A DNA stretch of 64,000 bases from Bacteroidota bacterium (GTDB taxonomy: Bacteria; Bacteroidota; Ignavibacteria; Ignavibacteriales; Melioribacteraceae). Every line of letters starts with the position of its first letter. The stretch's first letter is position 1. The position numbers and the translations under genes are program-made. The notes under the pieces were generated by a model. The model worked only from the letters and a program-made list of their open reading frames with translations. It ran no database searches and was not told the DNA's origin. The stretch is taken from contig JAHJUE010000029.1 of assembly GCA_018829205.1 (NCBI GenBank), forward strand, positions 1-64,000. Reading direction: 5' to 3'. Below are positions 1 to 64,000 of this stretch, piece after piece.

Positions 1-891
1 CACAGTTATTTGATGTTTAAGAGCTCTAGACTTTTCATTTTTGTCAATTGTCGGATCTCCGCTTTGGCTTAGTCCGTTATCACTGTAAACTACATGACAG
101 GCCGAGCATCCGGACGATCGCATATTACCGGGAGATTTAGCTCCTTCAGTCCATAAATGGCAGCGAATACAGAAATTACGATTCATATTATCAACATCAG
201 AAAAGCTTGAAGGAGGAGCTTCTTTTAGTTCTCTTAAGGCACCTTTTTCAGAAGGTATATCCCCGTCTTTATCAACCACGGCTCTAATACCGTATATAGC
301 CCCCTTTTTCATCTGCTCACCCCACAAATACCTTGATCCGCTTAACTCACCGGCTGAGGTGGCCATTAAACCTTTTAACATTCTTGTTACATGATCTGTT
401 TGGCCATTTGCGGCAACTACAGTCATAAGATTACCATCTTTCGAATGACATCTACCGCAAGTTTTATCAATAAATCTAAAGTCGGCAGAGTTTACAATCA
501 TATCTTTGTGTGCCAATTCTTTTGTGTGACCAGTTGGATTACCAAAATGGCATATTTCACACTTTTCAACTCCGCTAGCGGAAATTTTTTTACTTTTCCA
601 TGCCAAATCCATTTTTTGATTAATTTTTTCAATACCTTCATGGCAACTTAGGCAACGTTTCTTTTTTGCTAATTCAACTGAAACTTCATTAAACTGTTTT
701 TTCGTTTGAAGATCAGAAGTATTAATTTTAGCCATGCTTGAATCAACGCTTATAATTGCGTCAACCATTATCTTTTTATCTTTTAATTCGACTAAATCGT
801 TATTATCATCTCCACATCCGATTATTAAAAATGAAAAAACAATTGTGTTAAAAACAAAACGAATAACTAAAGGAAAAATCTTAAAAATCAT
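1..891 (-). CDS. Multiheme c-type cytochrome lipoprotein (partial, 3' end outside window)
   Basis: Open for 297 codons from an ATG at 891 to the left edge without a stop. The N-terminus is hydrophobic and ends in a lipobox (IIGC, Cys26), so it is predicted to be an outer-surface or periplasmic lipoprotein. Five CXXCH haem sites are visible: CLSCH (Cys80), CEICH, CGRCH, CIRCH and CSACH. The ATG overlaps the stop of the preceding tetraheme cytochrome gene by four bases, so it is the last visible gene of the cytochrome bc operon. By inference it is an electron outlet of that complex, or a small multiheme reductase. More haems may lie outside the window. The exact family is not recognised. Confidence 0.85.
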   Translation of the reverse strand, partial: MIFKIFPLVIRFVFNTIVFSFLIIGCGDDNNDLVELKDKKIMVDAIISVDSSMAKINTSDLQTKKQFNEVSVELAKKKRCLSCHEGIEKINQKMDLAWKSKKISASGVEKCEICHFGNPTGHTKELAHKDMIVNSADFRFIDKTCGRCHSKDGNLMTVVAANGQTDHVTRMLKGLMATSAGELSGSRYLWGEQMKKGAIYGIRAVVDKDGDIPSEKGALRELKEAPPSSFSDVDNMNRNFCIRCHLWTEGAKSPGNMRSSGCSACHVVYSDNGLSQSGDPTIDKNEKSRALKHQITV

Positions 892-1763
892 TTTATAACC
901 TCACTAATATTTTCTTTTTTTTTAACAACATACTCGGTGGGTATTTCTTCAGGAACTAGGCTTAACATGTATACTGCAAGTGCGGTTGCATTTTCGTTAT
1001 TCATTTTAAAATCCATCATTTTTGATTCATAATAATATGATGGATTTTCAAAGTGGTTTACCAACCATTCAGAAATATTTTTATCACCATGATATTCGCT
1101 TCCCCAACTTACATCGTAATATTTTTTTGCACCAATTTTTGTTAAATCTGGACCTGCTGTTCCACCGCTTTTATATAATTTATGACAAACATTACATCCG
1201 TATAAATCAAAAAGACGTTTTCCTTTTCCAATTACCGAGGTTTCTTTATATGAATTTTCAGCATGACATTTTCCGCATGAAGATTGTATAAAAACTCCAC
1301 CAAGCATTGGGTATAAAGATCCTTCCTCTTCAGCGGCACCATGAGCGGATTCAGTTGTTGTTGCCATGCCCAGACCGCCGTGACAGATAGTGCAGCCAAA
1401 TTTCTCAATTGGATGATTTTTTAAATATTCTCCAGGATGGGACGTAAGCGGTTGTTTAATATTTTTAAATTTTTCCTCGTCTATGGAAACATGACAGCTA
1501 ATACAACGATCCGTTTTATTTAGTTCTTTTATATGTATTTGCTTTATATTTACCTCAAACTGATTAATTAATTCTTTCTCTTGATCAGTTTTTGCCATCC
1601 TTGAGGAAATATCCTTATAACTCTCTTGATAATTTGCCCAATCAGTTTGAAAATCAAATATGAAAACTAAAAAATATATTAGGGAAAAAACCAGAAAGAC
1701 AACTGATAAAAGAAAAACACTTTCTATTTTAACTTTTTTGAGATTATTGAGATTAATTTTCAT
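888..1763 (-). CDS. Membrane-anchored tetraheme cytochrome c of a bc-type complex
   Basis: 291 aa. One N-terminal membrane segment (about residues 16-37) is followed by a periplasmic part with four CXXCH motifs: CISCH (about 87), CTICH (about 125), CGKCH (about 163) and CNVCH (about 190). The last, in a Gly/Pro-rich setting followed by a distant Met, resembles a monohaem cytochrome c fold. It lies 12 bp after the cytochrome b gene, in the position of cytochrome c1 in bc operons, so it probably takes electrons from the Rieske protein. Canonical cytochrome c1 has one haem; four suggests a multiheme wire towards the next gene product. Confidence 0.87.
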   Translation of the reverse strand: MKINLNNLKKVKIESVFLLSVVFLVFSLIYFLVFIFDFQTDWANYQESYKDISSRMAKTDQEKELINQFEVNIKQIHIKELNKTDRCISCHVSIDEEKFKNIKQPLTSHPGEYLKNHPIEKFGCTICHGGLGMATTTESAHGAAEEEGSLYPMLGGVFIQSSCGKCHAENSYKETSVIGKGKRLFDLYGCNVCHKLYKSGGTAGPDLTKIGAKKYYDVSWGSEYHGDKNISEWLVNHFENPSYYYESKMMDFKMNNENATALAVYMLSLVPEEIPTEYVVKKKENISEVIK

Positions 1764-1775
1764 AATATTTTTTAA

Positions 1776-3023
1776 TTAAAATGGTAAAACAAATGACCAA
1801 CCGGGGCCCCTAAAGTATTGCCCGATGATCGTTAATAAAATGGCTAAACCTAAAGCAGACGCAAAAACAATAAGTTCTTTTTTTCTTTCTCTCGCAAACC
1901 AAACTCCAACACCATTATGATCCGGTTTTATATATGGAACAGCCATTAAAATTATTATTGCAGCTGCAGGAATAAAAAATCCTCCCCAAAATGCAGTAGT
2001 ATGAGATACAATTTCCTGAAGAGCTATAAAATACCATGGTGATTTTGCCGGATTAGGAGTTTTGAGTGGATTCGCTAATTCTTCTAAAGGAGCATTAAAA
2101 TAAACAGACATTAATAGTAAAAGGAGAAATACTATCACACCAGCAATAATTTCCATTATTAATAAATTGGGATACGTCATAACTAGTTCATCAGGTTCTT
2201 TATCTGTTCCGTAAGTTATTTTCAAATTTTTAGGAGCTGTCATCAAAGTATAAGTTTTTTTCTGACTTTCTTTTTCAGTATTAACAGAACTGTTTATATA
2301 AGTGTTTTTAGGTGAAGATATACCGCCGTCTTTTCGAACTCTCCAGAAATGAACAAACATTAAAATGACCGCTAAAGCCGGAAGAATAAAAACATGCAGT
2401 GTGTAGAATCTTATTAAAGCATTTTGATCAACAATATTCCCGCCCAACAATAAAAATCTAACTTCTTCACCAATAATTGGAACACCTTTAGCCATATCGC
2501 TCCCAACAGTTATTGCCCAAAAAGCTAATTGGTCCCATGGTAGCAGATACCCAGTAAAGCTAAGACCTAGCGTTAAAACAAACAGAAAAACACCAATTAC
2601 CCAGTTGAATTCTCTTGGCTCTTTAAATGAGCCTGTAAAAAATACTCTACACATATGCAACAGTACCGCAACAACCATCCCTTGAGCCGCCCATCTATGC
2701 ATATTTCTAATAATTCTTCCATAAGGAACAGTATAAACTATATCCAGTACACTCTTATAAGCTTTTTCGGTTGAAGGTATATAATAAAACATTAAGAGTC
2801 CGCCAGTTATAACAAGAATAAGAAATAGAAAAAAGGAAATTCCTCCTAATCCGAATGTATAATTGAATTTCAATCCGTGTTTATTAATTTTTACTGGATG
2901 AAGATGTAAAAAGAAATTATTGTTCATTAATAATGAACGGTCTAAATCATTGTCAGGATTACCATGCCTAATTATAGATTTAGCAAGTCTTGATGATTTT
3001 AATTTTTCAATAATATTATTCAT
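1776..3023 (-). CDS. Cytochrome b subunit of a quinol:cytochrome c oxidoreductase (b6 and subunit IV fused)
   Basis: 415 aa with about eight membrane segments. The N-terminal half carries the four-helix haem b core, with His pairs in the HRWAAQG and LHMCR region and in the LHVFILPA and HFWR region. The C-terminal half resembles subunit IV, with SPWYF in place of the PEWY motif at the quinol-oxidising site. The protein oxidises quinol at the membrane and passes electrons to the Rieske protein. It is one gene, not the split b6/IV form. It lies between the Rieske gene (28 bp) and the tetraheme cytochrome gene (12 bp) in one operon. Confidence 0.93.
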
Positions 3024-3051
3024 AGTTAAATACCAGCTTAGAAAATTTTAA

Positions 3052-3546
3052 TTAAGTTAATCTTGCATTTTCATCAACAATCTTTCCTGTATCAACAACA
3101 ATTCGTCCATCTTTTCCTTTTATAAGATGATACCTATCCAAAGGTCTGGGCGCTGGACCTGCTATATTTTTCCCATCTTTGTCAAATTTACTTCCGTGAC
3201 ATGGACAATGGTATTCTTTTTCTCCCGCCTGCCAATTTACAGTACAACCTAAGTGAGTACAAATTGCTGATTGAGCATAAATTCCTTTCCCATCATTTAC
3301 TAGGTAAGTTTTCTTTTCAGAAACAAACTCAACTGATCCAACTTTATATGTATCAGGTGTTTCAGCAGAAAATTTTGCAGAAGGTTCGTAAAGAACTTTT
3401 GGTGTTAGAAATCTTACAGCGGCAAACAAACTGGTAAATATAGACGCAGAAAATGCGCCAAGACCTATCATGGAAATCAGTTTCTTTCTTGAAATCTTTT
3501 TTTCAGTTATCTGACTAATGATGCTTTCCTTTTTGTTGTCGTTCAT
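3052..3546 (-). CDS. Rieske [2Fe-2S] protein
   Basis: 164 aa. An N-terminal hydrophobic anchor (about residues 24-46, preceded by a basic KKISRKK stretch) is followed by a soluble domain with both Rieske cluster motifs, CTHLGC and CPCHGS, plus the GPAPRPLDRY segment that follows the cluster in this family. It transfers electrons from quinol at cytochrome b to the cytochrome c subunit. The gene sits 12 bp downstream of the FAD oxidoreductase and 28 bp upstream of cytochrome b. The length is typical of bacterial Rieske subunits. Confidence 0.94.
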   Translation of the reverse strand: MNDNKKESIISQITEKKISRKKLISMIGLGAFSASIFTSLFAAVRFLTPKVLYEPSAKFSAETPDTYKVGSVEFVSEKKTYLVNDGKGIYAQSAICTHLGCTVNWQAGEKEYHCPCHGSKFDKDGKNIAGPAPRPLDRYHLIKGKDGRIVVDTGKIVDENARLT

Positions 3547-3558
3547 ATGCTTATTCCT

Positions 3559-5370
3559 CTAAATAAATTCAAATGATTCCATTGAAATGGCATTCACTGG
3601 GCATCTTCTAAAACATTGTCCGCATTGTATACATTGGGTATCGTCTTTTAAAATGGAACATAGTTTTTGTTTGTTTTCAAACTTGTTACTATTTATTGAG
3701 ATAAAAGTTTTTTTCAGTTCTACATTTTCGACTTGGTCAAAATCAACAATTGAAAGACAAGAGGTTGGGCAAATATCAACACAACCGCCACAGAGTATAC
3801 ATGTGTCACTGTTAAAAACAGTATAAATTTGGCATCTTAGACAACGATTCGATTCTGCAATACCCTGCTCAATTGTAAAACATTGCTCAACTTCACTTAT
3901 ACCGATTCTACGATCTAAAGAAAGAGTTGATGCGTCCTGTCTTTTAATTTTATGATAGTTAGGTTTAAACTCGAACTGTTGATGACAAACTGCTTTTATT
4001 GTTTTAACTGGAAGGATTTCTTCTTTTTCTCCTCTCTTTTCAGAAAGCATCAGGTGTATTGAATCAGCGGCCTTTTTTCCATCGGCAACTGCTTGAATAA
4101 CATTTCTTGGTCCAAATGCAACATCACCTCCGGCAAAAACATTACTTTCCGTTGTTTGATAATGTTCTTCATTAATTTTAATTGTTCCATTTAAATTCAG
4201 CTTAATATTAGAATCCGAATTTAAGAAATCCAACTCCGGCTTTTGACCAACAGCCATAATTACAGTATCGCAGTATAAAATGTTTTCGGTTTTAGGAATT
4301 AATATTGGATTAAATACTCCGTTGGCATCAAATACTGATTTCACACTTAACGTTTCGATTCCCAATACTTTTCCTTTTTCACCAATAATTTTTTTTAAGC
4401 TGCAACTATTATGAATAATTATTCCTTCTTTTTCGGCTTCTTGAATTTCCCAACCAGTTGCGGGCATTTCTCCCCTGCTCTCAACGCACATTATATGAAC
4501 TTCTTTTGCGCCTAGTCTTAGCGCTGTTCTAGCGGCATCAACTGCAGCCTGAGCTTCTTCAGATACTGAAGAGTTGTTATTATTAGTGTTTTGTCTAAGA
4601 ACTGTCCTAGCAACGTCTAGGGCAACGTTTCCGCCCCCAACCACAATAACCTTACTGCCAACTTTTACCTGATATCCTTTATTTACGTTAAGGAGAAAAT
4701 CGATACCATTAAAAACACCATCAAAATCTTTGCCCTCAACATTTAGTTCTTTGCCTTTTTGTGTTCCTACTGCAATAAAGATTGTTTCAAAGCCTTCTTT
4801 TTTTATATCTTCAAGAGTATAATTGGAGTTTAACGGTGTGTTAAGACGAACATCCATACCAGTACTTAGAATAAATTCGATATCTTTTTGAATAATTTCT
4901 CTCGGCAATCTATACTCTGGTACTCCCAACCAAAGCATTCCTCCAAGGGTTGAGGTTGATTCAAAGACAGTTACTTGATATCCTCTTTTCTGAAGGTAAT
5001 AAGCTGCGGTTAAACCTGAGGGACCACCACCAATAACGGCAATTTTTTCCTTATATTTAATTCGTTGTTTTAGGTAAGGCTCTGTATCTTTACTGTGTTC
5101 CTCGGCAAGTCTTTTTAAAGCTTTAATCGAAATTGGATTTCCGAAGTCCCCCTTGCGGCAGTTAACTTCGCATGGGTGTGTACAAATCCTTCCGCATATA
5201 GAAGCAAAAGGATTAGGCTCCCGAGCAATTCGAAAAGCTTCGGTATATTTACCCAAATTGATAAGTGAAATATATTTCCACGCATTAGTACCAACGGGAC
5301 AACCTTTTTGACAACCAATATTTTCGTGAAAATTTAATAAATCCAGGTTTTTTACTTTAAATTTCATCAA
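3559..5370 (-). CDS. NAD(P)-FAD oxidoreductase (GltD-like) with C-terminal 2x[4Fe-4S] ferredoxin domain
   Basis: 603 aa. An N-terminal Cys-rich helical domain, as in glutamate synthase small subunit and dihydropyrimidine dehydrogenase (GCQKGCPVG, CGRICTHPCEVNCRKG), is followed by an FAD-binding motif (VIGGGPSGLTAAYYL), a second dinucleotide site (VIVVGGGNVALDVA) and the closing GDVAFGPRNV FAD motif. The C-terminus has two ferredoxin clusters (CILCGGCVDICP and CIQCGQCFRRCP). No glutamate synthase large subunit is near. It is the first gene of the bc-complex operon, so it may feed electrons from NAD(P)H or ferredoxin into the quinol pool. That role is inferred only from gene order. Confidence 0.88.
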   Translation of the reverse strand: MMKFKVKNLDLLNFHENIGCQKGCPVGTNAWKYISLINLGKYTEAFRIAREPNPFASICGRICTHPCEVNCRKGDFGNPISIKALKRLAEEHSKDTEPYLKQRIKYKEKIAVIGGGPSGLTAAYYLQKRGYQVTVFESTSTLGGMLWLGVPEYRLPREIIQKDIEFILSTGMDVRLNTPLNSNYTLEDIKKEGFETIFIAVGTQKGKELNVEGKDFDGVFNGIDFLLNVNKGYQVKVGSKVIVVGGGNVALDVARTVLRQNTNNNNSSVSEEAQAAVDAARTALRLGAKEVHIMCVESRGEMPATGWEIQEAEKEGIIIHNSCSLKKIIGEKGKVLGIETLSVKSVFDANGVFNPILIPKTENILYCDTVIMAVGQKPELDFLNSDSNIKLNLNGTIKINEEHYQTTESNVFAGGDVAFGPRNVIQAVADGKKAADSIHLMLSEKRGEKEEILPVKTIKAVCHQQFEFKPNYHKIKRQDASTLSLDRRIGISEVEQCFTIEQGIAESNRCLRCQIYTVFNSDTCILCGGCVDICPTSCLSIVDFDQVENVELKKTFISINSNKFENKQKLCSILKDDTQCIQCGQCFRRCPVNAISMESFEFI

Positions 5371-5400
5371 TATACAGAATTCATTTGTTGTAAATGAAAC

Positions 5401-5417
5401 GTCAATTTTAGTACCAA
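5401..5417 (-). promoter_or_regulatory. Possible sigma-54 promoter of the bc operon
   Basis: On the minus strand the sequence reads TGGTAC-N5-TTGA, with a good -24 element and correct GG-to-GN spacing but GA in place of the usual GC at -12. It lies about 30 bp before the ATG at 5370. The neighbouring regulator is a sigma-54 activator, which fits. The imperfect -12 keeps confidence low. Confidence 0.35.
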
Positions 5418-5487
5418 ATTAAAAGCTATTATACAGTGCTTAAAATGAAATTATTTGATTAAAGTGAGGATTAAACATAAAGGTGAG

Positions 5488-5505
5488 TCGGAACTTTAAA
5501 TCCGA
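5488..5505. promoter_or_regulatory. Dyad TCGGA-N8-TCCGA, possible activator site
   Basis: An 18-bp inverted repeat lies in the 221-bp gap between the response regulator and the bc operon, about 90 bp upstream of the possible sigma-54 promoter. This is the distance at which NtrC-type activators normally bind. Another TCCGA half-site is present near 5522. No binding specificity is known. Confidence 0.35.
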
Positions 5506-5591
5506 TTGTTGAAAAAATTATCCGAAAATTATTGTTGATTCTGTCTTCATATTTATTTTTAAATTAACAAATATTAATTATTTTTTTCTTA

Positions 5592-6971
5592 TTATCCTTT
5601 AAAATCTTCTTTTTTTAAATCGTATTTTTTCATTTTTTCATAAAGATTACGTTCTTGAATACCTGTAAATTTTGATGTGTCACTAATATTTCCCTTATAT
5701 AGTTCCAAAGCCTGCTTTATATATTCCTTTTCAAAATTTGATTTAGCTTCTTGTAATGGTTTCATATTAGAATTTACAATTCTTCCAATATCGCTATTGT
5801 GAGTAAAAACCGCATTAAAACAATCTGCATCCAAAACCTCTTTGTTGGTAAGAAGCAGCATCCTTTCTATTAAATGTTCAAATTCTCTAACATTTCCCGG
5901 CCATTGATATTCAACTAATTTTGATAAAAGGCTTGGATTGATTCCTTTTATTTTTTTATTGTATTTTTCTGAATATTTATTAACAAAAAATTCAGTTAAT
6001 AACGGTATATCGTCAAATCTTTTTCTAAGAGGAGGAATGTTAATTTGTATTACATTTAATCTAAAAAATAAGTCTTCTCTAAATGTATTCTCTTTTATTT
6101 TTTGTTTAAGATCTTCATTAGTGGCGGCAATAACTCTTACATCACTATATATTGTTTGGTTGCCTCCAACTCTCTGAAATTCCTTTCTTTCGATTGCTCT
6201 TAATAATTTAGCTTGGACATTATAGCTTACATTACCAATTTCGTCAAGAAAAATAGTTCCGCCATTTGTGAATTCGAATTTCCCCTTTTTTTGTTGATGT
6301 GCGTTTGTAAACGATCCTTTTTCGTGTCCAAACAGTTCACTTTCAATTAGTGATTCAGCTAATGCGGCACAATCAACTACAGTAAAACCTTTGTCACGCC
6401 TGTTGCTGTTATAGTGAATTGATCTTGCAACTAATTCTTTACCACAACCTGTTTCTCCCTGCACTAATATTGATACGTCGGTGTCTGCAACAGACTTAAT
6501 AAGGTTATAAATTTTTCTCATTTCAAAATTTTGTCCGACTATATTATCAAAACTAAAAAGCTCTGATCTTTCTTTTTGCAGCAATCTTAATTTTTTTTCA
6601 GTCTTATAACTATCAATTGCTTTTCTTGCCAAAATAAAAAGTTCGTCATAGTTTAATGGTTTAGTAATGTAATTATATGCACCGCTTTTCATGGCTTCAA
6701 CTGCATTTTCGATTGTTGAATGGGCGGTTATCATAATTACGGGAATTTCAAAACCCTTTTTTCTTATATTTTTTAATACCTCCATTCCGTTCATTTTTGG
6801 CATTTGATAATCAAGCAATACTAGGTCAAAATCTTTTTCTTCAATTTTAGAAATTGCTTCATAACCAGACAACGAAACTTCAACATTATACCCTTCTAAA
6901 CCAAGATTAGCTGAAAGTACTTTTAAACCTCCCGGCTCATCGTCAACAATTAATATAAGTTCATTATTCAT
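5592..6971 (-). CDS. NtrC-family sigma-54 response regulator (REC-AAA+-Fis HTH)
   Basis: 459 aa. The receiver domain has the phosphoacceptor context LVLLDYQMPKMNG. The AAA+ domain has Walker A GETGCGKE, GGTIFLDEIG as Walker B, and a C-terminal Fis-like helix-turn-helix (ISDTSKFTGIQERNLYEKMK). The sigma-54 contact loop reads GSFTNA instead of GAFTGA. The gene follows its histidine kinase by 13 bp and is read towards the bc operon, its likely target. The two other sigma-54 activators in this window keep GAFTGA, so the change is specific to this protein. Confidence 0.92.
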   Translation of the reverse strand: MNNELILIVDDEPGGLKVLSANLGLEGYNVEVSLSGYEAISKIEEKDFDLVLLDYQMPKMNGMEVLKNIRKKGFEIPVIMITAHSTIENAVEAMKSGAYNYITKPLNYDELFILARKAIDSYKTEKKLRLLQKERSELFSFDNIVGQNFEMRKIYNLIKSVADTDVSILVQGETGCGKELVARSIHYNSNRRDKGFTVVDCAALAESLIESELFGHEKGSFTNAHQQKKGKFEFTNGGTIFLDEIGNVSYNVQAKLLRAIERKEFQRVGGNQTIYSDVRVIAATNEDLKQKIKENTFREDLFFRLNVIQINIPPLRKRFDDIPLLTEFFVNKYSEKYNKKIKGINPSLLSKLVEYQWPGNVREFEHLIERMLLLTNKEVLDADCFNAVFTHNSDIGRIVNSNMKPLQEAKSNFEKEYIKQALELYKGNISDTSKFTGIQERNLYEKMKKYDLKKEDFKG

Positions 6972-6984
6972 AATTTTTTAATTA

Positions 6985-8523
6985 TTATGTTCTAAGTGGC
7001 AGTTTTATATTTACAAAAGTTCCGCGGTTTTGTTTACTTAAAATTTTTATTTCGCCTCTATGGTTAGAAATAATTTTTTCAACAATACTTAAACCAAGCC
7101 CTGTACCACTTTGCCTTGTTGTAAAAAACGGGGTAAAAATCATTTGTAGATCTTCCTGCTTAATTCCACATCCATTGTCAAAAATTCTTATCAGTAGGAA
7201 ATTCTGCATAGGAGATGTATTTATTTTTTTTACATTTATTTTAATTTGGCCCATCGGTAATTCACTAAAAGCGTTAATTGAATTTTCAACAAGATTATCG
7301 ATTACCTGAGTAAATTGATTTTTATCAATAAAAATGATTGGGATTTCCTTTTTTGCCTCAATACTAACCACAACATGAGCAAGGTGTAACTTATCAGAAA
7401 ATTCCTGAATTCTTTCGCGTATTAAATTCACAACATTCACTTTTTCCAAAACAGGTTTTACAGGTTTTGTCGCGTTAAGCAATTCTGAAGCTACATTGTT
7501 AATTCGTTTTATATTTTCTTCAATAAGATCCAGATATTCTTTCAAGATGATATCGTCTTTACTTGTTTTTTTTAAGTAATGAATAGCTCCGTCAATAGTA
7601 TTAAGCGGATTTCGGACCTCATGAGCAACTTTTGCGGCCATTTCTCCAATACCAGCTAATATTTTTATTTTTTCTTTTTCAGAATTTTTTCTTTTTATCT
7701 CCTCTATATAATCGTCAATATCACCCGCCATTTTTGCCAAAACATTAAATATATATTTAAATTCATTAGGCGAATTAAATTTTTCATTACTTATAACCTC
7801 ACCTTTCGAAATGTCCTTTGATATTTTTACAAGAGCATTAATTGGTGTACTTAAATAACTATCTGAAAATGATTTGAAAAAATTTTTTGCGAAAAGATTC
7901 GCAACCAATCCCATTAACAATAATAACACTAGATAAATTATTGTATTATTTACTCCACTTAAAGAAGTAAAAGAAATTACCAAACCACCCAAAATTTTAT
8001 CATCTTCAAAATGACATCGTTGACATGAGTTTTCATTTTCAAAGGTCAACACTATTCTATCATTAGATTTTATTGTATTCTTTTTAAAACTGTTTTCAAA
8101 GGCTTCATTTAATTCAGGGTAGTCTAATATTATTCCTTCATTATTTAATTCGTCTGAGATTATAACTTTTCTATTTTTATTCACTAAAATTACGTTTTCA
8201 ATAGCATCTAACTCTCTTATTTTTTCTAAAGAATTTCTAACGCGCATAAAATCATTTGAGATCATAGCTGATTTTAAATTCTCAGCCAGACCAATCTCAA
8301 TAATATTGAGCATACTGTTTTTAAATGAGTTAAACTGTAGATTAATACTTAAATAAAACAATACGATTATAATGCCAATTATTAGTGGAATAAAAATAAA
8401 AAAAACCTTAGAAAAACTTTCGATAAACTCTAAAAGACTAACATTTTTTTTAATTAATTGTATCTTAATCAATTCCCTTAAATATTCCTCAAATTTTACA
8501 TATATACTACTAAGTGTCTTCAT
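6985..8523 (-). CDS. Sensor histidine kinase with CXXCH haem motif in the sensor domain
   Basis: 512 aa. Membrane segments at about 38-60 and 191-211 bracket a periplasmic sensor domain with CQRCH at residues 167-171, a c-type haem attachment motif. After a linker come the phosphoacceptor His (VAHEVRNPLNT, His301) and the ATPase motifs (VENSINAF, DNGCGIK, GTGLGLS). It probably senses redox state, oxygen or NO through a covalently bound haem and phosphorylates the regulator encoded 13 bp downstream. Haem attachment is inferred from the motif and the likely periplasmic location. Confidence 0.9.
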   Translation of the reverse strand: MKTLSSIYVKFEEYLRELIKIQLIKKNVSLLEFIESFSKVFFIFIPLIIGIIIVLFYLSINLQFNSFKNSMLNIIEIGLAENLKSAMISNDFMRVRNSLEKIRELDAIENVILVNKNRKVIISDELNNEGIILDYPELNEAFENSFKKNTIKSNDRIVLTFENENSCQRCHFEDDKILGGLVISFTSLSGVNNTIIYLVLLLLMGLVANLFAKNFFKSFSDSYLSTPINALVKISKDISKGEVISNEKFNSPNEFKYIFNVLAKMAGDIDDYIEEIKRKNSEKEKIKILAGIGEMAAKVAHEVRNPLNTIDGAIHYLKKTSKDDIILKEYLDLIEENIKRINNVASELLNATKPVKPVLEKVNVVNLIRERIQEFSDKLHLAHVVVSIEAKKEIPIIFIDKNQFTQVIDNLVENSINAFSELPMGQIKINVKKINTSPMQNFLLIRIFDNGCGIKQEDLQMIFTPFFTTRQSGTGLGLSIVEKIISNHRGEIKILSKQNRGTFVNIKLPLRT

Positions 8524-8562
8524 ATTTTCGCCTTTTCAAATTCCGTAGTCTTATGCGTCTAT

Positions 8563-8581
8563 GGAACAATAATTGTACCAT
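8563..8581. promoter_or_regulatory. Near-palindrome upstream of the kinase gene
   Basis: The arms TGGAACAA and TTGTACCA are separated by TAA in the 214-bp divergent gap between the kinase and mobA. Read on the minus strand it also fits TGGTAC-N5-TTGT, similar to the possible sigma-54 element before the bc operon. It could be an operator or a sigma-54-type promoter for the kinase-regulator pair, about 40 bp before the ATG at 8523. Nothing else recognisable lies in this gap. Confidence 0.3.
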
Positions 8582-8737
8582 AAACTATTGCATTTATCTT
8601 ATAAATATATTTAACTGTAATACAATATAATTTATTATAGGGTTTACGAATATTTTTAAAATATTGAGACTTATAAAACAGCTATCACAATAGTCAAACT
8701 AACTTCTACATTATTATTTATCGGGAAAAATTAAATT

Positions 8738-9373
8738 ATGAAAGAAAACATAACCGCAATAGTATTAGCTGGTGGAAAAAGTTCAAGAATGAAAACCAAC
8801 AAGGCATTATTAAAAATTGGCAATTTGTCGATTATTAATATTTTAGTCGAAAAATTAGATTTATTATTTAATTCTGTTATTATTATTTCTAATTTCCCGG
8901 ACGAATATACAGAAACAGGTAAAATTATCTATAAGGACATATATCCATTTTTAGGCCCTGTTGCTGGAATCCACAGCGGATTATTTCACTCTAATACAGA
9001 AAATAACTTTATCATCTCTTGCGATATGCCATTAATAACTATTGAAGCTATAAAATACTTGCAAAATTTTCCATCAGAGAAGGATGCTGTATTATATGCA
9101 TTACATGGAAATTTGCAAATTCTTTGTGGCATCTACAAAAAGCGCGTTTATATACTTGCTGAACAATTTTTAATAAAATATAAAAACATAAAAAACTCAA
9201 AAAATAAAATTAATCTAAAATTATTTGATTTAATCAAAGCATTGAATGTAGATATTATTAATATAGACAACCTTAAGTTTTATAACGAAAACTTATTTTT
9301 TAATATGAACACCGAAAAAGATTATAACTATATAATTGAAATGCTAGAAATTAAAAACAAAACAAAGATATAA
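8738..9373 (+). CDS. mobA: Molybdenum cofactor guanylyltransferase
   Basis: 211 aa. The N-terminal nucleotidyltransferase signature is LAGGKSSRMKTNKALL, and a CDMPLI motif carries the catalytic Asp (about residue 90). It transfers GMP from GTP to molybdopterin to make the bis-MGD cofactor of enzymes such as nitrate reductase and formate dehydrogenase. No molybdoenzyme is in this window, so its client lies elsewhere. It stands alone, divergent from the histidine kinase. The C-terminal third is very Lys/Asn/Ile-rich and poorly conserved, as is common in MobA. Confidence 0.85.
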   Translation: MKENITAIVLAGGKSSRMKTNKALLKIGNLSIINILVEKLDLLFNSVIIISNFPDEYTETGKIIYKDIYPFLGPVAGIHSGLFHSNTENNFIISCDMPLITIEAIKYLQNFPSEKDAVLYALHGNLQILCGIYKKRVYILAEQFLIKYKNIKNSKNKINLKLFDLIKALNVDIINIDNLKFYNENLFFNMNTEKDYNYIIEMLEIKNKTKI

Positions 9374-9461
9374 TTTATTGGATTGTTGAATAAGCTAATT
9401 ACATTGTTTTTAGACAAATAACTTCTTTCAAATTGATCAAAATAATAAATCAAAAATATTT

Positions 9462-10958
9462 TTAGTATTTATTTAATTTCCCTTGTCTTTCTTTTGCCAG
9501 TTTATCCCATTCTTTTGCACTATTATCCAATAAGTTTTGTTTGTCTTCTCTAAGTGTCTGAATTTTAAGACCGATTACTTTCTGCGCTTTTTCTTTTGTT
9601 GAATAGTCAGGCAAGTCTAACGGATATTTCTGGCCATGTTTTACAAGGACCAAAGCAACTTCTCTTCTAGCTTCTTCAGCTTTCTGAACAGATGTTCCGA
9701 TAACTCTCATTGCTTCAAAAGGAGCGTGGAAACCGAGAGCGTTTGCTGCCGCAACCCAATCCCATCTCCATTGCGCGTGACGAATTAATTTCAACACCGG
9801 TTTCATTTCGGCTTCTGTGGCCCCGGCATCCCATGCGGCTTTTGCTTCAAGGTGAACGGCAGCCAGAGCTTTTTCCGCAAGTCTTCTTAACTCTTCCATT
9901 CTATCCTGTCTTTCATAAACATCTGTAATCAAATCCTGAGTCTTTTCTCTATGACATACCTGGCAAGAATTCTCAACATTATTTAACGGAGATTGAATAT
10001 GATGGTCCGTGAATTTAACTCCGCCTTCTGATTTATAAGGCATATGGCAATCCGCACAGGAAACTCCGCGTTTGGCATGTACGCCTGTCATATATAATTC
10101 ATAATCGGGGTGCTGTCCTTTTAACATAGGAGCTTTGCTTAAAGCATGTGTCCAGTCTGAAAAATCAATATCGTCATAATATTTTTCCATATCATCAGCG
10201 CTGAATCCGTTATCCCATGGGAAGGTTAAATATTCTGAACCTTCAACTTTCTTTTTGTCGAAATAATATTCAACGTGGCATTGAGCGCAAACAAGCGAAC
10301 GCATTTCGTTTCTTGAAAAATCTTTTATGTCTTTTCCCTGTCTTTGATACGCTTCAATTAAAGCAGGGCGTGTAATTTTTAAATTCATGGTTTCATTGTC
10401 GTGACAATCCTGACATCCGATAGGATTCACAATTTCAGCTCCTTTATCAAACCAATTACCTTTATAAAATTCGGCAGGTCCTACTTTTTCCATCAGTCTA
10501 GGAACATCGGTGCTTTTGCATGTCCAGCATGTTGCAGGCATTGGGTGTTCCTCTTCACCACCAGTCCGCAGGGTATTTCTTATATCTTTTACTGAATATG
10601 CATGTCCGCGGCCTTGGTTATAATCTCGTGAAAAACTATATCCCGCCCACATTACAACTAACTCGGGATATTTTTCCAGGTAGTCAACCATTTTTGAACC
10701 GCCGTGTTTACTGGCGAAATTAGTATCAAGCGTGGCTAAATATGTTTCATATTCGCGGGGAAAATTTTCACCCCAGACCTCGTTTCTCGGTTCATAATCT
10801 GCGATTGGTTTTACCATTTGCAGGGTATACATTCCCTCGCTTCTTCTTTCAACAATTGAAGAAGCGAACAGTCCCAGAATAAATACTACAATTACCGTGG
10901 AAATAAATAATGTCCAGTTAACCCAGGGTTTTCTTCTGCTGTCGTTTTTGTTTTCCAT
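9462..10958 (-). CDS. nrfA: Ammonia-forming cytochrome c nitrite reductase
   Basis: 498 aa pentahaem enzyme that reduces nitrite to ammonium with six electrons in the periplasm. The active-site haem has the diagnostic CWTCK motif (Cys144-Lys148) in place of CXXCH. The four other haems are CQDCH (182), CAQCH (224), CADCH (301) and CQVCH (332). An N-terminal hydrophobic segment (about 14-34) serves as signal or anchor. It lies 20 bp downstream of nrfH, and a GGGAAAG ribosome site precedes the ATG. The operon promoter carries the dyad shared with the nos operon. Confidence 0.97.
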   Translation of the reverse strand: MENKNDSRRKPWVNWTLFISTVIVVFILGLFASSIVERRSEGMYTLQMVKPIADYEPRNEVWGENFPREYETYLATLDTNFASKHGGSKMVDYLEKYPELVVMWAGYSFSRDYNQGRGHAYSVKDIRNTLRTGGEEEHPMPATCWTCKSTDVPRLMEKVGPAEFYKGNWFDKGAEIVNPIGCQDCHDNETMNLKITRPALIEAYQRQGKDIKDFSRNEMRSLVCAQCHVEYYFDKKKVEGSEYLTFPWDNGFSADDMEKYYDDIDFSDWTHALSKAPMLKGQHPDYELYMTGVHAKRGVSCADCHMPYKSEGGVKFTDHHIQSPLNNVENSCQVCHREKTQDLITDVYERQDRMEELRRLAEKALAAVHLEAKAAWDAGATEAEMKPVLKLIRHAQWRWDWVAAANALGFHAPFEAMRVIGTSVQKAEEARREVALVLVKHGQKYPLDLPDYSTKEKAQKVIGLKIQTLREDKQNLLDNSAKEWDKLAKERQGKLNKY

Positions 10959-10978
10959 TTTTCTTTCCCTAATTAATT

Positions 10979-11599
10979 TTATTTTTCTTTTTCAGTAAAC
11001 TTTCTAAGCCATTCTGGAACAACAGGCTCCAATGCAGGCACATTTGCATTTGGTGTAGATGATAAACTGTGTACTTTGCCGTGCGGCACATCGCGGTGAC
11101 AATCCCAGCAGTATCTTTCTCCCTCGTCAAATATCATTGCCGCATTTATTGATCTAACCGCTACAGGGTGAATATTATTTTGATGGCATCTAATGCAATT
11201 CTCCTGTACGGCGTCTTTTCCTGCCTGCTTAATTTGAATTACTTGTGGTTCCAGTCTAAACGTAAACATTGTCGCATGCCGTAAACCGTCCATAGCTTTG
11301 AAATAGTATTTTCTAACGAAGGTGTCTTGTGGCACATGGCAGTCATTGCAGACCAAGTCTCTACCGTGACTGCTTTTTGACCATGTGATATATTCAGGAT
11401 TCATAATATGACAATTAATACATGCCCGCGGATCATCGGATAAATATGAAACAGCGTTTGAAATGTGAAGAATATAAAACACCATTCCGGTCATTATCCC
11501 CAGAAATATAATAACCGGGAATCTCCATTGCGGCGGCGGAGTTAAGGTGTTTATTATCTTTTTCAAAAATGAAGAATTACTTGTTTTGTTTTCTTCCAT
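10979..11599 (-). CDS. nrfH: NrfH-type tetrahaem quinol dehydrogenase
   Basis: 206 aa NapC/NirT-family cytochrome. One membrane anchor (about residues 28-48) is followed by CINCH (60-64), CNDCH (84-88), CIRCH (135-139) and CWDCH (164-168). The Met in CINCHIM matches the unusual distal ligation of the first NrfH haem. It oxidises menaquinol and passes electrons to NrfA. Its first 23 bases overlap the 3' end of the NapH-like gene, so the two are translationally coupled. Confidence 0.95.
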   Translation of the reverse strand: MEENKTSNSSFLKKIINTLTPPPQWRFPVIIFLGIMTGMVFYILHISNAVSYLSDDPRACINCHIMNPEYITWSKSSHGRDLVCNDCHVPQDTFVRKYYFKAMDGLRHATMFTFRLEPQVIQIKQAGKDAVQENCIRCHQNNIHPVAVRSINAAMIFDEGERYCWDCHRDVPHGKVHSLSSTPNANVPALEPVVPEWLRKFTEKEK

Positions 11600-12680
11600 C
11601 AGCTTTTTCCTTTTCTGAGACTTTGTTTAGTGTTTCAATGTCTTGTACAGATGTTGGATGACCAATTCTATCGAGATTTTGGTAATAAAGTAAATAATCT
11701 TCCTTAGTTGCCTTGCTTTCCCAGTTTCCGGTAAACATTCCGATCGAAATGACAATAAGATAAATTATCGCAATTCCAATAGCAATCTTAGGTTTTGAAA
11801 TTTTCTTTTTTGTGATTAATGATTTTACATCAAGCGTATCGGCAACGGGACATGCGTCAACGCAGCTTAAGCATGTCGAACACTCGTCCGAAATAACATT
11901 TATTATTTTATTAACTTTTATATTTGACGGGCACGCCTTAGCGCAAAGGCCGCAGTCAATGCAGCTTATCGGATCTCTTTTAATTTTATTCGGACTAATT
12001 AATGACGTGATTCCTAGTAAGGCGCCGTAAGGACAAAGATATCTGCACCAAAAATTTCTTATAATAATTGATAGAAGAAATAGTACGCCGATTACGATTA
12101 ATGAAAATTGGGTTATGTTCGCGAAGAAATGATACATCTTTACATCGGCGACAATATTATAAGGGCTATCCAAAAAATATTTTAATGAAAGAGCCGTCAT
12201 TGAAAAAAATATTGCGTACACAAAAAACGCGAGCAGTAAATATTTTAAACTCCGCAAAGGAATATCTAAAAACCTCGGCAGTTTTAATTTTCTCTTAAAT
12301 AATTTTTTCTGAATCTTTTCTCCGAAATCCCCAACAAGTTCAGAAATAAATCCGACAGGGCATAACCAGCTGCAGAATGATTTTCCGAAAACAAGTGAAA
12401 TAGAAATTATTGCCAGAAGGATAAAAAATCCCGCCGGATGAGCGTCGTGAATTTCTCCTGTTAAAAAAAAGTAATAAATACTCATCAACGCGCTTATCGG
12501 CAAAAAGCCTTCAACACCCGCAGGTCTGTTGTAAAATTCAGTAGTTCCGCCCGATTCTAAGTAGGTTGTAAAAAGATAAAACTCTATTCCTATATAGATG
12601 CACAATAATGCAAAAACCGATTGAAATACAAACCTGTATTTCTGAACTGGTTTTTCTATGTTTTTTATATATTTCGCCAT
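11577..12680 (-). CDS. NapH-like polytopic membrane 4Fe-4S protein
   Basis: 367 aa. About five membrane segments, two cytoplasmic-side CX3CP motifs (CSWLCP at 103-108 and CRYLCP at 212-217), and two ferredoxin-type clusters (Cys240/243/246/250 and Cys267/270/273/277). The family (NapH, and the NosR C-terminus) passes electrons from quinol to periplasmic reductases or helps mature them. It is the first gene of the nrf operon and overlaps nrfH. Since nrfH already oxidises quinol, this may be a second electron entry or may serve the nos system, which lacks NosR/NosGH here. Confidence 0.85.
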   Translation of the reverse strand: MAKYIKNIEKPVQKYRFVFQSVFALLCIYIGIEFYLFTTYLESGGTTEFYNRPAGVEGFLPISALMSIYYFFLTGEIHDAHPAGFFILLAIISISLVFGKSFCSWLCPVGFISELVGDFGEKIQKKLFKRKLKLPRFLDIPLRSLKYLLLAFFVYAIFFSMTALSLKYFLDSPYNIVADVKMYHFFANITQFSLIVIGVLFLLSIIIRNFWCRYLCPYGALLGITSLISPNKIKRDPISCIDCGLCAKACPSNIKVNKIINVISDECSTCLSCVDACPVADTLDVKSLITKKKISKPKIAIGIAIIYLIVISIGMFTGNWESKATKEDYLLYYQNLDRIGHPTSVQDIETLNKVSEKEKADGRKQNK

Positions 12681-12699
12681 AAATGTACTTTCAATTTAT

Positions 12700-12752
12700 A
12701 AACAGATTTTAAATTCTGATTATAAATTAATCGTTTAAGATTCTTTTGTCAA
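12700..12752 (-). promoter_or_regulatory. nrf operon promoter with overlapping dyad operator
   Basis: Read on the minus strand: TTGACA (12747-12752), 17-bp spacer, TAATTT (12724-12729), two bases, then AATCAGA-N8-TCTGTTT (12721-12700). The dyad covers the expected transcription start and ends 19 bp before the ATG at 12680, which implies repression. One arm base differs from the copy at the nos promoter. Confidence 0.72.
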
Positions 12753-12821
12753 CTTAAAAAAGCAGCGGAAATTTTAAATTAGAAAAATTTTTCTGTCCAT
12801 AAAAAGACATCAAGATTTTAT

Positions 12822-12874
12822 TTGCGGATTAAATTAGTTTTTAATAATTTTAAATCAGAAAAAATAATCTGATT
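12822..12874 (+). promoter_or_regulatory. Ferredoxin gene promoter with overlapping dyad operator
   Basis: TTGCGG (12822-12827), 17-bp spacer, TAATTT (12845-12850), two bases, then a perfect AATCAGA-N8-TCTGATT dyad (12853-12874), 13 bp before the ATG at 12888. The layout is the same as at the nrf promoter on the opposite strand and at the nos promoter. Confidence 0.7.
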
Positions 12875-12887
12875 ATGGGAAAACGGA

Positions 12888-13730
12888 ATGAAAAGAAAAA
12901 TTATAAAAATAGATGAAGATAAATGCGACGGATGCGGAGTTTGCGTACCCGAATGTCATGAAGGTGCGCTTCAAATTATTGACGGAAAAGTAAGATTAAT
13001 CAGCGATCTTTTCTGCGACGGACTGGGAGCGTGTATTGGTCACTGTCCTCAGGATGCTTTATTAATTGAAGAACGGGAAGCTGAGCCTTACGACGAAACA
13101 AAGGTAATGGATTATATTGTTAAGGGAGGTCCAAATGTTATTAAAGCTCATCTTGAACATCTGCGCGATCACGAAGAATTTGAATACTTAAAAGAAGCGT
13201 TTTTTTATTTGGAAGCCAAAGGTATTTATAATCCTATAAAAGATATTAAACCGCCGGTTACTAAACAGCATCAAGCATGCCCTGGATCGGCTTCAAGAGT
13301 TATTGAAAAGAAAAATACCGGAAACGACGAAAGCGGGAAACGCGAATCTCATTTAACGCAATGGCCTATTCAGCTTCATCTTGTTCCCCCAACGGCGCCG
13401 TATTATAAAAACTCAGATTTATTATTGGCGGCTGATTGTGTCGGATTCAGTTATGGTGATTTTCACAAAGATTTTATGAAGGATAAAAGTTTAGCAATCG
13501 CATGCCCAAAACTTGATACCAATAAAGAGGTATATCTAGAAAAGATAACATCAATGATTAAAGACGCCGGAGTTAAATCTATTACTGTAGTAATAATGCA
13601 GGTTCCGTGCTGCGGAGGATTGGTGCAAATTGCGCAGCAAGCTGTTACGGCATCAGGCAAAAACATTCCGGTTGAAGTAATAGTGATAGGCGTAAACGGA
13701 GAAGTTCTTCAGAAAGCTATTATTAACTAA
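12888..13730 (+). CDS. Ferredoxin-domain protein with Cys-rich C-terminal domain
   Basis: 280 aa, soluble. The first cluster motif is complete (Cys13/16/19/23). The second reads CDGLGAC...C, with Leu where the second Cys is expected (Cys43, 49 and 53 only), which suggests a 3Fe-type or differently ligated cluster. The C-terminal half has ACP and VPCCGG motifs like those in iron-sulphur redox proteins. I recall relatives near hybrid-cluster (hcp) genes in anaerobes, but hcp is not in this window. It is divergent from nrf and shares its operator, so a role in nitrogen-oxide stress or respiration is likely. The substrate is unknown. Confidence 0.75.
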   Translation: MKRKIIKIDEDKCDGCGVCVPECHEGALQIIDGKVRLISDLFCDGLGACIGHCPQDALLIEEREAEPYDETKVMDYIVKGGPNVIKAHLEHLRDHEEFEYLKEAFFYLEAKGIYNPIKDIKPPVTKQHQACPGSASRVIEKKNTGNDESGKRESHLTQWPIQLHLVPPTAPYYKNSDLLLAADCVGFSYGDFHKDFMKDKSLAIACPKLDTNKEVYLEKITSMIKDAGVKSITVVIMQVPCCGGLVQIAQQAVTASGKNIPVEVIVIGVNGEVLQKAIIN

Positions 13731-13736
13731 AAGATT

Positions 13737-13755
13737 CCCTCCCCTATGGGGAGGG
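13737..13755. terminator. Hairpin between convergent genes
   Basis: A perfect 8-bp GC-rich stem (CCCTCCCC / GGGGAGGG) with a TAT loop lies in the 36-bp gap between the ferredoxin gene (+) and the TonB receptor gene (-). The T runs on both sides are short, so it is probably a weak bidirectional terminator. Confidence 0.6.
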
Positions 13756-13766
13756 TTATAATAGTA

Positions 13767-16172
13767 TTACCAACCCGCGCGAAAAGATAATATAAAATTT
13801 CTTCCTGAAGCCGCAATGCCCGAACTGTAAGGACGGTAGCGCTGGTCTGTTAAATTTTCTATTCCGGCGGACAGAGAAAAAATATCCGTCAATTGATACA
13901 TTGTTTTAAAATTTAATGTGTACCATGAAGGCGAATATGGATTTCCGTTTTTATCTGCCGCGTAAAGATAATCTTTGCCTTTTTCTTCTTCGGCCAAATT
14001 ATCATAACTAATTTCGCCGTTATAGATAGCGTATAAATCAAATTTAAGTTTTTGAGCAGTGTAGGTTATATGCGCTGCGCCGAATAATGGTCCGGCGTGA
14101 CGCAAAGGACTTGTACTTCCGTTATCTAATTCTTCTTCCCCGCTTTGATAATTTGCTCTTGCGGCAAAACCAAATCCGCCTGAGAATTTGATTTCTATAC
14201 CTGTTTGAATTCCCCACACATTCGCTTCAGCAGCATTTTGTATTGCCTGTACCTTGCTTAATTCACCGTTGTAATTAATGCTGTCCAAACCGTTTAATTT
14301 AAAATCCCGCCTAACCATCGCGTCGTTTAAAATTGTATAATAGCCTGTCATATCGATTTTAATATAATCACCAAAAACTTTCGCGATTCCGATTTCAGCA
14401 TTATATGCATACTCGGATTTTAATGTTGGGTTCGGAACAACAACTGATCCCGGCTCGCTATCAAATATTTTTCCTATATCGTCGACATTAGGCGAACGGA
14501 ATCCGGTTGAAAGATTTGCGCTGATTGACCATGATTCATAGGGATGAAATACCATACCTACATTTCCAGTTACGGCGCCTTCGCTTAACTCTGCTTTTGA
14601 AAACGGGAACGGATAAAATGTTAAATCAAAATCTGAGTTAAGTTTAAAATAGTTATATCTAATTCCCGCCTGCAATGATAATTTTTCATTGGCTTTAAAT
14701 TGATAGACAGCATAAATAGAATATGATTCCCAAGTGGAAGCCGGATATCGGGATGGTCCGGGATTAATTATCCGGGTTATAATGTCTTTATCGGTACCGG
14801 AAGAAACAACATCGTTATAAACCGCTTCCGCGCCGTAATTAATTTGATGTATGTTATTTATGCTTTTTGTTAGATCAAAATTTATTGAATAAGCATTTAC
14901 TTTTTCAAGGCGGCTTCTTAATTCATAATCATTAAAGTCCCGGTCGTTTCTGCTTTCTTCGAAAAATTGATGAGCGAAACGTATTGTAACATCATCATAA
15001 AAACTATTAGCTTCGTGATTGTTAATAATAAAATTATTCATCATCCATTTTTGCGGACCGTAATACCATTCTCCGCTTCTAGGCAAACCGTTTTTGTAAC
15101 GAATATGCCTATCGTACCTGCTGTAATTAGTTGTTGCGGAATAATGAAATCCGTATTCAAATTCCCAGTCTTGCAGGTATTTGTATTTAATTTTCTGCAT
15201 AAGATTTATTTGAGAATAGCCTGTCGGTGTTTGGACTAAAGGGTCATCGTTTTTAAATACCCTGTCAACTCCGTCCACTCTCTGCACATAATCATCTCTT
15301 AAATAATCCTCCGGACCATTACTTCCCATTTTTAAATCGCCGAATTCATTATATGATATGCTTGTTGTAAACGCGATATTTTTCCATCCTACATTAAAAT
15401 CAACATGTCCGCTTTTTTCATTGTTGGCGGTAGCCTGTCTTACGGCAGCATTTCCTTTTATATAAGGACTTTCATTTAATGAGAATTGGGGGGAAAGAGT
15501 ATAAAAACTCATAACTCCGCCGATAGCGTCGCTGCCGTATATTACAGAACCGGGACCGAAAAGGACTTCTGTTCTTTCAACAGCGAAAGGATCAAGCGAT
15601 ATTACATTTTGCAGATTACCGCTTCGGAATATGGCTGTGTTCATTCTGATTCCGTCAATGGCAATTAAAACACGGTTGGTCGCAAATCCTCTAATCATTG
15701 GGCTTCCGCCCCCCTGCTGACTTTTCTGAATAAACACTTCTCCCGATGAAGCCAGCATGTCGGCCGCGGTTTGCGGGTTTTGAAGCATCACGTCCCGGGG
15801 ATTAATGGTTGCAATTTTTACAGGTATATCGCGTTGAGTCTGATTCCATTTTGTTGCTGAAACAATTACCTGATCCAATGAAATATTTGTCGGTTCTAAA
15901 TATACTTTAAAATCCCTGTCTTTAATTTCTTTATAAGTCCTGTTCTCAGTTTTAAAACCAAGAAGTTGAAAAGTTATTTTTTCCGAATTAATAAATTTGC
16001 GGATATTAGCCTGTCCGGCCGAATTAGTAACCGTAAATGCTTTTGGCTCGCTGCTTGTAATATTTACAAGCTCGAGCGCGTGACCGCTTTCTTTATCGAT
16101 CACGGTAATAATCTGCGCATTAATAAAAGAGTAAAAACAGAAAATAAAAAACAATAAAATGTTTTTTTTCAT
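13767..16172 (-). CDS. TonB-dependent outer-membrane receptor
   Basis: 801 aa. A cleavable signal peptide (about 1-19) is followed by a carboxypeptidase-regulatory-like domain (about 20-105) as in Bacteroidota receptors, the plug domain (IRGFATNRVLIAIDGIRMN at about 165), and a beta-barrel ending in an aromatic-terminal strand (FILSFRAGW). It imports a chelated metal or other ligand across the outer membrane with TonB. It lies between nrf and nos, both of which need haem or copper, so copper or haem uptake is a reasonable guess. The ligand cannot be read from sequence. Confidence 0.93.
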   Translation of the reverse strand: MKKNILLFFIFCFYSFINAQIITVIDKESGHALELVNITSSEPKAFTVTNSAGQANIRKFINSEKITFQLLGFKTENRTYKEIKDRDFKVYLEPTNISLDQVIVSATKWNQTQRDIPVKIATINPRDVMLQNPQTAADMLASSGEVFIQKSQQGGGSPMIRGFATNRVLIAIDGIRMNTAIFRSGNLQNVISLDPFAVERTEVLFGPGSVIYGSDAIGGVMSFYTLSPQFSLNESPYIKGNAAVRQATANNEKSGHVDFNVGWKNIAFTTSISYNEFGDLKMGSNGPEDYLRDDYVQRVDGVDRVFKNDDPLVQTPTGYSQINLMQKIKYKYLQDWEFEYGFHYSATTNYSRYDRHIRYKNGLPRSGEWYYGPQKWMMNNFIINNHEANSFYDDVTIRFAHQFFEESRNDRDFNDYELRSRLEKVNAYSINFDLTKSINNIHQINYGAEAVYNDVVSSGTDKDIITRIINPGPSRYPASTWESYSIYAVYQFKANEKLSLQAGIRYNYFKLNSDFDLTFYPFPFSKAELSEGAVTGNVGMVFHPYESWSISANLSTGFRSPNVDDIGKIFDSEPGSVVVPNPTLKSEYAYNAEIGIAKVFGDYIKIDMTGYYTILNDAMVRRDFKLNGLDSINYNGELSKVQAIQNAAEANVWGIQTGIEIKFSGGFGFAARANYQSGEEELDNGSTSPLRHAGPLFGAAHITYTAQKLKFDLYAIYNGEISYDNLAEEEKGKDYLYAADKNGNPYSPSWYTLNFKTMYQLTDIFSLSAGIENLTDQRYRPYSSGIAASGRNFILSFRAGW

Positions 16173-16243
16173 AATAATTCCTATAGTTTCATACCAATAA
16201 TTAAAAACTCTATTCGCGGAAAATTCCGGGACAAAATATTATT

Positions 16244-16780
16244 TTATGAAATTATAGTTTTTGGGGGCGGCGTATCGGGTATTAAATAACGGGAGGAATA
16301 ATCAATTATATAGCGAGGAAAAAGAGCGGACCTAAATTCATTGCCAAAATTATTATTATAACTAAATGAGTTAATAAAAAGCGAATTAAAAAAAGTATTT
16401 AGTCTTTGCGACCTTTCTCTGTTTTGTTGATGACTTCCGGAGGCTTGACTTACAAGCGATTCCAGCTGTTTATTTAGTTTTGTTTCTTCATGATCCCACC
16501 AGCACCAGAAATAAATACTGTCGCTTTTTATTTCTTTTTGCACAATATCATACATCTCCCCTTGATATTCAAACTCTTTTGAATGTTCCCATCTTAGTTT
16601 TGTATTTGTTTCTTCAATAGAAAATTTTAATAGCACTAATTCGTTTTTATCAATTTTAGATACAAGAAACCGCTTAATCTCTTTTTTTGTAATATATTTT
16701 TCATACTGAATAATAGAATACAAAAACCAAAGGGGAGAAATAATGGTAATAATTAATAATATAGAAATTGTTCTTTTCAA
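16244..16780 (-). CDS. Small membrane-anchored protein of unknown function
   Basis: 178 aa with a TTG start. An N-terminal hydrophobic segment (about 5-25) is followed by a charged region, an aromatic patch (FWCWWDHEE, about 95) and a C-terminal tail rich in Ser/Tyr/Asn that ends in PDTPPPK. I recognise no family. It lies 71 bp upstream of the TonB receptor in the same direction, and small proteins of this kind often accompany metal-related receptors in Bacteroidota. His, Cys and Trp in the middle could bind metal, but that is speculation. Confidence 0.6.
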   Translation of the reverse strand: MKRTISILLIITIISPLWFLYSIIQYEKYITKKEIKRFLVSKIDKNELVLLKFSIEETNTKLRWEHSKEFEYQGEMYDIVQKEIKSDSIYFWCWWDHEETKLNKQLESLVSQASGSHQQNRERSQRLNTFFNSLFINSFSYNNNFGNEFRSALFPRYIIDYSSRYLIPDTPPPKTIIS

Positions 16781-16961
16781 GTATCCGCTTTTTTTATTTC
16801 CCGAATATAACCAATTATTAAAATAAATATTTTTTTGAGAAGTTAGACGTTTCTAAAAATAAATATTACTTAAAAACTTCATTTTGGTTTTATTTTTTGA
16901 ATTAATTCAGGGCTGATATATAAATGTGTCGTTCAGAATAAGATAAAAAACCATTTAATAC

Positions 16962-17013
16962 TTGACACGTGGTCTTTTATTTATTATCTTTAATCAGAAT
17001 AAAAAATCTGATT
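16962..17013 (+). promoter_or_regulatory. rrf2-nos promoter with overlapping dyad operator
   Basis: TTGACA (16962-16967), 17-bp spacer, TATCTT (16985-16990), one base, then a perfect AATCAGA-N8-TCTGATT dyad (16992-17013) spanning the expected start of transcription. The leader to the rrf2 ATG is about 180 bases. The rest of the 397-bp gap (16781-17177) is AT-rich with no gene that I can support. The same architecture occurs at the nrf and ferredoxin promoters. Confidence 0.75.
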
Positions 17014-17177
17014 ATAAAAATGACTATTAAATTTTATTGTTTTTATATTTTTTCACAATTTTCTCATCTCTCCATACTCCGTCTTCTATATCTATAAAAA
17101 CAAACTAAGGCAGAAAAGAATAGTAAAAACAAAATAAAATAATTTTCACTTTTAAAATAGGACATTACATTCTATTT

Positions 17178-17573
17178 ATGTTATTTAATAAAAAAACGGA
17201 ATATAGCGTTAAAATTTTACTTTATATGAGTAGTATGTTAAAATATGAATACATAAACGCCGGTGAAATTGCGGCGAAGATTAATCTTCCCAAAGAGTTT
17301 CTTTCAAAAATTCTTCAGACCCTTACTCATTATGGAATTGTAAGTTCGCAAAAAGGGAAAAACGGAGGATTCAAATTAATTAGAGACGCAAATAACATTA
17401 GACTTATTGAATTAATTAATGCATTTGAAGACGAATCCTTTTTTACAAAATGTATAATCGGTACACAAAAGGTTTGTGCCGGATGTAATTGCCCAATGCA
17501 TGACAGCTGGGAAAAAACAAAAACAGAAATAAAAAAAGCAAAATTATCGGAAATCAATAAATATGAAATTTAA
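17178..17573 (+). CDS. Rrf2-family iron-sulphur transcription regulator (NsrR-like)
   Basis: 131 aa. An N-terminal winged helix (EIAAKINLPKEFLSKILQTL, GKNGGFKL wing) is followed by a Cys-rich loop with Cys92, 100, 103 and 105. This provides ligands for an Fe-S cluster as in NsrR and IscR, although the spacing differs from their usual 92/98/104 pattern. It is the first gene of the nos operon, 41 bp before the cytochrome gene. Its own promoter carries the dyad found at nrf and the ferredoxin gene, so it is the best candidate for the repressor that reads this dyad and senses NO or redox state. Confidence 0.9.
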   Translation: MLFNKKTEYSVKILLYMSSMLKYEYINAGEIAAKINLPKEFLSKILQTLTHYGIVSSQKGKNGGFKLIRDANNIRLIELINAFEDESFFTKCIIGTQKVCAGCNCPMHDSWEKTKTEIKKAKLSEINKYEI

Positions 17574-17593
17574 TCAGACAAATAATTCTTTAT
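17572..17593 (+). promoter_or_regulatory. Degenerate copy of the nos/nrf dyad
   Basis: The left arm AATCAGA is perfect, the spacer is again 8 bp, and the right arm TCTTTAT matches 4 of 7. It overlaps the rrf2 stop codon and lies just before the cytochrome c gene. No convincing promoter precedes it, so it may be chance or a secondary operator. Confidence 0.25.
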
Positions 17594-17614
17594 ATAAATT
17601 ATAGGAGATCTAAA

Positions 17615-18097
17615 ATGAAACTACTAACAGCACTTTTACTAGCGGCAGCTTTTATTATTACAGGCTGCGGAGGTGACAATAAAGAAGATCAATCTTCTTC
17701 GGGAAACGCTACTGGCAAAGAAAAGATAGCGGAAAAATTAGGAATAACGGTTTTTGAGCTGGATAACGGCATTGGACCAATTAAAGAAAAATTACAGATC
17801 AGCAACGATATAGATAAAATTATGGCTGAGTCGGGCAAAAAAACTTTCGAATCCAAATGCGCGCAGTGCCATAAAATGGACGAAAGATATACGGGTCCGG
17901 CGCTTAGAAGTGTAACGGAAACAAGAAGTCCTGAATATATAATGAATATGATTTTGAATCCTCAGGAAATGACACAGAAACATCCAGAAGCAAGAAAAAT
18001 GCTGGCAATGTATGCTAATCAAATGACCTTCCAAAATGTAACGGAAGAAGACGCGCGTCAGCTTCTTGAATATTTAAGAATGGAATCAAACAAATAA
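17615..18097 (+). CDS. Monohaem cytochrome c lipoprotein of the nos operon
   Basis: 160 aa. The signal peptide ends in a lipobox (IITGC, Cys18). A Ser/Gly/Lys linker leads to a class I cytochrome c domain with CAQCH (82-86) and likely axial Met residues near 135-140. An AGGAG ribosome site precedes the ATG. It is the direct neighbour of nosZ (19 bp) and is the likely immediate electron donor of the N2O reductase at the outer face of the membrane, as proposed for clade II nos clusters. Confidence 0.9.
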   Translation: MKLLTALLLAAAFIITGCGGDNKEDQSSSGNATGKEKIAEKLGITVFELDNGIGPIKEKLQISNDIDKIMAESGKKTFESKCAQCHKMDERYTGPALRSVTETRSPEYIMNMILNPQEMTQKHPEARKMLAMYANQMTFQNVTEEDARQLLEYLRMESNK

Positions 18098-18116
18098 CAA
18101 ATTAATAGGAGAAAAA

Positions 18117-20060
18117 ATGTTAAAGAAAAATTTATTAGCTCCGTTTATTTTCTCGGTAATGTTATCAATTGTTTTTATTGGATGCGCCGATAACGGCAGT
18201 AAGCCGGGCACAAGCGACGCGGCCGAAAAAGTTTATGTCGCTCCGGGCGAATATGATGAATTCTATTCTTTTATGTCCGGGGGATTCAGCGGACAGGTAA
18301 CTGTTTACGGTCTTCCGTCGGGAAGATTATTTAAAGTAATTCCGGTCTTCTCACAATTTCCCGAAAACGGATACGGCTATACACCTGAAACAAGGCCGAT
18401 GCTGCAGACATCCTACGGTGAAATTCCATGGGACGACGCTCATCATCCGGAGTTATCTCAAACCAATGGTGAAGTAGACGGAAGATGGTTATTTATTAAT
18501 GCTAACAATACTCCGCGTGTCGCACGTATTGATTTAACAACATTTGAAACCGAAGAAATATTAGAAATTCCAAATTCAGGCGGAAATCACGGCTCTCCTT
18601 TTACTACAATGAATACAGAATATATTGTGGCTTCAACCAGATTCAGCGTGCCGATTCCTCAAAAAGATGTGCCGATTTCTTCTTATAAAGAAAACTTTCA
18701 GGGTACACTCTCATTCATAAAAATTAATCCGGATAACGGGCATATGGATATTGCATTTCAAATATTAGTGCCTGGATTTGATTACGATTTAGCGCATGCG
18801 GGCAAAGGCCCTTCTCACGGCTGGGCATTTTTTACTTCTTATAACAGCGAACAGGCGAATACATTGCTTGAAATTAATGCTTCGCAAAATGATAAGGATT
18901 TTATTGCAGCGGTTAACTGGAAATTGGCCGAAGAATATGTAAAACAGGGAAAGGGTAAAGAATATAAATCAGAGTATTACAGCAATCGTTACAACAATGA
19001 AACTCACACTGCGGTATCGGAAAAGAGAGAAAAAGTATTAATACTTGATCCTGCGGATTGTCCAGGATTAATTTATTATCTGCCAACGCCAAAATCACCT
19101 CACGGAGTTGATGTTGATCCTTCAGGCGAATATATAGTTGCCGGAGGAAAACTCGCAACCGTTATTCCCGTTCATTCATTTTCGAAAATGATTAAAGCAA
19201 TTGAGAATAAAGATTTTATTTCCGATATGTATGGAATTCCTGTTATTAAATATGAATCCGTTATTGCAGGCGAAGTTGAAAACTGCGGCTTAGGACCGCT
19301 GCATACCGAATTTGACGGAAACGGCTACGCGTATACATCCGCTTTCATTTCATCGGAAGTTGTTAAATGGAAACTTGGTACTTGGGAAGTTGTTGATAGA
19401 ATTCCTTCTTATTATTCTATCGGACATTTAATGATTCCCGGCGGCGACAGTCAAAAACCTTTCGGGAAATATTTGGTTTCATTAAACAAAATCACAAAAG
19501 ACAGATATTTGCCTACAGGTCCCGAGCTTTGCCAATCTGCTCAATTAATAGATATATCCGGCGATAAGATGAAACTCTTGTTAGACTTTCCAACAATCGG
19601 CGAACCGCATTACGCGCAGGCAATTCCGGCCGAAAAATTAATGAATAAACAGGTAAAGATTTTTGAGTTAGAAAAAAACAAACATCCCTACGGCGTAAAA
19701 TCAGAAAAAGAAACGAAGGTTGAACGAAAAGGAAATGATGTTCATATATATATGACTACAACACGTACGCACTTTAAACCTGATAATATTGAGGGTGTGA
19801 ATGTAGGCGATAAAGTTTATTTCCATATTACAAATCTGGAACAGGATTGGGATATTCCTCACGGCTTTGCCGTAAAAGGAATGCGTACCGCGGAACTTTT
19901 AATTATGCCCGGACAAACGAGAACTGCAGTTTGGGAACCGCAGAGAGAAGGAGTTTATCCTTTCTATTGCACCGATTTCTGTTCAGCTCTTCATCAGGAA
20001 ATGCAGGGTTATATAAGAATATCAGGCAAAAACAGTAATACAAAATTATCGTTTAATTAA
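18117..20060 (+). CDS. nosZ: Nitrous oxide reductase, clade II (Sec-exported lipoprotein)
   Basis: 647 aa copper enzyme that reduces N2O to N2. The signal peptide lacks a twin-arginine motif and ends in a lipobox (FIGC), both marks of clade II. The seven-bladed propeller carries CuZ histidines in DAHHPELS, GNHGSPF, SHGWA, SPHGVDVDP, GLGPLHTEF, IGHLMIPGG and GEPHYAQ contexts. The C-terminal cupredoxin domain has the CuA motif CTDFCSALHQEM. It follows the cytochrome c lipoprotein by 19 bp and is separated from nosB by two strong hairpins. I see no truncation or missing copper ligand. Confidence 0.97.
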   Translation: MLKKNLLAPFIFSVMLSIVFIGCADNGSKPGTSDAAEKVYVAPGEYDEFYSFMSGGFSGQVTVYGLPSGRLFKVIPVFSQFPENGYGYTPETRPMLQTSYGEIPWDDAHHPELSQTNGEVDGRWLFINANNTPRVARIDLTTFETEEILEIPNSGGNHGSPFTTMNTEYIVASTRFSVPIPQKDVPISSYKENFQGTLSFIKINPDNGHMDIAFQILVPGFDYDLAHAGKGPSHGWAFFTSYNSEQANTLLEINASQNDKDFIAAVNWKLAEEYVKQGKGKEYKSEYYSNRYNNETHTAVSEKREKVLILDPADCPGLIYYLPTPKSPHGVDVDPSGEYIVAGGKLATVIPVHSFSKMIKAIENKDFISDMYGIPVIKYESVIAGEVENCGLGPLHTEFDGNGYAYTSAFISSEVVKWKLGTWEVVDRIPSYYSIGHLMIPGGDSQKPFGKYLVSLNKITKDRYLPTGPELCQSAQLIDISGDKMKLLLDFPTIGEPHYAQAIPAEKLMNKQVKIFELEKNKHPYGVKSEKETKVERKGNDVHIYMTTTRTHFKPDNIEGVNVGDKVYFHITNLEQDWDIPHGFAVKGMRTAELLIMPGQTRTAVWEPQREGVYPFYCTDFCSALHQEMQGYIRISGKNSNTKLSFN

Positions 20061-20082
20061 TTGCTGATTTATTATCAGCAAT
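20060..20082 (+). other. First RNA hairpin after nosZ
   Basis: A perfect 9-bp stem (ATTGCTGAT / ATCAGCAAT) with a 5-base loop begins at the last base of the nosZ stop codon. AAAA follows, not a T run, so it is unlikely to terminate strongly. It may protect the nosZ transcript 3' end. Confidence 0.6.
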
Positions 20083-20086
20083 AAAA

Positions 20087-20121
20087 TTCTGAGACGCAGA
20101 TTAATAATCTGCGTCTCAGAA
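20087..20121 (+). other. Second, very stable RNA hairpin between nosZ and nosB
   Basis: A perfect 16-bp stem (20087-20102 with 20106-20121) with an AAT loop, 13 bp before the nosB ATG. There is no T run on the + strand. It may be a processing or stabilising element, or may limit nosB translation, giving more NosZ than accessory proteins. Confidence 0.65.
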
Positions 20122-20134
20122 ACTGAGATATAAA

Positions 20135-20746
20135 ATGAATTTAAGTGAAATCATATTCAAAAATAATTATTTGTTATTTGGCATCGGAGTTATGATGCTT
20201 GCGGCTTCATATTTTTTTCCTATCTGGACAATAGATTTGAACGCCCCGCAGTATCCCGAAGGTATGGGATTAAGAATATGGGCAGATGAAATAAGGGGAG
20301 CGGGCGAACACGATTTAAATAATTTAAATAAACTAAATCATTATATAGGAATGAAAGAAATTGACCCCGACGCGATTCCCGAATTAAAGATTATTCCATT
20401 TATAATTTTATTTATGGTTCTATTCGGAGCAGTAGTTTTTATAACGAAAAATAAAAAACTGCTTCTCGCTTGGAATATAATACTAATCCTATTTCTGCTA
20501 ATAGGATTATATGATTTTTATATGTGGGAATATGATTACGGTCATGATTTAAATCCAAACGCCCCTATTAAGGTGCCGGGAATGGCGTATCAGCCTCCTC
20601 TTATAGGTTCAAAACAATTATTAAATATTAATGCTGTTTCACTTCCCGGCATTGGCGGTATACTGATTTTCTTATCCCTTGCGTCGGCGTCATTCTCATA
20701 TGGAGTTGAATATATAAAATCAAAACGGGTTAAAAATGTTAAATAA
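20135..20746 (+). CDS. nosB: NosB-like membrane protein of clade II nos clusters
   Basis: 203 aa with about four membrane segments (near 15-31, 86-103, 109-127 and 170-190). The first extracytoplasmic loop begins FPIWTIDLNAPQYPEGMGL, and a second has YDYGHDLNPNAPIKVPGM. A polytopic protein directly after nosZ is a hallmark of clade II clusters, and its biochemical role is not settled. Its 3' end overlaps nosL by 11 bp. The assignment rests on position, topology and the conserved-looking loops. Confidence 0.75.
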   Translation: MNLSEIIFKNNYLLFGIGVMMLAASYFFPIWTIDLNAPQYPEGMGLRIWADEIRGAGEHDLNNLNKLNHYIGMKEIDPDAIPELKIIPFIILFMVLFGAVVFITKNKKLLLAWNIILILFLLIGLYDFYMWEYDYGHDLNPNAPIKVPGMAYQPPLIGSKQLLNINAVSLPGIGGILIFLSLASASFSYGVEYIKSKRVKNVK

Positions 20747-21185
20747 AATTTCGGCAATATTATTTATAATACTATTAATCCAATTTGCAGGATGCGGTTC
20801 TGATCCGGAACCGATTCAATACGGAAAGGATAACTGCACTTACTGTATGATGTTGATAAGCGATTCAAAATACGGGGCGGAATTAATTACGCAAAAAGGA
20901 AAAATTTTTAAGTATGATTCAATAGAATGTCTTGCCGCGTACTCCCATAAAATAAATCCCGATAAAATAAATTCAATGTGGGTTGTTAACTTTTCCCGGC
21001 CAAATGATTTAATAAAAGTTGATGACTCACATTTTTTATTAAGCGAAAAATTAAGAAGCCCGATGGGTCTTTACTTAAGCGCCTACAAAGAAGAAAACAA
21101 CTTGCTTGAAATAAAGAAACAGTACGGCGGCAAACAAATTAAGTGGAATGAACTGGTTAAATATGTTAATGATGAATGGAATTAA
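20736..21185 (+). CDS. nosL: NosL copper-chaperone lipoprotein
   Basis: 149 aa. The signal peptide ends in a lipobox (FAGC). CTYCMM (about residue 33) is the conserved CXXCXM metal-binding motif of NosL. The protein delivers Cu(I) to NosZ. It overlaps both nosB (11 bp) and the start of nosD, consistent with translational coupling. The length is normal for bacterial NosL. Confidence 0.92.
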   Translation: MLNKISAILFIILLIQFAGCGSDPEPIQYGKDNCTYCMMLISDSKYGAELITQKGKIFKYDSIECLAAYSHKINPDKINSMWVVNFSRPNDLIKVDDSHFLLSEKLRSPMGLYLSAYKEENNLLEIKKQYGGKQIKWNELVKYVNDEWN

Positions 21186-22410
21186 AATATTTATAACTGC
21201 ATGGCTGATATTAGTTAATGCCGATATTGCGGCAAAAGTTTTAATTGTCGGCAAACAGCAGAAATATAAATTAATATCAGAGGCTTTGGAAGTTTCATCG
21301 TCATCCGACACAATAATAATAAAGAGCGGCACTTATAAAGAGGGAAATTTGATTGTTGACAAATCCCTAACAATAATTGGCAAAGACTTTCCGGTAATTG
21401 ACGGTGAAAATAAATATGAAAATATTACGATAAAAGCTGATAATGTAATAATATCCGGATTAAAACTTATCAATTCCGGACTTAGTTTTATTGACGATAA
21501 TGCGGCAATAAAATTAGACGAGGTAAATAACTGTATAATTACAAATAACCGGTTCGATAAAAATTTCTTTGCGGTATATCTCGCTAAATCATCCGGCTGC
21601 GAAGTGTCTAATAATAAAATAACCGGGGTGAAAACTTCAGAAGCTTCGTCGGGAAACGGCATACATTTATGGTACTGTAAAAACATTGTTATTAAAGATA
21701 ATTATATAAAAGGACACCGCGACGGCATCTACTTTGAGTTTGTTCAAAGCAGCTTAATTACAGGAAATACAAGCGAGGACAACCTGCGTTACGGACTGCA
21801 TTTTATGTTTTCGGACAGCTGCAGTTATTCGGAAAATATATTTAAACATAACGGCGCGGGTGTTGCCGTTATGTTCACTAAAAATGTGGAAATGAGAAAC
21901 AACCGGTTTGAAAATAATTGGGGCGGCGCTTCTTACGGTATACTATTAAAAGATATTACCGACAGCAAAATTGAAAATAATTACTTCTATAAAAATTCAA
22001 GCGGAATTTATATAGAAGGTTCAAATAGAGTTGTTGTTTCAAATAATGAGTTTATTGAAAACGGATGGGCTATTAGATTGATGGCTAATTCAATGGATAA
22101 TTACTTTTCCAAAAATAATTTTATTGGAAATTCATTTGATGTTGCTACGAACAGCGTAAAAAATTATAACGAATTTAATAATAATTACTGGTCGGATTAC
22201 AGCGGCTATGATTTAGATAAAAACGGAATTGGCGATGTGCCTTACAGACCGGTAAAACTTTTTTCATTAATTGTAGAAAAAAACCGGCCGACTTTAATTT
22301 TACTGAGAAGCATGTTTGTAGGAATTTTAGACGCGGCCGAAAAAATATTTCCCGCCTTAACTCCGGAAACATTAATTGATAATCTTCCTTCAATGAAGAG
22401 GTTTTTATGA
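21172..22410 (+). CDS. nosD: NosD periplasmic beta-helix copper-site maturation protein
   Basis: About 412 aa. It has a signal peptide and then many right-handed beta-helix (CASH) repeats with N-N-x-F/I patterns (NNRFDKN, NNKITG, DNYIKG, NNYFYKN). It works with NosF and NosY on CuZ assembly. The frame is open from 21148, with four possible ATGs (21148, 21163, 21169, 21172). I prefer 21172 because it places the positive residue just before the hydrophobic signal core. All options overlap the end of nosL, and the 3' end overlaps nosF by four bases. Confidence 0.92.
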   Translation: MNGIKIFITAWLILVNADIAAKVLIVGKQQKYKLISEALEVSSSSDTIIIKSGTYKEGNLIVDKSLTIIGKDFPVIDGENKYENITIKADNVIISGLKLINSGLSFIDDNAAIKLDEVNNCIITNNRFDKNFFAVYLAKSSGCEVSNNKITGVKTSEASSGNGIHLWYCKNIVIKDNYIKGHRDGIYFEFVQSSLITGNTSEDNLRYGLHFMFSDSCSYSENIFKHNGAGVAVMFTKNVEMRNNRFENNWGGASYGILLKDITDSKIENNYFYKNSSGIYIEGSNRVVVSNNEFIENGWAIRLMANSMDNYFSKNNFIGNSFDVATNSVKNYNEFNNNYWSDYSGYDLDKNGIGDVPYRPVKLFSLIVEKNRPTLILLRSMFVGILDAAEKIFPALTPETLIDNLPSMKRFL

Positions 22411-23117
22411 TAGAAATAAATAGTCTTAATAAAAACTACGGATCGTTAAATGTATTAAAAAACATAAACCTTAATTTAGCCGAAGGAAAAATTACATATT
22501 TAGTCGGGCCCAACGGCTCAGGCAAAACAACATTAATTAAATCTATACTCGGACTTGTAAAAAAATATGACGGTTCAATATTAGTCAATGGCGAATTATT
22601 AAACGGCGGAAGCGGTTATAGAAAAGATATCGGCTATATGCCGCAAAGCGCAAGTTTTCCTGAGAACCTTACAGTCAGAAATATTTTTGAGATGGTAAAG
22701 GATCTGCGGAACAACACTGAAAATATGGATGAAGAACTTATATCAAAATTTAATCTGAAAAATGAAATGAATAAGAGATTAAAAAATCTATCGGGCGGAA
22801 CCGTTCAAAAAGTCAGCGCGGCATTAGCGTTTTTATTCAATCCGAGTATACTGATATTGGACGAACCTACCGCGGGACTTGACCCTGTATCAAGCGGAAT
22901 ATTAAAAGATAAAATTATAAAAGAAAACGGAGCAGGAAAAACAATATTGTTTACATCGCATATTATGAGCGAGCTTGAAGATCTTGCTCAGAATATTGTT
23001 TTTATACTTGAAGGTAAAATATGTTTCGAAGGACCGCTTAACAGCTTAATTAATCTTACCGGCGAAAAAAACCTTGAACGGTCGGTAGCATCAGTAATGA
23101 TGGGAAAGGTTGCATGA
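22407..23117 (+). CDS. nosF: NosF ABC transporter ATPase
   Basis: 236 aa. Walker A GPNGSGKTT, signature LSGGTVQKV, Walker B LILDEPTAGLDP and a switch His in FTSHIMSE. It powers the NosFY transporter, which supplies a sulphur species or otherwise supports CuZ maturation. It overlaps nosD and nosY by ATGA junctions. The length and motifs are complete. Confidence 0.95.
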   Translation: MIEINSLNKNYGSLNVLKNINLNLAEGKITYLVGPNGSGKTTLIKSILGLVKKYDGSILVNGELLNGGSGYRKDIGYMPQSASFPENLTVRNIFEMVKDLRNNTENMDEELISKFNLKNEMNKRLKNLSGGTVQKVSAALAFLFNPSILILDEPTAGLDPVSSGILKDKIIKENGAGKTILFTSHIMSELEDLAQNIVFILEGKICFEGPLNSLINLTGEKNLERSVASVMMGKVA

Positions 23118-23905
23118 ACAGTTTATTAAAAATATTAAAATACCAGATGCAGGACAATATTAGAAGTAAATGGGTACTCGGATGTTTCCTATTTTTTCTG
23201 GCATTTACTTACTGGATAATTTCATTTACGGGAGAAGCTCCAAAAGTTATTATGAGCCTTCTAAACATTATTCTTATAGTTATTCCTCTTATAAGTATTG
23301 TCTTCGGAACAGTATATATTTATAACAATAAAAATTTTATAACCTTTATGCTTACCCAGCCGGTTAACAGAAGCTCCATTTACGGCGGACTTTATTTTGG
23401 ACTAGTTTTGCCGCTTATATTAAGTTTTATTGCCGGCGTCGGGATTCCTATACTGGTTAACATAACAATATTTAGCGAATCGATATTCACGTTAATAATA
23501 ATATTTATAACGGGTATTTTTCAGGTCCTCATTTTTACGGCTTTCGCTTTTTTAATCGCCACGCTTAATGAAGATAAATTAAAAGGATTGGGACTTTCAA
23601 TTTTTATATGGCTGTTCTTTACCGCCGTTTATGACGGACTAATTTTATTTCTTCTGCAAATGTTTCAGGATTACCCGATTGAAAAATTTGCGCTCGGACT
23701 AACATTAATAAATCCTGTTGATCTGGGGAGAATACTAGTGATATTAAAATTCGATGTTTCGGCGTTGATGGGATATACTGGAGCCGTTTTCGAAAACTTC
23801 TTCGGTAAAACTACCGGCTTTGCGGTATCAATATTGGTATTAATTATCTGGTTTATTCTCCCGTTAACTCTGGGATTTAAAAAGTTTTCTAAAAAAGATA
23901 TCTAA
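23114..23905 (+). CDS. nosY: NosY ABC transporter permease
   Basis: 263 aa with six predicted membrane segments (the first at about 20-40, the last at about 238-256). It is the partner of NosF, and its start overlaps the nosF stop by four bases. This places it in the ABC-2-like permease group of nos clusters. Confidence 0.93.
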   Translation: MNSLLKILKYQMQDNIRSKWVLGCFLFFLAFTYWIISFTGEAPKVIMSLLNIILIVIPLISIVFGTVYIYNNKNFITFMLTQPVNRSSIYGGLYFGLVLPLILSFIAGVGIPILVNITIFSESIFTLIIIFITGIFQVLIFTAFAFLIATLNEDKLKGLGLSIFIWLFFTAVYDGLILFLLQMFQDYPIEKFALGLTLINPVDLGRILVILKFDVSALMGYTGAVFENFFGKTTGFAVSILVLIIWFILPLTLGFKKFSKKDI

Positions 23906-23922
23906 TAAAAAAAGGATGTATT

Positions 23923-24669
23923 ATGAGCACTACTATAAATATAAACGACAGCACAATTGTAAAAGAAATTGTAGCTAATAATTTTCAAACTGCAAAAGTT
24001 TTTGAAAAATACGGAATTGATTTCTGCTGCAAAGGCAACCGTCCGTTAACAAAAGCCGCGGAAGAGAGAAAAATTAATATTTCAGAACTAATAGGCGAAC
24101 TAGTTTCTGTTTCCAAAAATAATAAAGAAAAAAGCGAAAGATATGACGAATGGGATTTGGTATTCTTAAGCAATTATATAGTTAATAATCATCACGCCTA
24201 TGTAAGAGAAGCCATTCCGCGAATTCAGGAACACCTTGAAAAAGTTGAAAACAGACACGGAAAAACTCACACGCATATGATTGATGTTAATAAACTTTTC
24301 CGGCAAATATCGGACGAAATGATAAGCCATATGCACAAGGAGGAAAAAGTTTTGTTTCCTATTGTTAAATATCTTCATGACTGCAAAACATTTAACGAAA
24401 AACCAAAAACAGGGGGATACGGTACAATTAAAAATCCAATAAATGCAATGGAAAATGAACACATTGGCGCCGGAGGCATAATGGAATCAATTAGGGAGTT
24501 AACTGATAATTACACTTTGCCTGAGGACGCATGCACAACATTTACATTAACTAATAAAGAGCTTGAAGAATTTGAACAGGATCTTCATAAGCATGTTCAT
24601 TTGGAAAACAATATATTATTTCCTAAAGCAATTAATTTAGAAGAAGAATTATTAAAAATATCTAAGTGA
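23923..24669 (+). CDS. RIC/ScdA-type di-iron iron-sulphur cluster repair protein
   Basis: 248 aa. The N-terminal ScdA domain has the FCCKGNRPL motif (about 33). It is followed by a hemerythrin-like four-helix domain with metal-ligand His and Glu residues (NHHAYVRE, HTHMIDV, HMHKEEKVLFP, ENEHIG, HKHVHLENNILFP). The family repairs Fe-S clusters damaged by NO or oxidative stress. It lies 17 bp after nosY, so it is co-transcribed with N2O reduction and probably protects against upstream NO. Confidence 0.93.
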   Translation: MSTTININDSTIVKEIVANNFQTAKVFEKYGIDFCCKGNRPLTKAAEERKINISELIGELVSVSKNNKEKSERYDEWDLVFLSNYIVNNHHAYVREAIPRIQEHLEKVENRHGKTHTHMIDVNKLFRQISDEMISHMHKEEKVLFPIVKYLHDCKTFNEKPKTGGYGTIKNPINAMENEHIGAGGIMESIRELTDNYTLPEDACTTFTLTNKELEEFEQDLHKHVHLENNILFPKAINLEEELLKISK

Positions 24670-24673
24670 TTTT

Positions 24674-25417
24674 ATGCTTACAAACCAAAAATTTTTTGAC
24701 GCTGTTTCGGATTCATACGACAACATGATATTGTTCAATGAGGCTGTTGAAAAGAAAAAAAAATATTTAAAAGAATTTATTAGCAGTGAAATACAAAGTG
24801 CCGCAGATTTAGGCTGCGGCACCGGTGTTGATTCAATCGCACTTTATAAATTAGGAATTAATGTAACTGCTTTTGATATTTCAAAAGGTATGATAGATAA
24901 AGCGAAACAAAACGCTGAAAAAGAAAAAGCGGAAATAAATTTTATAAATAAATCCATTACCGAAATTGAGCATGAAAATTATGACAAATACGATTTTATA
25001 ATTTCTTTGGGGAATTCGCTGGGCAACCTTGACGAACAACAATTAAATTTGTCAGTTAGCATAATTAAAAATATGCTGCGTAAAAACGGAAGCGTAGTAA
25101 TTCAAATATTAAATTATATACCGGTACTTGAGAAAAAAGAAAGAATAATTAATATTACAAGCGATGGTAATTTTAATTTTGTCAGATTTTATGATTTCAA
25201 AGAAGACTATCTTCAGTTTAATATTCTTAAGTATTCTATTCAAAATCCCAAGGACAATCAAATTATATCAACGAAAATATATCCCCATAAATATAATTAT
25301 ATAAATAATCTGTTTAAGCAGTCCGGTTTTAGGAAAATAAATATGTACGGCGGATTGGACAAATCTTCTTTTTCGGAAAGCACATCCAAGGATCTAGTAA
25401 TTCACGCGGAAGTGTAG
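24674..25417 (+). CDS. SAM-dependent methyltransferase at the end of the nos operon
   Basis: 247 aa class I Rossmann methyltransferase. Motif I is AADLGCGTGVDS (about 42-53), acidic motif II is TAFDIS, and FIISLGNSLGNL is the motif IV region. It starts 4 bp after the RIC gene. The substrate is unknown. It is not a standard member of nos clusters and may be a passenger or may act on a thiol, metal ligand or quinone. It ends only 2 bp from the convergent Rrf2 gene. Confidence 0.8.
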   Translation: MLTNQKFFDAVSDSYDNMILFNEAVEKKKKYLKEFISSEIQSAADLGCGTGVDSIALYKLGINVTAFDISKGMIDKAKQNAEKEKAEINFINKSITEIEHENYDKYDFIISLGNSLGNLDEQQLNLSVSIIKNMLRKNGSVVIQILNYIPVLEKKERIINITSDGNFNFVRFYDFKEDYLQFNILKYSIQNPKDNQIISTKIYPHKYNYINNLFKQSGFRKINMYGGLDKSSFSESTSKDLVIHAEV

Positions 25418-25419
25418 CG

Positions 25420-25851
25420 TTATAAATTAAGTATTTTATTCAGGGTTTTCCCTTTCAATTGCTCAAGCGTTTCTTCGCTTAACATTTTATAAGCATCTTC
25501 TCTGAGCTTTCCCCATTTTTCATGCACGGGACAAGGTTCAGCGATAGAGCAGCCCGGAAAACCAAGCACGCAGGTATTAAAAATCTCAAGTCCGTCTATT
25601 GCCGCAACTATGTCTATTAACTTTACTTCGGCGGGAGCTTTTGCTAAATAAAAGCCTCCGTTTTTTCCTTTTTTTGAACCGACAATTCCGCTGTCGGTTA
25701 ATATCTGCAGTACTTTGGAAACAAATTCTTTTGGTACTTTAAGTTCTTTCGAAATCTCAATTGCGCTTACTATAAAATTTTCCTTTTTAACGGAAAGATA
25801 TAAAACAGCCTGCAGCGCAAGTTCACATTTTTTAGAAAATATTACTGTCAT
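25420..25851 (-). CDS. Second Rrf2-family regulator (IscR/NsrR-like)
   Basis: About 143 aa from the ATG at 25851. The frame is open to 25881, but the family N-terminus matches MTVIFSKKCELALQ. Winged helix, then Cys94, Cys101 and Cys107 in CVLGFPGCSIAEPCPVH, close to the classical Rrf2 cluster spacing. The 169-bp upstream gap shows no copy of the AATCAGA-N8-TCTGATT dyad. It is convergent with the nos operon, so it brackets it with the other Rrf2 gene. It may control Fe-S biogenesis or a distinct NO response. Confidence 0.88.
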   Translation of the reverse strand: MTVIFSKKCELALQAVLYLSVKKENFIVSAIEISKELKVPKEFVSKVLQILTDSGIVGSKKGKNGGFYLAKAPAEVKLIDIVAAIDGLEIFNTCVLGFPGCSIAEPCPVHEKWGKLREDAYKMLSEETLEQLKGKTLNKILNL

Positions 25852-26050
25852 AATCGGAATATTGCCTCTGATAATTGCCAAGTAAAATACTAATTAATTC
25901 ATAATAAATAAACAGAGTATATTTTTCTTAAATAATACATTATTACTAAATTTTACTATATTCTTTTCAAACTTATTGATTAAAATAAATTGCAATTATT
26001 CCGAATATAGAACTATTATTTTAATATAAACTAAATCGGGAGAAATCTAA

Positions 26051-26488
26051 GTGGACGACTTCAACGATATTAAAATTGAAGGGGGAGATTTAGGAAACGA
26101 ACAGGAAGCCCGCCAGCAGCAAAATACATATCAGCCGCCGTCTTATTTTCAAATCGCTTTTTTAAAGATGACAAAAGATATGCGGTTTATCGGTTTATAC
26201 CATATAATTACAGGAGCTATCGCGTGTTTGTCAATTGTTGGAGCGGTATTCGGCATTCCGATAATATTTATTGGTTTAAGAATGCGCGAAGCGGCCGATC
26301 AGTTTGATATATTCAAATCAACAAATAATGCCCAGGCATTAAGAAGGGGTTTTGAGCTTCAAGGCAAATTTTTTAATATCTGGAAAATATTAATTATTGT
26401 CGGAATTGTTTTGGTGGTTCTATATATAATTGGTATAATATTTTTCTTCAGCTATTTATTTACAACGTCGGTAAATAGTTTCGGCTGA
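26051..26488 (+). CDS. Two-TM membrane protein of unknown function
   Basis: 145 aa with a GTG start preceded by GGGAGA. An acidic, Gln-rich N-terminus (about 1-30) precedes two hydrophobic stretches (about 53-75 and 115-137) linked by a basic amphipathic region. The arrangement resembles small DUF5362-like proteins of Bacteroidota. No function is known. It stands alone, followed by a bidirectional hairpin terminator. Confidence 0.7.
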   Translation: MDDFNDIKIEGGDLGNEQEARQQQNTYQPPSYFQIAFLKMTKDMRFIGLYHIITGAIACLSIVGAVFGIPIIFIGLRMREAADQFDIFKSTNNAQALRRGFELQGKFFNIWKILIIVGIVLVVLYIIGIIFFFSYLFTTSVNSFG

Positions 26489-26499
26489 CAATAAATTTT

Positions 26500-26545
26500 A
26501 AAAAAAGAGGCCTCTTCCTAATTGAAGACGGCCTCACAATTTTTA
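26500..26545. terminator. Bidirectional hairpin terminator
   Basis: GAGGCC-TCTTC (26507-26517) pairs with GAAGA-C-GGCCTC (26524-26535), leaving one bulged C and a 6-base loop. A-rich sequence before and T-rich sequence after let it serve both the + gene ending at 26488 and the - gene ending at 26589. Confidence 0.75.
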
Positions 26546-26588
26546 AAATAACTTACGGTTATTTTTTATAATTAGTATACTTTAAATA

Positions 26589-26804
26589 TTATTCCTCCGT
26601 AAGAAATACTTTCTGAGGTTTCCAAAACTCGTATTCCTCTTTATTCGCAATCCTCCGTTCAATGATTTTATACTCATGTATATCGAAAAGCTGATTCATT
26701 CCTTTGGCATATTTTTCTATATCAGGAACCCGGATATAACCTTCGGAAATTTTACCGCTTTTTCTGTTCTTAAACTTGTAATGTACGAACAGTTCTTCCG
26801 GCAT
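26589..26804 (-). CDS. Small hypothetical protein
   Basis: 71 aa, highly charged, without a signal or membrane segment (begins MPEELFVHYKFKNRKSG). A clear AGGAG lies 6 bases before the ATG, and a hairpin terminator follows downstream, so it is probably a real gene. I recognise no family. Upstream, 26805-27036 holds only AT-rich DNA with the divergent promoters. Confidence 0.6.
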   Translation of the reverse strand: MPEELFVHYKFKNRKSGKISEGYIRVPDIEKYAKGMNQLFDIHEYKIIERRIANKEEYEFWKPQKVFLTEE

Positions 26805-27036
26805 TGCAAACTCCTAAAATTGACTTACAAAATTAATCCACTTTTTATGAATCTGCAATAGATATTATTTATAAACCTTATCTTATTGTTGATAAAGATA
26901 TTTAATATTTTATTTTACTACAGATCGGCTCACTTTTAAACCTAAATTGTATTAAAATAATATTATTATAAGCGAATTTTATTTGTATTATGAATTATTT
27001 TTATATAAATATCCCTGAATTTTTTTAAGGTTCTTT

Positions 27037-27747
27037 ATGATTCCAATAAAGATTTTAACGCAACCGAGCGATACTACTTGCGGACCTACAAGTCTGCACG
27101 CGGTTTACAATTATTACGGAATGGAAATTCCACTAAAACAAGTTATATCTGAAGTATCTTATTTGGAAGAAGGGGGAACATTAGCTGTAATGCTTGGTAT
27201 TGACGCTCTGAAAAAGGGTTTTAAAGTAAAAATTTATACATATAATCTTTTGGTCTTTGATCCTACATGGTTTTCTGATAAAAAGGTTAATCTTATTTTT
27301 AAATTACAGATGCAGCTTAAACATAAAAAAAGCAAAAGACTGCACAAAGCAACAAAAGCATATATTGAATTTTTAGAAAACGGCGGACAAATTTTATTTA
27401 AAGATTTAAATACGGCTTTTCTTAAAAAAAAGTTTGAACAGAATATTCCTATTCTTACAGGATTAAGCGCAACATATCTCTATAATTGTTCAAGAGAAAG
27501 AACAGGAAAGGGAGATAAAACAATATATGACGATGTTAAAGGATTTTCTACAGGACATTTTGTTGTGCTTTGCGGCTATGATCGAGAAAAAAAACATGTT
27601 ATTGTCGCCGATCCATACAAAGAAAATCCGTTTTCGGGCAACAATTATTATTCGGTTAAAATCGGCCGTTTAATTAACTCAATAATGCTCGGCATTGTTA
27701 CTTATGATGCGAATCTATTAATAATTGAAAAACAGGATGAAATGTGA
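27037..27747 (+). CDS. C39-like papain-fold cysteine peptidase of an amidoligase operon
   Basis: 236 aa. It has a C39-type catalytic set: Gln9 and Cys15 in TQPSDTTCGPTS, His174 in STGHFVVLCGYD and Asp192 in VADPY. There is no signal peptide or ABC transporter domain, so it is a cytoplasmic peptidase or transamidase. It is the first gene of a four-gene operon whose members overlap by 1-4 bases. It may trim or transfer an amide-linked product made by the ATP-grasp and GCS2 enzymes. The substrate is unknown. Confidence 0.8.
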   Translation: MIPIKILTQPSDTTCGPTSLHAVYNYYGMEIPLKQVISEVSYLEEGGTLAVMLGIDALKKGFKVKIYTYNLLVFDPTWFSDKKVNLIFKLQMQLKHKKSKRLHKATKAYIEFLENGGQILFKDLNTAFLKKKFEQNIPILTGLSATYLYNCSRERTGKGDKTIYDDVKGFSTGHFVVLCGYDREKKHVIVADPYKENPFSGNNYYSVKIGRLINSIMLGIVTYDANLLIIEKQDEM

Positions 27748-29216
27748 AAAGTTTAGTTGTTGTAAATAATCCGAAAGATTGGAACTTCAACCTGGATACA
27801 ATTGAGGTTGTAAGCGCCAAATCATATTTAACAGATAGCAAGTTTTTAGAACTGAAAACTGCCCGAATATTTAATTTGTGCAGATCATATAAATATCAGG
27901 CAACAGGTTATTATGTTTCTTTATTAGCCGAAGCGCGCGGACATAAGGCATTCCCAAATATAGCGACAATACAGGATTTAAAGTCGTTATCAATTATAAG
28001 AATAATTTCGGAAGACTTAGATGAACTGATTCAGAAAAGTTTATCAAAACTGAAATCGGAAGATTTTTATTTAAGCATATATTTCGGGCAGAACGTATCC
28101 AAACAATACGAAAAACTAAGCACACAGCTTTATAATCTATTCAAATCTCCTTTAATGCGTGCGCATTTTGTGTATAAAGAAAAATGGATACTTCAAAATA
28201 TTTTTCCGGTACCCGTAAATGAAATTCCCGAAAACCATCTTCCGTTTGTTGAAGAATTTGCGAAAATATACTTTTCGAAAAAAAGAATTTATTCTGCAAA
28301 AATTCCAATGGCAATGTATGATTTGGGGATTCTAATAAACCCCGACGAAAAAGCTCCGCCGTCGGATAAAAAAGCTTTAAAACATTTTATGGAAGCAGCC
28401 GAAGAAGTCGGTATAAGGGCGGAGTTTATAACAAAGGATGATTTCAGCAGGGTTCCTGAATTCGACGCTTTGTTTATACGTGAAACTACGGCCGTAAATC
28501 ATTATACTTACAGATTTTCGCGTCGCGCATTTACCGAAGGATTGGTAGTTATTGATGACCCTCGTTCAATCTTAAAATGTACCAACAAGGTATATCTTGC
28601 GGAAATTTTAACAAAAGCAAAAATTCCTATTCCCAAAACTGTAATAGTTCATAAAGATAATAAGGATTCCGTAATTGGCGAAATTGGATTGCCTTGTGTA
28701 TTAAAAAAACCTGACAGTTCATTTTCGCAGGGAGTTGTAAAAGTTTCGGAAGCCGGTAAATTAAAATCCGAAATAGATAATTTAATGGAAACGTCCGATT
28801 TAATTATTGCTCAGGCATACATGTACAGCGAATTTGATTGGAGGATCGGAGTTCTTGATAAACAGCCTCTTTTTGCTTGTAAATATTTTATGGCAAAAGG
28901 TCATTGGCAAATTTATAATTGGGAAAATAAAAAAAATGATCAGACCGGAAAGTATGAAACAGTTCCGATTTATAATGTTCCTAAAAATGTTGTAAAAACC
29001 GCTTTGAAAGCCGCTAATTTAATTGGAGACGGACTTTACGGTGTTGACATAAAACAAATAGGAAACGAAGTTTATGTGATTGAGGTAAATGATAATCCAA
29101 GCATTGATGCCGGAGTTGAAGACGAGGTAATGGGAGAACATTTGTACTTAACTATTATGAAATCATTTAAAGAAAGAATTGAGATTCTTCGTAATGTGAA
29201 GGAACTTCATTTATGA
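27744..29216 (+). CDS. RimK-like ATP-grasp ligase
   Basis: 490 aa. An N-terminal RimK-type extension (about 1-200) precedes an ATP-grasp core: DALFIRET, VLKKPDSSFSQGVVKV as the nucleotide-binding lysine region, DWRIGVLD, and VIEVNDNPSIDAGVED as the metal-binding end. It forms amide bonds between a carboxylate and an amine with ATP hydrolysis, as RimK does with glutamate. It is joined to both neighbours by ATGA overlaps. Product and acceptor are unknown. Confidence 0.88.
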   Translation: MKSLVVVNNPKDWNFNLDTIEVVSAKSYLTDSKFLELKTARIFNLCRSYKYQATGYYVSLLAEARGHKAFPNIATIQDLKSLSIIRIISEDLDELIQKSLSKLKSEDFYLSIYFGQNVSKQYEKLSTQLYNLFKSPLMRAHFVYKEKWILQNIFPVPVNEIPENHLPFVEEFAKIYFSKKRIYSAKIPMAMYDLGILINPDEKAPPSDKKALKHFMEAAEEVGIRAEFITKDDFSRVPEFDALFIRETTAVNHYTYRFSRRAFTEGLVVIDDPRSILKCTNKVYLAEILTKAKIPIPKTVIVHKDNKDSVIGEIGLPCVLKKPDSSFSQGVVKVSEAGKLKSEIDNLMETSDLIIAQAYMYSEFDWRIGVLDKQPLFACKYFMAKGHWQIYNWENKKNDQTGKYETVPIYNVPKNVVKTALKAANLIGDGLYGVDIKQIGNEVYVIEVNDNPSIDAGVEDEVMGEHLYLTIMKSFKERIEILRNVKELHL

Positions 29217-30439
29217 AAAATATTCTTCGAATGTTTCAAGGATACGGAGTAGAACTTGAATACATGATTGTTGACAAAGACACATTAATTGTATGTCCGA
29301 TAGCGGATGAACTTATAAAAAAAGTATCCGGAGAATATGTCTCGGATGTTGAATTCGGTGATATTGCATGGTCAAATGAATTAGTTCTTCATGTTATTGA
29401 ATTAAAAACAAATGGTCCCGCTAAAACTTTATCAAATCTTGATTTAAAGTTTTTCGAAAATGTTATAAATATTAATAACATTTTAGATGAATTTAACTGC
29501 ATGCTTCTTCCAACAGGGGCGCACCCTTTTATGGATCCATTTAAGGAATCAAAATTATGGAATCACGAATATAATCAAGTGTATGAGGCCTATAATAGAA
29601 TATTCGACTGCCGGGGTCACGGCTGGTCAAACCTGCAAAGCACGCATATAAATTTACCGTTTGGCAACGACGAAGAATTTGAAAAACTGCATGCTGCTAT
29701 TAGAATTCTATTACCCATAATTCCCGCATTAAGCGCTAGTACGCCGATTATAGAGTATAATCCGACAGGATATATAGATACGCGGCTGGAAGTTTATAGA
29801 AACAATCAAAAAAAAATCCCCTCTATTGCCGGGAAAGTTATTCCGGAAAGAGCATTCACGAAAAAAGAGTATGAAGAATTAATACTCCGGAATATTTACG
29901 AAGATATTAAACCTTACGATGACGATAACATTTTACAAAATGAATGGCTGAATTCACGCGGAGCAATCGCACGCTTTGACCGGAACACTATTGAAATCAG
30001 AATTATTGATATTCAGGAATGCCCTTCGGCCGATTTGGCAATAACTCTATTAATTTCAGAAACTCTTAAAAAATTAATTAGCGGCAGTTGGAGTTTAACC
30101 GATGAACAGAAAATTTGGGATGAGGATAAATTATCAAATATATTTTTAAAAGTAATAAAAGAAGGAGAGCATGTTATAATTGAAGATGAAAATTATCTAA
30201 AACTTTTCGGATGCAATAATAAATGTTCGGTAAATGAACTTTGGAAACATATTTTTAATAATATAACTATTACCGATAGTAATTTGCTGAAATCAATAAA
30301 AATATTATTAGATAAGGGAAGTCTGTCATCTAGAATATTAAGCGCCTTAGGAAATGACTTATCAAAAGAAAACATTTTAAAAGTATATAAAAATCTAGCG
30401 GCTTGTTTAGGAACCAATAAAATGTTCGTGAATGAATAA
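29213..30439 (+). CDS. GCS2-type carboxylate-amine ligase
   Basis: 408 aa, glutamate-cysteine ligase 2 superfamily. The N-terminal GVELEYMIVD strand, TGAHPFMDP, the STHINLPF region and RFDRNTIEIRIIDIQE carry the metal and substrate residues expected of YbdK/GCS2 enzymes. The family joins an amino acid carboxylate to an amine using ATP. It overlaps the ATP-grasp gene by four bases and the amidohydrolase by one. Two different amide-forming enzymes side by side imply a multi-step peptide or conjugate. Confidence 0.88.
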   Translation: MKNILRMFQGYGVELEYMIVDKDTLIVCPIADELIKKVSGEYVSDVEFGDIAWSNELVLHVIELKTNGPAKTLSNLDLKFFENVININNILDEFNCMLLPTGAHPFMDPFKESKLWNHEYNQVYEAYNRIFDCRGHGWSNLQSTHINLPFGNDEEFEKLHAAIRILLPIIPALSASTPIIEYNPTGYIDTRLEVYRNNQKKIPSIAGKVIPERAFTKKEYEELILRNIYEDIKPYDDDNILQNEWLNSRGAIARFDRNTIEIRIIDIQECPSADLAITLLISETLKKLISGSWSLTDEQKIWDEDKLSNIFLKVIKEGEHVIIEDENYLKLFGCNNKCSVNELWKHIFNNITITDSNLLKSIKILLDKGSLSSRILSALGNDLSKENILKVYKNLAACLGTNKMFVNE

Positions 30440-31134
30440 TGACAAAGTTAGTTATAACATGCGAGCACGGCGGGAACAAAATTCCCGATGAATACAAACT
30501 CCTGTTTAAGAACTCTAATAAGGATTTGTTAACTCACCGCGGTTATGATTTAGGCGCGCTTGAATTATTTAATGAATTGAAACCGCTTGCCGATTTTTAT
30601 GCCGCTTCCGAAATTAGCAGATTGCTTGTTGAGCTTAACCGATCTGTTCATCACAAAAATTTATTTTCTGAAATCACAAAACACCTTAAGATTGCTGAAA
30701 AAAATAAAATATTAAAATGTTATTATTACCCTTATAGAAAGCCGGTAGAAAATAAGATTTCAGATTTTGTTAAAAAAGGACATTCTGTTATTCATATTTC
30801 GGTTCATTCGTTTACGCCTGTTCTTAATAATAATACGAGAAACTGTGATATCGGCTTATTATATGACCCGGGACGTAAATTGGAAAAACAGTTTTGCCGG
30901 TTATATAAAAATTATTTTTCTAAAAAGTACTCGACATATAAAATAAGATTTAATTACCCATATTTAGGAACAGCCGACGGATTTACATCGTATTTAAGAA
31001 AAATATTTTCGGCAGAAAAATATTTAGGTATTGAGCTGGAAGTAAATCAAAAATTGATTATGGAAAATGAGGAAAGAGATAAGCTTTCTATAAGAATAAA
31101 AGAAATTTTAATCAATACAATAAACTCAGTTTAA
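30439..31134 (+). CDS. N-formylglutamate amidohydrolase-family protein
   Basis: 231 aa. Family motifs are ITCEHGGNKIP, HRGYDLGALEL, ISRLLVELNRS and HISVHSFTP, with the His/Glu zinc ligands present. Classical members cleave N-formylglutamate in histidine breakdown, but there are no hut genes here. Its place as last gene of the amidoligase operon suggests it hydrolyses a glutamyl-like amide in the same pathway. It ends 2 bp from a convergent mechanosensitive channel gene. Confidence 0.87.
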   Translation: MTKLVITCEHGGNKIPDEYKLLFKNSNKDLLTHRGYDLGALELFNELKPLADFYAASEISRLLVELNRSVHHKNLFSEITKHLKIAEKNKILKCYYYPYRKPVENKISDFVKKGHSVIHISVHSFTPVLNNNTRNCDIGLLYDPGRKLEKQFCRLYKNYFSKKYSTYKIRFNYPYLGTADGFTSYLRKIFSAEKYLGIELEVNQKLIMENEERDKLSIRIKEILINTINSV

Positions 31135-31136
31135 AA

Positions 31137-32048
31137 TTATTTTAATGGTTTTGTTCCTTGCTTACCTTCTGCTAAATTATTGTAAAATCTTTGTGTAGGA
31201 TAAGCGAAATCGATATTGTCATGTTTGGCGAACTCATTTAACACGGCTTCCCATATTACCATATCAACGCCTCTTCTTTTTCTTACTTCACACAGAAATC
31301 TCATTGTTAAAAGCACGCCGCTGTCCTTTACGGTTGTGTAAACTATAGGCGAAAGTTTATTATAAAATATCAAAAACTTTCTTGCTGTTCTTTTAATTTG
31401 TTTTTCGGCTTCTTCGCTGAAATGAATTGTGTTTTTATTTAATATTTCTTCAAGAATTGTTTTAGCCTTTTTCCAGTCGCTTTCAAAAGTTAACAAGACA
31501 GGAATTTCGTTCCAGATATATTCAAAACCCTCAGTGTAATTCGCCTGAAATTTGCTAAATACAAAACCGTTGGGAATATGGATTATTCTACCCGTACTTT
31601 GGTCAGCGTCAACCCAGTTTCCTATTTCCATTACCGAAAATTGAAAAATTCTTATATCAATTACATCGCCGGTTACTTCGCCGATTTGAATTCTATCACC
31701 AAGTCTTAAAGGTTTTCTGATTAAAATAAAAAGCCACCCGACAAGGTTTATAAGTAAATCTTTGAAAGCAATTGCCAACCCTGCAGAAAGCAGTCCCAAG
31801 TATGTGCCGAAAGAATCAAACGCGCCTAACCAAATTTTAGAAAGACCAATAAATGCTATAAATACGGTAATGTATCGTGAAATTTTCAACCATAAGTAAC
31901 GGTTTGATACATCTTCAATCTTATTTATAAAAAATTTTGAAGCCAGTTTAATTATCGTGTACAATACTCCAATTAAAATTATTGTATTTAATAACTTAAT
32001 CTGAAGTACAGGACTTATTCCCAAATAATTCTGGATAAATTCTTCCAA
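31137..32048 (-). CDS. MscS-family mechanosensitive channel (short)
   Basis: 303 aa. Membrane segments lie near 17-35, 55-75 and 85-115. The last merges into the pore helix, followed by the beta domain (KPLRLGDRIQIGEVTGDV) and an alpha/beta C-terminus with the AYPTQRFY ending. It opens under membrane tension on osmotic downshock. An insertion after GDVIDIR (about 140-160, GNWVDADQSTG) is like that of the YbdG/YnaI-like subgroup. It lies 15 bp after a second MscS gene. Confidence 0.88.
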   Translation of the reverse strand: MEEFIQNYLGISPVLQIKLLNTIILIGVLYTIIKLASKFFINKIEDVSNRYLWLKISRYITVFIAFIGLSKIWLGAFDSFGTYLGLLSAGLAIAFKDLLINLVGWLFILIRKPLRLGDRIQIGEVTGDVIDIRIFQFSVMEIGNWVDADQSTGRIIHIPNGFVFSKFQANYTEGFEYIWNEIPVLLTFESDWKKAKTILEEILNKNTIHFSEEAEKQIKRTARKFLIFYNKLSPIVYTTVKDSGVLLTMRFLCEVRKRRGVDMVIWEAVLNEFAKHDNIDFAYPTQRFYNNLAEGKQGTKPLK

Positions 32049-32063
32049 AAGATTCTCTATTAA

Positions 32064-33113
32064 TTATTTTTCTTCTTTATTTAAGTATAAGGTCTGAGTC
32101 GGGTAAGCAAACTCAATTCCTTTTTCTGCAAAGTCTTCAAATATTTTAAGGTTTATTTCCTGATGAATATTCATATAAACATTATATTCACTTGATAAAA
32201 CATAATATACGGTTTCAAAATCGAGACTGAAATTTCCGTAATTATTAAAATGGCTTCTGTCAAATTCCGTTAATTCAATTCCTTCAATTATTTCTTTAAT
32301 TTTCACGGGAATATATTTTAAATGTTCCGGCTTGGTTTGATAAGTTACGCCGATTGTAAAGGCGACTCTTCTTCTTTCCATTTTCTTAAAATTATGCAGT
32401 CTCGAGTTTGTAAGATTTGAATTAGAAACGACAATTACTTCACCCGAAAGCGAACGTATCTTAGTTGATTTGATCCCAATTTTTTCGATTACTCCGCGTT
32501 TATCGTCGAACACTACAAAATCGCCTATCTCAAAAGGTTTATCAAAAAATATTACAAAGTAGCTGAACAAGTCGCCAAGAATTGCTTGAGCTGCAAGAGC
32601 AACTGCGATACCGCTAATTCCTAGTCCGGCAACAATTGTTGTAATTTCGAATCCCAAATTATCGAGGAGAAAAAGTAAACCTACAATCCAGATAACAAAA
32701 TTTATAAACGCAAAAAGAGGGCGTATCTTATTGCTTTCCTCTTCGCTTCTTGTTTTTTCAACATACTTAGAAATTAAAAAGTTTGTAAGCGCAATTATAA
32801 AACGAATACCGTACCAAGCCGCTAATATTTCGAAAGAAATTTTAAGATATGAATCCGCCGCTTCTCCAAACGACAATGTTTTAATTGATATATAAATTGT
32901 TCCGAGATAAAGGAAAGGAATTAAAATTCTATTAACGGCTTTAACAAACAGAGTTTGGTGTCTGCTTGTTGTTTGTTCCCCTTCCTGTGCTGTTGATATT
33001 ATTTTCTTTTTTATAATTTGAATTAATACTACCGCGATTACAATAATTGCGCCGGCAATAAAATATTTATAAACAGAGTTTCCCATAAATTCCGAATACA
33101 TTAATTCCATCAA
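32064..33113 (-). CDS. MscS-family mechanosensitive channel
   Basis: 349 aa. An N-terminal segment (about 14-34) and two more pairs precede the pore helix (GLGISGIAVALAAQAILGDL, a Gly/Ala-rich TM3) and the beta domain (KPFEIGDFVVFDDKRG). The C-terminus ends in EFAYPTQTLYL. It is clustered with the shorter paralogue and CorA, probably one envelope or ion-stress operon (CorA, MscS, MscS). I cannot determine whether the two MscS proteins form mixed channels. Confidence 0.92.
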   Translation of the reverse strand: MMELMYSEFMGNSVYKYFIAGAIIVIAVVLIQIIKKKIISTAQEGEQTTSRHQTLFVKAVNRILIPFLYLGTIYISIKTLSFGEAADSYLKISFEILAAWYGIRFIIALTNFLISKYVEKTRSEEESNKIRPLFAFINFVIWIVGLLFLLDNLGFEITTIVAGLGISGIAVALAAQAILGDLFSYFVIFFDKPFEIGDFVVFDDKRGVIEKIGIKSTKIRSLSGEVIVVSNSNLTNSRLHNFKKMERRRVAFTIGVTYQTKPEHLKYIPVKIKEIIEGIELTEFDRSHFNNYGNFSLDFETVYYVLSSEYNVYMNIHQEINLKIFEDFAEKGIEFAYPTQTLYLNKEEK

Positions 33114-33139
33114 ATTTCTTTCTCCCTAATTATTAATAA

Positions 33140-34210
33140 TTACAGCCATTTTTTCTTTTTAAAATACAAACCAAGTAATATTCCAATAGAAAGCATTATA
33201 ATCCAAATAAGAGGATAACCAAACTCCCATTCAAGCTCGGGCATGTATTTAAAATTCATTCCGTAAATGCCGGCGATAAATGTAAGAGGAATAAATATTG
33301 TCGCGATTAATGTAAGCATTTTCATTACTTCATTCATACGGTTGCTTACTGTTGATAGATATGTATCGAGCAGACTAATTACAGACTCGCGGGTTAAATC
33401 CAGACTTTCAGATATTTGAATTGTGTGGTCCAAGGTATCTTTAAAATAAACATGTGTGCTTGGATTTATCATTTTTATATCTTCGCGCAAAATATTTGAG
33501 ATTATATCTCTGCTTGGTTTAACCGATAGTCTAACTTTATTTACCGCTTTTTTAAGCTTGTGGATTTCTTCGGTATAATTTTTATCGGTGTTTGTAAAAA
33601 GCTCTTCCTGCAGTTTATCGATTTCTTCGGTTAGTTCTTCATTTATTAAAAAATAATGATCAATTATAAAATCAAGCAATACATAAAACAAATAGTCCTG
33701 TTTAGATTTTCTAAAAATATTTTTACCCGTTTCAATTCTTTCATATATGCTTTCGAAAATATTACTTGAACCGTCCTGAAAAGTAATTACAAAATCTTCA
33801 GATATAATTAAGCTTACCTGTTCAATGCTTAATTTATTATCGTCATGTTTCGTAATATGTTTTATTACAGCAAAGATATGATCATCATAAATCTCAATTT
33901 TCGGCCGCTGAAATACATTAAGAATATCTTCCAAAACCAGTGTATGAATATCAAATAATTTACCTATTTCGGTTAGCAGATTTATATTATGCAGTCCGCT
34001 AATATTTACCCAGCTTACGGTATCTTTACGCACATTTTTCACGGCTTCGGAAAATATTTCTACCGATTTGATTTGCCGCTTTTCAAAAACCTCAGAATTA
34101 TAATCCAGAAAGGTTATTTGAGAATCGGTAATTTCTTTATTGCCGACATATAGCAGAGTTCCCGGCGGTTTACCGGTTTTAGCTTTTATTGATCTTTTTT
34201 TATTGGGCAT
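33140..34210 (-). CDS. corA: CorA-family Mg2+/Co2+ transporter
   Basis: 356 aa. A long cytoplasmic domain is followed by two C-terminal membrane segments (about 295-315 and 330-348). The selectivity motif YGMNF lies in the loop between them, and the basic tail KKKKWL closes the protein. It imports Mg2+ or other divalent cations. It is upstream of the MscS pair by 26 bp and 52 bp after the aldehyde dehydrogenase gene. Confidence 0.95.
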   Translation of the reverse strand: MPNKKRSIKAKTGKPPGTLLYVGNKEITDSQITFLDYNSEVFEKRQIKSVEIFSEAVKNVRKDTVSWVNISGLHNINLLTEIGKLFDIHTLVLEDILNVFQRPKIEIYDDHIFAVIKHITKHDDNKLSIEQVSLIISEDFVITFQDGSSNIFESIYERIETGKNIFRKSKQDYLFYVLLDFIIDHYFLINEELTEEIDKLQEELFTNTDKNYTEEIHKLKKAVNKVRLSVKPSRDIISNILREDIKMINPSTHVYFKDTLDHTIQISESLDLTRESVISLLDTYLSTVSNRMNEVMKMLTLIATIFIPLTFIAGIYGMNFKYMPELEWEFGYPLIWIIMLSIGILLGLYFKKKKWL

Positions 34211-34262
34211 AATTTTGATGTGCTGTTAATTAATTTTTTAATTAAGTAAAAAAATACATCAA

Positions 34263-35687
34263 TTAAAAGTACTTTACAGTCAATTCAATTAATTTTCTTA
34301 CTGTTTTATTATAAGGCGGATAAAGAAACTTAAGAGGAGTAATACCGGGCTGCTTCATAACCGGTTTTTCATTTGAAAAAGATTTAAAACCGCTGAAACC
34401 GTGCGATTTACCGAATCCGCTCCCATTAATTCCTCCGAAAGGAAGATTTACGTTTACAAAATGCACAACAACATCATTTATTGTTACGCCTCCGGCCGGA
34501 ATTGAATTGATAAGCTCATTTGTAAAATTAGTATTTTTACTAAAAATATATAAAGCCAGCGGATTTGGATTATAATTAATAATACTTAAAATATCTTCAA
34601 AATTATCGAATGTAAGCAGAGGAAGAATTGGACCGAAAATTTCTTCTTTCATAATTCTTGAATCAATATCAATATTGCTAATTAGTGTCGGCTGACAAAA
34701 ATTTTCATTTACATTTATTTCGCCGCCCAATTTAACTACTGCGCCAGATGTAACTGCAGAAACTAATAATTCATTTAATCGATGCGTATGATTTTGATGA
34801 ATTATTCTGCAATAGTCTTTAGATGTGTGAATATTTTCAATTTGTCCGTATAGGTTTTCTACGGCTTTTATAAATTCCGAAACAAATATATCTTTAATAC
34901 TTTTTTCAACTATTAAATAATCTGGGGCGATACATGTTTGTCCAGCGTTAAAAAATTTACCCCAAGCAATTCTTTTCGCGGCTTCTTTGATGTTTGCTGT
35001 CTTGTCAACTATTGTAGGCGATTTTCCGCCAAGCTCCAAAGTAACTGAAGTTAAATTTTTTGCAGCCGCTTCCATTACAATTTTACCAACCGGTGTACTG
35101 CCCGTAAAAAATATATGTCCGAACGGAAATTGAAGCAGGCAGCTTGAAATTGTATAATCTCCCGTAAAAACAGCTACTTCATTTTCTTCAAACAATTCCA
35201 TTAACAATATTTTTAATAATTCTGAAGTGTTGGGACTATGTTCCGATGGTTTAATAATTACACAATTGCCGGCCGCAATTGCCGAAACCAATGGCGATAC
35301 TGCAAGCATAAACGGGAAGTTCCATGGTGAAATTATAAGAGCGGTTCTTTTGGACTCATAAACCACACTGTTTGACGAGCCGAAAAATGTTAGCGGAGCA
35401 GGTACATTTTGAGGAGACATCCATTTTTTAAGATTACGGATTACATGTTTAATTTCGGTAGTGACCGGAAAAATTTCTGTTAATTTCACTTCGGGAGCAG
35501 GTTTTTTAAAATCATCATAAACCGCTTTTTCTATTTCGTTCGATTTATCAAAAATTAATTTTAACAGTTTGTTTAATTTTGTTTTTCGTTGAGTGAATGT
35601 AGTTTGAGATACTTTAAGACTGTTGGCTTTCTGAAGTTCTATAATTCTTTTTATTTCCGGAAATTTGTCATGCGGCGCGTGTTCCAT
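34263..35687 (-). CDS. Aldehyde dehydrogenase (class 3-like)
   Basis: About 474 aa from ATG 35687, which has an AGGAAT ribosome site. A longer open frame to 35783 is rejected because it runs into a terminator hairpin. Catalytic Cys in FNAGQTCIAP, general base Glu in TLELGGKSP, and NAD site GSTPVGKIVMEAA. The C-terminus is short and hydrophobic-basic, as in membrane-associated fatty aldehyde dehydrogenases. It oxidises aldehydes to acids with NAD(P)+. The physiological substrate is unknown. Confidence 0.92.
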   Translation of the reverse strand: MEHAPHDKFPEIKRIIELQKANSLKVSQTTFTQRKTKLNKLLKLIFDKSNEIEKAVYDDFKKPAPEVKLTEIFPVTTEIKHVIRNLKKWMSPQNVPAPLTFFGSSNSVVYESKRTALIISPWNFPFMLAVSPLVSAIAAGNCVIIKPSEHSPNTSELLKILLMELFEENEVAVFTGDYTISSCLLQFPFGHIFFTGSTPVGKIVMEAAAKNLTSVTLELGGKSPTIVDKTANIKEAAKRIAWGKFFNAGQTCIAPDYLIVEKSIKDIFVSEFIKAVENLYGQIENIHTSKDYCRIIHQNHTHRLNELLVSAVTSGAVVKLGGEINVNENFCQPTLISNIDIDSRIMKEEIFGPILPLLTFDNFEDILSIINYNPNPLALYIFSKNTNFTNELINSIPAGGVTINDVVVHFVNVNLPFGGINGSGFGKSHGFSGFKSFSNEKPVMKQPGITPLKFLYPPYNKTVRKLIELTVKYF

Positions 35688-35767
35688 ATAAATTCCTATT
35701 AGAATATTTACTTCTGAAAAGTAGTAATTTATTAAAACAATTACACAAAGCGGGTTATTAAAAATCC

Positions 35768-35793
35768 AAAAAAAACCCGGCATACACCGGGTT
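35768..35793 (-). terminator. Rho-independent terminator of the rlpA-like gene
   Basis: On the minus strand AACCCGG pairs with CCGGGTT around a 6-base loop and is followed by a run of T. It lies 21 bp past the stop of the RlpA-like gene. Confidence 0.85.
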
Positions 35794-35813
35794 ATAATAA
35801 CATTATATTATAA

Positions 35814-36302
35814 TTAATTCATAGCAATTACGGGGTTGTTGAAATCGTTCATTACTAATTCCTCAACCTGAATTTTAACAACACCTTTATGAAGCATACC
35901 TAAAACCGTTGCTGCGCCTTTTGATAAATCTAATTGTCTTCCTTTTATATATGGACCGCGGTCATTAATTCTAACAACAACCGATTTGCCGTTACGCGGG
36001 TTAGTCAACTTTAACATTGTTCCGAACGGCATATTTTTATGCGCAGCCGTCATAGACATCTGATCATATATTTCTCCGTTTGCCGTAACTTTTCCGTGAA
36101 ATTTAGGTCCGTACCATGAAGCTATCATATTTCCTTTATTTTTTAATTCTATGTCAATTGTTCTTTCAGTATTTGCTGAAATTGTCACTTCGTTTTCATC
36201 GAATTCGTCTGTTGAAGATCCCGCAAGCGAGTCCTTTAAACTAAAGAACATTACTCCTAAAATTATAAATGTTACTGCTATATATATGTTTTTCTTGTAC
36301 AA
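35814..36302 (-). CDS. RlpA-like double-psi beta-barrel protein
   Basis: 162 aa with a TTG start preceded by AGAGG. An N-terminal hydrophobic anchor (about 8-25) and a Glu-rich linker lead to the RlpA-like domain (about 58-150): IASWYGPKFHG, TANGE, MTAAH, NDRGPY and DLSKGA. These motifs include the acidic active-site residues of lytic transglycosylase RlpA. It probably acts on peptidoglycan at the cell envelope. There is no SPOR domain, unlike longer RlpA. Confidence 0.88.
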   Translation of the reverse strand: MYKKNIYIAVTFIILGVMFFSLKDSLAGSSTDEFDENEVTISANTERTIDIELKNKGNMIASWYGPKFHGKVTANGEIYDQMSMTAAHKNMPFGTMLKLTNPRNGKSVVVRINDRGPYIKGRQLDLSKGAATVLGMLHKGVVKIQVEELVMNDFNNPVIAMN

Positions 36303-36354
36303 ATTTGCCTCTTTAATTGTTAATAAATAAAAGGAGAAAAAGGAAAAAATAAAA

Positions 36355-36684
36355 CTATACTTTTAGATTATTGCCGAACCGCTGTTCGGTTTTTAATTGG
36401 GGTAGATTAAATTGAGAAGAGAGTTTGCTTTCAAATTCACCGTAAAATTCCGGTGTGTTGTAAGTTATGAAGAATATTTCAAAATTTGACGAGATGTCTG
36501 ATTGATCCAGTTCGTTTGTACGTATTAATTCAAAATGGGGAAGTGCTATTGTAATATCCCAATTTGAATTTAAAGCTGATTCTTTAACCTTCATTTCGCT
36601 CGAACCGTTAACAAATGGTTCTGCTAATAGCGTTGCTGAAAGTAAAAGAATAAAAATTATGTATTTTTTAAAAACGATTTTCAT
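36355..36684 (-). CDS. Small secreted protein of unknown function
   Basis: 109 aa. A signal peptide (about 1-21, ending near LLAEP) precedes a mature part of about 88 residues without Cys. I recognise no family. It lies 52 bp upstream of the RlpA-like gene on the same strand, and an ideal CRP/FNR-type palindrome lies about 97 bp before its start. It may be an envelope protein made under a specific redox or nutrient condition. Confidence 0.6.
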   Translation of the reverse strand: MKIVFKKYIIFILLLSATLLAEPFVNGSSEMKVKESALNSNWDITIALPHFELIRTNELDQSDISSNFEIFFITYNTPEFYGEFESKLSSQFNLPQLKTEQRFGNNLKV

Positions 36685-36744
36685 TAATTATATTTTGTCT
36701 ATAAAAAAGTAAAATAACAGCATTAATATCTGCAGTCATTTTTT

Positions 36745-36760
36745 ACAACACTTAAGTTGT
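36745..36760. promoter_or_regulatory. Dyad ACAAC-N6-GTTGT
   Basis: A short inverted repeat with a CTTAAG-like centre lies 61 bp upstream of the small secreted gene and next to the CRP/FNR-type site. Its function is unknown and it may be chance. Confidence 0.25.
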
Positions 36761-36780
36761 CTTGTTCCCGGCTTTAAAGG

Positions 36781-36796
36781 TGTGATATATATCACA
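36781..36796. promoter_or_regulatory. Perfect CRP/FNR-superfamily palindrome
   Basis: TGTGATATATATCACA is a perfect 16-bp palindrome that fits the TGTGA-N6-TCACA site used by CRP, HcpR and related factors. It lies in the 406-bp divergent gap (36685-37090), 97 bp from the secreted protein gene and 294 bp from the DUF4922 gene. The rest of the gap is AT-rich with no gene I can support. Confidence 0.6.
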
Positions 36797-37090
36797 AGCT
36801 ATTTCACGGAAATTGTTAGTCGAACATTAAATTTAAATATTATTTTATTTTAATAGATTGGCTTTTGAAGGAAATAAGTTAATATTACGGGTATTTTATT
36901 AGGATTTTCACTAAAAAAGCAAGATTCTATTTCATAGCAAAATGTTAAATATTTATATTTAGGGAAAAATTATTAAATCAACATTTGGGCAATCGAATAC
37001 ATTTTATTATTCCTCTCAAATAAATAAATAATCAAACTGTAAAACCAAGCTTCTTTTTTATTATGTTTACATAAACGAAAACAAATCTTT

Positions 37091-38101
37091 ATGACTAGCA
37101 AAAATGTAGTTAAAGATAATGAATTGAAAAAATACGGGAGTGTGGAAAATTTTGGTGAACGGACTCGCGCATTGTTTAATTATCAATTTGAAAAGTGGCC
37201 TTTATTAAAAGAAAGGCACAATAATCTAAACATTTTAGAATCCCGTGAATTAAAAATTAACAACACTTCGTTATTATTAAAATTTAATCCGCAAAAAGCG
37301 GTTGCTTCAACTTCAAACCTTAACAACGGATTAAATGATACAAAGATATGCTCTTTCTGTTCTATTAATTCATCTGACAATCAGAAGTTACTTCAATACG
37401 GCAATGATTTTTATATTCATGTTAATCCCTTCCCGGATTTAGAGGAACATTTAATAATTGCCAAATTTAAACACGTCTCTCAAAGAATAAAAAAAAATTT
37501 TGAGGATTTATTAAATCTTTCCCGTGACTTGGGAAAGTTTTTTACAATATATTATAACGGACCGGATTGCGGACCGCCTTCAACTGATCATCTTCATTTT
37601 TACGGTTGTAGAAAAAATATTTTTCCTCTGGAAAAAGAGTATAGTTTATTAAAAGAATCATTATGCAGATTAGCAGGAAGAAACGGGAAAGCGGAAGTTT
37701 GGGCGAGTAAAAATTTTTCAAGGAAGTTTATTGTATTAGAATCAACGAGTAAAATTGAACTATTAAATATATTTAAAATATTTTTCGATGGATTTTTGAG
37801 AATATCAGGCGATTCAGTTGAACCTGGGATGAATATAATTGCGTCATTTAATTTAAATAAATGGACTGTATTTATTTTCCCGAGAAGGCAATATAATTCA
37901 GAACTTATTAAGAAAGAGGGGGTTGAACAATTATTAATATCGCCTTCGGCTTTGGAATTCGGAGGAATTTGTTTCACCGGACGTAAGGATGATTTAGAAA
38001 GCGCGGATCAGGAAACATTGGAATCAATATTTAATAATATTTCTGTTTCTACTGAATTTTTCGAGTTTTTAATTAACCGATGTGAAACTTATTTCAGATA
38101 A
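37091..38101 (+). CDS. DUF4922-like HIT-superfamily protein
   Basis: 336 aa. A CSFC pair (about 97-100), YIHVNPFPDLEEHLII, the YYNGPDCGPPSTDHLHFYGC motif and a C-terminal GG segment resemble the DUF4922 family and GDP-sugar phosphorylase/adenylyltransferase HIT relatives, where HLHF supplies the catalytic histidines. It probably transfers or cleaves a nucleotidyl group on a sugar phosphate or dinucleotide. It stands alone, convergent with the phosphatase operon. The reaction is not known from sequence. Confidence 0.7.
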   Translation: MTSKNVVKDNELKKYGSVENFGERTRALFNYQFEKWPLLKERHNNLNILESRELKINNTSLLLKFNPQKAVASTSNLNNGLNDTKICSFCSINSSDNQKLLQYGNDFYIHVNPFPDLEEHLIIAKFKHVSQRIKKNFEDLLNLSRDLGKFFTIYYNGPDCGPPSTDHLHFYGCRKNIFPLEKEYSLLKESLCRLAGRNGKAEVWASKNFSRKFIVLESTSKIELLNIFKIFFDGFLRISGDSVEPGMNIIASFNLNKWTVFIFPRRQYNSELIKKEGVEQLLISPSALEFGGICFTGRKDDLESADQETLESIFNNISVSTEFFEFLINRCETYFR

Positions 38102-38105
38102 CAAT

Positions 38106-39251
38106 TTATAGTTTTTTTATTTCAATTAGACTTACATCATCTTCAAATTTTCCATTGGTAAAATCCGTAAAAGTTTTTTTGATCATTTCCATCGAATCGC
38201 CTCCGGCAGGTGTTTCTTTAATTGAATTTAGAAAACCTTCGTGGCCAAATTGCTCTTCCAATTTATTCCGTGATTCCATTATCCCGTCTGTTAATAAAAA
38301 TAATTCATCGCCCGGATTTAAATCAAGTTCATGGTCATTATATTCGCTTGATTCGTCAAATCCAAGCAGCAGGCCTTTTGATAAAATGTAGTCAATTTTA
38401 TCTTTTCTGTATACAAGCGGAAGATCGCCGGCGCCGCTGTATTTAATTTTATTTGTCGTCTTATTAATAATTACTACCGAAAGAGTGATAAATACTTCCG
38501 CTATTCTCTCATCTTTGCATACAGATTCATTAACTTTAGTAATAATTTTTGCGGGCGATAAATCCTGAACAGTTTGAAGCGCAAAACGAATAGCGCTTCT
38601 TACATAACCGGCATAAGCAACGGCAAAATACCAGGCGCCCCATTTTTTACCCATTACGTCGCCGAGAATAATGACAAGATTATCATCGTCGAATTTAAAG
38701 TAATCAATAAAATCGCCGCCGGGTACATTCTCAAAAGGCACATGCCAGTGACGAATTTCATATCCGTCGAAAACCGGGAATGTTTTCGGCACTACAGTAG
38801 CACGCATATTATCGGCAGCCTGCTGTACTTCAGCAACTACTTTTGCTCTTTCTTTTTTATGACTGTTTAGAATTGCCGATACTTTTGCAATTACAACCTT
38901 TGTGCTTGCTGTTTTTATAATATAATCCTGAATATCAAGATCGTAACCTTCAAGAATATCTTCTTCTTCTCCTTTTGCGGTTAAAAATACAAATGGGATT
39001 TTTTTTAATTCAGGATCCTGAAGAATTAATTTTCTGAATTCAAACCCGTCAATTTCCGGCATCATTATATCGCTTAAAATTAAATCTGGATTAACCTCTT
39101 TAGCCAATTCATAACCGGCTTTTCCGTTATTGGCAATTTCAACAATAAATCCGGCTTTCTTTAAATTAAATTCAAATAGTTTTGCAATATTAAGTTCGTC
39201 TTCAACTAATAATATTTTTATACCGTTATGTTTTTTATCTGCATCAGCCAC
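38106..39251 (-). CDS. Receiver-PP2C (SpoIIE/RsbU-type) phosphatase
   Basis: 381 aa with a GTG start. The REC domain (about 10-130) has phosphoacceptor Asp in LILSDIMMPEID. A linker follows, then a PP2C phosphatase with metal-binding motifs PGGDFIDY, ILGDVMGKK and LLTDGIMES. Phosphorylation by a histidine kinase would switch on dephosphorylation of a STAS protein. It is the last gene of the PAS-kinase operon, 28 bp after the STAS gene, its likely substrate. Confidence 0.93.
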   Translation of the reverse strand: MADADKKHNGIKILLVEDELNIAKLFEFNLKKAGFIVEIANNGKAGYELAKEVNPDLILSDIMMPEIDGFEFRKLILQDPELKKIPFVFLTAKGEEEDILEGYDLDIQDYIIKTASTKVVIAKVSAILNSHKKERAKVVAEVQQAADNMRATVVPKTFPVFDGYEIRHWHVPFENVPGGDFIDYFKFDDDNLVIILGDVMGKKWGAWYFAVAYAGYVRSAIRFALQTVQDLSPAKIITKVNESVCKDERIAEVFITLSVVIINKTTNKIKYSGAGDLPLVYRKDKIDYILSKGLLLGFDESSEYNDHELDLNPGDELFLLTDGIMESRNKLEEQFGHEGFLNSIKETPAGGDSMEMIKKTFTDFTNGKFEDDVSLIEIKKL

Positions 39252-39279
39252 TTACTACACTCATATTCATTATTAATTA

Positions 39280-39621
39280 TTATTCATTAAAACTTTTTAC
39301 CGCTTCTTCCAAAGTTGTATATGTATCAAAAACCCTAAAAAGTCTTGTTAGTTCGAACATTGACCTGACGCCGGGTTTAAAGCCTACAAGTTTCATGTCG
39401 CCGTTTTCTTTCGCGACTTTTTTTAAAGCATTCACAAGCACTCCTAAAAAAGTAGAGTCGATAAACTCGCACTTCGAGATGTCAACAACAACTTTTTTCA
39501 AACCTTCTTCAATGCCTTTTGTTAAAGCTTCTTTTAATATACCGGCTTCCGTAAAGGTAGCTCTGTCAATATCAACAATTTCAACCAATACATTGCCGTA
39601 TCTTTGTTCAATGATCCCCAT
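39280..39621 (-). CDS. STAS-domain anti-sigma factor antagonist
   Basis: 113 aa, entirely one STAS domain. The phosphorylatable Ser lies in KCEFIDSTFLGVLV (about 57), as in SpoIIAA and RsbV. The phosphorylation state would be set by an anti-sigma kinase, absent here, and by the PP2C phosphatase encoded next. It lies 9 bp after the sigma-54 regulator gene. Confidence 0.93.
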   Translation of the reverse strand: MGIIEQRYGNVLVEIVDIDRATFTEAGILKEALTKGIEEGLKKVVVDISKCEFIDSTFLGVLVNALKKVAKENGDMKLVGFKPGVRSMFELTRLFRVFDTYTTLEEAVKSFNE

Positions 39622-39630
39622 AGTATTCCT

Positions 39631-41016
39631 TTATTTTCTATTTACATCTATTCTATATTTATCCATTAATCTATATAAGGTAGCTCGTCCGACACTAAGT
39701 TTTTTTGCGGCTTCAACAATGTTACCGCTTGTAACAGAAAGCGCATGTCTTATTGCCTCTTCTTTTAATTTTTCGAAGGGAATTACAGGCGAATCGTCTC
39801 CGAAGAGCGGACCGCTTATATTTATTCCCGCCGATCCGTTTGAGTTAGTTATTTGCGGAGGAATAACATCAGAATCAATATAATCTCCGTCCGTCATAAT
39901 AACGCATCTTTCGAGTGTGTTTTCCAGTTCACGTACATTGCCCGGCCAGTCGTAATCGTAAAAAACCTTAAGCGCAGGTTTATTAAGTCCTTTTATGTTT
40001 TTAGTATGTTTTTGGTTAAATTCTTTAATAAAATGATTAATTAGAATTACAATATCTCCTCTTCTTTCCCTTAAAGGAGGAATTGTAATTGGAAATGAAC
40101 TAAGCCTGTAATAAAGATCTTCGCGGAATTCTTTTTCTTCCACTGCCTCCTGAAGATCCCTGTTGGTAGCCGATAGAATTCTAACATCTGTTTTGATAAT
40201 TTCGTTGCCGCCTACTCTTTCAAATTCTTTCTGCTGAATCACTCTTAATATTTTTGCCTGAAGAGACATTTCCATTTCGCCGATTTCATCAAGAAAAATT
40301 GTGCCTCCTTGAGCGAGTTCAAATTTACCAATTTTTCTTTGATGAGCTCCTGTAAACGCGCCTTTTTCATGACCGAACAATTCGCTTTCAAGCAGTTCTC
40401 GCGGAATTGAAGCGCAATTAACAACAACAAAAGGATTATTTTTTCTTATACCGTTAAAATGAATTGCTCTAGCTATTAATTCTTTTCCGGTTCCGCTTTC
40501 TCCGTGCACAAGAACGGTTATGTCGTTATTAAGCACCTTGGTAACCATTTTGAAAACATCCTGCATTTTTTTATCGGCCGAAATAATATTTTCAAAACTA
40601 TATTCTTTATTAAGATTTTTTTCCAGTTCTTCAACTTTTCTGTTTAAATCATAATTATTTATCGCGTTTTTAACCGAAGGCAATAATCTGTTTTGATCAA
40701 TAGGTTTAGGAAAGTAATCGAATGCGCCAAGTCTTAAAGACTCAAGCGCAACTTCAATACTTCCTTGTGCCGAAAGCATTATTACGGGAAGATGCTGATT
40801 TTTTGTTTTTATAGTTTTTAATAATTCATTACCGTTAATATCAGGAAGCATAATATCGAGCAGCAATAAATCCGGGTCACCGGTTTCTAATGCTTTTAAG
40901 GCATCCTTTCCATTTTGAAATGCTTCAACTTTATAACCCCACTGATTTTTAACCCAATGGGATAAAAGTTTAAGAATGGAAGGTTCGTCGTCCACAATAA
41001 AAACTAATTTTTCCAA
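39631..41016 (-). CDS. NtrC-family sigma-54 response regulator
   Basis: 461 aa. REC domain with LLLLDIMLPDINGNE, AAA+ domain with GESGTGKE, canonical GAFTGA loop and GGTIFLDEIGE, and a Fis-like HTH (GNIVEAAKKLSVGRATLYRLM). It activates sigma-54 promoters after phosphorylation, probably by the PAS kinase encoded 10 bp upstream. The target is unknown. Confidence 0.95.
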   Translation of the reverse strand: MEKLVFIVDDEPSILKLLSHWVKNQWGYKVEAFQNGKDALKALETGDPDLLLLDIMLPDINGNELLKTIKTKNQHLPVIMLSAQGSIEVALESLRLGAFDYFPKPIDQNRLLPSVKNAINNYDLNRKVEELEKNLNKEYSFENIISADKKMQDVFKMVTKVLNNDITVLVHGESGTGKELIARAIHFNGIRKNNPFVVVNCASIPRELLESELFGHEKGAFTGAHQRKIGKFELAQGGTIFLDEIGEMEMSLQAKILRVIQQKEFERVGGNEIIKTDVRILSATNRDLQEAVEEKEFREDLYYRLSSFPITIPPLRERRGDIVILINHFIKEFNQKHTKNIKGLNKPALKVFYDYDWPGNVRELENTLERCVIMTDGDYIDSDVIPPQITNSNGSAGINISGPLFGDDSPVIPFEKLKEEAIRHALSVTSGNIVEAAKKLSVGRATLYRLMDKYRIDVNRK

Positions 41017-41026
41017 GCTTCACCCT

Positions 41027-43300
41027 TTAATTATTTTTTGGCAATCTTATAATAAAAGCAGTACCCTTATTTACTTCGCTTTTAACCTGTATAAGTCCTC
41101 TGTGCAAATCCACAATTTGTTTAACCGTAACAAGTCCGAAACCCGCGCCGGGCAATTGAGTACCGGGACGGCTGACTTTTTTAAATTTCTGAAAAAGATT
41201 TGGAATTTCTTTTTCCGCAATACCGATTCCGGTATCGCTAACAATAATTTCCACTTCTTTTAGAAAATCCTGAACAATAATTGTGATTCTGCCCCCCTTA
41301 TTAGTAAACTTTATAGAATTAGATAAAAGCCTTCCGATAGAATTTGCGATTCTAGTTCTATCGCCGTGTAAAATAATTTCCGCTTCGGGAATTTCTTTTG
41401 AAAGAGTTAATCCTTTTTCTTCGGCTTGTTCTTTATGGCTTTCAAATAAATCCAGCAATACAGGCACAATATCAAATTTTGAAATATCGAGAGCGCCTTT
41501 ATCGGTTTCTAATTTTGAGAAATCCAAAACTTCATTTATAAACTTTGCCAGTCTTTTCCCTTCGGTTAAAATAATACCGTTAAATTCTTTAATCGCTTCC
41601 TGCGGCAAATCTTCGTCTGAGGCCATAGTTTCGGCAAATCCGACAATAGAAGCAAGTGGAGTTCTTAATTCGTGGGAAACGTTAGAAATAAATTCGTTTT
41701 TTAGTTTATTAAGTTCTTCAAGAACAGAGATTTGATGCTTTGCTCTATCTCTTTCAATCTGATTAATTCTATTGGCTTCAATTAGTTTTGAGTTCAGGTC
41801 CTTTAGTTTTATTTCATCTTTTCTTCTTTCGGTGATATCCCGTCCAATTGCTATCATTCCTGTAATTTCATCATCTTTTTTTGTTGGGCGCGCTTGAATG
41901 TCGAAAATTAATTTAGTGCCGAATTTATCAATAAACGCGGCTTCAAAATTAGTAACTTCTTCCGAACTTAAAATATTCTGAAACGCGACGGCAATATCAG
42001 ACTTACTATTCTCATCAATAAACTCAAGAAAATGTTTGCCTATCATATCTTCGCTGTAGTAACCAAGCGATAATGCGCCGCTTCTGTTTACAAGTTTAAA
42101 GTACCCGTAACTGTCGAGCGAAAATATTAAATCATTTGCTGTTTCAATTAAAATTCTGAACTTTTCTTCACTTTTTTCAAGTTCTTCAATTATTCTTTTT
42201 TCTTCGGTAATATCATAAATTACTCCTACAATCCGTATTACATCACCGTCTTTTAAAATCGGCACTCCGGTATGTCTTACCATTTTCTGCTGACCGTAAG
42301 CATCCTTAAATTTATATTCTACCGAAGCACGTTTCCCTTCACTTAAAGTGTTTATAAAATTTCGGACATCTTTAATATATTCGGGATAAATTTTCCGCAA
42401 GAAAATTACTCTTTTATTGTAAATATCCTCTGGCAGATATCCGAATAATTTTTTAACGGCATCCGAAACAAAGTAAAAGTTTGTAGCGTCGGGACCGGTA
42501 GAATATAGAATTGACTCAATATTTTTAGTAGTTTCTTTTACTACTTCTTCTGCTTCGGCAAAATCGGTTATATCCCAAAAAGCGCTTGTAACATTTTCAA
42601 TATTTCCTTTAGAGTCCAATGATAATGTTGAATTAACTTTGTAGGTTTTATAACTGTTATTCTTTGTTAAAAATTTTACTTTTTGTTCAAATAAATTTTC
42701 TTTTTTGGAAACTGCCTGCATAAATGGGAATTCCATAAATTCAAGCAGGATATTTTCCTGAGAATAAAAATTTAAGTTACCGTTTAGTAATTTTTCTCCA
42801 TTATATTCAAAAGATTCACAAAACAATTTATTCGCGAACAATTTTTCGCCGCTGGGATCGGTTATTAAAATTGCTATTTGAATTTTTTCGAGTTCATTCT
42901 CGGCCGTATAACTAACCGGAAATTCCAAACATTCCTTAATTAATAGGTTTGAAGATTCAATTTTTTCTATTGTTCCGTTGGAAAGTTCGTGTTCCGAAAA
43001 TAGATTAAGCAATATCTTAGTACTTTCCGATATTTGCATTTCACTTGCAAAATAATCCTTAATTCCAAATTCATCCGATAAAGTTTTATAGGATTCAAGA
43101 TTTTTGACATTTTTTACTGTTAATTTTTTTAGGGTTTTGAGATCTTCGTTAAAACCTTTTAAGAATTTATCTTCATTCCTAATTTCTCCCGAAAAGTTAA
43201 GTATTGAAGACTTATTCCCTTCAAGTTTTAGCAAATAGACAAATTTGCCGCCGGTGACGAGCAAAATATTTTTTAATATTTTATCTAATACGGAGTTCAT
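41027..43300 (-). CDS. Soluble multi-PAS histidine kinase
   Basis: 757 aa with no signal or membrane segment. An N-terminal GAF/PAS-like region (about 1-260), a PAS domain (about 262-370) and a second PAS (about 375-490) precede a coiled linker. HisKA (FISNVSHELRTPLAS) and HATPase (NSIGRLLSNSIKFT, DTGIGIAE, GAGFGL) complete the kinase. It senses a cytoplasmic signal. It is the first gene of the operon encoding a sigma-54 regulator, STAS protein and PP2C phosphatase, so it may drive two output branches. Confidence 0.92.
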   Translation of the reverse strand: MNSVLDKILKNILLVTGGKFVYLLKLEGNKSSILNFSGEIRNEDKFLKGFNEDLKTLKKLTVKNVKNLESYKTLSDEFGIKDYFASEMQISESTKILLNLFSEHELSNGTIEKIESSNLLIKECLEFPVSYTAENELEKIQIAILITDPSGEKLFANKLFCESFEYNGEKLLNGNLNFYSQENILLEFMEFPFMQAVSKKENLFEQKVKFLTKNNSYKTYKVNSTLSLDSKGNIENVTSAFWDITDFAEAEEVVKETTKNIESILYSTGPDATNFYFVSDAVKKLFGYLPEDIYNKRVIFLRKIYPEYIKDVRNFINTLSEGKRASVEYKFKDAYGQQKMVRHTGVPILKDGDVIRIVGVIYDITEEKRIIEELEKSEEKFRILIETANDLIFSLDSYGYFKLVNRSGALSLGYYSEDMIGKHFLEFIDENSKSDIAVAFQNILSSEEVTNFEAAFIDKFGTKLIFDIQARPTKKDDEITGMIAIGRDITERRKDEIKLKDLNSKLIEANRINQIERDRAKHQISVLEELNKLKNEFISNVSHELRTPLASIVGFAETMASDEDLPQEAIKEFNGIILTEGKRLAKFINEVLDFSKLETDKGALDISKFDIVPVLLDLFESHKEQAEEKGLTLSKEIPEAEIILHGDRTRIANSIGRLLSNSIKFTNKGGRITIIVQDFLKEVEIIVSDTGIGIAEKEIPNLFQKFKKVSRPGTQLPGAGFGLVTVKQIVDLHRGLIQVKSEVNKGTAFIIRLPKNN

Positions 43301-43466
43301 AATATTCGATTATTAGCAAGACTGTAAGATACATTTTTTATATATAAAAATTAATTATAAGTTTCCGTGCTTATTAAATGATTGTTAAATTTAGAACGGC
43401 AATTATTGCTAGTAAGAAAAAGACAAAATAAATGATTTTTAACAATAATAATTATGAAAAATAATA

Positions 43467-44681
43467 ATGATTAAAAATAGAAAAAAACCTGAATTATTAG
43501 CTCCCGCGGGAAATTGGACAATGTTGAGAACCGCGGTAAAAGCAGGAGCCGATGCAGTTTATTTTGGGATTGATAAATTAAATATGCGCGCAAAAGCTAA
43601 AAATTTTACAATTGAAAGTCTCCCCGAAATAGCCGCCTTCTGCAAAAAGAATAAAGTTGATTCGCATCTTACCGTAAATTCAATAGTATTCGAGGACAAT
43701 TTAAGCGAGCTTGAAGAAGTTGTTGCTTCGGCTAAGAAAGCAGGAATTGATATGTTAATATGCTGGGATATGTCGGTTATTCAAAAATGTATTGAATATC
43801 AGATGCCTTTTTGCATCAGCACACAAGCGTCAATCTCAAATTCGGCCGCCGCCAAAATGTATAAATCTATGGGCGCAAAAAGAATAGTTCTTGCCCGCGA
43901 ATGCACACTAGAAAAAATTAAAGAAATTAAAACTGCTTCAGGAATGGAAATAGAAACCTTTGTTCACGGAGCAATGTGTGTTGCCGTAAGCGGAAGATGT
44001 TTTATGAGTCATCACTTATTCAATAAAAGCGCGAACACCGGCGAGTGTATTCAGCCCTGCCGCAGAGAATATGAAATTTACGATCCCGAAAGCGACAGAT
44101 CGCTTCTGCTTGGAGAGGACTATGTTATGTCTCCTAAAGATTTATGCACAATAGAATTTTTAGATCAGCTTATAGAAGCGGGGATTGATTCTTTTAAAAT
44201 TGAAGGGAGAAAACGAAGTCCCGAATATATAACAAAGGTAGTATCAACATACCGTAAAGCCATAGATCTTTATTTCGAAAATAAATTTACGGCTGATATA
44301 AAAAAAGAAATGTATCAGGAATTAGCCAAGGTTTACAACCGAGGATTTTCAGCAGGTTTCTATTTTGGTGAGCCCAGCGGAGACGATTACGCGGTTAAAT
44401 ACGGAAGCAGCGCAACAACTAAAAAAATGTATATAGGAAAGGTTATAAATTATTTTAAGAAAACTAAAATTGTTCATGTAAGACTGGAAGCCGGAAATTT
44501 ATCAATTGGTGAAGAAGTCTACATAATTGGCGAAACAACCGGCGTAGTTGAAAACAGAATTGATAATATTGTGAAAGAAGAAATTGAAATTAATATCGGA
44601 GAGAAGGGAGACGACATTACATTTAAAAGTATAGAAATTGTAAGAAAGGGAGACCAGGTTTACAAAATAATTCCGGTTTAA
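43467..44681 (+). CDS. U32-family peptidase / RNA-modification protein
   Basis: 404 aa. The U32 signature ETFVHGAMCVAVSGRC (about 165-180) is followed by Cys residues in GECIQPC, which complete an Fe-S ligand set as in TrhP/RlhA. The N-terminus is LLAPAGNW, and the C-terminal domain is beta-rich. Relatives perform tRNA/rRNA hydroxylation (prephenate-dependent ho5U) rather than proteolysis. The gene stands alone and ends in a clear terminator. Confidence 0.9.
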   Translation: MIKNRKKPELLAPAGNWTMLRTAVKAGADAVYFGIDKLNMRAKAKNFTIESLPEIAAFCKKNKVDSHLTVNSIVFEDNLSELEEVVASAKKAGIDMLICWDMSVIQKCIEYQMPFCISTQASISNSAAAKMYKSMGAKRIVLARECTLEKIKEIKTASGMEIETFVHGAMCVAVSGRCFMSHHLFNKSANTGECIQPCRREYEIYDPESDRSLLLGEDYVMSPKDLCTIEFLDQLIEAGIDSFKIEGRKRSPEYITKVVSTYRKAIDLYFENKFTADIKKEMYQELAKVYNRGFSAGFYFGEPSGDDYAVKYGSSATTKKMYIGKVINYFKKTKIVHVRLEAGNLSIGEEVYIIGETTGVVENRIDNIVKEEIEINIGEKGDDITFKSIEIVRKGDQVYKIIPV

Positions 44682-44685
44682 AATA

Positions 44686-44716
44686 AAAAAGGCAGCTTAA
44701 ATTAAGCTGCCTTTTT
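44686..44716 (+). terminator. Rho-independent terminator of the U32 gene
   Basis: AAAAAGGCAGCTTA pairs with TAAGCTGCCTTTTT around an AAT loop, with a T run, 4 bp after the stop codon. Confidence 0.93.
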
Positions 44717-44732
44717 CAATTTCAATACTGGA

Positions 44733-44803
44733 AGATGCGAGCCAGCCTGATAATGGCGGTTATCAATTAGTTAGTTAATTAAAACTTTTGCCAACCCGCA
44801 TCC
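44733..44803. other. Structured intergenic element, possible small RNA
   Basis: It lies within the 401-bp gap 44682-45082. GATGCG (44734-44739) pairs with CGCATC (44797-44802), enclosing a hairpin TGATAA-TGGCGG-TTATCA (44748-44765). The loop TGGC could pair with GCCA at about 44790. The minus strand also folds, with a 7-bp closing stem followed by TTCCA, but no tRNA T-arm. No known RNA family is recognised. The rest of the gap is AT-rich. Confidence 0.35.
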
Positions 44804-45042
44804 AAACAAAACAATAAAGAACAATTTTTAAATTATCTATAATTGCTATGCTTAAGTAACTGCCAAAACCATACCAACCTTTAATTATGTTTAACAATTA
44901 AAATCCTAACCATATTCATTAATATTAAAGATCAATTTTTCCTAAAAATGTGTGAAAAAGGCTGTTTTTATAAGGAGAAAATTAATTAGATAATATAATT
45001 ATACAAGTACTTATTAAACCAAAATGAATTAAAACAAAATCA

Positions 45043-45080
45043 GGTGCGAAAATATTTCGTACCAAACGCAGTATTTGCGT
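45043..45080 (-). terminator. Tandem hairpins after the DUF5683-like gene
   Basis: On the minus strand ACGCA-N5-TGCGT (45080-45066) is followed by a 9-bp stem (45063-45043) and then a T-rich tract. They lie just past the stop at 45083 and probably end the kinase-kelch transcript. Confidence 0.6.
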
Positions 45081-45082
45081 GT

Positions 45083-45898
45083 TTAGAAGCTGATCTTAAA
45101 CGAAATATTTATATCATCAACGCTGTTATAACCGGATGAAAATGAAATAGGCGGGGAGCCGTATTCGGTATCAAATACTAATAAGTCGAGTTGAGCAAAA
45201 ACCCATATTGCGGCATAAGCTGTAATTAAAGCATTCCTAGTTTTGTACGATGTATTAAACGAATTATATTTTTGCTGAATTAAAACCGGGTCGGTTTCAT
45301 TTAAATATTCTTCTTCTTTATTATTCGCGTCAACTATATAATAAATCATGGTGCCGAGCGAAGCAAGTCCGGCCGAAGTAATTATCCATCCTTTAATTCC
45401 GCTGCTTCTTGTTAAATGTCCCCAGCCCGGAATTATAATTGATTTAAGTAAATCGGAATTATCCTTTTTGTAAACTGAAGAAAAATCAGATGTTTTTTCT
45501 TCGGGAATATTTTCTTCAAGTTGTTCTTCAGGTTTGTCCGCATAAATCTGATTAAAATCTTTTTTAGTCGATTCGAAAAGAGATATAATTTTGGGTGAAA
45601 TAAATGAAGGATCGAGAGAATAGTTTTTTTCTAATTTTAAAATTTCAATAAACGATTTTCTTGCTGAAGTTTCGTCATTTAAAGAATAGGAAGAAACCGC
45701 TTTCATTATTTCGAGTTCTATTATTTCTTCTTTAGCAAGAGTATTTTCATTTAACAGCGATTCCGAAAGTTCAATCACTTTTTTATAATTAAATGATTTA
45801 TAATAATTACGTATTTCATCAAGCGATACTTGCTGGGCATATGAAACCGTGCTTAATAAAAAAACAAACGCCGTATAAAGAAAAAATTTATTTTTCAT
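45083..45898 (-). CDS. DUF5683-like secreted/membrane protein
   Basis: 271 aa. A signal peptide (about 1-21) precedes a helical TPR-like part (about 25-115: YYKSFNYKKVIELSESLL). This is followed by a hydrophobic C-terminal region with SIIIPGWGHLTRSS, typical of DUF5683, and two or more membrane segments (about 170-190 and 220-240). Its start overlaps the stop of the kelch gene by one base. Function is unknown. It may be an envelope partner of the exported kelch protein. Confidence 0.75.
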   Translation of the reverse strand: MKNKFFLYTAFVFLLSTVSYAQQVSLDEIRNYYKSFNYKKVIELSESLLNENTLAKEEIIELEIMKAVSSYSLNDETSARKSFIEILKLEKNYSLDPSFISPKIISLFESTKKDFNQIYADKPEEQLEENIPEEKTSDFSSVYKKDNSDLLKSIIIPGWGHLTRSSGIKGWIITSAGLASLGTMIYYIVDANNKEEEYLNETDPVLIQQKYNSFNTSYKTRNALITAYAAIWVFAQLDLLVFDTEYGSPPISFSSGYNSVDDINISFKISF

Positions 45899-47163
45899 TA
45901 TTTAACTATAACCATTTTTTTGGTTTCCGAAAAATTATCCGATATTAATTGATAGAAATAAACTCCGCTTGGCAATGTATTGGCGTTAAACTTAAATTCA
46001 TAATTGCCGGATTGTTTATATTCGTTTATTAATTCATCAACTTCATTTCCCAAAACATCATAAACTTTTAAATTGATATAACTGTTCCTGGGAACATTAT
46101 AACTTATTACAGTAGAAGGGTTAAAAGGATTGGGATAATTTTGTTTTAATACAAAATCATTTACCAAATAATCGTCTTCAACGGAAGTAACGGGCGTAAG
46201 ATTAATTTTTTCGATTTGTTTTACAACCGTACCCGTAACGTCTAAACCGCCGAAGATATAAATGCTGTTATTATAAAATACCCCCGAAGTATTTCTTCTT
46301 GCGTTAATCAAGCTTGGTCCCGATGAAATTTTTCCTGTCTCCAAAAACGGATTAAAGATTTCTACATCAGACAAAGCCGAATTGGCTTGTTCGTTAAAAC
46401 CGCCTATTAAATATACATTGTCGGAATTCTTATCTTTAACTGCGGCCCCGCCGGCTCTCGGTTCGGGCAATTCCTCGCCGAACTTTAAATATTCATTTGT
46501 AGCAATTTTATATTCATAAATTGTTTTTAACAAACCGTTATGAGTGCCGCCGAAAATATAAATACTGTTTCCTACAAGGGCGCTCATTTGCTGACTCGGA
46601 AAATCATTAGGTCCGTAAATAAAATTATCCGCTATTAAATTATTAGGGGGGGCTAAATCATATTTAATAAAATAAGAAAGAGCAGATGTATCCGTTAAAT
46701 TAGAAAACTTAAATCCGCCGAATAAAAACAATTTGTTTTCGTTATAATTACCTGTTGCAAAGACCCTGTTAAAATTACTTTCATTACCTAAAATCTGAGT
46801 AACTCCAGGATTAGTCGGATTCCAAAATTCGAGATTATAAACATAAGGCGAGGTTTCTTCAATTCCTCCTATAAAAAATATATTTTGAGAACTGATAGCC
46901 ATAAAAAATCCTTTTCTGTTAGCTTTCATTTCTCCGACTTGTTTCCATGAATTTGTGATAGGATCATATTCCTGAATCCAGTTTACATTTTTCTGTTCAA
47001 TTGAAGAATAGCCGCCTATGACATAAATTTTGTTATTAAGTACAACGGCCTGTGCGCCGGAAACCGGTCTTTCCATTTGACCTATTTCTTCCCATTCACT
47101 TTGTGCTTTTAAGAAAAAGCAGTTTATAAGAAGTATAAAAATTGTAATTATTGTTTTTTTCAT
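45898..47163 (-). CDS. Kelch-repeat protein exported by type IX secretion
   Basis: 421 aa. A signal peptide (about 1-20) is followed by six kelch-like blades (repeats of IYVIGGY, IYIFGG, VYLIGGF with WxQ/WNP spacing, about 25-325). A C-terminal T9SS type A sorting domain (about 335-421) starts with QNYPNPFNPST and ends KKMVIVK. The propeller is probably surface-attached. It follows the PEGA kinase by 29 bp. Confidence 0.93.
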   Translation of the reverse strand: MKKTIITIFILLINCFFLKAQSEWEEIGQMERPVSGAQAVVLNNKIYVIGGYSSIEQKNVNWIQEYDPITNSWKQVGEMKANRKGFFMAISSQNIFFIGGIEETSPYVYNLEFWNPTNPGVTQILGNESNFNRVFATGNYNENKLFLFGGFKFSNLTDTSALSYFIKYDLAPPNNLIADNFIYGPNDFPSQQMSALVGNSIYIFGGTHNGLLKTIYEYKIATNEYLKFGEELPEPRAGGAAVKDKNSDNVYLIGGFNEQANSALSDVEIFNPFLETGKISSGPSLINARRNTSGVFYNNSIYIFGGLDVTGTVVKQIEKINLTPVTSVEDDYLVNDFVLKQNYPNPFNPSTVISYNVPRNSYINLKVYDVLGNEVDELINEYKQSGNYEFKFNANTLPSGVYFYQLISDNFSETKKMVIVK

Positions 47164-47192
47164 TTTATTAATTTTGCAATTATTGTACCAAG

Positions 47193-48803
47193 TTAATTAT
47201 TTTCGGCAATGCTGAACTTTCTGTCAGAAAAATTAAAATTAATTTCAACTGTATCTAAACCCTTTATATTAAAACTATCTTTATAATCCTCAAAACTGGG
47301 GTTTTTGATTTCGATTTGATGATTTCCCTTTTTAAGTTTAAAAAGATTATTCAAAGGAGTTTGACCCAGAAATTTATTATCTACATATATTTCACCCCAG
47401 GGAAAAACATTGCACTTAAAGTAACCGACCAATGATTCTAAATGAATCTTAACCGCAGTGGTTTTATTTTTTTCAATTAATACACTGCCGTTATATTCGG
47501 GATAATCGGGGTGCAGCAGTTTTATACTATATTCACCGGTTGTAAATGTTAATAAACTGTCAATTGGTGTAGTATCAATTTTTTTATTATTAATATAAAC
47601 ATCAGCCCATGGGAGGCATTCAACTGAAAGCTTGCCATATTCAATTACTTTTGCCGGTTTATTTATATTCTCAGCGGCGGATAAAACGGGTTTATTTTCA
47701 GAAGGGAAATCAGCAGCATTTTCTGTTCCTTTACTGCTTTCAAGCTGGTTTGATTGATTTTCCTCAGAAGTCTGCAATTGCTGTATTCCCGGTTCATTAT
47801 TTGTGTTGTTTATTCCTGTTTCACTAGGAACAGTTTCTTCAATCTGCTGTTCGGATTTATTCCCGAAATTAAATGATATTAAAAGAACCAAAACAATAAA
47901 TATGGCGGCTGAACTTAACAGTACGGCGGTTTTTCTTTTTTTATTTGGTTCGTTAACTTTTTGGAAAGTGATTGTATTTGTCTGCTGCAAATCAACATTA
48001 AAAAACGCCAATGCTTCATCAGCGCTTTTTATTCTATCATTCAAATTTTTCTTTAATAATTTTTTTATTACGGATTTAATATTTTCGGGCAGATTTTCAA
48101 CATGAGGATCAACCAGGGCGCTATTAAAATTAATTACGTTATTAATTGTTTGGGCAACATCATTCCCTAAAAATAAATTCTTTTCCGTAAATAATTCATA
48201 CCCTAGAGATCCGACCGAAAACAAGTCGCTTTGAATTGTAAGTTTAGCCCCGTTTACCTGTTCAGGCGACATATAACACGGTGTTCCGACAATAGAGTAT
48301 TTGCTTGTTTCAAAAGCGTCATCCTGAATTAATGCCAATCCGAAATCGCTGATTTTTAAATGCAGGGAATCGTCAACCAGAACATTTTCTGGTTTAATAT
48401 CCCTGTGTACAATTTTATTCGAATGAGCAAAACGAAGTCCGAGCAATATCTGCACAAACAATTTTTCTTTATCTTCAATTGTTAAGGATTTTCCTTTTAA
48501 GAACTCGCGCAGATTTTGACTTTCAAAATACTCAAAAGAGATATAGAAAAAATCGCCGTACATGCCGAAGTCGAGCACCTTAATAATATGAGGATGATCA
48601 AGTTTGGCTAAAAGTTTTGCTTCTCTTTTAAATCTGTCAATTACGGAATCGTCAAATATTTTCTTTGTATCAAGAGATTTTAAAATGATTTTTTTGCCCA
48701 GATAAATATGGTCGGCAAGATATACGGCTGCCTGAGCGTCTTTTTTTAAGCACTCAATAATTTCAAATTTCTCGAACAATATTTCTTTGCTTACTTCGTT
48801 CAT
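47193..48803 (-). CDS. Membrane Ser/Thr protein kinase with PEGA domains
   Basis: 536 aa. An N-terminal Hanks-type kinase (about 10-270) has HRDIKPENV, DFGLA and GTPCYMSPEQV. One membrane segment (about 290-312) and a Ser/Asn/Gln-rich linker follow, then two extracytoplasmic PEGA domains (about 392-455 and 458-525: VECLPWADVYINN and CNVFPWGEIYVDN). It relays an envelope signal to cytoplasmic targets. The start codon follows the sigma-54 activator stop directly, so the pair is co-expressed. Confidence 0.92.
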   Translation of the reverse strand: MNEVSKEILFEKFEIIECLKKDAQAAVYLADHIYLGKKIILKSLDTKKIFDDSVIDRFKREAKLLAKLDHPHIIKVLDFGMYGDFFYISFEYFESQNLREFLKGKSLTIEDKEKLFVQILLGLRFAHSNKIVHRDIKPENVLVDDSLHLKISDFGLALIQDDAFETSKYSIVGTPCYMSPEQVNGAKLTIQSDLFSVGSLGYELFTEKNLFLGNDVAQTINNVINFNSALVDPHVENLPENIKSVIKKLLKKNLNDRIKSADEALAFFNVDLQQTNTITFQKVNEPNKKRKTAVLLSSAAIFIVLVLLISFNFGNKSEQQIEETVPSETGINNTNNEPGIQQLQTSEENQSNQLESSKGTENAADFPSENKPVLSAAENINKPAKVIEYGKLSVECLPWADVYINNKKIDTTPIDSLLTFTTGEYSIKLLHPDYPEYNGSVLIEKNKTTAVKIHLESLVGYFKCNVFPWGEIYVDNKFLGQTPLNNLFKLKKGNHQIEIKNPSFEDYKDSFNIKGLDTVEINFNFSDRKFSIAENN

Positions 48804-50297
48804 TTATGAATCTTCATCGATCTCTTTTAATTTAAGCTGAATCCATCTTACGGAAACGTTTAATGATTTAGCCGCCTGAGTTCTGTTACCGTCGTATTCT
48901 TTTAATCTTTTTTTAAGTAGCAGCAATTCAAAATCTTTTAACGTACCCGTAAAATTATTTACGTCTGATTCTTCCTCAAGAATAATATGCTCATCTGTAA
49001 TTTGATTTGAATCGGTAAGAATCAATGAGCGCTGAATAACATTTATTAATTGTCTTACGTTTCCGGGCCAATAATAACCGCTTAATTTTTTTAAGGCGCT
49101 TGGATGAATTTTAAAATCTTTGCCGGCAAATTTTTTAACAAAATGATTTACAAGCAACGGTATGTCCTCTCTTCTTTCTCTAAGCGGAGAAAGTTTAACG
49201 GGAAAAACATTTAACCTATAAAAAAGATCTTCTCTAAATCCGCCTTCTTTAACTAGCTGATTCATATCCTTATTGGTAGCGGTAATAATTCTAACGTCTA
49301 CTTTTTTTACCTGAGTATCGCCCAATCTAATAATTTCTTTATTTTCCAGAACTCTTAATAATTTTGCCTGAAGAGCCGTTGAAATATCGGCAATCTCATC
49401 TAAAAAAAATGTGCCGTTGTTTGCAACTTCAAGCAGACCTTTTTTATCAGTATTGGCGCCGGTAAAAGCCCCTTTTTTATAGCCGAAAAGTTCACTTTCC
49501 AAAAGATTATCGGGAATTGATCCGCAAAATTGAGCCAGGTATGGTTCCTTACTTCTATCGCTTAATTTATGAATAGCTGTAGCCACAAGATCTTTTCCGG
49601 TTCCGCTTTCTCCAAGTATTAAAACTGTTGCGTCGGTCCGCGCAACTTTATGAATAAGCCTTGTTAGCTCCTTCATTTTTTTACTGCCGCCTATCAATTC
49701 AGGAATCTGTTCATATTCCTGAAGTTTGTTGGAAAGCAGTAGGTTTTCATCTTTTAAACGTTCCAGCGTATTAATTCTATCAAGCGCAAGAGAAACAAGA
49801 CTTGAAAAATAATTTAAGAATAATAAGTTTTCTTCAGTAAATTCCTGTCTGTTTAGTCGGCTGTCGGCAATTATAACTCCCCATATAACTTCGTCTTTAA
49901 CAATGGGAACACCGATAACTGATTTAATATTTTGAAGCTGCACGCTTTCAAACTGTGAAAGATTAGGATCGCTCTGCACATCGTGGTAAAGCATCGGTTT
50001 CTTTTCGTTTATTACTTTCTGCAGAAGTCCGGATGAAAATTCCGAAGGGTCATTAATTTTTTCCTTTCCAATATGTCTAGCGGTAATTACGTTAAACGAG
50101 TTTTGGTCTTTATTATATTTTACAAACAAACCGCGTTCGGCATTTATTACTTCAATAATAATATCGAGCACATTTTCAATTAAAGAATCCTGGTACTCAA
50201 CGGAATTAAGAATCTGTGTAAATTTATATAACGATTCAAACTGTTCCTTTGTCAGTTCTTTAATATATTTCGTGCCTTCTAACAATTTTTCATTCAT
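48804..50297 (-). CDS. GAF-domain sigma-54-dependent activator
   Basis: 497 aa. A GAF sensor (about 20-185) precedes an AAA+ domain with GESGTGKD, canonical GAFTGA and GTFFLDEIAD, and a C-terminal Fis HTH (GNRTQAAKSLNVSVRWIQLKL). There is no receiver domain, so control is by ligand or by phosphorylation from the adjacent Ser/Thr kinase. It is the first gene before the kinase-kelch-DUF5683 block. Confidence 0.93.
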   Translation of the reverse strand: MNEKLLEGTKYIKELTKEQFESLYKFTQILNSVEYQDSLIENVLDIIIEVINAERGLFVKYNKDQNSFNVITARHIGKEKINDPSEFSSGLLQKVINEKKPMLYHDVQSDPNLSQFESVQLQNIKSVIGVPIVKDEVIWGVIIADSRLNRQEFTEENLLFLNYFSSLVSLALDRINTLERLKDENLLLSNKLQEYEQIPELIGGSKKMKELTRLIHKVARTDATVLILGESGTGKDLVATAIHKLSDRSKEPYLAQFCGSIPDNLLESELFGYKKGAFTGANTDKKGLLEVANNGTFFLDEIADISTALQAKLLRVLENKEIIRLGDTQVKKVDVRIITATNKDMNQLVKEGGFREDLFYRLNVFPVKLSPLRERREDIPLLVNHFVKKFAGKDFKIHPSALKKLSGYYWPGNVRQLINVIQRSLILTDSNQITDEHIILEEESDVNNFTGTLKDFELLLLKKRLKEYDGNRTQAAKSLNVSVRWIQLKLKEIDEDS

Positions 50298-50310
50298 ATT
50301 ATTACAATTA

Positions 50311-51540
50311 TTATTCTACTATAAAGGACGCTTGTCTTGATCTGTTTTTGTTATTAAACTCATCAATAGACCAAATAACCCAATAATAAGAATTAATACC
50401 GTTTACTTCATTATCAATTGGAGTTGTTATATCAAACTTTACGTTTTCTGAGCTTATATTGTCTTGTTCAAATACTAAAGAACCCCCGCCTGTTTCATTT
50501 GTAAAAATTTGAATTTTATAATGAAATTTATAACCGGGAATAAATCTATTCCATTCCAATCTCGGAGTTGATGAAACAGTATTACCGTTTATCGGGGCAA
50601 TAAAAACTATTTCTTGATTAATAACCCTTGCAATTTTTTCTTTAGCAGCCACAAATTTTTTATTCTGCTTATCAACAAATATTAAATTAAAATCTCTTCC
50701 TACAGCTGTTTCAATTGAACTAAGTTTCAATTCACTTATTTTAAATTTATTCCCGTATTTGTTAAAGGTAAGGCGGGAAAGACTTATATAAATATCAAGC
50801 TCGTTATTATAAATAATTACAGAATCAACAACATCGTCCTTGTCCGTAATTTCTGTTTCAAAACCGATATGAAAACTTGCCGCCGAGTGAGTATTTTGTA
50901 TTTCGGTATAAATTGAAAAAATATTAGCAGTTGGTACTGTTAATAAAAATTTCTGAACGTTTATTTGCGATTCGGATCCCCATTCTACATAAACAGAATC
51001 ATAATAGTATAAATCATGTTCAAAATAAATCCACCCGTCGTTTTTTTCAATGTTTTCAAATTTAAAGTTGCCTGAGACATCGGTTTTGCTGATAATATTT
51101 TCTCCCGACCAAAAAACATTTACTCCTGTTATCGGCGCCGAGGGGGATGCAGAGGCTCTTACGGTTCCCGTAATTGAGGTTATTTGAACAGCTTCTAAAA
51201 ATTTCTGAACATTAAAAACCGTATCTGTCCATTCCACAAATAATGAATCATTTTTATAGCCGTCTTTTTCAAAATACAACCATCCGTTAACGGGATCAAC
51301 GTCTTTAAATAAAAAACTTCCTGTTTGATCAGATTTTACAATTCTGCTTTCATTCTGCCAATAAACGTTCGCGTTGGCAATGGGTACCGAAGGAGCCGAA
51401 GAAACAATTCCTTTAATAGAATATTTTTTATGGGTAATAAAGTTGGGATTCTCGGGATCCAGCGGATTTAAACGCGGTGCATCGCAAGAGTAAATTAAAA
51501 CTATACTAAAAAGTAATATTGAAATACTACGCAGCAACAT
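50311..51540 (-). CDS. Lipoprotein with two carboxypeptidase-regulatory-like repeats
   Basis: 409 aa. The signal peptide ends in a lipobox (IYSC). Two homologous beta domains (about 33-125 and 128-205) share YSIKGIVSS / TSITGTVRA starts, a VYWQNE / VFWSGE core and WLYFEKDGY / WIYFEHDLY ends, so they arose by internal duplication. The remaining 200 residues are beta-rich, with a fibronectin-like FIPGYKFHYKIQIF segment. It is probably surface-exposed. It lies 13 bp upstream of the GAF activator gene, probably in the same operon. Confidence 0.78.
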   Translation of the reverse strand: MLLRSISILLFSIVLIYSCDAPRLNPLDPENPNFITHKKYSIKGIVSSAPSVPIANANVYWQNESRIVKSDQTGSFLFKDVDPVNGWLYFEKDGYKNDSLFVEWTDTVFNVQKFLEAVQITSITGTVRASASPSAPITGVNVFWSGENIISKTDVSGNFKFENIEKNDGWIYFEHDLYYYDSVYVEWGSESQINVQKFLLTVPTANIFSIYTEIQNTHSAASFHIGFETEITDKDDVVDSVIIYNNELDIYISLSRLTFNKYGNKFKISELKLSSIETAVGRDFNLIFVDKQNKKFVAAKEKIARVINQEIVFIAPINGNTVSSTPRLEWNRFIPGYKFHYKIQIFTNETGGGSLVFEQDNISSENVKFDITTPIDNEVNGINSYYWVIWSIDEFNNKNRSRQASFIVE

Positions 51541-51597
51541 GGATTTATTAATTTCATTATTAATTTAAGATGATAAATATGCACATATTTTGGCAAA

Positions 51598-52386
51598 CTA
51601 TAAATCTAAAAAAATTGAACCTTTTGAATAAAGCACCGCTTTTCCGGATATTTTAACTCTTTCTCCGGGCATATTTTCTACAAACAATTCACCGCCTCTT
51701 TTAGAGACTTGAAATGCATGCAGATTATTTTTACTCAATCTTTCCGACCAAAAAGGAGTAAGCAATGTATGGGCAAATCCTGTAACCGGATCCTCGTCAA
51801 TGCCGGCGTTAGGCACAAAATAGCGGGAAACAAAATCAGACTTATTGCCAGGCGCGGTAATTATTATGCCGTCGCTGTGAACATTACTAAATTCCCTAAA
51901 ATCAGGATTAATGCCTCGGATTTCTTCTTCTGTTTCAAAAAAAGCGAGATAAGATTTGTTAAAATATAATTCCTTTGGTTCGGCTTTAAGCGCGTTTATT
52001 ACTTCGCTTTTAATTTCAACTCTTTCCGGTTTATTCGCCGGAAAATTTAAAGATATTAATTCTTCACTTTTTGTAACAATTAATTCCCCGCTTAACGAAT
52101 GAAATTTTATTTGTTTAATATCCTTGTCTAAAAAGTTAAAAATAACAAAAGAAGAAGCAAGCGTTGCGTGTCCGCAAAGCGGAACTTCTACGCTCGGGGT
52201 AAACCAGCGGATGTGATAATGATCTTCTTCTTTCACAAAGAATGCTGTTTCCGACAAATTATTTTCGAAAGCAATGTTCTGCATTAAACCGTCGTTTATC
52301 CAATTATCGAGAGGACAAACCGCGGCCGGGTTACCTGTAAATAATTTCGATGTGAAAGCGTCAACAATATAAATAGGCTGATTCAT
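51598..52386 (-). CDS. PhzF-family isomerase/epimerase
   Basis: 262 aa. Family motifs are DAFTSKLFTGNPAAVC at the N-terminus with the catalytic Glu in NNLSETAFF, PLCGHATLAS, and DEDPVTGFAHTLLTPFW in the second half. Members catalyse proton shifts such as that in phenazine synthesis, but most have unknown substrates. It overlaps the DUF84 gene by four bases. No phenazine genes are present. Confidence 0.9.
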   Translation of the reverse strand: MNQPIYIVDAFTSKLFTGNPAAVCPLDNWINDGLMQNIAFENNLSETAFFVKEEDHYHIRWFTPSVEVPLCGHATLASSFVIFNFLDKDIKQIKFHSLSGELIVTKSEELISLNFPANKPERVEIKSEVINALKAEPKELYFNKSYLAFFETEEEIRGINPDFREFSNVHSDGIIITAPGNKSDFVSRYFVPNAGIDEDPVTGFAHTLLTPFWSERLSKNNLHAFQVSKRGGELFVENMPGERVKISGKAVLYSKGSIFLDL

Positions 52387-52937
52387 TTTAATTCCATATA
52401 ATTTTTTGAATATAAATTTTTGTGCAGAAAAGGGACTACTGCTACAAGAAGGCCTGATATGTATAATTCTTTTCTATCCATTACTCCGTTGGTAAAAAAT
52501 CCGATGGCGCCCGATTTACATTTTGAATTTTCCGTTTTCATTATTTCATCCATAACATGTCCAAGTTCCATTCTTTGCAATAAATTATCAACAACAATAT
52601 CCGGAAGTTCAAAATGAGGCGATGAACCGAAAGCGATTTCTTCTTCTTTATTAATAACGCACATTCCCCCGAAAGCAAACCATCTATTATGCTGATTTAT
52701 TATACCGCCTTCAACTCCCACAAAATAGTCGGCCTTTAAATTCTGTTCAATATTGATTTTAAATAAATTTCGGGCGCGGTTTTCAGCGCCAATAAATGTT
52801 TCATCGTTTATCGGCTGGTCCGGCACATTAGAAGGAACCTTAATTCCTATTACTTCGGTTTGTCCGAAATGTTTTTCAAACGCTTCTTTAACAGCATTTA
52901 TTTTTACTGGATTTTGAGAACCGACTAAAATTTTCAT
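52383..52937 (-). CDS. Inosine/xanthosine triphosphatase (YjjX/DUF84)
   Basis: 184 aa. An N-terminal GSQNPVKINAVKEAF and IKVPSNVPDQPINDETFIGAENRA match the family, with the acidic metal site in FVGVEGGI. It removes aberrant ITP/XTP. It overlaps the PhzF gene, so the two are probably co-transcribed, although a functional link is unclear. Confidence 0.88.
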   Translation of the reverse strand: MKILVGSQNPVKINAVKEAFEKHFGQTEVIGIKVPSNVPDQPINDETFIGAENRARNLFKINIEQNLKADYFVGVEGGIINQHNRWFAFGGMCVINKEEEIAFGSSPHFELPDIVVDNLLQRMELGHVMDEIMKTENSKCKSGAIGFFTNGVMDRKELYISGLLVAVVPFLHKNLYSKNYMELK

Positions 52938-52972
52938 AAATAGTTTTATTTGTTAATGAAAGATACGAAATG

Positions 52973-54121
52973 TTATTTGCCGAAAAATTTAATGAGAGCT
53001 TCGGGAATTCTTTTCGCCCAGGCGGATTCATTATGTTCTGCTTTTTCGTCTTGTATAAAATATAAATCTTTGTTTAACTCAAAACCTTTTAATGTAAGCG
53101 CGTTAATCATTTCTTCGATTCCGGGCTGAATTTTTTTTTCCAAACCGGTTCCGCCGTTATCAATATATATTCTTATATTTTTTTTCATACCTATATATTT
53201 TTCAATCTCGGAAACATAATCTATAACTCCGATTTTAAATGCCGGGGACAAACAAAATGTTTTTGAGAATACTTCCGGGTGTTCCCAAACCAGCATAAGA
53301 GAAATCAGTCCGGCTAAAGACGAACCTCCTGTTGCCGTATTTTCTCTATCCGGTTTCGTTCTATAAGTCGTATCAATAAGCGGCTTTACTTTATTGATTA
53401 CAAAATCCATATATACAAAACCTGTATCAATGTTCATGTATTCCGAACTCCGGTCTTGCGTATTATAAATACCAACAACAATTATAGGCTCAATTTTATT
53501 TGATTTTATTAATGTGTCAACCGCTTCATCAATCTGCCAGTCAATTCCGAATGAAGAAGTTTTCGGATCAATAATGTTTTGTCCGTCGTGCATATAAAGA
53601 ACAGGATATCTGCTGTTCGGGTTTTCTTCATATCCGGGAGGAAGCAATACTATAATATCTCTCGGTTTTATTCCTGGCCAATTTAAATTTTTGTGATATT
53701 TAACAATGCCTGTAATTTGTCCTTTAAAAATATTTTCTGTTTCTATGCTTTCTTTCCAATAATTAATTTCTGTTTGAATAACCGTATCGTTTATTACAAT
53801 TAAATTATAATTTTTAGGAATAGTTTTATCGTTAGTTAAGGCTTCGTTAGACCAGCTGCCTTTTGTAAATTTAAATTCGAGATTTGAATTTTCGGGGAAT
53901 GAAAAACTTTTCTGCCATGTTATATCCCCTTTTTTTTCTAATTCAACTGCGCCGGGATTCCAATTTCCCAACTTTTCATGATTGCCTGCGACAAACACTT
54001 TTGCGGAATCTTTAAGGTTTGCCGTTACTTTTATTAAAACGGTGTATTCTTTTTGCTGTGCAAATAAAATTGAAGCTGCAAAAAACAATATTAATATTTT
54101 AGTAAAATTATTAAATAACAT
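52973..54121 (-). CDS. Secreted esterase with N-terminal starch-binding-like domain
   Basis: 382 aa. A signal peptide (about 1-21), a CBM20-like domain (about 25-115: GNHEKLGNWNPGAVELEK) and an esterase D-type alpha/beta hydrolase domain follow. The latter has PVLYMHDGQN, nucleophile Ser in TGGSSLAGLIS and the late His in EKAEHNESAWAKR. It may deacylate a carbohydrate or siderophore. It is the first gene of its minus-strand run, and a 14-bp palindrome lies 23 bp upstream. Confidence 0.87.
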   Translation of the reverse strand: MLFNNFTKILILFFAASILFAQQKEYTVLIKVTANLKDSAKVFVAGNHEKLGNWNPGAVELEKKGDITWQKSFSFPENSNLEFKFTKGSWSNEALTNDKTIPKNYNLIVINDTVIQTEINYWKESIETENIFKGQITGIVKYHKNLNWPGIKPRDIIVLLPPGYEENPNSRYPVLYMHDGQNIIDPKTSSFGIDWQIDEAVDTLIKSNKIEPIIVVGIYNTQDRSSEYMNIDTGFVYMDFVINKVKPLIDTTYRTKPDRENTATGGSSLAGLISLMLVWEHPEVFSKTFCLSPAFKIGVIDYVSEIEKYIGMKKNIRIYIDNGGTGLEKKIQPGIEEMINALTLKGFELNKDLYFIQDEKAEHNESAWAKRIPEALIKFFGK

Positions 54122-54143
54122 ATAATTATTAACATAGGACTTC

Positions 54144-54157
54144 TGAAGAATTCTTCA
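54144..54157. promoter_or_regulatory. Perfect palindrome TGAAGAATTCTTCA
   Basis: A 14-bp perfect palindrome lies 22 bp upstream of the esterase ATG and could be an operator. The remainder of the 123-bp gap carries short remnants (CATAAAGACACAAAGAAA) related to the repeat near 59400. Confidence 0.3.
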
Positions 54158-54244
54158 ATCATAAAGACACAAAGAAAAACAATGTCGAAATTGTGCACTG
54201 CCTAACCGATAGGTTCGCGACAATTCATTTTAAAACAACTTAAA

Positions 54245-55348
54245 TTAATAACCTTTCTTTACTACTTTTTTAAAATCTGATTCAGCCATAATCCTGACCA
54301 GTTCGTTAAGTTTTGTTTTTGCTTTCCAGCCCAAAACTCTTTCGGCCTTTGAGGCATCTCCTATTAACAACTCAACTTCCGTCGGTCTGTAATAACCGGG
54401 TGAAACCTCAACCAGAACATCGCCCACCTTAGGAATCTTCACTTTATTTATATTCTCTTTAACATAAACAGATTTATCGGGATTAAAGGATTTAAATACT
54501 CCTTTTTCATTTTCATTTTCTCCCTGCCATTCAATTTCAACTCCATATTCTTTAAATGTCAAATCTACGAAATCCCTTACCGTATTTGTTTCTCCGGTTG
54601 CAATTACGAAATCCTCCGCTTTATCCTGCTGCAGAATTCTCCACATAGCTTCGCAATATTCGGGAGCGTAACCCCAATCACGTTTCGCATTTAAATTACC
54701 CAGCACTAGTTTATCCTGAAAGCCCAATGTAATTCTTGCCGCTGCGCGTGTAATTTTTCTTGTAACAAAAGTTTCACCTCTGCGGGGGGACTCGTGGTTG
54801 AATAAAATACCGTTGCTTGCGAAAAGATTATAAGCTTCGCGGTAATTTACAATTATCCAGTAGCCGTAAAGTTTTGCAACACCGTAAGGAGAGCGGGGAT
54901 AGAAAGGCGTGTTTTCCGTCTGCGGCACCTCCTGCACCTTACCAAAAAGTTCGCTTGTTGAAGCCTGATAAAATTTAGTCTTTCCCAATCCCGTTTCGCG
55001 TATAGCGTCTAAAAATCTTAAAGTGCCGAGCGCGTCAACCTGCGCGGTATAATCGGGCACTTCGAATGAAACCTTTACATGGCTCTGAGCCGCGAGGTTA
55101 TAAATTTCATCAGGCCCAATTGTTTCCAGCAGTCTGTTCATACTGCTTACGTCAACCAGATCACCGTAATGAAGAAATAATTTTTTGTCATGCAATTCGG
55201 GATTATTAAAAAGGTGATCAATTCTCGAAGTGTTAAACGAACTGCTTCTTCTAATTACTCCGTGAACTTCATATCCTTTTTCTAAAAGTATTTCGGCTAG
55301 GTAGCTTCCGTCCTGACCGGTTATTCCGGTTATTAATGCTTTTTTCAT
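54245..55348 (-). CDS. gmd: GDP-mannose 4,6-dehydratase
   Basis: About 367 aa from ATG 55348 (MKKALITG). The open frame extends 9 codons further, but family proteins start at this Met. NADP-binding motif [12 protein letters not shown], catalytic YGVAKLYGY (YxxxK), and the C-terminal [12 protein letters not shown]. It makes GDP-4-keto-6-deoxymannose, the substrate of Fcl encoded 135 bp upstream, for GDP-L-fucose and surface polysaccharides. Confidence 0.96.
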
Positions 55349-55483
55349 ATGAACCAATTCATTTATGTACGACAAGTCATTTAATTGATTTTTTATTGCT
55401 GTTTATAACTCTTAAATATTTGTATGCAAAACAATATTAACAGCGAACAAAAACAATGTATTTATTAAATATGCATTCGGCGT

Positions 55484-56473
55484 TCAATTAGTTTTTAATT
55501 GAACAAAGTTTTCCAAAAACCACTTATACGATTTTCTAATTCCGTCATCCAAACTTGTTTTATGTTTCCAGCCCAGATTATTAATTCTAGTTACATCCAT
55601 TAATTTACGGGGTGTACCGTCGGGCTTGGTTGAATTGTATTTAATTTTTCCTTTATAACCGGTAATGTTTTTAATGACATCAGCTAATTCGGCAATTGTT
55701 AAATCTTCACCGGTGCCTATGTTTATATGTGAAATTCCATTTTCATATAAATCTTTCGCGTTTATATTTTCGAGCAGAAATAAAATCGCTTCGGCTAAAT
55801 CTTCAACAAATAAAAATTCGCGTTTTGGAGTTCCGCTTCCCCATACTTCGACTTCGCTCAGCAACCCTTTTTCATCTGTACCCTGAGCTTGTCGAAGGGT
55901 GGCTTCATGGAATTTTCTTATAAGCGCCGGAAGAACATGAGATGTCTGCAGGTTAAAATTATCGTTTGGGCCGTAAAGGTTTGTAGGCATAACCGAATAA
56001 AAATTACAGCCGTACTGTCTGTAATAATTCTCGCATAGTTTAATTCCGGCTATTTTTGCGATTGCGTACGGTTCATTTGTAAATTCAAGCGAATCAGTCA
56101 ACAGGTATTCTTCCTTTAACGGTTGAGGCGCTAGTTTCGGATAAATACATGAGCTTCCCAAAAAAATTAATTTTTCAACCTTGTTTTCAAAAGCCGTATG
56201 AATAAGATTTGATTCAATCATCAGATTTTCATAAATAAAATCCGCGCGGTAAGTATTATTAGCGACAATACCCCCGACTTTAGCTGCGGCAATAATAACT
56301 ATATCCGGTCTTTCTTCTTTAAAGAACCGCTCTACTTCGTTTTGCCGTAATAGATTTAATTCTTCAAATGTTCTAGTTACTATATTATTATAATTCGACT
56401 CAGTAATTTTTTTTAATATAGCCGAGCCCACCATTCCTTTATGTCCGGCGAGATATATTTTTTTCTCTTTCAT
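55484..56473 (-). CDS. fcl: GDP-L-fucose synthase with an in-frame REP-like insertion
   Basis: 329 aa. NADP motif GHKGMVGSAI, catalytic YAIAKIAG, PTNLYGPNDNF and GTPKREFLFVEDLA fit Fcl/WcaG. It is slightly longer than usual because residues near 195-210 read LRQAQGTDEKGLL between KFHEAT and VEVWGSG, where family proteins are shorter. The codons for LRQAQG are the complement of CCCTGAGCTTGTCGAAGGG, a REP-type sequence. The insert is in frame and sits in a likely surface loop, so the enzyme is probably active. Confidence 0.93.
   Translation of the reverse strand: MKEKKIYLAGHKGMVGSAILKKITESNYNNIVTRTFEELNLLRQNEVERFFKEERPDIVIIAAAKVGGIVANNTYRADFIYENLMIESNLIHTAFENKVEKLIFLGSSCIYPKLAPQPLKEEYLLTDSLEFTNEPYAIAKIAGIKLCENYYRQYGCNFYSVMPTNLYGPNDNFNLQTSHVLPALIRKFHEATLRQAQGTDEKGLLSEVEVWGSGTPKREFLFVEDLAEAILFLLENINAKDLYENGISHINIGTGEDLTIAELADVIKNITGYKGKIKYNSTKPDGTPRKLMDVTRINNLGWKHKTSLDDGIRKSYKWFLENFVQLKTN
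55881..55899. repeat. REP-like repeat inserted in fcl
   Basis: CCCTGAGCTTGTCGAAGGG, in frame within fcl. I recognise the motif as a dispersed repeat in many bacteria that typically lies between genes and encodes LRQAQG when inserted in frame. No other full copy was seen in the window. Confidence 0.75.
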
Positions 56474-56475
56474 AC

Positions 56476-57240
56476 TTATTCTTTTTCCGCGGTGAATACA
56501 AAAGCTTTACCGTGTACAGTTATAATTTCATTCATTTCCATTTTAATATTTTTAAATCCAGCTTTTTCGAGCATCATTTCGAATTCATATTTTCCGTACC
56601 AGCGCAAGTAAATTTCGCCGATCATAGTATCAGTAAGTCTGTCGTTATCGTAAAGTTCATATTTATACAAACCTTTAATTAATTGTTCATCAATATTATT
56701 TTTATTGGATCCGTAAACAATTATTTTTTTACCGAGATGATTTTGAGCTTCGCGTCCTTTTACCCAAAGTCCGTCCTGGATTATATTATCTCTGTCCAGC
56801 GGACGGAATATATCAACAACAAATTTTCCGCCGGGAAGAAGGTGGTTGTAAATTTTTTTCATTGCGCGTAATGCTCTTTGAAAACTTGAAATTAATTGAA
56901 ATGATCCGCCGGCAATAAAAATAGTCTGGTATTGTTTTGGAAGATCAAGATCCGCGATATCCTGCATGTATAAATTGCTTTTTAATCCCATTGAATCAAT
57001 TTTCTTTTTGCATATTTCAAGCATTTCTTCGGAAACATCAACACCGTCAATCTGTACCCCTTCTTTTAAATATGGGAATAAAAGTCTCCCGGTTCCGCAT
57101 GCAAGTTCGAGAACGGGACCTTTGCTTTCTTCGGCGAATTTCTGATAATATTTAATATCATTTTCTTCTGATTCTATTAATGCGTCGTACCATTCGGCGA
57201 CAACGCCGCTGTAATGTTTTTGATTGATTGTATCGCTCAT
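56476..57240 (-). CDS. SAM-dependent methyltransferase
   Basis: 254 aa class I methyltransferase. Motif I VLELACGTGRLL (about 45-56), motif II IDGVDVSEEML and TIFIAGGSFQLI as motif IV. The substrate is unknown. It lies 2 bp upstream of fcl and 13 bp downstream of a DinB gene, so it may be co-transcribed with GDP-fucose genes by chance of position. Confidence 0.88.
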   Translation of the reverse strand: MSDTINQKHYSGVVAEWYDALIESEENDIKYYQKFAEESKGPVLELACGTGRLLFPYLKEGVQIDGVDVSEEMLEICKKKIDSMGLKSNLYMQDIADLDLPKQYQTIFIAGGSFQLISSFQRALRAMKKIYNHLLPGGKFVVDIFRPLDRDNIIQDGLWVKGREAQNHLGKKIIVYGSNKNNIDEQLIKGLYKYELYDNDRLTDTMIGEIYLRWYGKYEFEMMLEKAGFKNIKMEMNEIITVHGKAFVFTAEKE

Positions 57241-57253
57241 ATATTCCTTTAAA

Positions 57254-57739
57254 TTAATTATAACTCATTGCCGGGAAACCGAAATGTTTTCTTAATAAAG
57301 AAAGCTGCCCAATATGAAAAGATTCATGCTGAACTCCAAAAGTAATAGAACCCAAAAGTGTATCGTCATTTATTGGGAATTTAATTTCGGATAATGAATT
57401 TAATTTTTCCGAATTTATACTTTTAAAATTATTTATTAATAATTCTGTTGATTTATTCCACGCTTCAAGTATTTCATTAAGCGGCGGATATTCTTTAAAT
57501 CCGTCTATAGATTTTATATTCTTTGTTATCTCAAAATAAGGGGATTGTATTTCACTACCTATTATTTTTAAGAAAAAATATCTTGCGTCTACCAAATGAA
57601 TAAGAATAAAAATCATAGAATTTGTTTTGTTATTTATTCTATTTTCAGCTGTCGATTGATCAATGTTTTCAAAGCAATTATTTACCAGTCTTGAATTAAG
57701 CTCAATTGTTTTTATTAATGATATTAATTTCTCGTTCAT
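57254..57739 (-). CDS. DinB-family protein (1)
   Basis: 161 aa four-helix DinB-like protein. Likely metal-ligand His residues occur in ILIHLVDARYF (about 47) and GVQHESFHIGQL (about 138). Members are thiol-dependent metalloenzymes or of unknown role. It ends 13 bp before the methyltransferase gene and is paralogous to the next gene. Confidence 0.82.
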   Translation of the reverse strand: MNEKLISLIKTIELNSRLVNNCFENIDQSTAENRINNKTNSMIFILIHLVDARYFFLKIIGSEIQSPYFEITKNIKSIDGFKEYPPLNEILEAWNKSTELLINNFKSINSEKLNSLSEIKFPINDDTLLGSITFGVQHESFHIGQLSLLRKHFGFPAMSYN

Positions 57740-57748
57740 TTGTTTCTC

Positions 57749-58285
57749 TTAAATGCCGGGTATATATCGTTCTTTAATTATCGTTAAATGATGAAGCTCG
57801 TGACCTGCTAAAATAAAAGGAAAACATTTTACTATAAAGTTTTTGCCGCCCGATAAACCAATTCGTTCCCATGCCTCATCGCTCAATGATTTAAATAATA
57901 AAATTGAAGCCTGGTGAACAGCATTATATTGTTCAATTAAAGCGGTAATACCCTGAGTATTAAAATCCCCCTCTTTTACATATGCATCATGATCAAACTG
58001 GGGTATATCGGTTTTATCATTTCTTGCAATTCTTAATGCGCGGTCTGCAAAAATTCTTTCCGTATCAATTATATGTCCGAGCACTTCTTTTATACTCCAC
58101 TTTCCCTCTGCGTATTTATATTCCGCCTGTTTATCTGATAATCCGGATAAAAGATTATTAATCTGGTTTTTGTTGGAGACAAGGATTTCGAAAATATCGC
58201 CGTCGGGGACAATGCTTGTATATCTTTGATAATATTCCGGGTAAAAATTTTCGGAAGGTAAAGTCAGCATAATAATTCTCATCAT
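57749..58285 (-). CDS. DinB-family protein (2)
   Basis: 178 aa DinB_2-type protein. The EVLGHIIDTERIF and AGHELHHLTIIKER motifs hold the three metal His residues. The conserved WSIKEVLGHIIDTERI segment is typical of the family. A second Met (residue 6) is a possible start. It is adjacent to the other DinB gene (9 bp), so it may be an old tandem duplication. Confidence 0.88.
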   Translation of the reverse strand: MMRIIMLTLPSENFYPEYYQRYTSIVPDGDIFEILVSNKNQINNLLSGLSDKQAEYKYAEGKWSIKEVLGHIIDTERIFADRALRIARNDKTDIPQFDHDAYVKEGDFNTQGITALIEQYNAVHQASILLFKSLSDEAWERIGLSGGKNFIVKCFPFILAGHELHHLTIIKERYIPGI

Positions 58286-58432
58286 TTAGTTTAAACGAAG
58301 GTTAAATTTATTAAAAAAATTATACTTTTTTGAAATATAAATACAATTAAGGGATTTTTTTTCTAATTATTTTGTTGTAAAATAAAATAGAATATTCGGA
58401 TTCAACAGTTATTTATAATAAAGGGGATTAAA

Positions 58433-59353
58433 ATGAAGTTAACAAGAAAAAATTTCTTAAAATCCACACTTCTTTTAGGCGGGGGATTATTATTACCAGT
58501 TGGCAAAATAAACGCTATGAATAAGTTTTTAAATGAAGAATCAAAATTAAAAGTAATCCGCGGGAATGCAGGCATCTATTTCGGCGGCGGCGGTACGATT
58601 GGCTGGTATTCCGACACCGACGGTGTTGCGGTTATTGATACTCAATTTCCGAAAGACGCTGAAATATTTCATATTGATTTGAAAAAACGAAACGAAAGGA
58701 AAATTGATTTACTTTTTAACACTCATCATCACAAGGATCATACATCTGGTAATTATTATTTTAAAGATTATGTAGATACGATTATAGCCCATGAAAACTG
58801 TCCCATACTTCAAAAAGAAAGAAACACGGAAAAAGGGAAAGAAGAATTGGTTGTAACGGCAAATAAAACATTTAAAGATAAAATGACTTTTGAACTTGGG
58901 AAACAGAAAATTCATGCTTACCATTATTTTAACGCGCACACCGGAGGTGATGCTATATATCATCTCGAAAATGAAAATGTAGTACATATGGGCGATTTGG
59001 TATTTAACGGATTTTATCCGGTGATTGACATTGACGGCGGGGCATCTTTAACCGGTTGGGCGGATTATTTAAACAAAGTTATAGATCAATTTAGTGACGA
59101 TACAATATTTATATATGGTCACGGCAGCAATGCGATTGAATCTTTCGGCGGGAAAGAGCCTTTAAAATTAATGGCTGATTATGTTATAAAATTAAAAGAA
59201 TTTGCAGAAAAAGAATTTAAAGCCGGAAAAACAAAAGAAGAATTTATGGAAAACACATCAATTCCAGGCGTTACAAACAGGGTGGAAAAATGGCCGGGCG
59301 CATTAAAATATAATCTTGAAATGGGTTATAGATTTGTTTCTGAAAAAATGTAA
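58433..59353 (+). CDS. Secreted metallo-beta-lactamase-fold hydrolase
   Basis: 306 aa. The N-terminal signal has TRKNFLK followed by a hydrophobic core, resembling a Tat signal with Lys in place of the second Arg. Metal motif HHHKDH (about 98-103), then His in HTGGD, Asp in GDLVF and His in GHGS complete the two-metal site. It probably acts outside the cytoplasm on an ester or lactone. The gene is solitary. Confidence 0.88.
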   Translation: MKLTRKNFLKSTLLLGGGLLLPVGKINAMNKFLNEESKLKVIRGNAGIYFGGGGTIGWYSDTDGVAVIDTQFPKDAEIFHIDLKKRNERKIDLLFNTHHHKDHTSGNYYFKDYVDTIIAHENCPILQKERNTEKGKEELVVTANKTFKDKMTFELGKQKIHAYHYFNAHTGGDAIYHLENENVVHMGDLVFNGFYPVIDIDGGASLTGWADYLNKVIDQFSDDTIFIYGHGSNAIESFGGKEPLKLMADYVIKLKEFAEKEFKAGKTKEEFMENTSIPGVTNRVEKWPGALKYNLEMGYRFVSEKM

Positions 59354-59380
59354 AAATTCTAATATTCCGCAATTAAAATC

Positions 59381-59455
59381 TTTGTGTCATTGTGCCTTAG
59401 TGGCAATATCCAATTTATTCTTTTAGCCGCTGAGACACAAAGGCACCAAGACAAA
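59381..59455. repeat. Degenerate inverted repeat of CTTTGTGCC type
   Basis: The left arm is 59381-59404 (TTTGTGTCATTGTGCCTTAG...) and the right arm 59426-59455. They are imperfect inverted copies containing GTGCCTT, TTTGTGTC and GGC blocks. A related fragment lies near 54160. It fills the gap between the beta-lactamase-fold gene and the SIR2 gene and may be a decayed palindromic element. Confidence 0.55.
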
Positions 59456-59481
59456 ATTGTACATATTAATTATTTCTTTTA

Positions 59482-60603
59482 CTAAATTAATAAACTTTTC
59501 ATCAATTCATCATTAGTTACAAGATCTTCAAATGAACAATCAATAAAGGTTATTTTTTTACTCAAGGAATAATAATTTAATCTTAGTATCTCTTCCTTTT
59601 TTGTATTTACAACAACAACTTCAATATCATCCATTTTTTGTTTCTTGAATAACGCTTTTACATGAACATCCGCATCGGAAAGCGAGTAGCCGATAAACAC
59701 AATTTTTTTTGTAGCGCGAATTTCCCGCGAAGCTTCGCTTAGCAATTGAGTAGTAACGGGATGATTTAATGATTTTACATATGAAGGGGGCATTATCACG
59801 GTCTGAAAATCAGTCCCGTCAATTGGACACGTAAATTCATATTCTTCATTATCGGGATAAGTGTAACCCAGAAATTTTCCTTTATCTAAATCTATTTTTC
59901 TATCCCATGGAGTTAATAAACTTTGATTGCAGCAGTTGCAGTATTTCCAGTTTAAACTTCCGTGTACCTTTAGAATCTTAATCGCAACAGGCTCAATATC
60001 ATTTTCAACTTCTATTGGTTCACGAGGGTTTACCCACTTGGCAAATTTAACTTTCGTATTTGTTTCGTCGTAATTCAAAAAATGGAAACAATAATCTATA
60101 TAACCAAAATTCTTGAATAAAAACCCGAATGAATGTTCCAGCAGTGTATCGTAATTTAACGTGATAATTGAAACGTTGCTGTTATATTTTTTAACGGCTT
60201 CCCAGAAATGATGATAATACTTACTTGGTTTATCGGTTTCAAGATTTACAACGAAGTGTATAAGCTTTATCAAAAACTCTTTTATTTCACGTAGTTTACT
60301 ATTTGTATATTTTGCGTTCAGACTTTCGTTTTGCTGTATAAAATAATCAAGAAACCCAAATACGGCTTCCAGGTTCGGGTAAATTTTTTCTTTTGAGGAA
60401 TAAGAAAAATTCTCATCAATAAATTCTAAAACTTGTTTACCTATTAATGAATTTTTTATATGCCCGTTTTTATCCTCAATTATCATAGGAAGAATATGTC
60501 TCTGAAGAGGCACGCCGTCGGGGTGCGAAGCGCCGGCGCCGAGGACAAATACAACATCCCGCTTCGGCTGATATTTTAAAAATTTTAACCGCTTATTTTC
60601 CAT
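59482..60603 (-). CDS. SIR2-domain protein
   Basis: About 373 aa from ATG 60603. A GTG two codons upstream is possible. The N-terminal NAD-binding motif VLGAGASHPDGVP, the ITLNYDTLLE motif, KVHGSLNW with a catalytic-type His, a zinc-like CNCC...CPID cluster and a C-terminal IGYSLSDADVHV mark the SIR2-like family used in standalone anti-phage NADases as well as in other roles. There is no second effector domain. The gene is monocistronic. Confidence 0.85.
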   Translation of the reverse strand: MENKRLKFLKYQPKRDVVFVLGAGASHPDGVPLQRHILPMIIEDKNGHIKNSLIGKQVLEFIDENFSYSSKEKIYPNLEAVFGFLDYFIQQNESLNAKYTNSKLREIKEFLIKLIHFVVNLETDKPSKYYHHFWEAVKKYNSNVSIITLNYDTLLEHSFGFLFKNFGYIDYCFHFLNYDETNTKVKFAKWVNPREPIEVENDIEPVAIKILKVHGSLNWKYCNCCNQSLLTPWDRKIDLDKGKFLGYTYPDNEEYEFTCPIDGTDFQTVIMPPSYVKSLNHPVTTQLLSEASREIRATKKIVFIGYSLSDADVHVKALFKKQKMDDIEVVVVNTKKEEILRLNYYSLSKKITFIDCSFEDLVTNDELMKSLLI

Positions 60604-60674
60604 AATCACATTTATAATTTACAAGCTATATAAATAAGCGAATTAAAATTAAAATCAATAGAAGAAAATTATTT

Positions 60675-61739
60675 TTATATTTTATTTTTATTGATACCGC
60701 TTGTCTCAATATCCAGAAGTTTCTTTTTGCGCCATACTTTGCCGCCGTAACCGCGCAAATTTCCGTCCTTGCCTATTACGCGATGGCATGGTATAACAAT
60801 ACCAATTGAGTTGAATCCGTTTGCGTTTGCGACGGCTCTTTGCGCTGAGGGATTGCCAATTCTTTCGGCTAATTCTTCATAACAAATTGTTTGTCCGTAA
60901 GGAATTTTTAATAATTGATTCCATACATTTTTCTGAAATTCCGTTCCAGTCATTTTAAACGGAGTCTTAAATTCAGATAGTTTTCCTTCAAAGTATAAAT
61001 TAAGTTCATTTTCAATTTGTGATATAAATTTATGTTTCGATAAAACGGGTACTGCTTTATTCCCTTTTATTATTCTTTTCATTTGAGTTTTTAACATTCG
61101 TCTGTCTTCAAACTCAAGAAGGTAAATACCGTCGTCCATAGCACAGACAATCATTGGTCCAAGCAAGGCATTAATTTTATCAACAGAAAGAAAATTTATA
61201 TTTTTACTTTTTGTCGGGGTTTTGCCTGTAAAATTTTTCATCGCATCAATAAATCCGCTAAGCGATTCGTAACCCTGCGCAAATGCTGCCTGGGTCATAG
61301 ACTCTCCTTTTTTCATTTCATTTAAAGCATACTTCAGTCTTACTTTTCTAATATAACTTAGAAATGTCATATTATATTTTTTTTTGAACCAGCGTCTGAC
61401 TGATGTCGGGTCAATACCCATAAGTTTTATTTCTTCGTCGCTCCATTTTTTGGAATTATTATTTTCGATTTCAGTAATTAGAATTTTGATCCACGGCGGG
61501 GTAATTTCGTCATGATTTTCCGGTTTGCAGATTTTACACGGTCGGTAGCCGTTATCAGACGCTAATTTAAACGAAGGAAAGAATTCTACATTTTCAAATT
61601 TCGGTTTTCTGGCTCTGCATGTAGGTCTGCAGAATACACCTGTAGTTTTCACTCCAACGTAAAAAATTCCTTCGAATGATGAATCTTTATTAAGCAGCGC
61701 CTGATACATTACGCTTGTTCTGGGTAATTGATTATTCAT
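60675..61739 (-). CDS. ada: Bifunctional Ada: methylphosphotriester and O6-methylguanine repair, AraC-type regulator
   Basis: 354 aa. The N-terminal Ada zinc domain has Cys37, Cys41, Cys68 and Cys71. An AraC-type helix-turn-helix (about 85-165: SMTQAAFAQGYESLSGF) and a C-terminal methyltransferase domain with active-site PCHRV (Cys about 322) follow. It accepts methyl groups and activates the adaptive response. The long gap 61740-62043 upstream contains its promoter region and the rsmG terminator, and no gene. Confidence 0.95.
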   Translation of the reverse strand: MNNQLPRTSVMYQALLNKDSSFEGIFYVGVKTTGVFCRPTCRARKPKFENVEFFPSFKLASDNGYRPCKICKPENHDEITPPWIKILITEIENNNSKKWSDEEIKLMGIDPTSVRRWFKKKYNMTFLSYIRKVRLKYALNEMKKGESMTQAAFAQGYESLSGFIDAMKNFTGKTPTKSKNINFLSVDKINALLGPMIVCAMDDGIYLLEFEDRRMLKTQMKRIIKGNKAVPVLSKHKFISQIENELNLYFEGKLSEFKTPFKMTGTEFQKNVWNQLLKIPYGQTICYEELAERIGNPSAQRAVANANGFNSIGIVIPCHRVIGKDGNLRGYGGKVWRKKKLLDIETSGINKNKI

Positions 61740-61941
61740 AGATCAAAGATAAAAATGTTGAAGATATTCCGCTTCCGAAAAATTGACAAGTATTTTTTGC
61801 AATTATAATTTTATTTGAGAAATAATTTAGCGGGTTAAAAGAATAAATGCTTTTTGTATAAATTGAGTAAAAGTGATTATACTTTTTTAATGCTTATGTG
61901 AGAGAAAATATTGTTTCTTACTTATTACTATTTATTAAAAA

Positions 61942-61967
61942 TAAAAATGCCGGGAATGAACCCGGCA
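61942..61967 (-). terminator. Rho-independent terminator of mnmG-rsmG
   Basis: On the minus strand TGCCGGG pairs with CCCGGCA around a 6-base loop, then TTTTTA. It lies 76 bp after the rsmG stop. Confidence 0.88.
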
Positions 61968-62043
61968 ATTCTATATCATAAATTTATTTTTTATTATTAG
62001 GTATATTTTTCAATTTTAAAACTGATTATGCAACGATTAAATA

Positions 62044-62724
62044 TTATTTAGTCAATTCAAGAAGAATCAGTTTTTTACCTTTTTGATTTCTGACATTATT
62101 AGGTTTATATGAAAGTTCAAACACGGTTGATTTTTTTATATATGCTTTATATTTCATTTCCGCCGTTTGGAATTCAGAGTCAAGATCACCGCCTTTAACC
62201 GCAATAATAAATGCTTTATCTTTAATAAGCGGAATTGAATATCTAAAAAGAATTATTAACGGTACGGTTGCCCGGCTGACAATTAAATCAAATGAGTCTT
62301 TGTGTTTTTCTTTAAACTCCGGACTTTCTACTCTATTATTTTCAGCAACAACATTGCTTAATCGAAGGTGTTTAATAAATCCTTGAACGGCTTCAATTTT
62401 TTTAGCCGTAGAATCAGCCAAAACTCCCCGCATTAATGGACGCATAATTGCAAGAGGAATTCCCGGGAAACCGCCCCCTGTTCCAATATCAAGAAACTTA
62501 TTAACTTTTTCGGGGAGATATTCCGAAATTAGAGAAGAAATAAAAATATGATTTTCCACAATTTTTGTTATATCGCGGCGTGAGATTAAATTTACACTTT
62601 CATTTTTTTCCGTTACAAGAGATGCAAAATGCGCAAGCCTTTCAATTTGATATTCATCGGGATTAAGGCTGTTTTCCCAAAATAACATTTTCAGTTCGCG
62701 TAAATACTGTTCTTGTTGATCCAA
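62044..62724 (-). CDS. rsmG: 16S rRNA (guanine527-N7)-methyltransferase
   Basis: 226 aa. SAM motif FLDIGTGGGFPGIPLAI (about 76), SRATVP and the N-terminal NLISRRD are typical of RsmG/GidB. It methylates G527 of 16S rRNA. It follows mnmG by 16 bp, the usual gidA-gidB pair. Confidence 0.95.
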   Translation of the reverse strand: MDQQEQYLRELKMLFWENSLNPDEYQIERLAHFASLVTEKNESVNLISRRDITKIVENHIFISSLISEYLPEKVNKFLDIGTGGGFPGIPLAIMRPLMRGVLADSTAKKIEAVQGFIKHLRLSNVVAENNRVESPEFKEKHKDSFDLIVSRATVPLIILFRYSIPLIKDKAFIIAVKGGDLDSEFQTAEMKYKAYIKKSTVFELSYKPNNVRNQKGKKLILLELTK

Positions 62725-62740
62725 AAAAAGACCTCGAAAA

Positions 62741-64000
62741 TTAGTTTCTTAAATATACTAATAAAATTGAAATATCTGAAGGCGAAACACCTGAAATTCT
62801 AGATGCCTGCCCAATTGACCGCGGTTTAATTTTTGATAATTTTTCGCGGCCCTCACGTGAAATAGAGTTTATATTTAAATAATCAAAGCTGCTAGGTATT
62901 TCTTGATTCTCTAATTTTTCCATTCTTGCTATTAATTCCATTTGACGTTTTATATATCCTTCAAACTTAAACTCTATTTCTACTTGTTCTAAAGCTTTTA
63001 GATCGGATTTTAAGTTGTTAACTACCGGGTGTTCATTTTCATCAATTCTATCTAAAAGATCGTTAAGATTTATATTGGGTCGTTTTACAAGGTTGTTTAT
63101 AGGCTGCACCTGATCAATTTCTGCAGAACCATTTTCCTGTAAAAGTTGATTTACTTTATTTGGGTGAAGTTTTATTCCGCTTAATTCAGCGGAACTTTTT
63201 ATAATTAATTTTTCCCGTTCAATTAATTCTTCAAAAAGATCTTGTGAAATTAATCCCAGTTCATACCCTTTTTTTAATAATCTTCTATCGGCATTATCCT
63301 GACGTAAAAGGAGTCTATGCTCAGCGCGCGAAGTAAACATTCTATAAGGTTCTAGAGTTGATTTTCCAACAAGATCGTCAATTAAAACTCCAATGTATGC
63401 TTCGCTTCTTTTAAGTATAAAATCTTCTTTTCCCTGTATTTTTAATGCCGCGTTTATTCCGGCCATTAATCCCTGTCCGGCGGCTTCTTCATATCCTGAA
63501 GTTCCGTTTATTTGTCCGGCAAAATATAATCCTTTAATTAATTTTGTTTCCAATGTTAGGTCAACCTGGTAAGGCGGAAAATAATCATACTCAACCGCGT
63601 AGGCAGGACGTACCATTTCGGAATTTTCCAAACCTTTAATTTTATGAAGAGCTTCAAGCTGAATTTCTACCGGCAAAGAAGAAGAAAATCCGTTTAAATA
63701 AATTAATGGATCATCTAAACCTTCGGGCTCAATAAAAAGCTGATGCCGGGGTTTATCTGCAAACCTAACAATTTTGTCCTCTATAGAGGGACAATATCTG
63801 GGTCCGGCGCCATTAATAATTCCTGTAAATAAAGGTGATCGGTCAAATCCTTTTTCAAGTATTTTATGAACCGCTTCATCAGTATAGGTAATATGACAGC
63901 TAATTTGTGGAAGATAAGGGAACAGTTTTTTATCGGTTCTTAAAGAAAATGGCTGAGGATTTTCGTCCCCGGGCTGTTCTTCGAGAATATCAAAATTAAT
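62741..64000 (-). CDS. mnmG: tRNA uridine 5-carboxymethylaminomethyl modification enzyme (partial, 5' end outside window)
   Basis: 420 codons are open to the right edge. The start must lie outside the window, since the family has about 620 residues. Visible motifs include [45 protein letters not shown] (FAD end), [19 protein letters not shown] and the C-terminal [31 protein letters not shown] region. With MnmE it modifies wobble uridine of tRNAs. Transcribed with rsmG. Confidence 0.96.

Follow-up and report, generated by a model that had tools for sequence, protein, structure and literature searches.

A conserved inverted repeat, probably the operator of a nitrogen-oxide gene switch, in the Ignavibacteriales

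Results

Genes and sites at the locus

The window analysed here, by which we mean the whole stretch of 64,000 nt taken from contig JAHJUE010000029.1 of assembly GCA_018829205.1, comes from a member of the Melioribacteraceae (Ignavibacteriales) with a genome of 4.59 Mb. It contains an nrf operon, a ferredoxin gene, a nos operon, and two Rrf2 genes (here rrf2_1 and rrf2_2), along with copies of the dyad AATCAGA-N8-TCTGATT, which is exact at 12853 and 16992 and has one mismatch at 12700. The features are listed below, with scores from the matrix described further on.

9462-12680, minus strand: nrf operon, encoding a NapH-like ferredoxin membrane protein (our label), an NrfH-type cytochrome, and NrfA
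12700-12721, minus strand: probable nrf operon operator, AATCAGAATTTAAAATCTGTTT on the minus strand, one mismatch, score 19.6, rank 3 in the window
12752-12724, minus strand: nrf promoter, -35 TTGACA (12752-12747), 17 bp spacing, -10 TAATTT (12729-12724), 2 bp to the dyad
12822-12850, plus strand: ferredoxin promoter, -35 TTGCGG (12822-12827, weak), 17 bp spacing, -10 TAATTT (12845-12850), 2 bp to the dyad
12853-12874, plus strand: probable ferredoxin gene operator, AATCAGAAAAAATAATCTGATT, exact, score 27.1, rank 1 in the window
12888-13730, plus strand: 280-aa 4Fe-4S ferredoxin, FrdX-like by hcp neighbourhood in a few relatives
16962-16990, plus strand: nos promoter, -35 TTGACA (16962-16967), 17 bp spacing, -10 TATCTT (16985-16990), 1 bp to the dyad
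16992-17013, plus strand: probable rrf2_1-nos operon operator, AATCAGAATAAAAAATCTGATT, exact, score 25.4, rank 2 in the window
17178-17573, plus strand: rrf2_1, Rrf2 protein of 131 aa at the head of the nos operon, a candidate second reader
17615-25417, plus strand: rest of the nos operon, encoding a cytochrome c, NosZ (Sec-dependent type), the 20135 ORF, NosL, NosD, NosF, NosY, RIC, and a methyltransferase
25423-25851, minus strand: rrf2_2, 143-aa Rrf2 regulator (Pfam Rrf2; C94, C101, C107, H110, E10), with the dyad at its orthologues' start codon
25852-25873, minus strand: degenerate copy at rrf2_2, TATCAGAGGCAATATTCCGATT, two mismatches, score 11.4, same position as in relatives

The labels NosL, NosD, NosF, NosY, and methyltransferase are a reading from sequence and gene order. 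A homologue of the ferredoxin gene lies directly beside hcp in one relative (G117) and about 1-4 kb from it in two others (G090 and G133), with hcp being matched in only 5 of the 164 genomes of the order. A further dyad, at 17572-17593, has three mismatches and a score of 13.4; it lies between rrf2_1 and the cytochrome gene, and no readable promoter was found there. The promoter coordinates read in the window confirm the initial annotation, which had placed the dyad 1-2 bp after the -10 box of three promoters with 17-bp spacing.

With at most one mismatch, the dyad has three matches in the window versus a mean of 0.034 (maximum 1) in 500 dinucleotide shuffles of it, in keeping with the earlier description of the three sites as far beyond chance; with at most three mismatches, 15 matches were seen and 6.9 expected. 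Both exact copies in the 4.59-Mb genome fall in the window. Allowing one mismatch yields four places genome-wide, the fourth of which (C2:232677) has no comparable promoter that could be read, and allowing two yields 54 places versus 14 for the reversed pattern. Among 50 of these 54 places listed, those outside the window with a matrix score above 16 are C7:44943 (18.3) and C18:1308 (16.3). Many copies away from promoters had been named as grounds for doubt, and near-exact ones are few genome-wide. A chance origin of the dyads was rejected on these shuffles, on the reversed controls, and on the order-wide versus phylum counts given below.

The site marks orthologous operon heads

A matrix was trained on 49 distinct dyads located before rrf2_2 orthologues, all from other genomes, and its consensus reads AATCAGA, eight mostly A/T positions, TCTGATT; within the window it ranks the sites at 12853, 16992, and 12700 first, second, and third. 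It was applied to 100 stretches chosen non-randomly around known targets (roughly 1-2 genomes per genus, with training and test genomes overlapping), where a score of at least 16 was reached by 64 of 78 ferredoxin, nrf, and nos operon heads versus 7 of 121 unrelated heads, genes with open starts or less than 150 bp upstream being left out of the head counts. By type of head, the counts were 25/31 for the ferredoxin, 22/25 for the nrf membrane protein, and 17/22 for the nos cytochrome, set against 7/129 for unrelated heads. The threshold of 16 was chosen after the training scores were seen; the contrast stays at 14 and 18, with fewer sites at 18. With 200 column-permuted matrices, on average 0.07 of the 78 target heads were found, and at most 10.

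Among operon-internal genes, a site was present at 0/38 nosZ and 0/48 nrfA genes, and at score 16 the internal counts were 0/32 for nrfH (8/16 for nrfH heads), 9/17 for the nrf membrane protein, 3/16 for the nos cytochrome, 7/12 for rrf2_2, and 0/3 for the ferredoxin. Divergent neighbours of targets carried a site in 20 of 35 cases at the same score, and ric heads in only 2 of 9. The count for rrf2_2 heads, 25 of 38, is partly circular because sites of this type made up the training set of the matrix. The promoter context recurs as well, as TAnnTT directly before the dyad together with TTG at the -35 distance was found at 79 of 112 target sites versus 6 of 239 control contexts. The same site is found before most heads of these orthologous operons and before few unrelated ones, as one regulon across the order would show.

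Distribution across the order and phylum

The strict promoter-plus-dyad pattern TTGAC-N24-27-ATCRGA-N8-TCYGAT has 84 matches in 67 of the 164 genomes of the order, and its reversed control none. In a phylum sample of 375 genomes it occurs in 19 of 37 order members versus 1 of 338 others, with a single reversed-control match in all 375. A target was assigned to 76 of the 84 matches: rrf2_2 (28), nos (27), nrf (14), narG (4), and ric-norB, nirK, and hcp (1 each), so that narG, norB, and nirK stand behind the site in only 4, 1, and 1 cases. Outside this assignment are G003 C1:195079, G004 C237:2410, G006 C44:135759, G007 C87:218 (contig end), G062 C1:136445, G114 C11:97292, G125 C2:179576, and G146 C107:6678 (contig end).

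Targets in relatives include RIC, NorB, NirK, NarG, and Hcp. One protein (L391) has a NorB domain by Pfam and retrieved no match from NCBIfam, and an in-frame TGA considered in ric of four genomes was rejected as a normal stop codon at the alignment end. Paired changes in the dyad also occur (AATCGGA...TCCGATT). Conservation in relatives had been proposed as a check, and the sites are indeed kept across the order; the initial reading of one operator over the transcription start of nrf, the ferredoxin gene, and nos is thereby supported well beyond this genome. The operator, its placement, its order-wide conservation, and its targets are well supported.

rrf2_2 as the proposed main regulator

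Orthologues of rrf2_2 were found in 138 of the 164 genomes of the order. Within 200 bp before them, a dyad with at most three mismatches is present at 62 of 66 loci (L076-L141) and is exact in 30, and at 51 of the 66 it ends 0-7 bp before the ATG. Of the 29 rrf2_2 loci examined from the window's own family, only 9 have a site (at most three mismatches) next to the ATG. The window's copy at 25852-25873 directly adjoins the ATG of rrf2_2 (25851) and is a candidate autoregulatory site, weakened in this genome. Since the dyad recurs across the order and precedes an Rrf2 regulator gene, it probably serves as the operator in a nitrogen-oxide gene switch so far undescribed.

The rrf2_2 protein belongs to the Rrf2 superfamily per PF02082 (100.7 bits, cut-off 30) and TIGR00738 (102.9, cut-off 73.3), and falls below the cut-offs of the NsrR equivalog NF008240 (45.2 bits, cut-off 182) and the IscR equivalog TIGR02010 (53.2 bits, cut-off 207.55). 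Across 55 sequences, C94, C101, and C107 are invariant and E10 and H110 nearly so, a set compatible with an NO-sensitive Fe-S cluster. The structural prediction has a mean pLDDT of 91.6, and the solved folds nearest to it are RsrR, CymR, IscR, and NsrR. Going by these conserved residues and the predicted fold, rrf2_2 may well carry an Fe-S cluster.

Co-occurrence of rrf2_2 and the site is modest: among target-bearing genomes, a strict site outside rrf2_2 was found in 40 of 103 with rrf2_2 versus 0 of 9 without it (p = 0.025), most of the nine being incomplete. In the 100% complete genome G117, rrf2_2 went undetected at the chosen threshold and the ferredoxin-hcp pair lacks a site, its ferredoxin head scoring -5.3. 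The exceptions are G049 (92% complete) and G095 (84%), which have no detected rrf2_2 and keep an exact ferredoxin site and a nos dyad scoring 17.8, respectively. We strongly infer that rrf2_2 binds the operator.

rrf2_1 and other candidate readers

The rrf2_1 protein likewise scores above the superfamily cut-offs (PF02082, 92.1 bits versus 30; TIGR00738, 99.0 versus 73.3) and below those of NsrR (NF008240, 44.5 bits versus 182) and IscR (TIGR02010, 55.5 versus 207.55). An Rrf2 gene occupies its position in 19 of 55 nos heads examined, 18 of the 19 having a dyad that scores at least 16, and where no Rrf2 gene is present, 32 of 36 nos heads still carry such a dyad. These nos-head proteins are of a fast-changing kind: those of the window's own family mostly keep a PKEF..KI.Q.L helix, the rest of the protein having long branches in the tree, and in a separate tree close kin of rrf2_1 were seen only in G081 and G122. 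Nos-linked Rrf2 genes (18/19, mostly this family) stand behind a good dyad more often than rrf2_2 of this family does (9/29), and the nos-linked protein would here be the more often self-regulated one, a point against rrf2_2.

It is a serious possibility, if not the likelier one, that the operator is shared here by the two Rrf2 proteins, rrf2_1 supplying a further input. The rrf2_1 helix-turn-helix (PKEFLSKILQTL) is almost the same as that of rrf2_2, the cysteine pattern of rrf2_1 is different and its C-terminus shorter, the helix is kept in most nos-head proteins of its family despite the long branches, and G040, G074, and G076 likewise have a second Rrf2 gene at a distance of a few kb from nosZ. 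We would like to note that standing behind the dyad does not show binding to it, because three nos-head proteins from the other family (G001, G054, and G055) also stand behind this dyad and yet differ in their helix, which reads PFHFLTK. A second reader is compatible with rrf2_2 as main regulator, so the likelihoods of the two are not exclusive.

The initial annotation had named the Rrf2 protein at 17178 as the probable regulator. A second role is possible given the 18 of 19 cases above, but as main regulator rrf2_1 is less well supported, and as sole regulator of all three promoters it is improbable, even though it is the gene nearest downstream of the 16992 site, nearly shares its helix-turn-helix with rrf2_2, and has counterparts heading other nos operons. 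The persistence of the dyad at nos heads without an Rrf2 gene sets this reading back; moreover, rrf2_2 orthologues carry the dyad and are widespread, and in genomes where nosZ had no match (e.g., G090, G111, and G140) it precedes nrf, ferredoxin, or hcp genes.

Binding by some other factor, such as a CRP/FNR-family NO regulator (DNR, NnrR, or HcpR), appears very improbable. Such factors do control these genes elsewhere, as described in the available portion of PMC1274295, but the dyad is unlike the CTTGAT-N4-ATCAAG and wyTTGAC-N4-GTCAArw motifs given there, on which ground a CRP/FNR operator was rejected. The regulator gene found linked to the sites, in a search that covered Rrf2 genes, is rrf2_2, and the accessible text of an anammox-reactor meta-regulon study in which an Ignavibacteria genome was dominant reports no sign that CRP/FNR factors control denitrification, either in Ignavibacteria or in the other organisms treated (PMC8510549). 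That the dyad acts as a 5'-terminal RNA hairpin and not as a DNA operator is hardly credible and was rejected on geometry: the inverted repeat is perfect and close to the transcript start, and paired changes occur, but with only 1-2 bp between the -10 box and the dyad the first arm would mostly precede the transcription start.

Discussion

We consider it likely that AATCAGA-N8-TCTGATT serves as operator for an Ignavibacteriales Rrf2 repressor that resembles NsrR yet is distinct from it and is encoded by rrf2_2, and that the Rrf2 gene at 17178 is primarily its target. An Fe-S-bound dimer of rrf2_2 would sit on the dyad, covering about -5 to +17 and blocking RNA polymerase, a geometry that suggests repression. 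On exposure to nitric oxide or another reactive nitrogen species, the cluster would be damaged and the dimer released, turning on together nrf, nos (whose operon also encodes the repair protein RIC), and the FrdX-like ferredoxin; in relatives, the genes turned on would also include nar, nirK, norB, hcp, and the regulator gene itself. The targets ric, norB, hcp, and nirK point to NO as the signal, with NO or redox both plausible.

Sec-dependent NosZ, which we take to be the kind usually called clade II, and ammonifying NrfA were both matched in 49 of the 164 genomes of the order, and the switching of these genes decides between N2O consumption and nitrogen kept as ammonium. With both operator and regulator named, the question can be tested directly, and further genomes of the order can be scanned for the regulon with the matrix. 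More speculatively, one Rrf2 repressor, rather than CRP/FNR factors, might cover all nitrogen-oxide respiration in Ignavibacteriales (nar, nirK, norB, nos, nrf, hcp, RIC, and FrdX), while a second, fast-changing nos-head Rrf2 with the same helix and another metal or redox site competes at the operator. If true, two repressors at one operator would allow N2O reduction to be separated from ammonification.

The dyad was not found as a described Rrf2 operator in the literature searched, in agreement with the initial annotation. The Rrf2 gene Mros1101 of Melioribacter roseus, beside nos, has been suggested as a possible control of the nos operon (PMC3534657), and clade II nos scaffolds in a metagenome paper are enriched in Rrf2 genes (PMC6264515); compared with the present system, the available portions of both reports describe neither an operator nor a regulon, and no link to nrf or a ferredoxin. 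The HcpR regulon of delta-proteobacteria and clostridia is similar in content (hcp, frdX ferredoxin, nrfHA, and nar, per the accessible part of PMC1274295) but has a regulator from another family, CRP/FNR, and another operator.

RsrR, IscR, and CymR are similar as the closest solved folds to rrf2_2. The three cysteines plus CxxH of rrf2_2 are presumably as in the IscR ligand set, and these three proteins have other operators and other roles. Going by a study's title, nrf is reportedly an NsrR target in E. coli. As for NsrR, the regulon is one of NO-defence and nitrogen-oxide genes, with ric, norB, hcp, nirK, nar, nrf, and nos behind the site in relatives. NsrR is also an Rrf2-family protein with overlapping targets, namely hcp, norB, and nirK in the portion of PMC1274295 available and ric/ytfE in that of PMC9268430. 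It differs in its operator, given in the former as gATGyAT-N5-ATrCATc versus AATCAGA-N8-TCTGATT here, and in that the present site often precedes nos and the FrdX-like ferredoxin gene.

The dyad in the window

The initial annotation had described three copies of the dyad AATCAGA-N8-TCTGATT, each placed 1-2 bp after a -10 box. All three are present, and the boxes and spacings it gave were confirmed; the -35 of the ferredoxin promoter (TTGCGG) is weak. The features concerned are as follows.

12700, minus strand: dyad at nrf
12853, plus strand: dyad at the ferredoxin gene
13767-16172, minus strand: TonB-dependent receptor gene between the ferredoxin gene and the nos operon
16992, plus strand: dyad at rrf2_1-nos
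17178-17573, plus strand: rrf2_1, the Rrf2 gene heading the nos operon
25423-25851, minus strand: rrf2_2, a second Rrf2 gene
25852-25873: weaker dyad copy (two mismatches) touching the ATG of rrf2_2

At one mismatch or fewer, the window holds these three sites, compared with a mean of 0.034 and a maximum of 1 in 500 dinucleotide shuffles. The genome-wide motif search proposed in the initial annotation returned only four such places, and both exact copies fall in the window.

Conservation across the order

A dyad with at most one mismatch was found in 148 of 164 genomes of the order Ignavibacteriales. Among the 30 loci listed from this search, 16 have an exact dyad at their centre: upstream of rrf2_2 orthologues (57-70% identical to rrf2_2) in 11, between an rrf2_2 orthologue and ric in three, upstream of a cytochrome-narG operon in one, and upstream of neither a narG operon nor rrf2_2 in the last. 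The rrf2_2 gene itself is present in 138 of the 164 genomes (threshold E 1e-25). Across 66 rrf2_2 loci from public genomes (L076-L141), a dyad with three or fewer mismatches lies within 200 bp of the start in 62; 30 loci have an exact copy, and in 51 a gap of 0-7 bp separates the end of the dyad from the ATG. It is less regular at rrf2_2 in the genome's own family, Melioribacteraceae (9/29 loci). Outside the order, related dyads (ATCCAGA-N8-TCCGATT; TTTCGGA-N8-TCCGAAA) stand upstream of distant rrf2_2 relatives in Marinimicrobia (L142-L144) and Bacteroidetes B1 (L153), and from these the operator type may predate the order.

We built a symmetric matrix from 49 distinct rrf2_2 sites, all from other genomes. 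It ranks the three window sites first to third (27.1, 25.4 and 19.6; next 13.4 and 11.4). Elsewhere in the same genome, C7:44943 (L012) and C18:1308 also score above 16, among the 50 listed of 54 places with two or fewer mismatches. We then scanned 100 stretches with the matrix, each selected to surround an nrfA, nosZ, ferredoxin, ric or rrf2_2 gene. Some genomes served for both training and testing, but the ferredoxin, nrf and nos promoters lay outside the training set.

Operon heads and other genes with a matrix site (score of at least 16)
Ferredoxin heads: 25/31
nrf membrane-protein heads: 22/25
nos-cytochrome heads: 17/22
rrf2_2 heads (figure partly circular): 25/38
ric heads: only 2/9
nosZ (nearly all inside operons): 0/38
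nrfA (nearly all inside operons): 0/48
Unrelated heads (control): 7/129
Unrelated internal genes (control): 0/146

The seven "unrelated" heads include at least one N-oxide gene, the hcp of G121. Column-permuted matrices found sites at a mean of 0.07 of the 78 ferredoxin, nrf and nos heads (maximum 10), against 64 of 78 for the true matrix. The sites are conserved in relatives' orthologous ferredoxin, nrf and nos promoters, a check that the initial annotation had proposed. A DUF438-hemerythrin-PAS protein (L337:2570-3826) also lies behind a good site (20.2).

The proposed regulator

The initial annotation had proposed the Rrf2 protein at 17178, rrf2_1, as the probable regulator. We examined 55 nos loci, from genomes with nosZ and 981 to 2000 bp of upstream sequence (nosZ was matched in 69 genomes). 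An Rrf2 gene heads the operon in 19, of which 16 belong to Melioribacteraceae, and 18 of the 19 have an upstream dyad scoring at least 16. The other 36 loci lack such a gene; the dyad is present in 32 of them, a weaker one in two and none in the remaining two. A nos-linked Rrf2 is therefore not needed for the dyad. The nos-head Rrf2 proteins are scattered over more than one branch of the tree, with long ends, and rrf2_1 pairs with that of G081. Most of those in Melioribacteraceae keep the recognition helix PKEF..KI.Q.L much as in rrf2_2, with differing cysteine patterns, and three from the other family do not keep it. On this basis, rrf2_2 is probably the main regulator of the dyads, with rrf2_1 retained as a possible second reader of the operator.

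Divergent nos-head proteins, for example those in L257, L324, L248, L272 and L334, show changing cysteine patterns, their genes lying behind a conserved operator. A second Rrf2, nearer to rrf2_2, lies about 4 kb from nosZ in L290, L316 and L343 (G040, G076 and G074), and in L299 (G056) a second copy adjoins rrf2_2.

The rrf2_2 protein scores above the cut-off of Rrf2 superfamily models and far under those for NsrR (45.2 of 182) and IscR (53.2 of 207.55). Across 55 sequences, C94, C101 and C107 are invariant and E10 and H110 nearly so.

Hcp was matched in 5 of 164 genomes; the hcp genes of G121, G090 and G128 have an upstream site of at least 16, and that of G133 weak sites only (11.7 and 10.9). 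G117, listed as 100% complete, gave no rrf2_2 match at the threshold applied. It was treated as a "natural knock-out": its ferredoxin-hcp pair has no site in the matrix scan (ferredoxin head -5.3), the best score in the 7-kb stretch being 11.9, about 2 kb away. As counter-cases, G049 and G095, both incomplete assemblies, have no detected rrf2_2 yet retain a ferredoxin site and a nos dyad. Among target-bearing genomes, 40/103 with rrf2_2 have a strict site outside rrf2_2 versus 0/9 without (p = 0.025, a weak test). The ferredoxin-hcp pairing recalls the FrdX-hcp described in Rodionov et al. 2005 (PMC1274295).

Promoter register and regulon content

TAnnTT directly before the dyad, with TTG at -35 distance, occurs at 79 of 112 target sites versus 6 of 239 control contexts; the box is similar to the Bacteroidota-type promoter. 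Searching for a -35 box and the dyad separated by a gap gave 84 matches, spread over 67 of the 164 genomes (reversed control, 0). In an even phylum sample it matched 19 of 37 order members versus 1 of 338 others (reversed control, 1 match in 375); the sole outside match, whose spacer is richer in G+C, seems to be accidental.

The 84 matches precede rrf2_2 (28), nos (27, five starting with ric), nrf (14), cytochrome-narG (4), and ric-norB, nirK and hcp (1 each), with no assignment for 8. Downstream genes were partly read in locus sequences and otherwise placed by coordinates; the nrf gene adjoining the site was checked in G142 and G149. NarG, NirK and RIC were named from NCBIfam and NorB from Pfam; Hcp was named by NCBIfam at a score just below cut-off, because its gene is truncated where the contig ends.

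In L385 (G111 C17:196000-201500), a cluster behind the same dyad is headed by a nirK fused to a cytochrome c; the cluster also holds a second RIC and proteins that we read as formylglycine-enzyme-like and SCO-like. In L384 (G062 C1:136445), promoter and dyad precede genes for a 129-aa protein and a 619-aa TonB-dependent-receptor-like protein, possible further regulon members.

Proposed mechanism and comparison with known systems

Because the dyad covers the transcription start, we propose that an Rrf2 holo-dimer bound there would repress transcription. The target genes suggest NO as the signal: NO would cause loss of the putative Fe-S cluster and so induce the genes for respiration of N-oxides and for defence together, as a single block.

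We found no published description of the operator or regulon in the open-licence papers searched with terms other than the motif letters. The Melioribacter roseus genome paper raises the possibility that an Rrf2 controls nos (PMC3534657), a metagenome paper finds Rrf2 genes on scaffolds that carry clade II nos (PMC6264515), and for these organisms PMC8510549 saw no sign of denitrification being under CRP/FNR control. By structure, the AlphaFold2 model of rrf2_2 (mean pLDDT 91.6) lies nearest to RsrR, CymR, IscR and NsrR, and a sequence-profile comparison likewise pointed to RsrR, IscR and CymR. The NsrR operator differs from the dyad found here. We class the system as an Rrf2 regulon that resembles that of NsrR but has an operator of its own.
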